Shown piece after piece: positions 1-37,193 of a stretch of DNA of 37,193 bases (positions are counted from its first letter, which is position 1; each line of letters begins with the position of its first letter). The DNA is taken from positions 1 through 37,193 of IMG/VR virus record IMGVR_UViG_3300042330_000608. The stretch is one strand, 5' to 3'. Under the pieces are notes generated by a model that saw only the letters and a program-made list of their open reading frames with translations, was not told where the DNA came from and ran no database searches. The position numbers and the translations under genes were made by a program. This stretch comes from a virus.

Positions 1-1
1 A

Positions 2-2497
2 AGTATTGTAAATGATCCTACTTTTGATATTTCAAGCTTTAGTTTACACGGTGAAGATTTATTAAATACTAATAGTAGTTTAATTAACATTATGTCTAAT
101 ATTATTGGTAAAGTTAGAGATAACATTATTCAAAAATATAAAGATAAAGAATTTGAACTATTACCTTTATTTGAAAAGTTTGTAAAAGCTAAAGGTCAAG
201 GTAGTCAATCTAAAATGTATGGTAATTTACTTGAATTAAGTAAATCTAAAGATTCTTATTATTTAAAAGGTGAATATTCAATTGATTTTTTAGATGCTGT
301 TAATAATGAATTATATCCTATTTTAGATAAAATTACAGAGTTAAAAGAAAAGTTATATGATGAAACTTTAACTAAAGCTAAAAATAATAGACTTTTAAAA
401 TCTAATCCTGAATATAAAGAATTATCTAAACAACGAAGAGAATGGTTTAGTAAACACACTATTCAATCTTTTGGTCCAAATGGTCAAAGTTTAACACAAC
501 CTAATCCTAAATATAAAAATAAAGAATTAACAGGTGTTGAAAAAGAAACATTAGACTATTTTAGAAAACAAACTATCGAAAATGATAAAGATATTTACGA
601 TGGTAAAGTTTCTTTAATTTCTAAACTTTATGGAGCAGAGTTTTATAAATTACCTGCTGTTACTAAAAATGATTTAGAACGTACTTTAGAAGGAGATATT
701 AAAGGTCAATTTACAGATAAATTTAAAGATTTAACTCAAATTAGAGTTGACGATATTGGTTATGAAGAAGAAGTTAATAGTAAGAATGAAGAGTTACGTC
801 GTGTAAGAATTCATTATAGAGGTAAGATTTCTTCTAAAGATCAAAGTTTAGATTTATTTACAATTTATCGTAAAGAAGCTCATAATGCAATTAATTATGG
901 TGAAAAGAAAAGTAATGAAGTAAAACTTAAATTATTTTTAGATATTGCTCGTCAGAAAGAATATAAAAAACGTTCTAAAAATACAGGTAAATGGTTGCAA
1001 AATAAATATGCTGAAAATCAACCTGGTGTTACTGTTAAAGACGGTTTAAGTAATGAATATAAAAAGATTAAAGGTTTATTAGAAACCCATCTTTATGATA
1101 TACTTTCTTATAACGGTGGTAAAGCTTTTGGTACTAATATTGAAGCTAACAAACTTTCATCAATGGCTAACGGAGCCGCTGCAAGTATTGGTATGACAAT
1201 GAATATTGGTTCAGGAGTAGTCAACGTAATGAATGGTTCATTTCAAATGATGATTGATGCTACAGGTGGTAACTTATTTTCTTTAAAAGATTACACATCT
1301 GCTGAAGCAAATTATTTTAATCCTAAAAATCAAATGGCTACTTTAGCAGATTTAGGAAATCCTGTTAAAACATCATTTCATAATCAAATGTTAGACATGT
1401 TTGATATTATGGGAGGATTTGATAATGCTACACAAGAATTTATTAGAAATAATATGGCTAAACGACTTATTTCAAAAAAATCTATGAATGGTTTAAATGA
1501 GATGGGTGAACATATGATGAATACTGTTCTTACTGAATCTATTCTTAGAGGTCGTAAAGTTATGAACAAAAATCGTGAGTTTATAGACAAAGAAGGAAAT
1601 GTTGTTTCTAAAGATAAAGCAGCATCATTATTTGATATGTTATCGTTAGATAAAAATGGTAAACTTGTAATGAGTGATAAAGTTGTTTATACTGATAAGA
1701 ATTTAGATAGTAAATATCACGAAGGTGGTAAACAACATATTAATTACTTAATTAAGAAAAAAGGTCATGATATATTTGGAGTTTACGATTCATTAATGAA
1801 AGCAGAATTAGCTAAACATTGGTGGGGTAAAACATTATTAATGTTTAAAAATTTCTTCTTATCAGGTTTCAAATATCGTTATAAAGGAATGGAAACATCT
1901 TTAAAATCTAAAGATGAATTAACAGATGAAGACATTACTTATAACAATGCAGAACAAGAGTTTACAGAGGGTATTTATACTTCGTTTGTACGATTTATTA
2001 AACAAGGTGTAATACCTAACTTAAAAGGTCTACAATTAGCTCACATGAAAGAATATTACAATGATTTATCAGATCATGAAAAAGCAAATCTTAAAAAAAC
2101 TACTTTAGAAATAACATTAACATCTGTAATGTTACCATTATTAGGTGCTTTATTGGGAGCTCTTGGAGGTGATGATGATGACAATGTATATTTTTGGATG
2201 TATGCTTTTAGAAGATTAGAATCAGAGCTTTCTCAATTTAGAGATCCTCGTGAATTAAATAGAATGATTCAAAATCCTGTTGCAGCAAATAGATTTATTC
2301 AAAATTCTATTACATTTGCATCAGATTTAATTACACCTATTAACTTTTTCCCTGAAGATAATGAACGTTATTTTGATTATTTAAGTAAAAATAAAAAAGA
2401 TAAATATATTATGTGGGAACATGGTAAAAAAGTAATTCCAGTATTTGCACAATCAGATAAAAGTTATAAACAGTTACATGGACTGTTTGATAAATAA
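2..2497 (+). CDS. C-terminal part of a large virion-associated protein (5' end outside window)
   Basis: The reading frame is open from base 2, so the ATG at 92 is probably internal and this is the tail of a larger protein. The visible part is over 800 residues, lysine- and asparagine-rich and mostly hydrophilic. It has a small-residue stretch (AASIGMTMNIGSGVV, about 365 residues after the internal ATG), one hydrophobic segment near residue 690 (SVMLPLLGALLGALGG) followed by four aspartates, and a C-terminus ending LHGLFDK. Giant internal or ejection proteins and virion RNA polymerase-type polypeptides of crAss-like phages end their structural block in this way, but I see no catalytic motif here. 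It is the only + strand gene and ends at a bidirectional terminator. The coding call is sure; the virion role is inferred from position and size. Confidence 0.75.
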   Translation, partial: SIVNDPTFDISSFSLHGEDLLNTNSSLINIMSNIIGKVRDNIIQKYKDKEFELLPLFEKFVKAKGQGSQSKMYGNLLELSKSKDSYYLKGEYSIDFLDAVNNELYPILDKITELKEKLYDETLTKAKNNRLLKSNPEYKELSKQRREWFSKHTIQSFGPNGQSLTQPNPKYKNKELTGVEKETLDYFRKQTIENDKDIYDGKVSLISKLYGAEFYKLPAVTKNDLERTLEGDIKGQFTDKFKDLTQIRVDDIGYEEEVNSKNEELRRVRIHYRGKISSKDQSLDLFTIYRKEAHNAINYGEKKSNEVKLKLFLDIARQKEYKKRSKNTGKWLQNKYAENQPGVTVKDGLSNEYKKIKGLLETHLYDILSYNGGKAFGTNIEANKLSSMANGAAASIGMTMNIGSGVVNVMNGSFQMMIDATGGNLFSLKDYTSAEANYFNPKNQMATLADLGNPVKTSFHNQMLDMFDIMGGFDNATQEFIRNNMAKRLISKKSMNGLNEMGEHMMNTVLTESILRGRKVMNKNREFIDKEGNVVSKDKAASLFDMLSLDKNGKLVMSDKVVYTDKNLDSKYHEGGKQHINYLIKKKGHDIFGVYDSLMKAELAKHWWGKTLLMFKNFFLSGFKYRYKGMETSLKSKDELTDEDITYNNAEQEFTEGIYTSFVRFIKQGVIPNLKGLQLAHMKEYYNDLSDHEKANLKKTTLEITLTSVMLPLLGALLGALGGDDDDNVYFWMYAFRRLESELSQFRDPRELNRMIQNPVAANRFIQNSITFASDLITPINFFPEDNERYFDYLSKNKKDKYIMWEHGKKVIPVFAQSDKSYKQLHGLFDK

Positions 2498-2511
2498 TTT
2501 AAAGGGTCAAA

Positions 2512-2551
2512 AAAAAGCCGTAGTAACCAATTAAGGTCGCTACGGCTTTTT
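2512..2551. terminator. bidirectional Rho-independent terminator between convergent modules
   Basis: An inverted repeat AGCCGTAG (2516-2523) / CTACGGCT (2540-2547) is flanked by an A-run on the left and a T-run on the right. It therefore forms a stem followed by a U-tract when transcribed from either side. An inner ACC/GGT pairing extends the stem. It sits 15 bases after the + strand stop codon and just downstream of the last minus-strand gene, as expected for convergent transcription units. Confidence 0.85.
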
Positions 2552-2556
2552 GTGTT

Positions 2557-2748
2557 TTAATTTAATTTTATGAGACTTATTTCATGAATAATATAATTAT
2601 GTTCTTCCATCCATTCTTCAGCAGTTTGTCCTTCTTTTAAATTAGTTTGTTCAACATAAGATTCTGCAACTTGTTGTTCGGAATCTGCATTATAAACTCC
2701 ACAAACACAATCCCATCCCAATTCAGGATTTGTTATTACATAAATCAT
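2557..2748 (-). CDS. small uncharacterised phage protein
   Basis: 63 residues, starting MIYVITNPELGWDCVCGVY and rich in acidic residues in the centre (TAEEWMEEHNY). The start resembles short phage proteins that open with a beta strand followed by GWD, but I do not recognise a named family. The ATG at 2748 touches the stop of the KTSC gene upstream, which supports translation as part of one operon. It is the last gene of the minus-strand block before the terminator. No function is assigned. Confidence 0.6.
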   Translation of the reverse strand: MIYVITNPELGWDCVCGVYNADSEQQVAESYVEQTNLKEGQTAEEWMEEHNYIIHEISLIKLN

Positions 2749-2975
2749 TATTTAATCAATTTTAAACAAGTTAATGCTTCATTATCTCTAATATTTTTAT
2801 TAAAGAATTTACCTTTACTTTCAGCATTTTGCAATTTATTAAAAAATTGTTGTGAAACAGGTGTATATACATATAACTTACCAGATTTAAAATTTACTTG
2901 TAAATCTTTTCTATTTTCATCATATGTTAAACTCTTAATTACAGAGCTTTTAGGTGTATTTATTGTGTTATTCAT
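2748..2975 (-). CDS. KTSC domain protein
   Basis: 75 residues with the layout of the KTSC family: SSVIKSLTYDE near residues 9-19, a strand with LQVNFKSGKLYVYTPVS (about 25-41), then FFNKLQNAESKGKFFNKNIRD (about 44-64, with the usual F..L..A.S.G.FFN..I pattern). The family is common in phages and bacteria and has no established activity; a nucleic-acid-related role has been suggested. The gene is end-to-end with its neighbours on both sides, so it is probably co-transcribed. Family call is good; function unknown. Confidence 0.75.
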   Translation of the reverse strand: MNNTINTPKSSVIKSLTYDENRKDLQVNFKSGKLYVYTPVSQQFFNKLQNAESKGKFFNKNIRDNEALTCLKLIK

Positions 2976-3271
2976 TATAATAATTTTGTTTCGTTAATAA
3001 CTTCTAAAATTTCAATACTTTCGATAGTATGTATTCCATATTCACCATATGGTGCAAATTCATCAAATAATTCAAAGTTTTCTAAATGACCGTAATTTTC
3101 TTCAGCATCAAAATCATAACCTACTTCACCTTTTCCATATTGACCATTATTTTTTTCAATTTCTTCAATAATAGGAAGAATTAATTTAATTTGTTCATCA
3201 GTAATTACAGATCTTTCAGTAATATAATCACCATCATTAGTATCTGCTTCAATTATAATATATTTTACCAT
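2975..3271 (-). CDS. uncharacterised acidic protein
   Basis: 98 residues, strongly acidic, especially in the second half (DFDAEENYGHLENFELFDEF). The predicted order is a short strand, a helix around TDEQIKLILPIIEEIEKNNG, then strands. I recognise no domain. It lies directly upstream of the KTSC gene, with the stop and next start overlapping, and downstream of thymidylate synthase. Small acidic phage proteins of this kind are sometimes inhibitors or DNA mimics, but nothing here demonstrates that. Confidence 0.6.
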   Translation of the reverse strand: MVKYIIIEADTNDGDYITERSVITDEQIKLILPIIEEIEKNNGQYGKGEVGYDFDAEENYGHLENFELFDEFAPYGEYGIHTIESIEILEVINETKLL

Positions 3272-3294
3272 TTTAATTAATTTTTAATTTATTT

Positions 3295-4398
3295 TTATTT
3301 ATCTCTCTCTAACATTTTTACATTAATAGCTGGATATGATTCATAATTTTGTAATTGAAAATATTCAGATTTTAAAAAATTAATTGTTTTATCTAAATCA
3401 AAAGAATTTGTTTCAAAATTTAAAAAAATAGCATCTAATTCATCTGAATTTTTTAATTCACATTTATTATATTTATCAACATCTCTACTTAATTGTTCTT
3501 TAACAGCTTCTAAGCTATTATCGTACAAATGAACCTTCTTTAAATCTCCTTGTATAGCTAATGCTTTATAACCTGTAATCTTCTCTAAAATCAACGCTAA
3601 TGTAGCATATGAAGCTATATTATAAGGCAATCCAAGGAATGTATCTACACTTCTCTGACTCCAATGAAGTTCAAAACCATACTTATGAATTTTATGAACA
3701 TCAAACATTTCTTCAATATCACTTGTTTCTTCTGCTTCAAAATACATTTTTCCATTAGAGTACAACAAACATCTCTCTTTAAAACTTAAAGGTCTTACAA
3801 CTATTTGAAAACCATAATGACATGGTGGTAAAGCCATATCTTCTAAATCACCAGCATTCCAAGAATTAACAATATGATCTGGAGCTAAAGGTTTTTCTTT
3901 AAGATTAGTAATTAATCTTTGAATTTGGTCTACACCGTTATAATAACCGTCTGTCCACTTTCTCCACTGGTGTCCATAAACAGGTCCTAAATCTCCTAAT
4001 TTATAATTAGTATAATTTGGTAAAAAATGATATTTTTTATTAGATATATTTTTTAAACTACTTATAAATCTAATAAATGTCATAGGTTCTACTTTATGAA
4101 TATTACATTGTTTACAATAATAATTATAAGCATCTTTATTCCAAATATTACAACCATTATCTACAAGATATTTGATATTTGTATCACCACGTAAAAACCA
4201 TATTAACTCTGTTACAACATTTTTGTAATGGAGTTTTTTTGTGCTTATTGCTGGAAAACCATCTTTAAATTCATGTCTAAATGTATAACTCGGTATCTCA
4301 ATTCTATTAACATTTTTTCTATTAGGATCTTCATATGTATAACCATCAGTTATTATTTTATTTAACAACTGATGGTATGTTTTATCAATTTTACTCAT
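3295..4398 (-). CDS. thyA: thymidylate synthase
   Basis: Makes dTMP from dUMP using methylene-tetrahydrofolate. Visible landmarks: RGDTNIKYL (70-78), GDLGPVYGHQWR (135-146), the catalytic cysteine in LPPCHYGFQ (Cys193), WSQRSVDTFLGLPYNIASYA (dUMP binding; the Asn after LPY matches dUMP rather than dCMP specificity) and HLYDNSLEAV. The reading frame is continuous, so no intron interrupts it. At 367 residues it is longer than the roughly 264 of the bacterial enzyme, with extra residues between the N-terminal domain and the GPVYGHQWR motif. Oddly, the Arg-Arg pair that normally precedes I-x-x-x-W-N and contacts the dUMP phosphate of the partner subunit is replaced by Pro173-Asp174. The start overlaps the upstream endonuclease gene by 8 bases. 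Confidence 0.95.
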   Translation of the reverse strand: MSKIDKTYHQLLNKIITDGYTYEDPNRKNVNRIEIPSYTFRHEFKDGFPAISTKKLHYKNVVTELIWFLRGDTNIKYLVDNGCNIWNKDAYNYYCKQCNIHKVEPMTFIRFISSLKNISNKKYHFLPNYTNYKLGDLGPVYGHQWRKWTDGYYNGVDQIQRLITNLKEKPLAPDHIVNSWNAGDLEDMALPPCHYGFQIVVRPLSFKERCLLYSNGKMYFEAEETSDIEEMFDVHKIHKYGFELHWSQRSVDTFLGLPYNIASYATLALILEKITGYKALAIQGDLKKVHLYDNSLEAVKEQLSRDVDKYNKCELKNSDELDAIFLNFETNSFDLDKTINFLKSEYFQLQNYESYPAINVKMLERDK

Positions 4399-4999
4399 TA
4401 CAATATATTAAATCTGTTTTATTTTTTAATTGTCCTTTTAACATTGCGTTAAGTGTTGTTCGTTTTATTTCATAAATAAAAGAAGCTTCTGTAATTGAAT
4501 TATAAAAAATTCCAGTATTTAGTGAAATTAAAATTTTACTATTACACTTTAACGAAGATTTTGACATTTTTAATTTAGTTTCTTTTGAAAAAATTTTACC
4601 TTTATGTGATTTTGATAAATTTTCAATATGTTTTTTAGTAAAAGGTTTTTTCTTTTTACCTTTATGTGCTTTACTAATTTTATCTCTAGTTTCTTTTGAA
4701 AAAACACAAGGTTTTTCATTAGTTTTTGTTAAAACACAATTTAAACCATTTTTACCAATAACATTATAAAACTCTTGCCAGTATCTTTCTCGAATATTTA
4801 AATCTTCAAAACTACATTCTTCAATAATTTCAAACGTATGATTATTAATTCCATGCTTTTTTAAAGAACGAATTAATTTAATTTGAGTATTATTACTTTT
4901 ACTAAATGATTTATATTGTTTAAATCTTTTTTCAACATTAAGTGACCGTCCAATATATATTCTACCACTAGGACTTGTTATTTTATAAATTCCTATCAT
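4391..4999 (-). CDS. free-standing GIY-YIG homing endonuclease with NUMOD3 and NUMOD1 repeats
   Basis: 202 residues. The GIY-YIG nuclease domain is N-terminal: GIYKI (3-7), then RIYIGRS (13-19), and the conserved Glu region RERYWQEFYN (about 70-79). Next come NUMOD3-type motifs (SKETRDKISKAHKG and two further variants, about 100-148), then a NUMOD1-like C-terminal DNA-binding region (SITEASFIYEIKRTTLN). It overlaps the start of thyA by 8 bases and sits outside any recognisable intron, so it is probably a mobile endonuclease that cuts an allele lacking it. A TATATTTG box lies 24 bases upstream of the ATG, suggesting its own promoter. Confidence 0.88.
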   Translation of the reverse strand: MIGIYKITSPSGRIYIGRSLNVEKRFKQYKSFSKSNNTQIKLIRSLKKHGINNHTFEIIEECSFEDLNIRERYWQEFYNVIGKNGLNCVLTKTNEKPCVFSKETRDKISKAHKGKKKKPFTKKHIENLSKSHKGKIFSKETKLKMSKSSLKCNSKILISLNTGIFYNSITEASFIYEIKRTTLNAMLKGQLKNKTDLIYCNE

Positions 5000-5022
5000 T
5001 TTATATAAATTATTAATTTATA

Positions 5023-5030
5023 CAAATATA
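5023..5030 (-). promoter_or_regulatory. Bacteroidota-type -7 promoter box upstream of a homing endonuclease gene
   Basis: On the minus strand this reads TATATTTG, matching the TAnnTTTG -7 element of Bacteroidota. The context is TTTCGTATATTTGTATAAAT. It ends 24 bases before the endonuclease ATG at 4999. Near-identical boxes stand before the other two GIY-YIG genes of the window. I see no clearly spaced -33 TTTG. Confidence 0.55.
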
Positions 5031-5077
5031 CGAAACTTATTTTACAATTCCTAATTTTTATTAAATTATTTTATCTA

Positions 5078-5485
5078 TTACTGCCATTTTACTAATATAT
5101 AATAAGTTAAAAACAATTGCATATAGTGTAAAACTTGATCTATTCCAATTATTGTAAAAGCACCTATATTAGGTATTGAACTACCATATTCTCCTTTAGC
5201 AAATTTTTTACTTACAATACGTGATGTAAAATAATCTGTTATTGTATGAGCTATAAAAGTTATTGGTACAAACCATAATGTATAATCTGCTATTTTTGAA
5301 GCATTATTTAAATCAAATAAACACCATGTTAATCCAGCACCAAGCCACATTAAACTATATGTTAATGTGTGCATTATTAAATCATCCCAATTTTTACTTT
5401 TACCTAACGCCCATTTTTCATCTTGCATTAAAAAATCTGCAAACCAATGTATAATTATTATACTAAATATTTCTATTAAATTCAT
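5078..5485 (-). CDS. DUF3307-type integral membrane protein
   Basis: 135 residues, strongly hydrophobic, with about four membrane segments: residues 5-20, 40-60, 68-88 and 108-130. The family signature is visible: IHWFADFLMQDEKWALGKSK (12-31) followed by LIMHTLTYSLMW (36-47) and a third His-Thr-Asp group (AHTITDYF, about 79-86). DUF3307 proteins occur in bacteria and phages without a known activity; the conserved His and Asp residues would face the membrane. It ends in a spacer before the endonuclease promoter and follows the phosphatase gene by 2 bases, so it likely belongs to that operon. Confidence 0.75.
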   Translation of the reverse strand: MNLIEIFSIIIIHWFADFLMQDEKWALGKSKNWDDLIMHTLTYSLMWLGAGLTWCLFDLNNASKIADYTLWFVPITFIAHTITDYFTSRIVSKKFAKGEYGSSIPNIGAFTIIGIDQVLHYMQLFLTYYILVKWQ

Positions 5486-5487
5486 AT

Positions 5488-6279
5488 TTATCTTCCTTTA
5501 AATTCAGGATATAATACATTTCCAGCATCTGATTGCCAAAATTCTTTAGTATTCACATCCATAATAGTAATTTTTCCAATAAATCCACCACCAGTATCTA
5601 AATTCCAGATATTAGCCGCTTTCATAGGTTTATCCTCTTTCCAAAATTGTGTAGAAGTATGACCTATAAAAACTTCATTAAAATTATCAGACATTTTAAA
5701 TTTAGGTTTTTCTTCTAACATTCCTTTAGACATTCCTTCCCAAGATAATGCTTGTGACCATAAATCTCTATCCCACATTAATACATCTTCATTATTATAT
5801 ATTGGATCTTCAATACTAAAATGTCTATTAAATCCACCATGTACAAATAATCTATTTTGATTATCTATATGATAAGGAATTTGACTATCAAAGAAATTAA
5901 TATGTGAATCAGGTAAATGTGAGGTTGTTAACACAGGTCTTGGAATTCCTGTACTTCTATCCGAAAATTCAACATTTTCACCTATTAAGTGTTTAACATA
6001 AGATTGTCCAGTAGCTAAACTACCTTGCATCCATAATGCAGGATGTATACCTCTTTGAATCCAACTTAACCACCAATCATCGTGATTACCTCGAATTTTA
6101 ATTAAATTTGGTATTTTTAAAAGTTCTTCAACAACTTCAAACGATTCACTATGACCATCAACAATATCACCTAAAGATATAAGTGTATCATTTTGATAGT
6201 CAAAGTTACTACGTTCTAAAGCTTGTTTTAAACCTTTATAATTACCATGAATATCTGCAATTACAAAAGTTTTACTCAT
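5488..6279 (-). CDS. calcineurin-like metallophosphatase (Ser/Thr phosphatase 1 type)
   Basis: 263 residues with the complete metal-binding signature of the calcineurin-like superfamily: DIH (Asp9, His11), GDIVD (37-41), GNHDD (64-68), a later HGGFN motif and GHTST near residue 207. This resembles the protein-phosphatase-like group that includes lambda phosphatase; cyclic nucleotide or Ap4A-type substrates are also possible. Its start overlaps the upstream gene by 8 bases and it is 2 bases from the DUF3307 gene. A role in resetting host phosphorylation is inference; the fold and motif calls are firm. Confidence 0.88.
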   Translation of the reverse strand: MSKTFVIADIHGNYKGLKQALERSNFDYQNDTLISLGDIVDGHSESFEVVEELLKIPNLIKIRGNHDDWWLSWIQRGIHPALWMQGSLATGQSYVKHLIGENVEFSDRSTGIPRPVLTTSHLPDSHINFFDSQIPYHIDNQNRLFVHGGFNRHFSIEDPIYNNEDVLMWDRDLWSQALSWEGMSKGMLEEKPKFKMSDNFNEVFIGHTSTQFWKEDKPMKAANIWNLDTGGGFIGKITIMDVNTKEFWQSDAGNVLYPEFKGR

Positions 6280-6550
6280 ATTTTAAAAATATATTTAATG
6301 TATTTTCAATTTCACGTTCAATAAATAATCCTGGTTTACCTATTAATTGATATAAATTTGTATAACATCTACTTGTTCCAAATTTTTCTTTAATTTGACT
6401 ATATTTAAATCCAGGAATTTTTATTAAACCTTGAAACATTTCATCAAGATATTTTATAATACTAGGAGTATTTAAATCAAGACCATAATGACCTTCTTCT
6501 AAATAATCTTTATATTTTTCATTAAATTCATTTACTGTCATCTTTATCAT
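6272..6550 (-). CDS. uncharacterised phage protein
   Basis: 92 residues, mixed charge, no membrane segment. It begins MIKMTVNEFNEKYKDYLEEG and has helices around IIKYLDEMFQGLI and a tyrosine/lysine-rich centre (KYSQIKEKFGTSRCYTNLY). I do not recognise a family. The gene overlaps the phosphatase start by 8 bases and the 51-residue gene upstream by 23 bases, consistent with tight translational coupling. Confidence 0.6.
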   Translation of the reverse strand: MIKMTVNEFNEKYKDYLEEGHYGLDLNTPSIIKYLDEMFQGLIKIPGFKYSQIKEKFGTSRCYTNLYQLIGKPGLFIEREIENTLNIFLKYE

Positions 6551-6683
6551 GTTTAGCTAAAATCCACCTACATTCTTCTTCTGTTTCTTTACCTTCTAAA
6601 CCAGCTTCTACAACATCTGCTTTTTTAAAACCTTGTTCAAAAGCTTGTTTCATAAGTTTTAAAACTTCTTCATAACTATACAT
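6528..6683 (-). CDS. short uncharacterised protein (51 aa)
   Basis: An ATG at 6683-6681 opens a 51-codon frame ending TGA at 6530-6528. The product begins MYSYEEVLKLMKQAFEQGFK and ends ECRWILAKHDKDDSK: one long amphipathic helix followed by a charged tail. Its start sits in ATGTATAG, overlapping the TAG stop of the gene upstream, and it fills what would otherwise be a 125-base gap in a block of overlapping genes. That geometry is the main argument that it is real; no family recognised. Confidence 0.6.
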   Translation of the reverse strand: MYSYEEVLKLMKQAFEQGFKKADVVEAGLEGKETEEECRWILAKHDKDDSK

Positions 6684-7002
6684 TTTGTTCTATCTTATCA
6701 ATTATAGATGCTTTTTTAATAAGAAGATAAATTAAATTATCTCCAAACTTTTCTTCAACTGTTTCAATTTTAGGTAATTTACCTTCAACTAAATCATTTG
6801 TCATATCTGCAATAGATATTTCATGTTTTAAAAGAAATCCATCTAATACTTTTTCACGTATTAGACCACTTCTTTTACTACCTTCATCAAAATTATGAAA
6901 AACATTGTTATTACGACGATATTCTTTACCTTTAACAATAAGTGTTTCTTTAATTTTATCTAAAGTTTCTGATATTATTTGATCAAATCTTTCTTCTGTC
7001 AT
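6676..7002 (-). CDS. uncharacterised phage protein with KGKEYRRNNN motif
   Basis: 108 residues, largely helical. The motif VKGKEYRRNNNVFHNF (about 23-38), followed later by LLKHEISIADM and EEKFGDNLIYLLI, resembles a family of short phage proteins with a K-E-Y-x-R-N-x-x-x-x-H-N-F centre and a C-terminal D-x-x-x-Y-L helix. These are sometimes linked to nucleotide modification (DUF1599/Nmad1-like), but that is a weak resemblance and I do not assign the activity. Both ends overlap neighbours: ATGA with the gene upstream and TAG/ATG with the one downstream. Confidence 0.65.
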   Translation of the reverse strand: MTEERFDQIISETLDKIKETLIVKGKEYRRNNNVFHNFDEGSKRSGLIREKVLDGFLLKHEISIADMTNDLVEGKLPKIETVEEKFGDNLIYLLIKKASIIDKIEQNV

Positions 7003-7139
7003 GATTTTTTAATAAAGTGTTCAATTACTTCTTTTTTAGTATAAAATCTACTATAACCTTTTTGACAATAAATATTAGGTCCAAGTTTAGTATATTTTTC
7101 TAAATGAACTATAAAATTATTTAATATTTTTTTACTCAT
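6999..7139 (-). CDS. short basic uncharacterised protein (46 aa)
   Basis: ATG at 7139-7137, TGA at 7001-6999. The 46-residue product starts MSKKILNNFIVHLEKYTKLG and contains IYCQKGYSRFYTKKEVIEHF; it is basic with one Cys. The start forms ATGA with the MazG-like gene and the stop forms ATGA with the gene that follows, so it fits exactly between two genes. This spacing strongly supports it as a coding gene. The order of strand, Arg/Phe/Tyr, then helix could be a small DNA-binding fold, which is a guess. Confidence 0.6.
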   Translation of the reverse strand: MSKKILNNFIVHLEKYTKLGPNIYCQKGYSRFYTKKEVIEHFIKKS

Positions 7140-7426
7140 AATTTACCAATATATTTATTTTTAGCAATATAGGATTTAAGTTTATCTGTTTTGTATTTAA
7201 TACGTTTTTTAACGTCTTTTTTACTAAATAGATGTCCTAATACCTTTAAACGTATTTTAACATCTCCTATCTCATCTATTACTTCTTGTGTATCTACTTT
7301 CTCTTCTTTAAGAGCCATTTGTGTAAGAACAAGAGATAATTCTTGAAGTTCTTCTGCAGTTTTTAAAAGATTATATTTATAATCATTATTTTTTACAAGA
7401 TATTTAATTAATTCTTTATTTGTCAT
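7136..7426 (-). CDS. MazG-like nucleotide pyrophosphohydrolase
   Basis: 96 residues, all-alpha. The metal-binding pattern of MazG-type NTP pyrophosphohydrolases is visible: TAEELQELSLVL (about 23-34, E-x-x-E) and QEVIDEIGDVKIRL (about 47-60, E-x-x-D). Such enzymes remove (d)NTPs or alarmone-related nucleotides, and phages use them to adjust nucleotide pools. The basic C-terminal tail (KKRIKYKTDKLKSY) is unusual for the core. It is coupled by ATGA to the 46-residue gene downstream and overlaps the gene upstream by 11 bases. Confidence 0.75.
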   Translation of the reverse strand: MTNKELIKYLVKNNDYKYNLLKTAEELQELSLVLTQMALKEEKVDTQEVIDEIGDVKIRLKVLGHLFSKKDVKKRIKYKTDKLKSYIAKNKYIGKL

Positions 7427-8150
7427 TCATTTTTGATTTAACGTCTTCTAAATTAAAATAACCTACAATACCAAAGTTATGAATTGTTGAAGCACCTTTA
7501 ATGTTATAATTATCATAATTTATTTTATGATATTTTAATTTAGGATTATTATAAAATTTTAAACAATTTTTTTTGTACATTGAATCATCACTAATAAAAC
7601 AGTTATGTGTTTTTAATAAATCTTCAAAAGTATCATCATTAAAATCTTGAATATTAAAATAACATCTAATTAATAATGTGTAAATACTAATTAAAGCTGT
7701 AGTTTTAGTCCAATAAATAGGTGCTTTAATAATTAAAGTGTCTTCATCTAATTCTATAGAGGATTTTGTTTTTAATCCTAAATTTTCTTCAAATTTATTT
7801 AATAATTTTTCTAAATTTTTATAATTAGTAATTAAAATATTTAAAGCTTCTTCTTTTGAATTCCATGTACCTCCACCTTTAAAATTTAATGTAGTTACAC
7901 CTAAATAAAACAGACGTTTATTATTAAATACATTTAATAATTTATGATTATATCCGTGTATAGAACCAATTTCTTTTTTAGTATATTCTACATAACTAAA
8001 ATCATTTAAATAATCTCTACAAGCTGTAAAAGCGTTTAAAGTTTCAAACTTAGTTTTAGTTGTATTAGGTTTTAAAATTGCAAAACCTATACCATAGTTT
8101 CTACCTTCATTTAAAGATGAACGTTTTTGTAATTCTTTAATTTTTTTCAT
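7416..8150 (-). CDS. uncharacterised conserved-looking phage protein
   Basis: 244 residues, soluble, no signal peptide. Recognisable local features only: NEGRNYGIGFAIL (14-26), ACRDYLNDFSYVEY (43-56) and a GGGTWNSKEEALN loop (about 92-104). I know of no domain name. It lies between the SF2 helicase and the MazG-like gene, overlapping both (14 and 11 bases), so it is probably expressed with nucleic-acid and nucleotide functions. Confidence 0.65.
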   Translation of the reverse strand: MKKIKELQKRSSLNEGRNYGIGFAILKPNTTKTKFETLNAFTACRDYLNDFSYVEYTKKEIGSIHGYNHKLLNVFNNKRLFYLGVTTLNFKGGGTWNSKEEALNILITNYKNLEKLLNKFEENLGLKTKSSIELDEDTLIIKAPIYWTKTTALISIYTLLIRCYFNIQDFNDDTFEDLLKTHNCFISDDSMYKKNCLKFYNNPKLKYHKINYDNYNIKGASTIHNFGIVGYFNLEDVKSKMNDK

Positions 8151-9345
8151 TTATTTTATATTTGTTTAAACAATCTTCAATATTATCACAATTAATAATA
8201 TTAAAATCATTCATATTTTCCATCATTTTAGAAAACCATACTTCTTCTTGTGTAGTTTTAGTAAGTAATATAAATACGTTACCAACTTTATCACCATTTT
8301 GTCTTAAACGACCAACTCTTTGAATAATATCTTTTTCTACACCATAATATGAATGTATTACACAATTATCAACACTATTTAAATTAGCACCTTGTTTAAG
8401 TTTTTTAAACGAAGCAATAATACTAATTTTATTATTGTCAAAATTATGTCTAATATAATTATTTTTATCTTCTGAATTTTTAGAAGATACAACATTTGGT
8501 GTTATTTTGAGTAATGCTTCTAAACTATTACCAAAGATAACTGTTTTACCTTCTAAACAATTTAAAAGTTTTTTAACAATATTTACTTTTGAAGGTAAAT
8601 TAAATAATAAATTACTTCTTTTATGTGATGTAATTCTTATTTTTAAAGCTTTCATTTCAGGATCTTCAATAAACCATGAACGTTTATGTTCTTTATCCCA
8701 ATAATCATAAGATGCTTTTTCTGTTTGTAAAAATGAATTTTTTAAACTACCTGCTTTTACTGTTTTATCTATATTATTTAATTCATGATTAATAACATAA
8801 ATATTTAATTTACGAGAAACACCTTCATTTTGACCTTTTCCAATAGTATATTTAAAAATAGATGGAGCAATTTTGTCTAATAATTGACCTTTTGAAAATA
8901 CATTACCATTTTCTTCATATTTAGTTTTTCTATCTACTGTTGCAGATAATCCTAAAACAGCTTTATACTTATTATTAAAATAAAATTCAGAATATTTAGG
9001 ACTCAAACTATCGTGTATTTCATCAGCAATTATTAAACCAAATTGTCTATCTTTCCACTTATATACAGTTTGATAACAATAAAACTTTAAATTATAGTCG
9101 TTTACTACATCACAATTAAATAATTGATTAAATTTTTTAATATCGTTTAATAAATCTTTTTTACGTTCTGTAGTTTCTGCTAAAAATAAGTGAATAGTAT
9201 CATCCTTATCCATTGTATAAAGTGCGTGCAAAGCAAGTATAGTTTTACCAACACCTGTTGCCAACTCGGCAGTTCCTTTTTTATCATTTTTTAACCATTC
9301 ATTTAAAGCTTCTTTTTGAATTTTATCTTTTAACTCATTTAACAT
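8137..9345 (-). CDS. superfamily 2 DNA/RNA helicase
   Basis: 402 residues with two RecA-like domains. Motif I ATGVGKT (29-35), motif II DEIH (108-111), motif III LSATVDR (133-139) and motif VI QRVGRLRQ near residue 348 are all present. The arrangement is that of type III restriction/XPB-like SF2 translocases without extra domains. In phage genomes such helicases work in replication fork or recombination remodelling. The start follows a 250-base non-coding stretch, so this gene may begin a transcript or follow a processed leader. The 3' end overlaps the next gene by 14 bases. Confidence 0.88.
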   Translation of the reverse strand: MLNELKDKIQKEALNEWLKNDKKGTAELATGVGKTILALHALYTMDKDDTIHLFLAETTERKKDLLNDIKKFNQLFNCDVVNDYNLKFYCYQTVYKWKDRQFGLIIADEIHDSLSPKYSEFYFNNKYKAVLGLSATVDRKTKYEENGNVFSKGQLLDKIAPSIFKYTIGKGQNEGVSRKLNIYVINHELNNIDKTVKAGSLKNSFLQTEKASYDYWDKEHKRSWFIEDPEMKALKIRITSHKRSNLLFNLPSKVNIVKKLLNCLEGKTVIFGNSLEALLKITPNVVSSKNSEDKNNYIRHNFDNNKISIIASFKKLKQGANLNSVDNCVIHSYYGVEKDIIQRVGRLRQNGDKVGNVFILLTKTTQEEVWFSKMMENMNDFNIINCDNIEDCLNKYKINEKN

Positions 9346-9368
9346 TCTATCACTTTCATAATTAAAGA

Positions 9369-9501
9369 AAAGACACCTACAGCTTCACTATGTAGAGGAA
9401 AGAAATAAACCTCAGATATTTTATTACAGTCGACATTCTCTGTCACCACTTCTTTTTTATTTTATTACATTTCGAGTCTTTCAAGGGTACTGGGTGTCTT
9501 T
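9369..9501 (-). ncRNA. candidate structured RNA between RNR and the SF2 helicase
   Basis: The 250-base gap 9346-9595 is visibly richer in G+C and in short inverted repeats than its surroundings and has no good reading frame. In minus-strand sense a 5' AAAGACACC (9501-9493) pairs with GGTGTCTTT (9377-9369), closing a domain of about 133 bases. Inside are GACA-GAGAA-TGTC, GAGG/CCTC and CTACA/TGTAG hairpins. It could be a non-coding RNA, a leader of the helicase mRNA, or an intron remnant. I could not match it to a known class; the fold is by eye only. Confidence 0.4.
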
Positions 9502-9545
9502 AATTTACGCTACTGGAACCCTTTTTTCACGTTTTGTTTATATTA

Positions 9546-9570
9546 TTGAATATATAATGTATATATCCAA
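9546..9570 (-). repeat. 11-bp hairpin after the RNR stop codon
   Basis: In minus-strand sense TTGGATATATA-CAT-TATATATTCAA forms an 11-bp stem with one G.U pair and a three-base loop, starting 26 bases after the RNR stop. No U-tract follows, so it is more likely an mRNA-stabilising or processing element than a classic terminator. Confidence 0.5.
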
Positions 9571-9595
9571 CATTTAACTCCTAAATAACTGTACA

Positions 9596-11455
9596 TTATA
9601 TTTCGCATCCTGCACCTCCACAAGCTATATTATCTCCTAATGATGTATTATCTTGTATTTCTACAATTTTTGTAAGATCTATATCATGTAAAGATTTTAC
9701 CAATTCTTCATATTCTTCTTTTGTGCAATCAGAAAAAGGCATTTGTTTATAAGTACCACCATTGTAAGGTAATACCGATAATCCATTATAATATTCTTTA
9801 TTAGCCCACATCCATTCACCTACAATTTTCCATTCATCATCTCTTACTGAAACAGTACAAGATACGTTATGAGTATTTTGACCTTTAATATGTCCTGTTT
9901 TAACCCAATCTCTTGAAATAAGTTTTACTCTTTCAAGTAAATCTAATGTAGTTTCATGACGTGTAATAGCTCCTTCAGGTGCTTTTTGTGGTACTGTAAT
10001 TACAGCAGTTGTTGTAGGACTAAAATATTCATCTTCAATTAATTCAGGATGATAAATAGCTAAATAAGAATAAATAGCTTCATTTTTACCTACACGCATT
10101 CTACGTAAATAGTAGTCATTATGCCAAGCATGAATACCTGATGATGAACCTACTACTAATGAAGTAGTTCCTGCAGGTTTAACAGCAGTAGTTCTTGCAG
10201 CAATATTAATACCTAAATACTCTGCAAGTTTAGTATTTTCTTCTTTTACTATATTAGATGCTTCCTCAAAATTAAGTTTTAAATTTGATTCTGCAGCAAT
10301 ACCCGTCATAGATACACCTAATAATGCATCTTTTTCAGTATTTTTTCTCCAAATATCTCTAAGATAATGAAAATCTGTATAGGAAGCTTGTAATGTAGCA
10401 ATAAAAGACGCAGCTCTTGAACGAGTATTTAAATCTTCTTGAGATTCAATATTGGATGCATTTACTTCAACTAAATTACAAAACTGATAAGGTCTTAAAG
10501 CAATTTCACAACAAGGATTTGTTCCCCAATCTCTATCATTTGTAAGATAAATACCTGGTTCTCCTGAACCTGAAGCTTCAATTCTTTCCCAAACTTTATC
10601 AAAAGTTTTTTTATCAATTTTATGACGTAATAATGTTACAGAATTATTAGCACGTCCTCGTTGAGGATTATTTTCCCACCAATTACCTGCTTTACAATTT
10701 AACATTGCATCACTATCTAAATCAAATAAACTGATCATTGCAGCTCTTCTAATACCACCTGCCAATACAGCATCTGCAATATGACACTGAATATCGTGAC
10801 ATTCAATATCTGTTAATTTTGAACCATCTTCTTTTTCTCTAAGTATTGCTTCAATTTTAACTAATGCTATTCTTAAAGGTTCTGGTCCTGGTGCTTTACC
10901 TCCTGCGGTAATTAATAAAGCTCCTTTTGGTCTGATATCTGATAAATCAAACTCAATATGTGATGAAATACTACCTGTATAAGACTTAAATAAAGTTTTA
11001 ATTGCGTCAGCCCAACCAATAATGGAATCTTGAACAACATATCTTTTATTTCTATCGTAATTAGGTTTACGTATTTCTGGTAATTTATCAATATGATGAT
11101 TTTGTACAGAGTAACCTACTCCTGTACCTCCTAAAAGAAGAAACATTGTTTCACTAAAACTACGAATGTCATCAACAGGTAAGAATGCACAATTATAAAT
11201 TCTTGCATTATTTAGTTCAATTGCTCTACCACCAAATTGTAAACTACGCATTGAAGGTAATACTTTTTTTGTATATACAAAATTTTCATAAACATATTTA
11301 ATGTCTTTTTCTAATTTTGGATATTTTTGAATATGCATTTGCATATTTCTATTAACTAATTCTTCCCAAGTTTCTCTTCTTTGTAATTCTGGCTTATATT
11401 TAGCATATTTAGTATATACTGTAATGTCACTTAAAATTTTTTTATCTAATTGCAT
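9596..11455 (-). CDS. class II (adenosylcobalamin-dependent) ribonucleotide reductase
   Basis: 619 residues, similar in design to the monomeric B12-dependent ribonucleoside-triphosphate reductase, though shorter than the roughly 740 of the Lactobacillus enzyme. The residues are all in place: first redox cysteine in YNCAFLP (Cys89), NPCCEIALRPYQFCNL with the thiyl-radical cysteine (Cys315), Glu317 and the second redox cysteine (Cys326), and a C-terminal shuttle pair C-x4-C (Cys612, Cys617) just before the end. It reduces ribonucleotides to deoxyribonucleotides without a separate radical subunit, so the phage would rely on cobalamin available in the host. No B12 riboswitch was seen. A hairpin follows the stop codon. 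Confidence 0.9.
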   Translation of the reverse strand: MQLDKKILSDITVYTKYAKYKPELQRRETWEELVNRNMQMHIQKYPKLEKDIKYVYENFVYTKKVLPSMRSLQFGGRAIELNNARIYNCAFLPVDDIRSFSETMFLLLGGTGVGYSVQNHHIDKLPEIRKPNYDRNKRYVVQDSIIGWADAIKTLFKSYTGSISSHIEFDLSDIRPKGALLITAGGKAPGPEPLRIALVKIEAILREKEDGSKLTDIECHDIQCHIADAVLAGGIRRAAMISLFDLDSDAMLNCKAGNWWENNPQRGRANNSVTLLRHKIDKKTFDKVWERIEASGSGEPGIYLTNDRDWGTNPCCEIALRPYQFCNLVEVNASNIESQEDLNTRSRAASFIATLQASYTDFHYLRDIWRKNTEKDALLGVSMTGIAAESNLKLNFEEASNIVKEENTKLAEYLGINIAARTTAVKPAGTTSLVVGSSSGIHAWHNDYYLRRMRVGKNEAIYSYLAIYHPELIEDEYFSPTTTAVITVPQKAPEGAITRHETTLDLLERVKLISRDWVKTGHIKGQNTHNVSCTVSVRDDEWKIVGEWMWANKEYYNGLSVLPYNGGTYKQMPFSDCTKEEYEELVKSLHDIDLTKIVEIQDNTSLGDNIACGGAGCEI

Positions 11456-11458
11456 ATA

Positions 11459-11506
11459 TTAATTTAATCTTTTACATTTGTAGTTATAAACTACTTCTCT
11501 CTCCAT
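11459..11506 (-). CDS. possible 15-codon leader frame before RNR
   Basis: An ATG at 11506 opens a 15-codon frame (MEREVVYNYKCKRLN) ending TAA four bases before the RNR start. It fills most of the 52-base spacer and contains the palindrome at 11480-11494. It may simply be chance, but its position would suit a leader peptide or a coupling frame. Confidence 0.25.
   Translation of the reverse strand: MEREVVYNYKCKRLN
11480..11494. promoter_or_regulatory. perfect palindrome upstream of RNR
   Basis: GTAGTTATAAACTAC is a 6-bp inverted repeat around a 3-base centre, 25 bases before the RNR start codon. It could be an operator or a small mRNA hairpin; no binding protein is suggested by the sequence. 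Confidence 0.3.
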
Positions 11507-11507
11507 T

Positions 11508-12050
11508 TTATTTATATTCGTTAAGATTTATTGTTTCACTATTAATTTCAACAAAATTTCCTAACTCCGCTTCATCTGCAATTTTTACACCTAAATTTTT
11601 TTCAATTTCTTCTCTTAATTTTTTATCTTTGTAAAGTATTTGTTTGATTTTCAAAATAAAACTCGCACCACTTATTTGTTTACCTTTAATTATTGTCCAA
11701 AACTTTAAAATCTGTTTTTTAGCATCTTCTAAAAAAGTTGAATATCTACTTTCCATAAATTCATAATACTCGTGAGTATATTCTTTAGGAAATTTGTAAA
11801 TATAAATTACTTTATCTTGAATATCAATCGTTTTAATAAATAAATCATTATTTGTCATTCGATATTCATATGCGGTAAATTCAGGATTTTTAAATGAAAA
11901 ATTTTGCACTATAAAAAAACAATCTTTATATTCATTATTACTATCGAACATGAAAGTGTTTTCTATTAAGTCATAAAATTTTTCTTCTATTCCTATTATT
12001 GGAGCAATTAATGGTAATAAATAAGTTCTACTTTTATTTGATTTAACCAT
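11508..12050 (-). CDS. uncharacterised phage protein
   Basis: 180 residues, no membrane segment. It begins MVKSNKSRTYLLPLIAPIIG and contains a beta-rich centre (CFFIVQNFSF, YIYKFP) and helical second half (FLEDAKKQILKFW, LREEIEKNLGV). I recognise no family. It is co-directional and overlaps the PD-(D/E)XK nuclease gene by 8 bases and precedes RNR by about 50 bases, so a role in replication or recombination is plausible but unproven. Confidence 0.65.
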   Translation of the reverse strand: MVKSNKSRTYLLPLIAPIIGIEEKFYDLIENTFMFDSNNEYKDCFFIVQNFSFKNPEFTAYEYRMTNNDLFIKTIDIQDKVIYIYKFPKEYTHEYYEFMESRYSTFLEDAKKQILKFWTIIKGKQISGASFILKIKQILYKDKKLREEIEKNLGVKIADEAELGNFVEINSETINLNEYK

Positions 12051-13065
12051 TTACTTCTATAAAATCATCATTTAATGTTAAACATCCATTTTTCTCATAT
12101 ACTTCTTTTTTAAAGTCATACATTTTATTTTTCCAATGAAAATAAATTTCATCTAATAATTCATCAAGACCTTTATAAATATAACCTGAAGACGTTTTAA
12201 AACCATTTTTAGCTGCGTTGATCCATTTGTCAGTCATTTCATATACTAAAGGATGACTTTCTGTTTTTCCTACGTATATGAACTTAAAATTAGCTAACGT
12301 ATAACCTTCAAAATTATATTGTTTAGATAATGTTTCATAAGCCATTTGATATATTAAACCTTGAAAATAATAACGATATTTTATGAAACTTTCCATAAAT
12401 TTATCATTTTTAGATTCACCTGTTTTAATATCTTCAAAATACACAACTTTGTTTTCTCTATCAATTGTCATTTTATCTAAAAATCCTTTAAAAGTAAAAC
12501 CTTTATATTTTAGACTGAATTCTACTTGATAATGATTTTCACAATCATTATTGAATAAATATTGACTAAATTGATCATACATTAATGTGTTTACAGCTTT
12601 TTTAGCACTATCATATTGATCTTGTGTTACTACAATTTTATTTAAACCTTTAAATTTAAGATTCAAATAATTCCAAAATTGTGGAATATCAAAATTAGCA
12701 ATTTTTGTATCTTCTCTATATTTAGACCATAAGTTATTTTTATCTATAATATTTAAAATTTCTTTAATGTCTGGTACAGACATATAATTTGCTAAAATTA
12801 TATCACACAATAAACCTAACGTAGCAGTAGGTTTTTCAATATTTAAGACAAGATAATCTTTATTAAAATCATCTTGTCCTGTTAACTCATCTACTAATAA
12901 AGTATCTACTAACGATCCATGTTTTACACCTTCATTATCAACATTACTTTGTCTAATTAAAGATATTGGTCCGTTACGATCAAAGTCTGATATTTTACTA
13001 TAACTTAATCTTAAATCAATAAATTCTTCATCACTTAACAACGTGTTTAATTTGTTCTCTTTCAT
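12043..13065 (-). CDS. PD-(D/E)XK superfamily nuclease (RecB/Cas4-like)
   Basis: 340 residues. The N-terminus has LSYSKISDFDRNGP (about 19-32), the entry helix typical of phage RecB/Cas4-like nucleases, followed by KHGSLVDTLL. The catalytic core is seen as GFLDKMTID (about 193-201) and VVYFEDIKTGE (about 207-217), giving D-x(n)-(D/E)-x-K, and then a helix FQGLIYQMAYETL. I see no Fe-S cysteine cluster. Likely an exonuclease in recombination or DNA processing. It overlaps both neighbours, which include the RusA-like gene two positions upstream. Confidence 0.8.
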   Translation of the reverse strand: MKENKLNTLLSDEEFIDLRLSYSKISDFDRNGPISLIRQSNVDNEGVKHGSLVDTLLVDELTGQDDFNKDYLVLNIEKPTATLGLLCDIILANYMSVPDIKEILNIIDKNNLWSKYREDTKIANFDIPQFWNYLNLKFKGLNKIVVTQDQYDSAKKAVNTLMYDQFSQYLFNNDCENHYQVEFSLKYKGFTFKGFLDKMTIDRENKVVYFEDIKTGESKNDKFMESFIKYRYYFQGLIYQMAYETLSKQYNFEGYTLANFKFIYVGKTESHPLVYEMTDKWINAAKNGFKTSSGYIYKGLDELLDEIYFHWKNKMYDFKKEVYEKNGCLTLNDDFIEVNG

Positions 13066-13309
13066 CTTCCTCTACATACAAATTAAAAATTTCACTTTCA
13101 ATTTGACTAAATAATTCTATTTCTTTAAGAATTTCTTCAGATTCAGAATCTTCACAACAATTTAAACGTAATTCTGAATTATCAGCTAATTCATCTATCA
13201 TTATACGAGCATAATTTAGTTCACCTTCATTTAGAAAGTTTACAAATTTAATATAATCAGAATCATCTAATACAAATTTTGCTTTATTTTTAATTTTATC
13301 TATATTCAT
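13031..13309 (-). CDS. small acidic uncharacterised protein
   Basis: 92 residues, helical and very acidic in its second half (CCEDSESEEILKEIELFSQI, VEEDEREQ). It has two adjacent cysteines. No family recognised. It overlaps the nuclease start by 35 bases and abuts the resolvase gene, so co-translation with nuclease and resolvase is likely. A partner or inhibitor protein for one of them is a reasonable but untested idea. Confidence 0.55.
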   Translation of the reverse strand: MNIDKIKNKAKFVLDDSDYIKFVNFLNEGELNYARIMIDELADNSELRLNCCEDSESEEILKEIELFSQIESEIFNLYVEEDEREQIKHVVK

Positions 13310-13310
13310 T

Positions 13311-13814
13311 TTAAAAAATTTTTATATATACTCCTGGATTTTCTTTATCCACAGAGTACCATTTAACATCTCTAATGTTATTTTCTGTTGGTAATTCTCC
13401 TTCTATACTCATAGGTATAGGAAATACATATTTTACATTATCATCTTCTATAAAATCATGAGCTGTAAATAAGTCTTGAATAATTTCAATACTATTACTA
13501 AAGTCAAATAATCTATTTGTTTCACGAACTTGATGATAACCTATAAAAATAGGATCTCCTTTTTCTTTCTTCATTTCTAAAAATTGTTCACGTACAGCTT
13601 CTATTAAATTAGGTCTTGTTTTATCAACATAACCTTTTACTATTTTTTTAGAAGAACTAAAAGATTGAATACCCAACTTCCTAAGATATTTATTTACCGT
13701 AGGAGAGCTGAATATTCCACTTTTAGTTTTAACTTTACTATTTTTTAATGAAGGTGTATTATATGGTATAAATATTAAATTATTATCATGGTAATTCTCC
13801 ATCACTTGTTTCAA
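13311..13814 (-). CDS. RusA-like Holliday junction resolvase
   Basis: 167 residues. IFIPYNTPSLKNSKVKTKSG near the N-terminus (15-34) resembles the P-x-x-x-N/K opening of RusA-like proteins. The region RLFDFSNSIEIIQDLFTAHD (about 103-122) then FIEDDNVKY fits the D-x-x-N...D...DD pattern of RusA metal-binding residues. RusA proteins cut four-way junctions during recombination and replication. Two starts are possible: ATG at 13814 and a second in-frame ATG at 13802. The longer frame overlaps the amidoligase by 29 bases and the shorter by 17. Confidence 0.65.
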   Translation of the reverse strand: MKQVMENYHDNNLIFIPYNTPSLKNSKVKTKSGIFSSPTVNKYLRKLGIQSFSSSKKIVKGYVDKTRPNLIEAVREQFLEMKKEKGDPIFIGYHQVRETNRLFDFSNSIEIIQDLFTAHDFIEDDNVKYVFPIPMSIEGELPTENNIRDVKWYSVDKENPGVYIKIF

Positions 13815-15621
13815 GATAATCTTGTTCTAAATACTCTTCTGCATAAAAATCTTCTGCACCAATAACATAACTTTGGTTTAATGGTTCAACAGGTTCTAAT
13901 TTAACAGCTTCTGATAATCCGAGTCCACTTTCATCTTTTTTTAATTGTTTATAATAACTTTCATAAACACCTTCACGATTACCAAGAACATTTTTTTCTG
14001 ATATAATTTTTGATCTTGACTTAGTATTATATTGAAAAATTTCGTTTGAAAAATCAGTTATGGTAAATTTATTAAATTGAGATGATGGATCAATACCAAA
14101 AAATGATGTACTTTTGGAAATATTTTCAATATTAAATTTAAAACTACAAGGAATTTGTTCTTCTTGAAAATAAATATTAGAAGCTTGATTATGTTGTTCA
14201 ACATTAACTTTTCTATTATTAAAATATTTAATAAGTTTATCTATAAAAGTACCAGATATTTTTTCTTTTGAAGCATATTCATATAGTATGTCACTAATAT
14301 TAAAATTATCTCTAGTTCCTTCTAATATTTGTTTTTCATTATTAATTGTATAATTAATTAATACTGAATTTAATAATAAAAATGCAATAATTTTATCAAT
14401 ATTATAAGTAGGAGTATGAATCCTAAATTCAATTGTTTGTTTATTACCAAATATTAAAGGTATCATGTTATGAATATGATAACGGGTATTAACATTCCAC
14501 TTTTGATTACCGTTAGGATCTTTAGGGTGATGATGTATTTGTGATAAATCACCTTTATCTCCAAAACTTACTAAAGTGTATCCTTCAGATAAATATGTAA
14601 AAATAGTATCAAAATTTTCAATTAAATTTTTAGAATTAATACTTTTATCTAACTTACTTAACATTTTAAAAGTATTAAAAGGAGCAGAATAATTTTTATT
14701 TTTATATCTAAAATTATATTTTTTATATAAATTAAACATACTAAAAATCTCATCTTGTACACCTAATGTTAATTTAGTAAAAGCAGTAATAAAACTAGCT
14801 GTTCTTGGTACATTTCCTAAATGTAAATGAAATGAACATGTATGATTATAATCAGTTCTATATTTTAATTCTTTTACTACATCATAAATAGTACAAACAC
14901 CTTTACTTCCTTGTAAAGGTATTGTTACGTATTCTAATCCTTCAATACTACCATCTCTTAAAGGAATTAATCCCAATCTATTACAAATGTTCTTAGGTAT
15001 TTGTCCACGTACTGATTCAAATTCTAAACCAAAAGATAAGTTTTTTATAATTTTTAAAATATCTTTTTCATTATTTAATTCTATACTTGGTTTATAAAAA
15101 TTATCATAATTTTCAGTATAATTTTTAATTATATCTTTAGAATCATAAGGTAATGAATATTTATATTCTTGTGAAGGTTTTATTTTTTTATTAAAATCTA
15201 AAGCTTTCATTAAAGAAATATGATAATATGCACCATCACTTATTTTTTCACGAAATTGATAATTTTTTAAAAATATTTCAGAATTTATAGCATTGTTTAC
15301 ACCCTCGTAAGAATGAACTTTTACACAATTTATATTTTTTTGAAAATATCCTAATTCTAATTTATCATTTATAAAACCGTATAATAAACCACTTACTGCA
15401 TTGTTTTGAACATATTTTTTATTAAAATGATCGTACACAATTTGACCAGTTTCAGATCTATAATAACTTCCATTTTCCATTAAATAACAATCTCCTGAAC
15501 TTTCAACATTTATATCTCCAATTTTGTAAAAACCTGATTCATATTTTCTACATTTGGAAATAGGTAGTTCTTCACCTTTAATTGTAACTACAAATTTTTC
15601 TTTAGTTTTTCTACTAGACAT
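13786..15621 (-). CDS. amidoligase family enzyme with extra N-terminal domain
   Basis: 611 residues. The C-terminal two thirds look like the putative amidoligase family (glutamine-synthetase-like fold): FGLEFES (197-203, the first Glu-x-Glu strand), LRDGSIEGLEYVT (221-233), SFHLHLGN (263-270) and later TIEFRIHTPTYN. These enzymes are predicted to join a carboxylate to an amine using ATP. The first roughly 185 residues have no recognised domain and are aromatic-rich, and an acidic tail follows (EDFYAEEYLEQDYLETSD). The gene overlaps the class II amidotransferase gene by 8 bases. Iyer and colleagues described phage neighbourhoods of amidoligases with ATP-grasp and amidotransferase genes, which fits what lies around it. 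Confidence 0.75.
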   Translation of the reverse strand: MSSRKTKEKFVVTIKGEELPISKCRKYESGFYKIGDINVESSGDCYLMENGSYYRSETGQIVYDHFNKKYVQNNAVSGLLYGFINDKLELGYFQKNINCVKVHSYEGVNNAINSEIFLKNYQFREKISDGAYYHISLMKALDFNKKIKPSQEYKYSLPYDSKDIIKNYTENYDNFYKPSIELNNEKDILKIIKNLSFGLEFESVRGQIPKNICNRLGLIPLRDGSIEGLEYVTIPLQGSKGVCTIYDVVKELKYRTDYNHTCSFHLHLGNVPRTASFITAFTKLTLGVQDEIFSMFNLYKKYNFRYKNKNYSAPFNTFKMLSKLDKSINSKNLIENFDTIFTYLSEGYTLVSFGDKGDLSQIHHHPKDPNGNQKWNVNTRYHIHNMIPLIFGNKQTIEFRIHTPTYNIDKIIAFLLLNSVLINYTINNEKQILEGTRDNFNISDILYEYASKEKISGTFIDKLIKYFNNRKVNVEQHNQASNIYFQEEQIPCSFKFNIENISKSTSFFGIDPSSQFNKFTITDFSNEIFQYNTKSRSKIISEKNVLGNREGVYESYYKQLKKDESGLGLSEAVKLEPVEPLNQSYVIGAEDFYAEEYLEQDYLETSDGELP

Positions 15622-17542
15622 CTTCTTCTGAGCTTATAGTTATTAAATAATCTTTAACTGTTTTTAATTTTTCTAATTTTTTATTAATTTTATCATTTCC
15701 TGTAAAATTAAGTCTTTCACAATCTTCAATTAATGTTTCTAATGTAACAAAAACTTCATCTACATTTTCATCAATTATTTCTAAGACTGTTTCTTCGTCT
15801 GAAATAAGATCATCTTCTTCAACATGTTTAGAATAATCAATATCATCTTCTTTTAAAGAATTATCAATATTAATACAGCTTACAATATGTTTTTTTAAAT
15901 CATCAATTGTTTCCATATTTTTAAATAAAGGTGTACCAAACATTGCTTCTTTTAAACTATCATTTATTCTATAAGAAATTAGATTTCCATCTTCAATTGT
16001 ATATGACTTTTCAGCACCTAATGTGAAAAAAGTATAATTTTCTTTTAATATTTTACTTTTAAATAAAATACCTTGATGTTTACAATCTTTACCATCAATA
16101 GACATATCAATAATAGGATGACAAGCACAGTCTGATAAAAGTACATGATCTATTCTTTTACCTGTTTTTATATGACTAGTCAAATATCTTTGATAAGTTG
16201 TAGAATAATCTAAAGGTGTTTGAACTTTTACACCATCAATAAAATAATGAATATTATTTTCAATACTTTTATATGTTTGAAAAGGAATAAACTTCAAAGC
16301 TTCTTCATGTTGTAAAATACTACTATCAGGATCTTTAACAAAATCATTTTTAATAAAAGGTAAACCTACTTTAGAATATAAATTTTTTTCAGCTTCAGAA
16401 ATAGATTCTTCACCTATTTTGTAAAAACCATAATGTCTAATCCACGTATAAATACCTGTAACTAAATGACCGTTTTGCCAAAATCTAAACTTATTAAAAT
16501 AAATTCTTCCTTGATATTCATTTTGAGCTTTTGTTAATTTTTCATTATAAATATTAGGAGGAACTATTTTACAATTAGTATTATTTAATACTTCTTTAAC
16601 GGCAGGTAATACAATTACTTCTTTTTGTTTATTTGAAAGATAATCATATTCAGAATAATCATCATATGTAGAATAAGCATTTGTATGATTTTTATAATAA
16701 TTACCAGTATTACTGTAAGAAGAATCTTTTTGTGTAGAATTAACTCTTGTAATAGGTGTTAATTCTGCATGTTCTACATCACCATCAGTAATTTTATAAA
16801 CATTGTTTGATTTAAATGTAAATAAATTTTTATTTACTTTACCACCAATTGCTTCTAATGATTCTTGTATAGATGAAATATATAAACTATTTTTAGTTTC
16901 TTTATAATAAAATAAAGGACGTTCTTCTTCAACATCATAATTTTTTAAATCGTATAGTTTTGAAGCACCTTTCCACACATAAACAACATTTGGTTCGTTA
17001 GTATTTGTAAACACTAATGCTGCAGCACCATTATACTTACTTAAAACTTTAAAGTTTTTATTTTTATAAATAATTTCTAATAAAATTTCAGAATCAATTT
17101 TTTGTCTTGTACTGTAATATTTATTGTAAGGCGCAACTGTAGAAACATTTTCAACTTCTTGAGATGTTTTAACATTAAACATTGGTCCAAGTTCTTTATG
17201 ATTATATAATGTTCCATTGTGACAACCAATAAATTCATAACCTGTATTATTGTCATTTGTACCAAAACCAAAAGGATGAGCGTTTACAGAATTTACAATA
17301 TTTCCAACACTTGCACTACGAGTATGACCAATTACTACAGGATATTGTACAGGATTAATTTCTCTATCTACAATAAATTTTGAATACAGTTTATCTGCAT
17401 TTAATCCATAATAAATTTCTCCATCAAAAGCTACTCCACAAGAATCTTTACCTCTGTCAATATTATATAATCCTAATTTATCAAATTTATCTTTATTAAA
17501 TTTTTTAGGGTCTTTTCCAACCCAGGCAAATATTCCACACAT
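15614..17542 (-). CDS. class II (Ntn-type) glutamine amidotransferase protein
   Basis: 642 residues. The N-terminal nucleophile is Cys2 (MCGIFAWVG), followed by the substrate-binding blocks VIGHTRSASVGN (about 70-81), VNAHPFGFG (about 83-92) and FIGCHNGTLYNH (about 103-114). This is the GlmS/PurF-type glutaminase fold, which hydrolyses glutamine and passes ammonia on. No GlmS isomerase or PurF transferase domain follows; the remaining 400 or so residues are unrecognised, with a Tyr/Ser-rich linker near 275-300 and an acidic, coiled C-terminus. It is 3 bases from the COOH-NH2 ligase gene. Initiator Met must be removed to expose Cys2. Confidence 0.85.
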   Translation of the reverse strand: MCGIFAWVGKDPKKFNKDKFDKLGLYNIDRGKDSCGVAFDGEIYYGLNADKLYSKFIVDREINPVQYPVVIGHTRSASVGNIVNSVNAHPFGFGTNDNNTGYEFIGCHNGTLYNHKELGPMFNVKTSQEVENVSTVAPYNKYYSTRQKIDSEILLEIIYKNKNFKVLSKYNGAAALVFTNTNEPNVVYVWKGASKLYDLKNYDVEEERPLFYYKETKNSLYISSIQESLEAIGGKVNKNLFTFKSNNVYKITDGDVEHAELTPITRVNSTQKDSSYSNTGNYYKNHTNAYSTYDDYSEYDYLSNKQKEVIVLPAVKEVLNNTNCKIVPPNIYNEKLTKAQNEYQGRIYFNKFRFWQNGHLVTGIYTWIRHYGFYKIGEESISEAEKNLYSKVGLPFIKNDFVKDPDSSILQHEEALKFIPFQTYKSIENNIHYFIDGVKVQTPLDYSTTYQRYLTSHIKTGKRIDHVLLSDCACHPIIDMSIDGKDCKHQGILFKSKILKENYTFFTLGAEKSYTIEDGNLISYRINDSLKEAMFGTPLFKNMETIDDLKKHIVSCINIDNSLKEDDIDYSKHVEEDDLISDEETVLEIIDENVDEVFVTLETLIEDCERLNFTGNDKINKKLEKLKTVKDYLITISSEEDV

Positions 17543-17545
17543 TTG

Positions 17546-18346
17546 TTATACTGTTTTTAATTTGTTTAATTTTGTATTAATTTTTTCAATTGTAACTTTT
17601 GTAAAATCTTTATCATTATTATTGATAGCATTTACAACATCTTCAGAATATAATTTAATTAATTCTTCAGCTTCACCATCTAAAACCATTGTTACAGCTT
17701 TAATAGTTTGTTCAAATACCCATTCAATTAATTCATTTGAATGAATCCAAAAATTAGATAATTGTCTACATTCTACACCAAAATCTTTAAATCTAAAAGA
17801 ACCTGCTTTACCATAAAGTTCACGTCTTCTTTCATCTTTATCAATTAATAATGCAGGTAATGTAACTAACATGTCAAACATTTTTACAATTTGTAATGAA
17901 TGTTCATCATTAGGATTAGGATATCCAATATGAACGTGTCCACCAACACAACGTAAATTTGTTTGACTATCTGGAGAAGGATTTACATCTTCTAAATAAG
18001 CATTAAAATCTGGTTCACATCCAAATGTACAAGCTTGTTCAGTTTGTAAATAAATAGGATTTATTTCTGCAGATGCTTTAGTTGATAAACGTAATCCATT
18101 AGCTTCTGCAATAATTGCTAAATGATCTTTTACATAATTAATATTTTCAACATATTCTTCTTTACTTGAACATGCAGGAATATTAAATTCCATTGCAATG
18201 TTGTCTAACTGAATACAATGACCTTTATCACTAATAGGATGAGGTTCATATTTTGTACCAGGGATTAAACCTTCAGCAGACACAATTTCTTTATCGTTTT
18301 CAACAAAAATTTCAGGATCACTTCCTAATTTAATATCGTATTTCAT
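17546..18346 (-). CDS. phiEco32-like COOH-NH2 ligase (amidoligase type 2)
   Basis: 266 residues matching the phage phiEco32-type COOH-NH2 ligase family: GSDPEIF (8-14), IQLDNIAMEFNIP (45-57), GCEPDFNAY (109-117), LRCVGGHVHIGYP (131-143) and VECRQLSNFW in the second half. Histidines and acidic residues in these blocks are those expected to bind metal-ATP in the glutamine-synthetase-like fold. It would form an amide or peptide-like bond; substrates are not known for the family. It lies between an amidotransferase and a C26 peptidase, so ligase and hydrolase are made together. Confidence 0.85.
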   Translation of the reverse strand: MKYDIKLGSDPEIFVENDKEIVSAEGLIPGTKYEPHPISDKGHCIQLDNIAMEFNIPACSSKEEYVENINYVKDHLAIIAEANGLRLSTKASAEINPIYLQTEQACTFGCEPDFNAYLEDVNPSPDSQTNLRCVGGHVHIGYPNPNDEHSLQIVKMFDMLVTLPALLIDKDERRRELYGKAGSFRFKDFGVECRQLSNFWIHSNELIEWVFEQTIKAVTMVLDGEAEELIKLYSEDVVNAINNNDKDFTKVTIEKINTKLNKLKTV

Positions 18347-18367
18347 TTTTAATTATTTTTAGTTATT

Positions 18368-19033
18368 TTATAATATTGTTTTATTTATAAGATTATAAAT
18401 AATTTTTAAACTTTTATTGTCTAAACTTGTAATCCATTCTGGATGAGACTGAATAGCTAATGATTTATAATCTTTATAGTAAACTATTTCAGGTTCTAAA
18501 AAATTATCAGGTAATACAATATTTTCATTATCACCATTTAAATAAACACTACTTTTAAAGTATGTTGAATGACCTATAATTTCATAACGTTCTTCAGATA
18601 AATTATAAGGATACATCATTTGATGATGATCTGAAGGAATTTCAATAATAGTTCCATCATTAAGAGAAATTGAATCTAAAGTTCCTCTATGACCTTCTAC
18701 GTGTTGAATTAATTTACCACCTGCAGCAACAGTTAAAAATTGTGCACCTCTACAAATTCCTAATTTAGGAGTATTATAATATATATTGTGAAATAAATCA
18801 TATTCTTTTGTATCTCTATCTTTATTTATATGCGTATATTTACCTAATTTTTCATTGTAATAAGAAGGATTTACATCTTCACCACCTGTAAAAACAACTA
18901 AATTTAAACGAATATCTTTATAATTTTCAACAATATTTATTTCTTTATTAGGAAACAAACCTTTTAAAAAAGTTCTAAATGATTCTCCATCATTATTAGG
19001 AAAAAATATATTTACTTTATTTTCTTCTTGCAT
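18368..19033 (-). CDS. class I glutamine amidotransferase / C26 gamma-glutamyl hydrolase-like protein
   Basis: 221 residues. The triad is clear: nucleophile Cys94 in LGICRGAQ, then His197 and Glu199 in QSHPEW. FTGGEDVNPSYYN (48-60) and SDHHQMM (134-140) are the oxyanion and substrate blocks typical of peptidase C26, including PuuD-like gamma-Glu hydrolases. It probably cleaves a gamma-glutamyl amide rather than serving a fixed synthase, since no synthase domain is attached. A second, diverged copy stands two genes upstream (20414-21055). A short AT-rich gap of about 20 bases separates it from the ligase gene. Confidence 0.82.
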   Translation of the reverse strand: MQEENKVNIFFPNNDGESFRTFLKGLFPNKEINIVENYKDIRLNLVVFTGGEDVNPSYYNEKLGKYTHINKDRDTKEYDLFHNIYYNTPKLGICRGAQFLTVAAGGKLIQHVEGHRGTLDSISLNDGTIIEIPSDHHQMMYPYNLSEERYEIIGHSTYFKSSVYLNGDNENIVLPDNFLEPEIVYYKDYKSLAIQSHPEWITSLDNKSLKIIYNLINKTIL

Positions 19034-19035
19034 TT

Positions 19036-19506
19036 TTATAATTTTTTAGTATTAATAATCATTGTACACATTTTTGAATTACTTGAAGAAATATAATCAC
19101 TTTCAGAAATAATTGCATGTTTACTAATTTTAGAATATAGTTGTTCTTTTAAATCTTGTTTAAAATCAACTAATATTAATGGTTTAATTTTACTACCAAT
19201 TTCTTTTAATTGTTTAGTCAAATTTGTAGATTTCGTAATTAAATATTTAAAATAAGCAATACTACACATTTGACAATTTCCTGTAGGATATCTCATTATG
19301 TACAAAGAATTAAACTCCTGTTTCATACTTGTAAATATTTCAGTTATTTTCATTGGATTTTCTCTTTTCATTTCACTAACTTGAAAAAAGTTATCATATT
19401 GATTAACTGGTTGTGGTACAACTACTACAGGTTTTTGTTTTTTAACATATTTTCTAACAGGTAATCCTGTTAAAGAACTAATTCTTATTGGTGCTGGACT
19501 AGTCAT
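19036..19506 (-). CDS. uncharacterised protein within the amide-bond cassette
   Basis: 156 residues. The proline/valine-rich start (KKQKPVVVVPQPVNQ, about 22-36) looks like a flexible linker. A compact domain follows with PTGNCQMCSIAYFKYL (about 75-90), ILVDFKQDLKE and DYISSSNSKMCTM near the C-terminus. The GNCQ motif and the closing SSSN-x-KM strand hint at an enzyme-like or acyl-binding fold, but no family is recognised. It is packed between the C26 peptidase and ATP-grasp genes (overlap of one base with the latter), so it is probably a component of the same pathway. Confidence 0.6.
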   Translation of the reverse strand: MTSPAPIRISSLTGLPVRKYVKKQKPVVVVPQPVNQYDNFFQVSEMKRENPMKITEIFTSMKQEFNSLYIMRYPTGNCQMCSIAYFKYLITKSTNLTKQLKEIGSKIKPLILVDFKQDLKEQLYSKISKHAIISESDYISSSNSKMCTMIINTKKL

Positions 19507-20411
19507 TACTTTGTTGCTTTTCTTAAAATTATTTTAGGTATTTCTTCAATATATTTTTGAGCACACACAGATGGTGTACCATTGTAATCACCCATTGATG
19601 ATGCTGAATTACATTCTAATAGAATATATTCCTGATAAGGTCTTAAATTACCATCTCTATCTTTAGGAGATTGTACTTTAACATCAAATGATAAAATATC
19701 TGCTCCAATAGCTTTTAAAGCTTTAACACAATCATTTACAATATCATTCCATGAATTAGGTCTAAAGAAACTTTCATTTGTTTCTAAAAACCACACACAA
19801 GTACTATCGTGAAAATGCCATTTTTCTTCATCAGGAATATCTTTTTTCAAAGCTTTTCTACATGTATAAAAACAACCATCTTCTGTAATATGTAATCTAA
19901 ATTCATGACCATAATTATAAAATTTTTCAAAAATATAATTAGATAATGTTTTACCTTGCATCCATGTTTGAAATTCTTCTAAAGATTTAATAAGCGTATT
20001 ACCATCGCCTTTAGAACCATAATGTTTTTTAGCAACAATAGGATAAGGTAAATTTTCAATAGTGTGTACAATTTCTTGTTCAGCAATTTGATTTTGAAAT
20101 CTATGTTGTCCATTTGCAAAAATATATTTATACCATTCTGCTGTTTTAACACCTACTTCTGTAAACTTTTGTTTCATTAAAAGTTTATTAGCTGAAATTT
20201 TAATAGAAGCAACCGTATTTATTTCAATACGATTACCTCCTTTAGCTACTGTATCAGGTACTTCTGTAGATGAGCCAAATCTTACAACAGAACGATACTT
20301 TAATGGTTGAATTTTTTTATGTTTTAATCTCAATATATCATGACTTGGATGTCTTGATAATATCATTGGACGAAACATTGTTAATGTTTTCTTTTTAGTT
20401 ACAACAGTCAT
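19506..20411 (-). CDS. ATP-grasp ligase (RimK-like)
   Basis: 301 residues. ATP-grasp features: YPIVAKKHYGSKGDGNTL (123-140, with the ATP-binding Lys128 and glycine-rich loop), EKFYNYGHEFRLHI (162-175), and the metal-binding end SFDVKV (241-246) and LLECNSASSM (264-273; Glu266, Asn268). ATP-grasp ligases activate a carboxylate as acyl-phosphate and couple it to an amine, as RimK does with glutamate. The N-terminal 60 residues are basic. Surrounded by an amidotransferase-type hydrolase 2 bases downstream in sequence and the 156-residue protein, it is the third ATP-dependent amide-forming enzyme of the cassette. Confidence 0.85.
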   Translation of the reverse strand: MTVVTKKKTLTMFRPMILSRHPSHDILRLKHKKIQPLKYRSVVRFGSSTEVPDTVAKGGNRIEINTVASIKISANKLLMKQKFTEVGVKTAEWYKYIFANGQHRFQNQIAEQEIVHTIENLPYPIVAKKHYGSKGDGNTLIKSLEEFQTWMQGKTLSNYIFEKFYNYGHEFRLHITEDGCFYTCRKALKKDIPDEEKWHFHDSTCVWFLETNESFFRPNSWNDIVNDCVKALKAIGADILSFDVKVQSPKDRDGNLRPYQEYILLECNSASSMGDYNGTPSVCAQKYIEEIPKIILRKATK

Positions 20412-20413
20412 AA

Positions 20414-21055
20414 TTAGTTATTTAAAAGTTTATGAATAATAAAGTTTGAAATAGGATCATTTATTTCTTCAGGATGATATTGAACACCATAAATATTATT
20501 AGTAAATTTAGCAAGTTCAATATTACTAGCAAATTTTTCAGTTGCTAAAATCATATTTTCAGGTAAATCAAAACAACCTTGGTGATGTAATGAATTAACT
20601 TCATATTTTTTAGGAAGTGACGTTTTGTCAATCATTGTAAATAAATTTTCTGTAAATTTTAATTCATCTACTTTTTCACTTCTTGATTTAGAAGAATATT
20701 CAAAAGGATAATTTTGAACTAAAGTACCTCCAAATTTTACACATAATTGTTGAAAACCTAAACATATTCCAAAAATAGGTGTTCCTGCAGCAATATATTG
20801 TTCTAAATTAATATCAAAGAAATATTGTTTCATTACATCTGTATTTGTAGTATAAAAACTAGGTAACATATCTGAATTTTGAGGTGCTAAATCTAAACCA
20901 CCTGGTAATATTAATAAATCTAATCCTTCAACAATTCCTTTTTGTGGAGCAACAATATGTATTGTTCCAAATTGTGATAACCATTCTGCATATGCTTTAG
21001 TAACTCCAAAGCTATTATCACCTGTATTCCAACCTACAATTCCAATTTTTTTCAT
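20414..21055 (-). CDS. second class I glutamine amidotransferase / C26-like hydrolase
   Basis: 213 residues. Complete triad: Cys98 in FGICLGFQ, His194 and Glu196 in VQYHPEE. LLILPGGLDLAPQ (48-60) and NSLHHQGCFD (154-163) are the C26/PuuD-type blocks. It differs from its paralog at 18368-19033 mainly in the central region, so the two may act on different gamma-glutamyl substrates. It stands 2 bases upstream of the ATP-grasp gene and about 25 bases from the cyclotransferase-like gene. Free-standing hydrolase or glutaminase partner of the ATP-grasp enzyme are both possible. Confidence 0.82.
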   Translation of the reverse strand: MKKIGIVGWNTGDNSFGVTKAYAEWLSQFGTIHIVAPQKGIVEGLDLLILPGGLDLAPQNSDMLPSFYTTNTDVMKQYFFDINLEQYIAAGTPIFGICLGFQQLCVKFGGTLVQNYPFEYSSKSRSEKVDELKFTENLFTMIDKTSLPKKYEVNSLHHQGCFDLPENMILATEKFASNIELAKFTNNIYGVQYHPEEINDPISNFIIHKLLNN

Positions 21056-21080
21056 TTTTATTTAATTTTTATTAATTTTA

Positions 21081-21632
21081 TTAATCTTCTAACATTGAAA
21101 ACAAAGTTTTAGTAAAAACCTTAGTTCCTAAATAATCTACCCAATCTCCGTTTGGTATTTTGTGAGCACTATTTAAGTTCACTTGTGAAGGATCTATAAA
21201 GAAAACAACTGCTTCTCCAAAAGGAGTTTGAATTAATTTATCTATATATAATGATTTTTTAGTCATAATATTTTCTAAATTACCTTCTAAATTATTAGAC
21301 CATTCTAAACTATACCAATCAGCTTTAGAAATTTCATATACTTCTAATAATACAGAAGTAGAACCTTCTTTTAACAATCCTGGAGAACCGTTAACACTAT
21401 AAAGAGTAAATTCAGGTAATGTATAATAAGAACCTAATAATTTAGCACTTTCTTTAATATGAAAAAAGTTTTCACATTCTTTTCTCAAATAACCATAAAC
21501 AGCAACGACTACTGTTTCATCATCAATCATTTTATGAGTTGTCATTTTTTTAATTTTTTTATTTTGATTTTTTAAATCTTTTTCACGTTGTTTTTGTTTT
21601 TTTAACTCACGTTTAAATTGTCTATTACTCAT
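21081..21632 (-). CDS. gamma-glutamylcyclotransferase-like protein with basic N-terminal helix
   Basis: 183 residues. From residue 42 the sequence is a GGCT/AIG2-like domain: VVAVYGYLRKECENF (42-56, substrate-binding YGxLR), AKLLGSYYTLPEFTLYSV (63-80), SPGLLKEGS (83-91) and SLEW, where Glu110 may be the catalytic acid. Enzymes of this fold release gamma-glutamyl groups as 5-oxoproline. The first 35 residues are a strongly basic helix (KRELKKQKQREKDLK), not part of the fold. Internal ATGs at codons 30 and 35 are alternative starts, but the ATG at 21632 abuts the primase stop, which favours the long form. A shorter paralog is at 28023-28433. Confidence 0.75.
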   Translation of the reverse strand: MSNRQFKRELKKQKQREKDLKNQNKKIKKMTTHKMIDDETVVVAVYGYLRKECENFFHIKESAKLLGSYYTLPEFTLYSVNGSPGLLKEGSTSVLLEVYEISKADWYSLEWSNNLEGNLENIMTKKSLYIDKLIQTPFGEAVVFFIDPSQVNLNSAHKIPNGDWVDYLGTKVFTKTLFSMLED

Positions 21633-21633
21633 C

Positions 21634-22668
21634 TTAAAAAGGCATCATTATTTCTCTTTCAAAAATTTCTACAGCTTTTTTAATACCTACATTTTTTATT
21701 AAATCAGAAAAATCTTTAGAATTATGTTCATCATTTATTTTTCTACTTATAAAACCTGTTTTTTCTTCAAGCTGTTTTGCAAATATTTGACCCCAATTTT
21801 CTTCTTTATCATAATCATTATCATAAAGAATTATAATTAATCCAAATCTTTCTTTTAATTCTTCAATTACACTATCTTTAGGTAATACATTTTCACATTG
21901 TAAAGATACAGCATTATAACCTGTATGTTCAACAATTGCCATTACATCTTTTAAAGATTTTGTAATAATTAAAGTACCACCGTGATCAGATACTGGTAAC
22001 TGTTCCCATCCTTGCCAAACAGAGTCATTATGACTATTTAACCATTTGTAATTTTCACTATAAGGTTGATAAATCTTATATGTTTCTTTACCATCTTTTC
22101 TTTCAATAAAAGCATAAGCGTTTTTATCACATATAATAGGTCTTTCATTAACAACAATATGTGATATAGGTTCAACATTATATTTCACTAATGTTTTTAG
22201 AGAAATACCATATTTTTGCCAAAATTGCATGTCTTGAATTTGCCATTCACGCTTAATTTTACCCAATGTAAATTTATACATTGTTTGAGATAATGCTTGT
22301 TCTCTTGAACCTGTTCTATGACCTGTATTTTTGTCAATATTTAAATTTTTAACATGAAAATCATTTTCCATATCAAAATCTATTGCAATTTTACTTAACG
22401 CTTCATAATAAGATAAACTAAATAGTATCATTACAAATTTTATACAATCACCTTTTATTCTCAATGTAAAATCATGAAAACATATTTCACTACTTTCTCC
22501 TAAAAAGAATCCAAATGAAGGATTGTGTTCATTTCTAAAAGGAGAATGAATATTTTTACCTACAATAATTTCTTGATTTAATATATAACGACTATAAACA
22601 TCGTAGTCTGTAATATATTTCATCAAAGCTTCTTTAGTTAACATTTGTTTGTTTAAATTAATAGTCAT
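21634..22668 (-). CDS. DnaG-family primase with TOPRIM domain
   Basis: 344 residues. SPFRNEHNPSFGFF (42-55) is the region that in DnaG binds zinc, here without the usual cysteine set. The TOPRIM domain spans about 232-300: GTLIITKSLKDVMAI (231-245), where Lys237 stands at the place of the usual catalytic Glu, and IIILYDNDYDKE (278-289), the D-x-D motif. It would make RNA primers for the phage polymerase. No C-terminal helicase-binding domain is present, in keeping with a short phage form. It lies next to the tRNA-like gene upstream and the cyclotransferase gene downstream. Confidence 0.82.
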   Translation of the reverse strand: MTINLNKQMLTKEALMKYITDYDVYSRYILNQEIIVGKNIHSPFRNEHNPSFGFFLGESSEICFHDFTLRIKGDCIKFVMILFSLSYYEALSKIAIDFDMENDFHVKNLNIDKNTGHRTGSREQALSQTMYKFTLGKIKREWQIQDMQFWQKYGISLKTLVKYNVEPISHIVVNERPIICDKNAYAFIERKDGKETYKIYQPYSENYKWLNSHNDSVWQGWEQLPVSDHGGTLIITKSLKDVMAIVEHTGYNAVSLQCENVLPKDSVIEELKERFGLIIILYDNDYDKEENWGQIFAKQLEEKTGFISRKINDEHNSKDFSDLIKNVGIKKAVEIFEREIMMPF

Positions 22669-22700
22669 TTTTTCATTTATTTAATTTTTAGTTAATATTG

Positions 22701-22798
22701 TAGTCAGAACAGGATTTGAACCTGTATCTTACCAATTTATCTTTTCTTTGAAAAGATTGAGGACTCGAACCTCATGTTACCAATTACACCATCTGACT
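22701..22798 (-). tRNA. atypical tRNA-like gene, possibly tRNA-Ser(CGA) or a chimera
   Basis: AGTCAGA (22798-22792) pairs with TCTGACT (22708-22702), forming a 7-bp acceptor stem. The D-arm GTGT-AATTGGTA-ACAT and the T-arm ACAGG-TTCAAAT-CCTGT are clean. Between them TGAGG-TTCGAGT-CCTCA can be read as an anticodon arm with anticodon CGA (Ser), but it shares one base with the D-stem and itself looks like a T-arm. An 8-bp hairpin ATCTTTTC-AAA-GAAAAGAT follows, then a 13-base stretch AAATTGGTAAGAT that repeats the D-loop motif. At about 98 bases it is long even for a class II tRNA. CCA is not encoded. A working serine tRNA, or a fusion of two tRNA genes, are both possible. Confidence 0.6.
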
Positions 22799-22827
22799 AT
22801 ATAAAAAGAGGGTATTTCTACCCTCTT
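22799..22827 (-). terminator. Rho-independent terminator after the SSB-like gene
   Basis: In minus-strand sense AAGAGGGTA-GAAA-TACCCTCTT (22827-22806) forms a 9-bp stem with a GAAA tetraloop, followed by TTTTTATAT. It starts 8 bases after the stop codon of the gene at 22835-23413 and ends at the tRNA-like gene. It should limit read-through into the primase and cassette genes, or set the 5' end of the tRNA transcript. Confidence 0.85.
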
Positions 22828-22834
22828 ATATTTA

Positions 22835-23413
22835 TTACCATTCTACTGAAGCTTTTGAAGCATCATTAGAACCTGTTTTTGGAGCATCAGCTACCATTTT
22901 TTCCATTAAATCAGTATTAGATGGTTTTAATCTTGTCATATTAGCAGGTGTATCTGCAGCTTCAACAAAGTTAAAGTATCTTGTACCTAAATATTGAGAT
23001 GGTTTTGATGTTGTACCATATGTAACATATACATTTACAAATTTACCATCTGCATTTTCTTTAACGATTTTAAATAATGAATCTAACGCTTCTTTTGATG
23101 TTGTAACTTCTGGAAATTGGAAATCAGATGGAACTACTGATTTAGCAGCAGATAAAACTCTACTTACTAACCAAGTTTCCATGTCACGATTTCTTTTATC
23201 ATCAGCCATTTCATTATCTTTATGATAATAAAAACCAGTGTTTAACTGTGCTCCAGTTGTATCTGTAAAGATTAATTTATAATCTGGAGCATTATCATTA
23301 TCTGTAGACGATTTCTTTAAAACCGACATTTTAACATTTTCAACTTTCCCTGTGTTACCGTTATTAAATACTGTAGCACCACCACCAAAACTTGCATCAT
23401 TTAAATTGAACAT
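22835..23413 (-). CDS. probable single-stranded DNA-binding protein
   Basis: 192 residues. It begins MFNLNDASFGGGATVFNNG, has beta-rich stretches (YKLIFTDTTGAQLNTGFYYH, FVNVYVTYGTT) and a disordered polar tail ending SVEW. Length, Gly/Asn-rich ends, OB-like strand pattern and its place between Sak4-like ATPase and primase suggest a phage SSB, but there is no diagnostic motif and the tail lacks the classic acidic tip. It has its own strong terminator, so it may be transcribed at high level, as SSBs usually are. Confidence 0.55.
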   Translation of the reverse strand: MFNLNDASFGGGATVFNNGNTGKVENVKMSVLKKSSTDNDNAPDYKLIFTDTTGAQLNTGFYYHKDNEMADDKRNRDMETWLVSRVLSAAKSVVPSDFQFPEVTTSKEALDSLFKIVKENADGKFVNVYVTYGTTSKPSQYLGTRYFNFVEAADTPANMTRLKPSNTDLMEKMVADAPKTGSNDASKASVEW

Positions 23414-23512
23414 ATTCTTCTTTTTTATATATAATTAATTAATTTTAAGGCTTATAATAATGTTAATTTTTTACAGAAATTAACAAAACTGATCGTTACG
23501 ACTAAGTAACAA
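23414..23512 (-). other. 99-base spacer with two hairpins between Sak4-like and SSB-like genes
   Basis: In minus-strand sense GTTAC-TTAGTC-GTAAC is followed by GTTAATTT-(7-8 bases)-AAATTAAC. Neither has a U-tract. The spacer may hold the SSB promoter or an mRNA-processing site; I see no TAnnTTTG box and no reading frame. Confidence 0.3.
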
Positions 23513-24277
23513 TTATTCTATAAATATTTTTGACCAATCAATTGTTAAATTACCATTATCATCAGATTCAATGAGAGTGATAGTTTTATTTTTCAAATGA
23601 TCAGGTCTTGAACCTACTACTAATGATTCAGAAGGAGCAAAGTTTACTAACGTTTTATTTTCGTCACGATAAACGTATCCTATAGCATCAACTTGACTAC
23701 ATAAAATAGATGCAATCTTACCTGTTAATGCTAAACCTCTTGCTTCCATTTCTTTACCTTCTTTTTCAATAAATTTACCTTTAAGGTGTCCTAATATAAT
23801 TAATGTATCACATAACTGTTCTATTTCGTTTAAAATAACATCCATAGCTTCACGAAGATACATATAACCTGCACCATTTGGAAGTTTAGTTACATCTTCA
23901 CCGATCCAATTACGACCCATTGGTGTATTTTTATACAATTTATTTGCAAGTTCTAAAGAAATATCTTCAAGAGCTGAAACTGTATCAATAGTAATATATT
24001 TATAAACAAAATCTCCTTTTTCTTTATTTGCTTCAGAAATTTTATTAATAATTTCTTTCAACGTTGTTAAAGGAGTTTTATTTTGTTCTTTTGCTAATTT
24101 AAGAACATTAATTTTTAAAGCTTCTACGAATTGAGAACCATCTTCTAAATCTAATATTAAATTATTTGCTAAAGCGGCAACAGCTTGTGTTTTTCCTGCT
24201 TTAGGATTAGAAAATAAAATAATTTTTTTAGGATTCACTCTTTCAGCTTTAGTTTTTTCTTTTGGTAATTCAAACAT
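23513..24277 (-). CDS. Sak4-like RecA-fold ATPase
   Basis: 254 residues. Walker A SNPKAGKT (23-30), a DLEDG motif after the first helix (about 43-47), and Walker B YKYITIDTV (92-100, Asp98). The layout of a compact RecA-like core with a hydrophobic second strand (LIILGHLKGKF) is that of phage Sak4/AAA_24 proteins, which help annealing or recombination with SSB. The adjacent SSB-like gene downstream fits this pairing. A gap of 50 bases with no clear element separates it from the helicase exon upstream. Confidence 0.8.
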   Translation of the reverse strand: MFELPKEKTKAERVNPKKIILFSNPKAGKTQAVAALANNLILDLEDGSQFVEALKINVLKLAKEQNKTPLTTLKEIINKISEANKEKGDFVYKYITIDTVSALEDISLELANKLYKNTPMGRNWIGEDVTKLPNGAGYMYLREAMDVILNEIEQLCDTLIILGHLKGKFIEKEGKEMEARGLALTGKIASILCSQVDAIGYVYRDENKTLVNFAPSESLVVGSRPDHLKNKTITLIESDDNGNLTIDWSKIFIE

Positions 24278-24327
24278 CTATGTCTTCTCCAACCATCTTC
24301 AACCATATTTAAACGTTAATATTTATT

Positions 24328-25278
24328 TTATAAAATACTTGTTTGATTTGTTCTAATATGTTGTATTAACTTGTGTACTTGTGACATTTTTGAATGTTCT
24401 TGTGGTAACGGTAATTCTTTAAAATAATTTACTGCACCATCAAAATATAATGGACATATTGTACCACCACCACCATCACGTCCTCCTATGATTTCTAAAA
24501 ATCTAATATTGTCTTTAAAAAGCTTAACATCATAACCTTGATACTCTGGTATTTCGTGTCTATAAGGACTAAATAAACCTAATATAATGTCAGCATCACG
24601 CTGAGTAAGTTTATTGTCACCAAGACCATCTAATGTAGGTTTTAAACGATTTGCTTTTTTATTTTCAATACTTTCTTGAGCTTGTGCTTGTTGTTGAATA
24701 ACTACTGGAATATATCCAAATCTATTTCTTAATTTAATAAGATAATCAGAAGATAATACTGTAATACTTTCATGTAATGATAATTGAACACCATTTCTTT
24801 TTTCTGCAGATATTAAACCAATATGATCAATCATAATAATTACATATTCTTCAGGGTCATTTGGTTCATAATAATCCTCTACTTGAATAATTTCATTACC
24901 TGTATTAACTTCACGATAATGTACTTTACCATTAGCTAAAGCATATTTTCTTACCATATTATAAATACCTGTAGGATGACGAATATCATCTACAAACTCT
25001 ACAATTTCTTCTATCTTATTAAAATAATCTTTATATTTTTCTAATAATTCTAAAACGTATTCAGGAACAGGTTTATCTTTTTTAGTACTTTTTAAATCAG
25101 AAGGACTAATTCTAATTCCTTCTTTAATGTAAAGTATATTCGCAAATGCAGATAACATTTTTTGTTCCTTAGTCATTTCAAGACTAAAATAAAATATCTT
25201 TAATTTTATCTTTAAATTATCATCTAATAATTGTTTTAGAGGATTATATAAAAATAAATGATCAGCTATTTGTGTTTT
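24328..25278 (-). CDS. dnaB: DnaB-like replicative helicase, exon 2
   Basis: The 3' exon starts AAA ACA CAA (K-T-Q) right after the intron's terminal G and continues DHLFLYNPLKQLL, then FYFSLEMTKEQKM, the DnaB motif following Walker A. Within it are Walker B YVIIMIDHIGLIS and the IPVVIQQQAQAQ strand (sensor-like Gln), then a glycine loop IGGRDGGGGT. Joined to exon 1 the protein is 374 residues: an SF4 RecA core without the N-terminal primase-binding domain of cellular DnaB. An internal ATG at 25176 could be mistaken for the start, but the upstream part clearly belongs to the protein. Confidence 0.88.
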   Translation of the reverse strand, partial: KTQIADHLFLYNPLKQLLDDNLKIKLKIFYFSLEMTKEQKMLSAFANILYIKEGIRISPSDLKSTKKDKPVPEYVLELLEKYKDYFNKIEEIVEFVDDIRHPTGIYNMVRKYALANGKVHYREVNTGNEIIQVEDYYEPNDPEEYVIIMIDHIGLISAEKRNGVQLSLHESITVLSSDYLIKLRNRFGYIPVVIQQQAQAQESIENKKANRLKPTLDGLGDNKLTQRDADIILGLFSPYRHEIPEYQGYDVKLFKDNIRFLEIIGGRDGGGGTICPLYFDGAVNYFKELPLPQEHSKMSQVHKLIQHIRTNQTSIL

Positions 25279-25732
25279 CTTTATGAAGTTCTTCCGTAGT
25301 AAAACCTAATTTAGTCATAAAACTATTATAGGTTTCTTTACCATTACCATTTAAATCTTTTTTTTCAACACTATTAGAATAATTAAGTATAAAACGAGTA
25401 TTACAATTGTGTATGTATTTCATAAATACCCATTTATCAATATCTTTACAATAAAGTAACGATAATTTAGAAGTTCCATCTTTTACTTCGTGTTCTAATA
25501 ATAATTTTCTAAAAGCTTTATAAATATCACTATTTTTACTTTTAGGATATTCAGTTTTAACAATTATTAACATTTCATCAATACTTCTATTTTTACCAGT
25601 TGAACATTGTAAATTATCACATTGTTCATCTAAAAATGTTGATAATGTTAAATTCTTAAAATATCTTTTTAAAAAATTTAAAATTGGTTCTCTAGGTTTT
25701 TTTCTATGTTGACTTTTTAAATATAACTTCAT
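25262..25732 (-). CDS. intron-borne uncharacterised protein, paralog A
   Basis: 156 residues, basic N-terminus (KSQHRKKPREPILNFLKRYF). Its centre has CDNLQCSTGKNRSIDE (39-54), then IIVKTEYPKS, a helix KAFRKLLLEHE, and LLYCKDIDKWVFMKYIHN. These blocks recur in order in the 150-residue gene at 26554-27006 and in the C-terminus of the membrane protein at 29626-30408. The last 17 bases of the frame lie in the helicase 3' exon. No known endonuclease signature (GIY-YIG, HNH, LAGLIDADG) is seen. Presence in the intron makes a homing role plausible, which is inference. Confidence 0.65.
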   Translation of the reverse strand: MKLYLKSQHRKKPREPILNFLKRYFKNLTLSTFLDEQCDNLQCSTGKNRSIDEMLIIVKTEYPKSKNSDIYKAFRKLLLEHEVKDGTSKLSLLYCKDIDKWVFMKYIHNCNTRFILNYSNSVEKKDLNGNGKETYNSFMTKLGFTTEELHKENTNS

Positions 25733-25758
25733 TTCTATAATTTATAATTAAAATTTTA

Positions 25759-26361
25759 TTATTCGATTAATAACGTCCAAATTTTAATATCATTTCCACT
25801 ATTAGGATTTATAGCCCATTGTGTAGCACAATGTGATAAACTATCTAATGTTTCATAATAATCTTCATAATTATTAATATGGTTTGTACTTAATAAAGCA
25901 AAACGATATGGACTACGACGACTATTCCAAATAATAGCTTTTTTGAAAATCTCTTGTTTTAATAAAATTAAATCATCTTCTGATGTATCTATAGTTTCTT
26001 CAATTCTATCTATTAATGAATTTAATCCTTCTAAACGAACTACACCACATGAAAATTCATTATTTGAACGAAGATACATTGTCATATCAATAGTTACTTG
26101 ATCTCCTTCTAAATCAATAAACATAATATTGCCTCCATTAATTCCAATACTGTTAAGACAGTCTTGTTCTGTTCTTGCAGGAGGTGGAGGTGGTGGAGGA
26201 GGTGTTGCAGCAACTGCAGTAAATAATGATTTTGCATAATTTACTTTCTTACCACTATCATTAACAATTGTAACCATCTCTTCAGATTGGTCAAGAATTT
26301 CATATTCTCCGTTTAACGTTAATTTATAAGTTTTTGGATTTGTACATTTTAATTTTATCAT
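25759..26361 (-). CDS. intron-borne protein with polyproline linker
   Basis: 200 residues. N-terminal beta-rich module (MIKLKCTNPKTYKLTLNGEY, then VTIVNDSGKKVNYAKSLF) resembling small SH3-like modules of phage proteins; then eight prolines in a row (about 54-61); then a helical/beta domain with SRRSPYRFALLS and LSHCATQWAINPNSG. Not related to the two paralogs on either side and without nuclease motifs. It lies between the intron core and the 3' exon, so it is a cargo gene in the intron or was captured by it. Confidence 0.65.
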   Translation of the reverse strand: MIKLKCTNPKTYKLTLNGEYEILDQSEEMVTIVNDSGKKVNYAKSLFTAVAATPPPPPPPPARTEQDCLNSIGINGGNIMFIDLEGDQVTIDMTMYLRSNNEFSCGVVRLEGLNSLIDRIEETIDTSEDDLILLKQEIFKKAIIWNSRRSPYRFALLSTNHINNYEDYYETLDSLSHCATQWAINPNSGNDIKIWTLLIE

Positions 26362-26401
26362 TTGTAATAGTTTTTAATTTTAATATTTATATTTATAGTT
26401 T

Positions 26402-26536
26402 GGACTATCTCTTCAACCACCTGGGTTGCTGGACGCTATAGGCTCATCGTAATGTCCTTAGTCTCTACACCTTCATCAGTCTTCCCTGAAGCTTGGCACG
26501 GTATTGTCATCTTTCAATGAGTTTCACCGTTTTCAT
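26402..26536 (-). ncRNA. catalytic core of the helicase group I intron (P3-P8)
   Basis: In minus-strand sense ACGGTGAAACTC leads to GACAATACCGTGCCAAGC (P3/P4 joining region, 26491-26508), then GGTGTAGAGACTA (P7 5' strand near 26464-26459) and GAAGAGATAGTCC (P7 3' strand, 26407-26402 for the TAGTCC part). AGACTA...TAGTCC is the standard P7 pair with the G-binding site. The order resembles the T4 td type (IA). P8 is short here, so the reading frames are outside it. Confidence 0.88.
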
Positions 26537-26553
26537 CCAGTTTAATAATAATT

Positions 26554-27006
26554 TTACTTGTCGAATTTTTTACGTATTTGATCGTAATCTTTAAGACTAT
26601 AACCATCAACACCTTTTGTATTCAAATAGTTTTCTCTTGAATATTTTGTAATGTATGAACCATTAGAATTATTGTAATATTTTACAACAACTTTATTAAT
26701 CATTTTACACCACACAATAACAACAGTCTTATCTTTATTAATAAAATCATAAAGAATTTTAACTACTGCTTCTAAAGATGTTTTTGGAAATCTACTCAAC
26801 ACAATCATATGAAGATCTGTAATACTTCTAAAAGCATTAATTTTACTATCTTCACCTTTACCATCACACTGTAATTTAGTGCATTCTGGATCATCATATG
26901 TAGGTATAGATTTACCTCTTAAAAAGTATCTCAATAATTGAGTACGAGTTGTTGTTAAAGGAACATCTGATTCTTTAACATAAATTATTTTTTGAACTTT
27001 TGTCAT
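26554..27006 (-). CDS. intron-borne uncharacterised protein, paralog B
   Basis: 150 residues. LLRYFLRGKSIP (24-35), then CTKLQCDGKGEDSK, AFRSITDLHMIVLSRFPKTS, a helix and VIVWCKMINKVVVKYYNN: the same order of blocks as paralog A at 25262-25732, with moderate identity. It ends 18 bases before the start of the core and lies 55 bases into the intron, in a loop of the 5' half. No named nuclease family recognised. The Cys-x3-Gln-Cys pattern and later Cys could bind metal. Confidence 0.65.
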   Translation of the reverse strand: MTKVQKIIYVKESDVPLTTTRTQLLRYFLRGKSIPTYDDPECTKLQCDGKGEDSKINAFRSITDLHMIVLSRFPKTSLEAVVKILYDFINKDKTVVIVWCKMINKVVVKYYNNSNGSYITKYSRENYLNTKGVDGYSLKDYDQIRKKFDK

Positions 27007-27061
27007 TTTTTTACATTATTATTTTTACATCTAAATATTACTATCTAGCTGAGCAAAACAT

Positions 27062-27235
27062 ACCCACTTTACTATTAGCTGTAATCATTACATATTTCCC
27101 TTTTTCAATACCAGGAAATTCTTCTTCAAAACGTGGTAAACCTAAAGGAATACAATTGATTTTACCACTTTGAATTCTTTCTCGTCTATCAACAATATTT
27201 TGATAAACTCTATCAAATAATTTTTCTTTTATCAT
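27062..27235 (-). CDS. dnaB: DnaB-like replicative helicase, exon 1
   Basis: 58 codons from ATG 27235 to the 5' splice site. It begins MIKEKLFDRVYQNIVDRRER, then IPLGLPRFEEEFPGIEKGKY (29-48) and VMITANSKVG (49-58), the first half of the P-loop; the K-T-Q lies in exon 2. Unspliced mRNA would add MFCSAR and stop at TAG. The I-P-L-G-L-P-x-F-x-x-x-x-P-G pattern is that of DnaB/Gp4-like helicases just before Walker A. It is 4 bases downstream of the 193-residue gene and probably co-transcribed with it. Confidence 0.88.
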
Positions 27236-27239
27236 TAAA

Positions 27240-27821
27240 TTATTTTAAAGTTGTTGTCCAATCATCATCTACAGATATTTCATCAATAAATGCACTTAAT
27301 TTTGATTGTTCATCTTTACCTTCTTTTTTATAAATAAAATAGTCAGCTTGTTGTAAATATTGATAGTTGTTTAATGATTTAATATAAATTTCTGTAGCAT
27401 TTAAAATTTGTTCTGGTGTATATTGAGGATTCTCTTTCATCCATCTAAACATTTTAAGTTTACATGCACTTTCTGAACCCATACTACCAGGTTTTAAACC
27501 TTTAAATTTATTTCTAAAATCATTAATAAAACTATTTAATTCTACATTAACTAATCTATCTGATTTAACAATTCTTTTTTTATTTGAAGAACTTATCTTT
27601 TCTATTGAAATTAATTCTAATAGAAGCTTTCCTTTTTCTCTTAGTATGACTTTTTCATCGCTTATTATTTTTACAAATTGTTTTTCTTCTAATGGTTTCA
27701 ATACATTTGTAGAATTGTTATATAACTCATCATTTAAATGTATTAATACCAAAAATTCTTCAATAGAAAGATTGTGTTCAGCAAGTAAATTAAAATCTAA
27801 TATAAATGCTTTATCTTTCAT
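27240..27821 (-). CDS. winged-helix-like replication-associated protein
   Basis: 193 residues. The first 75 residues look like a winged helix: LSIEEFLVLIHLND (helix), LKPLEEKQFVKIIS (recognition region) and VILREKGKLLLELI (wing). The second half has FRNKFKGLKPGSMGSESACK (about 101-120) and a helical tail ending with an acidic segment (DEISVDDDWTT). Position directly before the helicase gene suggests a helicase loader, initiator or replication organiser; the sequence does not decide. Confidence 0.55.
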   Translation of the reverse strand: MKDKAFILDFNLLAEHNLSIEEFLVLIHLNDELYNNSTNVLKPLEEKQFVKIISDEKVILREKGKLLLELISIEKISSSNKKRIVKSDRLVNVELNSFINDFRNKFKGLKPGSMGSESACKLKMFRWMKENPQYTPEQILNATEIYIKSLNNYQYLQQADYFIYKKEGKDEQSKLSAFIDEISVDDDWTTTLK

Positions 27822-27829
27822 TAATTATT

Positions 27830-28021
27830 TTATGTTAATGTTATTGACATAATAAACAATGTCAATGTAATAATCTTAATTAAAAAATTACTATTTTCAG
27901 GTTCAAATTCATGTTCAAGTCTAAAAGTTTGATTTATAGCTTTTGCTAAAATTTCAAAACATAATAAACATATAAATACCCAAAAATAGATATTTAAAAA
28001 TTCTAAAAATATTTTTTCCAT
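27830..28021 (-). CDS. small membrane protein
   Basis: 63 residues with two hydrophobic segments, IYFWVFICLLCFEIL (11-25) and FLIKIITLTLFIMSITL at the C-terminus, joined by a charged loop (RLEHEFEPENSN). No family recognised. It is 1 base from the cyclotransferase-like gene and 8 bases from the winged-helix gene, so it fits the operon spacing. Confidence 0.55.
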   Translation of the reverse strand: MEKIFLEFLNIYFWVFICLLCFEILAKAINQTFRLEHEFEPENSNFLIKIITLTLFIMSITLT

Positions 28022-28022
28022 A

Positions 28023-28433
28023 TTAAATTGTTGTTAAATCTAAATGTTCTTCAGAAACTTTACCTTTTTTAGCTAAATAATAATCACCTGATTCTACTAA
28101 TGGTACATCATTCAAACTTCTTACATAAATATAAACTCCTGCATCACCAAATGGTGTTGAAATAATTTCTTTATCATAAAAAGTATTATTACCACCAGGA
28201 CTATATCCTTCAAGACAATCTACATGATAAGCTTCTTCATCTGTTACAGCATAAACTTCCATAACTACAGAAGTTGTTCCACCGTGTTTAAGTCCTGGAA
28301 ATCCACCTAAATCATGTAAATTATAAATAGGTTCACTATTAAATGTTCCTAAATACTCTGCATTTTTAATTATTCCATGATTTCTAAAACCTTTTCTTAA
28401 AGTTCCATAAACGGCTATTAATTTTTTATTCAT
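28023..28433 (-). CDS. gamma-glutamylcyclotransferase-like protein
   Basis: 136 residues, a complete minimal GGCT fold: IAVYGTLRKGFRNHG (6-20, substrate loop), AEYLGTF (25-31), LGGFPGLKHGG (42-52), and the catalytic Glu75 in VDCLEGYSPGG (71-81), then strand VYIYVRS. It should release 5-oxoproline from a gamma-glutamyl amine or peptide. It is a paralog of the longer gene at 21081-21632 but without the basic N-terminal helix, and is 6 kb away from the other amide-bond genes. Confidence 0.82.
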   Translation of the reverse strand: MNKKLIAVYGTLRKGFRNHGIIKNAEYLGTFNSEPIYNLHDLGGFPGLKHGGTTSVVMEVYAVTDEEAYHVDCLEGYSPGGNNTFYDKEIISTPFGDAGVYIYVRSLNDVPLVESGDYYLAKKGKVSEEHLDLTTI

Positions 28434-28434
28434 C

Positions 28435-28575
28435 TTATTTCTTTTTAAATTGTTTGAATCTTTTTTTCCAATTTTTATTCCACTGTTTATTTTTATAGTT
28501 GCAATATTTAAGAAATAAAATGAACAAAATAAAAGATATTATTATGAAAATAAAGTCTTTACCTAAAGTACCCAT
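28435..28575 (-). CDS. 46-aa single-span membrane protein with basic tail
   Basis: ATG at 28575, TAA at 28437-28435. One transmembrane segment (DFIFIIISFILFILFL, about 7-22) followed by a strongly basic C-terminal tail (NKNWKKRFKQFKKK). It fits exactly between the genes at 28433 and 28578, with spacers of 1-2 bases. Small cationic membrane proteins in phages are often lysis or membrane-remodelling accessory factors; no direct evidence here. Confidence 0.55.
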   Translation of the reverse strand: MGTLGKDFIFIIISFILFILFLKYCNYKNKQWNKNWKKRFKQFKKK

Positions 28576-28577
28576 AA

Positions 28578-29447
28578 TTATTTCTTTTTAAATTGTTCAA
28601 ACCATTCAAATAGTGTTAATCCATCTTCTTCTTTAAAATAATCTGGTCTAACATCTGATTCCTCATCATACCATTCTATAATTTTTATAAGTTTTTGAAC
28701 TTCTTCTTCACTACAACTTCTTTCAGTTTGCCATTTAGCAAATAAAATATGACTTTCAACAATTGCTTCTTTACTTGCATAAATGTCTGGGTATGTTTTA
28801 TCTCCACTAATTTGTTTGCTAAATCTATTATTTACAAATCTTTCAGCCGCTTCTTCAAGTGTTTCTTGTTTAGGTTTTGTTCTCACTATATAAGAATTAC
28901 TTCTAACTGGTTCTACACCTTGTGTAACATTACCAGAAATTATAGAGGACGGAATTTTTGTAGGTGCAATAGAAATTAATAAATCTTGTTTAGGTTCTTC
29001 TTTAGGGATTGTGATTTTGTAATAATCAAACCAATTATTTTGATAAATATTACCAGCTTCATAAGGTTCATTAATAACCTCAACATAATCAACATTACCA
29101 TTTTTAGAACAAAACCATTCTAAGAACTCATCATCAATTTCTTGTACACCATCTTTGATTAAGTCTTGGTCTGTTGTTAGAATAATTTTATACCAGAATA
29201 CTCTTCCATTTTCAACATATCTTTTTAAAGCTTCTGAATTGTTTATTTGTAATACAATATTTATATCCGAATCATAAACATAATCACTTACTTTAATTTC
29301 TTCATCAGAAGTGATGTAGATGGTTCTTTTATACAGCGCATTTTCTTCAATAGATTTATTAAAGGCTAATGCTAAATTATTGTTTACATCTAAAACTAAC
29401 CTACTCGTTTTATCTGTTGGTAATACGTGTATGTTTTTCATTACCAA
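28578..29447 (-). CDS. uncharacterised phage protein with KNIHVLPTDK start
   Basis: 289 residues. The start KNIHVLPTDKTSRLVLDVNN and the later block IILTTDQDLIKDGVQEIDDE belong to a group of uncharacterised proteins found in Bacteroidota phages and prophages. Other features: RTIYITSDEEI (41-51), a low-complexity middle with IPKEEPKQ, and the helical C-terminus ERFVNNRFSKQI. It overlaps the zinc-finger-like gene upstream by 7 bases. Function unknown. Confidence 0.7.
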   Translation of the reverse strand: MVMKNIHVLPTDKTSRLVLDVNNNLALAFNKSIEENALYKRTIYITSDEEIKVSDYVYDSDINIVLQINNSEALKRYVENGRVFWYKIILTTDQDLIKDGVQEIDDEFLEWFCSKNGNVDYVEVINEPYEAGNIYQNNWFDYYKITIPKEEPKQDLLISIAPTKIPSSIISGNVTQGVEPVRSNSYIVRTKPKQETLEEAAERFVNNRFSKQISGDKTYPDIYASKEAIVESHILFAKWQTERSCSEEEVQKLIKIIEWYDEESDVRPDYFKEEDGLTLFEWFEQFKKK

Positions 29448-29629
29448 TCATCGTTAGATTCAAAATTATCTTCATTTAATGCAAATATATAATCATCAGC
29501 TAAAACTTGTTCAACTTTACCATGACCATTACATAATGAACATTTTTTATATTCAAAACCTTTAGTATCTTTAGGTGTCATAATTTCTTTAGCACCTAAA
29601 CATTGTGGACATTCTACTAATTTACTCAT
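29441..29629 (-). CDS. small DnaJ-type zinc-finger protein
   Basis: 62 residues with two C-x-x-C pairs: CPQCLGAKE (8-16) and KCSLCNGHGKV (29-39), i.e. two half-sites of the CxxCxGxG kind that bind one zinc ion in DnaJ and related proteins. The C-terminal third is acidic. Likely a small protein- or nucleic-acid-binding adapter. It overlaps both neighbours, by 7 and 4 bases. Confidence 0.7.
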   Translation of the reverse strand: MSKLVECPQCLGAKEIMTPKDTKGFEYKKCSLCNGHGKVEQVLADDYIFALNEDNFESNDDW

Positions 29630-30408
29630 TTTTTATATTTATAATAAGTTATTAAATTTTCAAAACTAATATTGTTTTCATTACCATAAATTTCTAAAGG
29701 TTTTTCAAAACCATTAAATGTTGACATTTTTGAAGTATATAATACATATTGACCAATATCATTACATTTAGAAGTATATAATTTTTTTTCATTAATTAAT
29801 TCAATAATTGCTTTTAAAAATTCATCAAAATTTGATTCAGGATAATAATTTTTAATAATAGACCAAACATCTAAAATACTTCTTCTTGCATGATTATGAC
29901 ATTGTTTTATATCAATAGGATCACCTTTAATAATTGTATAACAATTAATATTCATTAAATAATTAATAAATACTTTTAAAATTTTATCTTTAATGTTAAA
30001 TTCTTCAGAATCATCACGATGAACTATTTTTTTAATATTGTTAGGCATGCGTTTTACAATTTGCAACATACCTTCTAATTTATCATATTCTTCATTTTTA
30101 GATTCAATAATGTTTTTAATTTTATTAAATCTAATTAATTCTTGTTTTTTAACTAATATTTTTAATTGATATTTATCATATATTTTTACAAAATAATAAA
30201 TAATATCTAATAATGATGAAATAATTAAAGGTATTATTAATAGTATTAAAAATATATTTACAAGCATTAAAAATAATGTATAAAAAATTAAAAAAGGTAT
30301 TCCTGTAAAATTATTTATTTTAAGTTGTTTAGAAATATTTTGATCAATATCTTTAAAACAAAATAGTTTATCGTTGTTCCATTCTAAAAATTGTTTTATT
30401 TTTTTCAT
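29626..30408 (-). CDS. membrane-anchored protein with the recurring intron-ORF domain
   Basis: 260 residues. Two adjacent hydrophobic segments, about 36-52 and 54-75, anchor it. A coiled-coil-like charged stretch follows (RFNKIKNIIESKNEEYDKLE). The C-terminal region contains KQCHNHARRSILDVWSIIKN, then YYPES, FLKAIIELINEKKLY and CNDIGQYVLYTS, the same ordered blocks as in the two intron-borne paralogs at 25262-25732 and 26554-27006. Function unknown; the N-terminal membrane part is unique to this copy. Confidence 0.6.
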   Translation of the reverse strand: MKKIKQFLEWNNDKLFCFKDIDQNISKQLKINNFTGIPFLIFYTLFLMLVNIFLILLIIPLIISSLLDIIYYFVKIYDKYQLKILVKKQELIRFNKIKNIIESKNEEYDKLEGMLQIVKRMPNNIKKIVHRDDSEEFNIKDKILKVFINYLMNINCYTIIKGDPIDIKQCHNHARRSILDVWSIIKNYYPESNFDEFLKAIIELINEKKLYTSKCNDIGQYVLYTSKMSTFNGFEKPLEIYGNENNISFENLITYYKYKK

Positions 30409-30412
30409 TTGT

Positions 30413-30625
30413 TTAATTGTTACTTAAAGAATAATAACTAACAAAATCAGATTCTTTTTGATAATCTTCAGATGATAGTTCTAAATAATCTGTAATTTGA
30501 GTAAGTGTAATATCAACACCTAAATCTTTTTTAACTTTTTCATAAATAATTAAAGGATTATTAGTCTTGTATTCATGACTTACTAAATCAATAGCTAATG
30601 CAATTGAAGAATTTTTACTTACCAT
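30413..30625 (-). CDS. small uncharacterised protein after the polymerase
   Basis: 70 residues, helical, slightly acidic: SSIALAIDLVSHEYKTNN, then IIYEKVKKDLGVDITLTQIT and DYLELSSEDYQ. The order of helices with a LGVDITLTQITDYL segment could be a helix-turn-helix. It overlaps the end of the polymerase gene by 7 bases, so it is translationally coupled to it. Confidence 0.55.
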   Translation of the reverse strand: MVSKNSSIALAIDLVSHEYKTNNPLIIYEKVKKDLGVDITLTQITDYLELSSEDYQKESDFVSYYSLSNN

Positions 30626-31517
30626 AATGTTAGTTGATTAAAATTTGCAATCTGATCAATTATTTTTTGTGTGGAAGCAATATAATAATTATAATCAACA
30701 TTATAATCTTGCCAAGATGTTTCTTTATGAACATTATAAATAATTACAGGTTGTCCAACATTTACATGTTGTAAAGTACCTTGTCCATATTTTTGTTTAA
30801 ATAAATAAGCACCTTTTTTACTAAAATAATATCTGTTTAATTGTTGTTGAATTTCACCATTCCAATATACTACAAAGTCTTTACCTATTTTGTTAGATTT
30901 ACAATAATCATAAATATGTAATCCATATTTATCAGGATTAGTTATAAATTCTTTAGGTGAAATATCTTTAGTATAATAAGCTTCTAAAGCTTTAGCAATA
31001 ACTAATTCGTCAACTGAATTACCTAATACTGGATTTGGTACAAATAAACCTTTTTGTTTATATTTACTATCTTTTGTAATAGCTACATAATTATTAACAT
31101 TTTTATAAACAATTTTATTATAATATTCATGTTCTAAATCTAATTTAAATTTATTACACACCATATCTAATATTTCTTGATATTGTTTAAGCATATGTCT
31201 TGGAACAATTACTTCGATACCGTCTGTATTTGCTGAAACAACTTGCCATTTATTAATAATACATTGTTCAATACATTTAGTAAGTATTAATTGTCCAATA
31301 AGTCTTAATCTCATAGCACCTTCTGGATAATATAACCAACTATGTTGATTATCTAATAAACCTGATGTACTATTTAAAATAAGTTTCAAGAATGAATCTT
31401 TAGCTTTATCTTTAGCTTTTTTAGCAATAATACGCTCATCTTTAACTTCTAAATAACGTTGTAATACTTCTGGAAATCTAATACAATTATAATTAATAAT
31501 TAAATTTGGGTATAGTG
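30619..31517 (-). CDS. family B DNA polymerase, exon 2
   Basis: The exon begins with CA of a serine codon and continues LYPNLIINYN (end of motif A), FPEVLQRYLEVKDER, motif B KLILNSTSG (365-373 in the spliced protein) and motif C SANTDGIEV (Asp419). In motif C the first Asp of the usual D-T-D is Asn, a variant that leaves the catalytic second Asp in place. The rest is the thumb region. There is no ATG at its beginning, which shows it is an exon and not a free gene. Spliced length is 619 residues. Confidence 0.9.
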
Positions 31518-31526
31518 CATATACCC

Positions 31527-32249
31527 TTAATCCAGTATGTTTCCATCTGGCTGGACTATATTATCTTTTAAAACTTTTATCCATTTATATCCATATATTG
31601 TAGGTTTTGCACCACTACATACTGAATATATGTTATGTATTTTATAAGAAGGATTTTCAACAATAATATCTTTAACTTTATTCCAAATTTTAATTAATGT
31701 TTTACCATCTTTAGAATATTGATAAATTAAATATTTTGTATGATTATCTGAAACTTTCTGTCTCATTTGATTTTTTATTTCAGGATTATTTTTCCAAAAA
31801 TTAGATGTTTTAATTCCATTTTCTTTATTTAAATTTGGAAATTTTAAATCTCTTTTTTTTCTTGATTCTGATAATTTTTTTCTAGTTTCATCTAATATTA
31901 TTAAATTTGTAGAAGAATCTTGTCTTAAATTATATCCATAACTACGATTTGTAGTATTATAATAATTCATCCAAAATAATTCTTTTTCTTTCATAATATT
32001 TTCAAAATTTTCTATATTTATATCAATAATTTCTAAAATAAAATATTCAAAATTTTCTTTACCATGTTTCCACCAACTATTAATAAAATGTTGATTTTCA
32101 CGTTTTTTATCTTTTGAATTTAATCCTCCTATATGATTATATATTCTTTGTCTAATATTTATAGACTTTCCTATATATTTTTTATCATTTATCATATTTC
32201 TAATACAATAAATACCACATAACCCTTCATGTAATTTGTTTGTTTTCAT
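31527..32249 (-). CDS. intron-encoded GIY-YIG homing endonuclease
   Basis: 240 residues. CGIYCIRNMINDKKYIGKS (11-29) is the GIY...YIG core, with the catalytic Glu region MKEKELFWMNYYN (about 86-98). A NUMOD-like DNA-binding part follows (SESRKKRDLKFPNLNKENG), and a C-terminal repeat near GYKWIKVL. Its last codons (IVQPDGNILD) overlap the intron's P7 3' strand and P9, so protein and ribozyme share sequence. A TATATTTG box is 20 bases upstream of the ATG, inside the intron; T4 I-TevI is likewise driven by a promoter within its intron. It would mobilise the intron into intron-less polymerase genes. Confidence 0.9.
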   Translation of the reverse strand: MKTNKLHEGLCGIYCIRNMINDKKYIGKSINIRQRIYNHIGGLNSKDKKRENQHFINSWWKHGKENFEYFILEIIDINIENFENIMKEKELFWMNYYNTTNRSYGYNLRQDSSTNLIILDETRKKLSESRKKRDLKFPNLNKENGIKTSNFWKNNPEIKNQMRQKVSDNHTKYLIYQYSKDGKTLIKIWNKVKDIIVENPSYKIHNIYSVCSGAKPTIYGYKWIKVLKDNIVQPDGNILD

Positions 32250-32268
32250 AATTATTTATATATTTTTA

Positions 32269-32276
32269 CAAATATA
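32269..32276 (-). promoter_or_regulatory. promoter-like TATATTTG box inside the polymerase intron
   Basis: On the minus strand TTTCATATATTTGTAAAAAT, with TATATTTG matching the Bacteroidota -7 element, 20 bases before the GIY-YIG start codon. It is located in the loop that carries the endonuclease gene, outside the ribozyme core. Confidence 0.55.
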
Positions 32277-32528
32277 TGAAATAATTAGTTAATATCCAAA
32301 TTAATTAGGATAATTTTTATATCTTTTTAAGATATTTTTAAAAGTTCCCTGTTTAGTCTCTGAACCTTCATCCTATAAGGACGCTTGGATGCGGATTGAC
32401 CAATCTTTATCTTTTTTACTATACTGAGGTAATTATTCTCACCACACAATATATTACTATTTGTGTTTAGTAGATAAAGCTCTAAGGTTATTCCCGTCAA
32501 TTTAAGGAATTTTAATTACGCCACTTTA

Positions 32529-33489
32529 ACGCAACATCACTCGTAACTACTTGATAATCACTATCAGTTATATATGTTTCATTTTCATTAACACTATGTA
32601 ATCCACCAATACCATAAGTTAATTTTATAGAAGTATTATTTACATTTACAACAAGTTCTTTACTAAAACTATTTTGAGAATTTAATATTTCTGTCCAAAG
32701 ATTTTGAAATATTGGTAATTTAAATCCTGGTTCAAAACCATGTAAACATTCATTTAAATGTAATGTAGGTTTCTCAAATCTTTGATCCCTAATACTTTTA
32801 AGCTCATTACCTGTAATTTTACAATAATCTTGTAATAACGCCTCAGAAGCAATTTTTGGAGCATCCCATGACCAACAATTTAGTTTATAATCTTTAGAAA
32901 TATTTCCTCGTAACTTAATTTCATCTTCCATTTTTTCAGTAAGAAGACGTAATATACCTAAATCATGTAACTGATTGTATTCTCTCAATTTAGGTAAATC
33001 TTCTAAAGTTAATATAGAATCAGGTTTATAAGGTAGTTCTTGCACTACATCATAACCAAGTTGTATTCCTAAAGATTTTAAACTAATTTTCTTAGACATT
33101 CTAAGCATTTTAGACCAATATAAAAATAAATCTATATCTGTCCAAGTAACTTTACCATATTTTAAACGTTTAATTAAATCATCATAATGATCATTAATAA
33201 TACTATCAGATAAGTTTTTCAATGTTTCACATACACTTTTATGTGAACCATATTTTAAACTATCATAATTTTGTAATATATATTTAATAACCATATTATC
33301 ATAATGAATACCATTAAAACTTATGAGGAATCCATTAAAGGTTTTAAAATAGTTATAAATTTTATGAATATCATTTTGTTGTTCGCTAATCTCATAAAAC
33401 GTTTTTTGTTTTGTAACATAATTTTCTATACCAACACAGAAGTAATTACGATATACTTCTATATCATACAATATTTTTCCATCATTCAA
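32529..33489 (-). CDS. family B DNA polymerase, exon 1 (3'-5' exonuclease domain)
   Basis: 320 codons plus one base. Exonuclease motif I DIE (Asp9, Glu11), motif II SFNGIHYDNMV (57-67; Asn59, Asp64), and a motif III candidate YNQLHDLGIL (Asp176). The palm begins near YGIGGLHSV and VVTSDVA (Asp318), the first half of motif A, where the intron cuts. Unspliced reading would add LKWRN and stop. The start ATG at 33489 has a purine-rich AAAGGATGG a few bases upstream, a fair ribosome-binding site. It is the replicative polymerase of the phage. Confidence 0.9.
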
Positions 33490-33514
33490 TCATCACCATC
33501 CTTTCTTTGTTTGT

Positions 33515-33838
33515 TTAAATTAATAATTCAGCTATTACATAACCTAATTTAATAGCTGTAAAAGCTCCTAATATACATGGTACAGGTAATAATATATATC
33601 TACCTAATTTACTTTCATATTTATCTCTATTTAAAATATAAGATAATAAAAAGTAATATAAACCAAACGCTAATAATATACCAACATCATTTTTTAATAT
33701 AATAAATGGAACCATTACATTTGCAGAAAAAGCATATACAAAATTAATAATAAATTCAAATGTTAATTCTTTTAAACTTGTATCAGCATCATAAACTTTA
33801 ATTTGTTTATTAGTGATTTCTATAAATCTTTGTTTCAT
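33515..33838 (-). CDS. membrane protein, three predicted spans
   Basis: 107 residues with hydrophobic segments near 28-48 (IINFVYAFSANVMVPFIIL), 52-68 (GILLAFGLYYFLLSYIL) and 80-103. N-terminal polar domain about 25 residues. No family recognised. It stands directly upstream of the polymerase gene and overlaps the next small membrane protein gene by 4 bases. Confidence 0.6.
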   Translation of the reverse strand: MKQRFIEITNKQIKVYDADTSLKELTFEFIINFVYAFSANVMVPFIILKNDVGILLAFGLYYFLLSYILNRDKYESKLGRYILLPVPCILGAFTAIKLGYVIAELLI

Positions 33839-34026
33839 TTTAATTTAATATTAATTTTAAAATATTTTAATAACCAAAAAACAACTTTAATTTTAAAATA
33901 CTTATCTTGATGTGATAAATTTTCATAAGGTTGTGAAAATATCCAATACAAACGCATTATTGTACCTAAAAAGTAAAGGATGATAGCTGTAAAAACTATC
34001 ATCCCTAATATTTGTAAAAATAACAT
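33835..34026 (-). CDS. small single-span membrane protein
   Basis: 63 residues. The N-terminal segment FLQILGMIVFTAIILYFLG (3-21) is a clear transmembrane helix, followed by an aromatic stretch and a basic end (KYFKINIKLK). Starts 2 bases after the gene upstream and overlaps the next by 4. No family recognised; paired with the three-span protein by position. Confidence 0.55.
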   Translation of the reverse strand: MLFLQILGMIVFTAIILYFLGTIMRLYWIFSQPYENLSHQDKYFKIKVVFWLLKYFKINIKLK

Positions 34027-34028
34027 AA

Positions 34029-34496
34029 TTAATTATTTAATTTTTGTTGCACTAATTTTTTAAAACGTTTAGCTAATTGACTATTTTCAAAAGTTTTTAA
34101 ACCTTTTCTCATTTCTTCAACGTCTTTAAATATGTCATTTAAAGATAAACAAGGTTTATTCATTAAGATATATTCTTCAGCTTTTTCTTTTATTGAGAAA
34201 TATTTAACATTTTCTGAATGTTTTACATTAAAATCTTTTTCACAATATCTAATATTTAAAGCTTTATCAACAATATAAATTGGAGTATAATATTTATCAA
34301 TATTTTTAAAAATATCAACACCATCTTCAGTTGTGAATAATGGTTGTTTAATATGTTGTAATTGTTTTGATCTTAATAATATAGAATTTTTATTATCAAA
34401 ATCAACCATAATTTTATTATCTAATAATCTAAAACAAGTTATTATACCTAATGTTGTTTTATCACCTATGGTGAAAATTTCTTCTTTTTTATTCAT
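34029..34496 (-). CDS. uncharacterised phage protein with TEDGVDIF and KPCLSLNDI motifs
   Basis: 155 residues. An N-terminal beta module (IGDKTTLGIITCFRLLDNK) is followed by LFTTEDGVDIFKNIDKYY (about 53-70) and a C-terminal pattern FSIKEKAEEYILMNKPCLSL (about 101-120). These two blocks recur in uncharacterised proteins of Bacteroidota phages, often as modules combined with others. No activity known. It overlaps the endonuclease gene by 8 bases. Confidence 0.7.
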   Translation of the reverse strand: MNKKEEIFTIGDKTTLGIITCFRLLDNKIMVDFDNKNSILLRSKQLQHIKQPLFTTEDGVDIFKNIDKYYTPIYIVDKALNIRYCEKDFNVKHSENVKYFSIKEKAEEYILMNKPCLSLNDIFKDVEEMRKGLKTFENSQLAKRFKKLVQQKLNN

Positions 34497-35163
34497 TTTT
34501 ATATTTCCATTTAAATTTTCCAGCAGTTTTTTGTTTGTTTAAACAGCAGTTTTTAATACTATTTCTTTCTATATTACAAATATTTGAAGCTTCTGTAATA
34601 GAAATATATTCATTTAAAAAATTATTATTTAAATCAAACTGTAATACTGATTTAGCATTATGATTTAATTTTTTCCAAGTAAAAGACTTATCTTTTGACC
34701 AATGAAATTTATTCGCTGTTTTATACGAACCTCTTAAACATTTTTGAATATTTGTAATAGGTGTATTTGATAATAATGAAGCTTCTCTTGTAGAAGTGAA
34801 TGTGTTTAATAATAAACCAGTTTTATCAAATTGATAAACTTTAAATTCTTTATACTGAGAAAAACCTTTACCACCATCACCACCTATTGTATGATTACAT
34901 AAATCATAATTTAAATCGTTATAGTATTTAATCCAATAAATTTCTCTTTCTTGCCAATTATAACATTCTTCAATAATTTCAATAATAGGTTTTAATTCTT
35001 TTTTTAATAAAGATTTAATCCAATTACTTCTATGAGTATTTTCATTTTCTAAATGATATTTAGAACAATGATAATAATATCGTTTTTGAATGTTAGTTGT
35101 TTTACCAATATATCTAATTTTATTAGTAATTGGATCTTTTAAAGAATAAATGTAATATTTCAT
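34489..35163 (-). CDS. free-standing GIY-YIG homing endonuclease with two NUMOD1-like repeats
   Basis: 224 residues. YYIYSL (3-8) and IRYIGKTTNIQKR (16-28) form the nuclease core; the Glu region is WQEREIYWIKYYN (about 70-82). Two NUMOD1-like repeats follow: VYQFDKTGLLLNTFTSTREA (about 110-129) and VLQFDLNNNFLNEYISITEA (about 172-191), each with a W/K end. No intron core flanks it. It sits with a TATATTTG box 22 bases before its ATG, as do the other two GIY-YIG genes, and overlaps the gene downstream by 8 bases. Confidence 0.88.
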   Translation of the reverse strand: MKYYIYSLKDPITNKIRYIGKTTNIQKRYYYHCSKYHLENENTHRSNWIKSLLKKELKPIIEIIEECYNWQEREIYWIKYYNDLNYDLCNHTIGGDGGKGFSQYKEFKVYQFDKTGLLLNTFTSTREASLLSNTPITNIQKCLRGSYKTANKFHWSKDKSFTWKKLNHNAKSVLQFDLNNNFLNEYISITEASNICNIERNSIKNCCLNKQKTAGKFKWKYKNE

Positions 35164-35184
35164 ATTTATATAATTTTATTTATA

Positions 35185-35192
35185 CAAATATA
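35185..35192 (-). promoter_or_regulatory. promoter-like TATATTTG box upstream of a GIY-YIG gene
   Basis: Minus strand TTTTGTATATTTGTATAAAT, 22 bases before the ATG at 35163. Almost identical to the boxes at 5023-5030 and 32269-32276. The rest of the 91-base spacer is AT-rich with no other clear element. Confidence 0.55.
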
Positions 35193-35254
35193 CAAAATTA
35201 TTCTGTAAAAAGCAAGAAAAAAAGTAATTATTTTATATGTTTTTTATATATAAA

Positions 35255-35596
35255 TTATAATCTTTTAACTGAATGAATTAAATGACTTCTTTCAATCATT
35301 TTATTTTCATCAATTCTTGTATCAGTTCCATTAGTTCTAAAAGATAACCATAAACCATTTTTATCTATTTCAATTGAACCTTTATCAAAACTTAAAATCT
35401 CATAATCTTTTTCAACAACTAATTCCCAAAATTCTGGATAGTTTTCAGGATCATCTAATTTAAACCAAACTTCTCCTTTTATCATAAAAGATTGAATTAC
35501 TTCCTTACCAGTTTTTCTATAAATATTACTTTTAATAATTTTTGTATCTAATTTAGGACTACCTGGATATTCTTTAATTAATTTATACTGTTTCAT
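35255..35596 (-). CDS. uncharacterised phage protein with KEYPGSP module
   Basis: 113 residues. YKLIKEYPGSPKLDT (4-18) and NYPEFWELVVEKDYEILSFD (about 52-71) form a module seen in many uncharacterised Bacteroidota phage proteins, probably a small beta fold (SH3-like turn after the GSP). The C-terminal half is a second beta region (GLWLSFRTNGTDTRID). Its start overlaps the 472-residue gene by 14 bases. Role unknown. Confidence 0.7.
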   Translation of the reverse strand: MKQYKLIKEYPGSPKLDTKIIKSNIYRKTGKEVIQSFMIKGEVWFKLDDPENYPEFWELVVEKDYEILSFDKGSIEIDKNGLWLSFRTNGTDTRIDENKMIERSHLIHSVKRL

Positions 35597-37001
35597 TTAA
35601 AACATATTTTTTAAATTGTTCAAAAGTTATTTCTGTATAACCTAATACAATCCCTTTAAAATAACAACAATCTTTTATTCTAGGAAAATGCAAATAAGCA
35701 CTTCCGTTACAAGTATAATTTCCATTGTTGTATTCTTCAAAATATTCTTTAACTTCAGGAATATCTTTTATACACCATTTTTCAGGTAATACAAAATCAT
35801 CAACTTTTATAGCATTTTTAGCTAATACTGAATTATTATTTGTTGTAAAACTTACATTGTATTCAAAAAATAATTGATTACCTTCAATTTTAGTAATTAT
35901 TACAGGTTTTGTGTCATTGTGCCAATGTTTAACTTTAATCTTATCACCTACTTTAAAACCATGTGGATATTCTATAACTTCAGCCCATTGATTTTCGTAA
36001 AACAAACAACCTTTATTGTATTCACCATAAATAGTATCTATATTAAATTCAGAAAAAGATTGATTTACTACTGTGTAAACACTATTAGTATTACCTGCGT
36101 TTTTATATTTAGTACCAACAGGATATAAACGTTTAGCTTTATCTAATAATGATTCTTCTTTTATTAATGAAACTTCAACACATAAGTTTTTAAGTAATGT
36201 TAAATTTTCTTTAACTTTTGGTTCAATATAAATTTCTAATTTATCTACACCAATACCATTTGGTTTATGTAATTCAGTAATTGCACAAATTTCAGTTTGA
36301 GCATTATTCCATCTAAATCCTGTAATTTTAAATTTTTTACCTTTATTAGGACTTGAACCTTCAAAAGGTGTTACTAAATCACCAACTTTAAAAATAGAAC
36401 CTTCATTTGTTTCAACTGTATTATTATCTATGAATTTAGATTTAGTTTCAACAGTTGCTTTAGTTGTAATAGTTTCTCCTTTAAGAACATATTTTTCAAA
36501 TTGATCAAAAGTTATTTCTCGATATGAATCATTAACAAAATATGGATTGGTAATATAATGAGCACCTATATCTGAACCGATAAAAGGATACCATTTTTTA
36601 ATATTTTTAACAGAATATGTAGCACCATCTTTATTTATTAATATTAAATAAATAACTAATTTTTGTAATTGATTATCATTTAATAATCTAGCTTTAATAT
36701 ACCATTTCTCAGGTAATGTAAATTCAGGAACAAATGTTTTCATAGCTTCTTCATAAGAAATAAATTTATCAGCTTTAATACATTCTTCTAACCAATGTTT
36801 TTCTTCAAGTGTTGCTTCATAAAAATTAAGTGAAATACTAGAAAAATTTCCATTTCTATACAAAAATTTATTATAACTATAAATATTAAAACATGAACAC
36901 ATATTGTTAGTTATTTTTACAATATATTTGTCAACACCTACTTTCTGTTTTGCAATATAAATTCCACCTTCTTTTAAATCTTGTTTTTGTAATTGTTTCA
37001 T
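35583..37001 (-). CDS. multi-module uncharacterised phage protein with internal duplication
   Basis: 472 residues built from repeated modules. LPEKWYIKA (about 95-103) and YREITFDQFEKYVLKGE (about 162-178) recur as LPEKWCIKD and YTEITFEQFKKYVLNE at the C-terminus. Two beta modules KVGDLVTPFEGSSPNKGKKF (near 206) and FKVGDKIKVKHW (near 350) look SH3- or KOW-like. The protein seems a string of small binding domains; no enzyme motif is visible. It overlaps the downstream gene by 14 bases. Confidence 0.7.
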   Translation of the reverse strand: MKQLQKQDLKEGGIYIAKQKVGVDKYIVKITNNMCSCFNIYSYNKFLYRNGNFSSISLNFYEATLEEKHWLEECIKADKFISYEEAMKTFVPEFTLPEKWYIKARLLNDNQLQKLVIYLILINKDGATYSVKNIKKWYPFIGSDIGAHYITNPYFVNDSYREITFDQFEKYVLKGETITTKATVETKSKFIDNNTVETNEGSIFKVGDLVTPFEGSSPNKGKKFKITGFRWNNAQTEICAITELHKPNGIGVDKLEIYIEPKVKENLTLLKNLCVEVSLIKEESLLDKAKRLYPVGTKYKNAGNTNSVYTVVNQSFSEFNIDTIYGEYNKGCLFYENQWAEVIEYPHGFKVGDKIKVKHWHNDTKPVIITKIEGNQLFFEYNVSFTTNNNSVLAKNAIKVDDFVLPEKWCIKDIPEVKEYFEEYNNGNYTCNGSAYLHFPRIKDCCYFKGIVLGYTEITFEQFKKYVLNETV

Positions 37002-37027
37002 TTTATTATTATTTAATAGTTATTAAT

Positions 37028-37108
37028 TTAAGATGATACTACGATATCATCAAACCAATTATCTTGTTCCATTTTATCAAGATAATGTATTTCATTATTG
37101 TTTCTCAT
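37028..37108 (-). CDS. possible 26-aa peptide gene
   Basis: ATG at 37108, TAA at 37030-37028: begins MRNNNEIHYLDKMEQDNWFD and ends DIVVSS. Acidic, overlapping the end of the partial gene upstream by 14 bases. Too short to be sure; the fit between neighbours is the only support. Confidence 0.3.
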   Translation of the reverse strand: MRNNNEIHYLDKMEQDNWFDDIVVSS

Positions 37109-37193
37109 TTGTTATAATTTTATATTTAACTTTAATTTTACCATATCTTAATGGACATATTTGTTTAAATGCGGCTTTAGATAAATCAAACTT
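37095..37193 (-). CDS. C-terminal fragment of a gene running off the window
   Basis: An open frame enters from the right edge and stops at TAA 37097-37095, giving 32 residues (starts KFDLSKAAFKQICPLRYGKI, ends KIITNEKQ). Basic and helical/strand in character. Too short for a family call; it continues the minus-strand gene array. Confidence 0.5.
   Translation of the reverse strand, partial: KFDLSKAAFKQICPLRYGKIKVKYKIITNEKQ

Follow-up and report, generated by a model that had tools for sequence, protein, structure and literature searches.

A conserved cassette of predicted amide-bond-forming and gamma-glutamyl-cleaving enzymes in a putative crAss-like phage fragment and related phages

The window analysed here is a stretch of 37,193 nucleotides from IMG/VR virus record IMGVR_UViG_3300042330_000608. 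Its positions 13786-21632 carry eight consecutive, co-directional genes on the minus strand, with intergenic gaps of -8 to +25 bases. All eight open reading frames are present where a preliminary description had placed them, and the enzyme classes that it assigned are borne out by Pfam and PHROG comparisons. A DNA primase gene on the same strand (21634-22668; phrog_12622, E = 1.7e-67) directly precedes the cassette and adjoins GGCTa, one of its members. As a linked one-strand set of a type 2 COOH-NH2 ligase, an amidoligase, a class II amidotransferase (GATase) and a RimK-like ATP-grasp ligase next to replication genes, the locus represents the phage amidoligase ("peptidoglycan modification") cassette. 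None of its proteins carries a membrane-like segment (19-residue hydropathy maxima <=1.62), and PADLOC gave no match.

Three of the genes encode ligases. The amidoligase AMID (13786-15621, 611 aa) stays below the gathering cut-off of PF12224, Amidoligase_2 (18.2 vs 22 bits), and is matched by the "amidoligase enzyme" family phrog_2443 at E = 6.8e-32. Its AlphaFold model (pLDDT 84) comprises a beta-rich N-terminal part (residues ~1-135), a catalytic domain of the glutamine synthetase/glutamate-cysteine ligase (GS/GCS) fold (~173-484) and a low-confidence tail, and resembles glutamine synthetases, YbdK, Dop and PafA at a VIA Z of ~11. Residues E200, E202, E230, H265, H267, E398 and R400 are invariant wherever aligned among 166 homologues. 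LIG2 (17546-18346, 266 aa), a phiEco32-type COOH-NH2 ligase (type 2; phrog_3815, E = 8e-78), exceeds the cut-off of PF14395, COOH-NH2_lig (39.5 vs 25 bits), and shows the HxH and ExR residues; D10, E12, E53, H137, H139, E192 and R194 are conserved in 162 homologues. Its model (pLDDT 96) matches glutamine synthetase, GshAB, YbdK and Dop at Z ~14. Judging from the models, both AMID and LIG2 adopt the GS/GCS fold, as expected for these ligases, and no homology search assigned a cassette gene to an unrelated fold. The pupylation enzymes PafA and Dop, which share the GS fold, reach Z ~13-14 for LIG2 and 10-11 for AMID, tied with plain glutamine synthetases. Since Z is tied in this way among glutamine synthetase, YbdK, Dop and PafA, fold similarity does not choose a substrate. 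A PDB search by sequence alone gave nothing useful for either protein. We also asked whether LIG2 and AMID are recognisably related in sequence and rejected this, as only the HxH stretch was aligned (12% probability); the GS fold is common to both. The third ligase, GRASP (19506-20411, 301 aa; phrog_2599, E = 2e-19), is RimK-like ATP-grasp by its catalytic residues (K76, E170, R172, D243 and E266, in 173 of 173 homologues) and by a profile match to RimK/alpha-L-glutamate ligases (1.9e-11), with single-sequence Pfam scores below cut-off.

GATII (15614-17542, 642 aa) carries a glutaminase domain at residues ~1-225 (PF13522, GATase_6; 35.4 bits, cut-off 27) with PurF and GlmS as best PDB matches. 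The N-terminal Cys2 noted in the preliminary description is indeed present, and together with the conserved glutamine-binding residues (R75, N109, G110, D150) it makes GATII a class II (Ntn) amidotransferase. The C-terminal part is variable, poorly conserved and matches no Pfam family. Two further proteins, C26a (18368-19033, 221 aa) and C26b (20414-21055, 213 aa), have the class I amidotransferase fold of gamma-glutamyl hydrolase-like enzymes. Both score well above the Peptidase_C26 cut-off of 20.5 bits (PF07722; 68.3 and 81.4 bits) and retain full Cys-His-Glu triads (Cys94-His197-Glu199 and Cys98-His194-Glu196), as had been claimed; gamma-glutamyl hydrolase activity is predicted for both. 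The C26a family profile matches Lin1909, 7d4r/7d50 and PuuD in the PDB. Its best NCBIfam match, gamma-glutamyl-CDP-amidate hydrolase, scores 29 bits where the cut-off is 250, which indicates no more than kinship.

The last enzyme of the cassette, GGCTa (21081-21632), resembles gamma-glutamyl cyclotransferases but is divergent, and its N-terminus is extended by a basic stretch. It passes the Pfam cut-off (PF06094, GGACT; 37.1 vs 22.8 bits), and a short insertion lies at its catalytic LD-x-LEG motif. The preliminary description counted it with the two C26 proteins as predicted gamma-glutamyl-cleaving enzymes, but overlooked this insertion as well as GGCTb (28023-28433, minus strand; family HMM, E = 2e-47), which lies outside the cassette. 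GGCTb is a canonical GGCT/GGACT protein: the YGxLR and LDxLEG motifs appear as YGTLRKG and VDCLEGY, and the catalytic Glu is found in 97 of 99 homologues. The remaining gene (19036-19506) encodes a protein of 156 aa whose family is sporadic and shares the motifs PTxNCQ / DI / S(T,S)NxSxM. It has no Pfam or NCBIfam match and no convincing PHROG match, and a viral scan with this protein alone found nothing. Since no more than 6 of 92 loci, the window included, have a homologue, it was rejected as a core component.

Conservation of the set was studied in 77 non-redundant loci, each comprising a COOH-NH2 ligase gene and 6 kb on either side. LIG2, AMID and GATII occur together in all 77, an ATP-grasp ligase in 72, and a C26 or GGCT protein in 75; two loci have neither nearby. 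When the ATP-grasp ligase serves as seed instead, all four core enzymes are found in 35 of 35 loci with full flanks. C26 and GGCT tend to occur in place of one another (Fisher p = 0.034 over loci treated as independent, kinship ignored), and LIG2 with only C26 and GGCT was seen on two MAG contigs (L103 and L106), both fragments. In records without a nearby ATP-grasp or GGCT gene no match was found elsewhere either, a result which is uninformative. The core genes co-diversify (rho 0.56-0.81). Tabulated in this way, linkage in phage genomes is near absolute: the cassette core is near-obligate and inherited together, with catalytic residues nearly invariant across homologues. The set, called "unusually complete" in the preliminary description, is the standard one in hundreds of phages, with the four core enzymes in 72 of 77 loci. 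LIG2 was detected in 313 records of phages, and environmental virus contigs gave more than 500 matched stretches, which marks the cassette as a common multi-gene predicted biochemical module of phages. Among 84,980 cellular genomes it is nearly absent (11 MAG contigs) and is thus not an evident borrowed host gene. In most lineages the cassette sits in the replication region near the primase. An NAD-salvage gene pair, tried as a functional partner, was rejected: three named phages have it close to the cassette, and none of the environmental loci does.

Neither the cassette nor the idea behind it is novel as a kind; both have been in print since 2009-2013. The name "peptidoglycan modification cassette" was given by inference only in Hardies 2013, as relayed by Duhaime 2017 (PMC5498523), and in PMC11945000. 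As far as described in PMC5498523 and for UFV-P2 in PMC3890496 (with Hardies 2013 and Iyer 2009 as cited), the RIO-1-like, phiEco32-like and LUZ24-like cassettes share the four core enzymes with the window and, like it, include GGCT and/or C26 and lie near the primase in the early/replication region. They differ by a protein X of ~190 aa (RQWKRG motif), encoded between the LIG2 and amidoligase genes and absent from the window, and several of their GATII proteins have Cys-rich C-termini. The window, in contrast, shows a long beta-rich N-terminal part on the amidoligase, two C26 and two GGCT proteins. Protein X was considered as the missing N-terminal part of the crAss-type amidoligase and rejected (0.1% probability in a profile comparison).

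A closer likeness is seen in Cellulophaga phage phi14:2 and in cr108_1 (Crassvirales, Steigviridae), which match the order of the window: primase, (GGCT), ATP-grasp, (C26), LIG2, GATII and amidoligase, then a RusA-type nuclease. Their ATP-grasp ligases are 46% (phi14:2) and 37% (cr108_1) identical to that of the window. The primase adjoins the cassette in phi14:2 as in the window, while one small gene intervenes in cr108_1; phi14:2 has no C26 and cr108_1 no annotated GGCT in the cassette, and both carry a uracil-DNA glycosylase gene after the amidoligase that is absent there from the window. By gene order and best matches, the window appears to be a fragment of a crAss-like phage with these two as nearest relatives; capsid and terminase, as Crassvirales markers, were not identified within the 37-kb fragment. 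The module is thereby documented in a group of crAss-like phages.

Several pathways pair a gamma-glutamyl-forming enzyme with a remover: EgtA/EgtC (class II GATase) for ergothioneine, PuuA/PuuD (C26) for putrescine, BtrJ/BtrG (GGCT) for butirosin and Cj1418/Cj1417 (C26) for capsule phosphoramidate. The likeness to the cassette would be a gamma-glutamyl group that is attached or carried and then removed by a GATase, C26 or GGCT. No orthologues of these pathways were found, and the phage set differs by several possible removers and three ligases. We tentatively favour, with a confidence somewhat short of even, a phage-specific, cytosolic and early amide-bond pathway, in which a gamma-glutamyl handle is put on, the substrate amidated or extended, and the handle taken off. 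LIG2 would join a gamma-glutamyl group to a substrate amine at the expense of ATP, as a removable handle. AMID, with GATII as glutaminase, might convert a carboxylate of the intermediate to an amide or couple a second amine, and GRASP would add an amino acid that is probably acidic, such as glutamate. A C26 hydrolase or GGCT could then release the handle, either chemistry being sufficient. As substrate one may think of a soluble amine-bearing precursor, such as a small peptide, an envelope precursor or a polyamine-like amine. Early action is supported by the relative PSA-HP1, whose predicted cassette genes are expressed immediately on infection (PMC7082346).

We infer the reaction order, the handle and the substrate class; the enzyme classes, the two GS folds, active-site conservation, linkage and the figure of 75 of 77 loci are computed. 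This last figure supports the earlier suggestion that the set "builds and trims" a gamma-glutamyl tag; the data do not decide between wall peptide, protein and metabolite, and that idea, too, had previously been published. Against the handle pathway, it may be that GATII supplies ammonia instead of removing a handle and that the C26 proteins act as ordinary glutaminases; the either-or pattern of C26 and GGCT is weak, two loci have neither nearby, and the contigs combining LIG2 with both are fragments.

The published view that peptidoglycan precursors are amidated or extended in the cytosol, altering the wall such that superinfecting phages are excluded or lysis is timed, appears possible though rather unlikely. 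Besides the statements in Hardies 2013 (through Duhaime 2017) and PMC11945000, it was adopted in PMC7082346. The hosts named among the phage matches listed are Gram-negative bacteria, which is compatible with it. MurT/GatD and AsnB/LtsA are ligase-plus-amidotransferase pairs that act on wall precursors and speak for it as well. GGCT, however, requires a glutamate with a free alpha-amino group. The D-Glu of the stem peptide has none, which makes wall degradation by GGCT doubtful on chemical grounds. Comparison with Pfam and NCBIfam revealed no Mur-type domain among the cassette proteins, no muropeptide data were found in the literature, and an Arthrobacter phage group also has adjacent GGCT and amidoligase genes (PMC5513430), which may belong to families other than those of the cassette. 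Protein tagging, where the ligases would put a peptide or glutamate chain on a protein of the host or the phage, to be trimmed by the hydrolases, we regard as unlikely. Iyer and co-workers, as cited in PMC4431377, proposed peptide modification by such linked ligases in general, and GRASP is closest to RimK/alpha-L-glutamate ligases. AMID and LIG2 resemble Dop and PafA about equally with other GS-fold enzymes; similarity to plain glutamine synthetases is just as high. The models for tagging are RimK, which modifies ribosomal protein S6, and PafA, which attaches Pup; known C26 and GGCT enzymes, on the other side, act mostly on small molecules, and the general family comparisons revealed no tag protein among the cassette products.

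The position in the replication region near the primase in most lineages, and the resistance of the cassette-carrying Gordonclarkvirinae to restriction without a known mechanism (PMC11990801), would fit a hypermodification of DNA bases by amidation or amino-acid attachment that shields the genome. Yet virion DNA of the LUZ24-like cassette carriers tf (cut by RsaI, HpaI, EcoRV, SmaI and HaeIII; PMC3517423) and U17 (sensitive to 11 of 16 enzymes; PMC11945000) is cut by many restriction enzymes, which disfavours heavy DNA modification as a general function, and among the cassette proteins we recognised no base-modifying scaffold enzyme, be it a hydroxymethylase, DpdA or a glycosyltransferase; we consider this reading very improbable. 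Equally far-fetched seems auxiliary nitrogen or amino-acid metabolism, i.e., recycling of glutamine, glutamate and ammonia for growth. It was proposed for the planctomycete Phage-ZRK32 from its GATase, amidoligase, glutathione synthase-like and GGCT genes (PMC10945688), but a set with three ligases that consume ATP is not one that obviously serves recycling, and the near absence of LIG2 from cellular genomes argues against it. That the cassette yields a novel gamma-glutamyl-derived compound or attachment protecting the phage from host immunity is a long shot; if true, it would explain the Kuravirus-type resistance to restriction-modification that has no known mechanism.

The analysis defines a near-obligate core and shows that C26 and GGCT, unrelated families with characterised representatives that cleave gamma-glutamyl amides, tend to substitute for one another. 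The function of the cassette is genetically testable in the E. coli K-12 phages Bas86, Bas87 and Bas94 of the BASEL collection.

The window, an IMG/VR virus record (37,193 bases, G+C content 24.6%), carries eight genes on the minus strand at 13786-21632, directly preceded by a primase and spaced by intergenic gaps of -8 to +25 bases. They encode an amidoligase, a class II (Cys2) glutaminase (GATII), a phiEco32-type COOH-NH2 ligase (LIG2), two C26 proteins, a 156-aa protein, an ATP-grasp ligase and a GGCT-like protein; Pfam and PHROGs agree with the preliminary description, which had made these assignments. The amidoligase scores below the Pfam cut-off, yet strongly matches the phage amidoligase PHROG. 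A second, canonical GGCT gene (28023-28433) lies outside the cassette, approximately 6 kb upstream of the cassette copy (21081-21632), which is the divergent one. According to hydropathy, the cassette proteins are without membrane-like segments. The 156-aa protein (19036-19506) may be an enzyme that depends on an essential Cys. Its phage family is small and unnamed and shares the motifs PTxNCQ ... DI ... S(T,S)NxSxM; homologues occur at five comparison loci (L003, L015, L026, L028, L093), and the Leptolyngbya phage region has three copies.

The AlphaFold model of LIG2 (pLDDT 96) is a compact member of the GS/GCS fold, with Z of about 14 to glutamine synthetase, GshAB, YbdK and Dop and Foldseek E-values down to 3e-5. 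The amidoligase model (pLDDT 84) combines a beta-rich N-terminal part with a GS/GCS-fold catalytic domain (173-484), which reaches Z of about 11 to glutamine synthetases, YbdK, Dop and PafA; Foldseek alone gave no match below E 0.001 for this model. Judged from the models, both proteins likely perform ATP-dependent carboxylate-amine ligase chemistry. These similarities are tied among known enzymes, and the fold therefore does not name the substrate. Nearest to the ATP-grasp protein are RimK and alpha-L-glutamate ligases, to GATII, which has no conserved synthase half, the glutaminase domains of PurF and GlmS, to the C26 proteins Lin1909, 7d4r/7d50 (probable glutamine amidotransferases) and PuuD, and to GGCT YtfP.

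Active-site residues were audited in approximately 100 to 173 homologues per family. Almost never lost are D10, E12, H137, H139, E192 and R194 of LIG2, E200, E202, H265, H267, E398 and R400 of the amidoligase, K76, E170, D243, E266 and N268 of the ATP-grasp protein, Cys2, R75, N109 and D150 of the glutaminase, the Cys-His-Glu of C26 and the Glu of GGCT. The loss of catalytic residues in relatives, which the preliminary description had named as counter-evidence, was not seen in these homologues.

LIG2 is present in 313 of 50,697 phage records and is practically phage-restricted, since a scan of 84,980 cellular genomes found it on 11 MAG contigs only. Gene content was tabulated with iterative profiles for 80 IMG/VR loci seeded on LIG2, 80 seeded on ATP-grasp and the 11 MAG contigs. 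Among 77 non-redundant LIG2 loci with at least 6 kb on each side, GATII and amidoligase are found in 77/77 each and ATP-grasp in 72/77, the five exceptions all lying on contigs of 160-353 kb; conversely, ATP-grasp-seeded full-flank loci carry the other three core genes in 35/35 cases. The same core, in related orders and near a primase, occurs in phiEco32, 7-11, LUZ24, tf, PA11, CVT22 and Slicky01. By Spearman correlation of distances, core genes co-diversify with each other (rho 0.56-0.81), likewise with the primase (0.68-0.83), and more weakly with the hydrolases (0.37-0.54).

Several neighbours accompany this core. A protein of about 190 aa with an RxPxRQWKRG motif (L005 8378-8959, L011 8704-9321, alignment A10) lies between LIG2 and amidoligase in 42/77 loci and is missing from crAss-type loci. 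Immediately upstream of LIG2 (L002 13671-15572, L005 5776-7589, L009 6091-7023, L011 10130-12311 and others) we observe fast-evolving proteins of 240-400 aa, often paired, which are a possible hidden partner or substrate. A small-Cys-Phe/Tyr-small motif occurs within the first 120 residues of 25/79 upstream ORFs vs 58/1058 in the background; no such protein was seen in the window. Three named phages belonging to different groups (L003 8549-12758, L006 4005-6568, L009 1991-4272) encode, a few kb away from the cassette, a phosphoribosylpyrophosphate synthetase and a nicotinate/nicotinamide phosphoribosyltransferase, an NAD-salvage-type pair that none of the tabulated environmental loci contains.

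C26 and GGCT are unrelated families, and known members of both cut gamma-glutamyl amides. At least one of them is found in 75/77 loci (C26 in 63, GGCT in 45): 33 have both, 30 C26 only, 12 GGCT only and two neither, a tendency to replace each other with Fisher p=0.034, uncorrected for kinship. Two contigs, L103 (5174-10066) and L106 (953-4571), carry LIG2, C26 and GGCT with no other core gene in view; L103 looks like a phage, given its encoded lytic tail and RNA polymerase-like proteins. Both observations fit a pathway in which LIG2 would attach a removable gamma-glutamyl handle, and C26 or GGCT would take it off. The amidoligase with GATII would convert a carboxylate to an amide, and an amino acid would be added by the RimK-like enzyme; we infer both step order and substrate. 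Handles put on and later removed are familiar from the ergothioneine, putrescine, butirosin and capsule phosphoramidate pathways, to which the proposed scheme would be analogous.

As to the substrate, peptidoglycan is plausible, but its stem-peptide D-Glu is without the free alpha-amino group that GGCT requires. Peptidoglycan was proposed, by inference, by Hardies 2013, as cited in Duhaime 2017 (PMC5498523), and again in 2025 (PMC11945000). A role in nitrogen metabolism was also proposed (PMC10945688). DNA modification is attractive because cassette-bearing Gordonclarkvirinae resist restriction from a cause not known (PMC11990801); against it, many enzymes cut the virion DNA of tf (PMC3517423) and U17 (PMC11945000), two LUZ24-like phages that carry the cassette. 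Alternatively, the target may be a protein. In the relative PSA-HP1, transcription of the predicted cassette genes begins at the very onset of infection (PMC7082346).

The cassette has already been published, together with its gene content and a suggested function. Our analysis adds its occurrence in a crAss-like fragment with C26 and GGCT doubled and without the 190-aa protein; it also quantifies the core, describes the C26-or-GGCT pattern and audits the active sites.

Among named phages, two Steigviridae (Crassvirales), Cellulophaga phage phi14:2 and gut phage cr108_1, and a Leptolyngbya phage come closest to the window. phi14:2 shares with the window the order primase, GGCT, ATP-grasp, LIG2, GATII, amidoligase; its amidoligase is followed by a uracil-DNA glycosylase, one small gene and then RusA. 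Most cassette starts show A-rich upstream sequence and no evident Shine-Dalgarno sequence, as is usual for Bacteroidota; together with the low G+C content, this sequence signature suggests a Bacteroidota host. The sole long plus-strand ORF (92-2497, 801 aa) had no match in a PHROG search. The DNA polymerase (30619-33489) is encoded by two ORFs that a GIY-YIG-type homing endonuclease gene (31527-32249) separates, and further homing endonucleases lie at 4391-4999, overlapping thymidylate synthase, and at 34489-35163.
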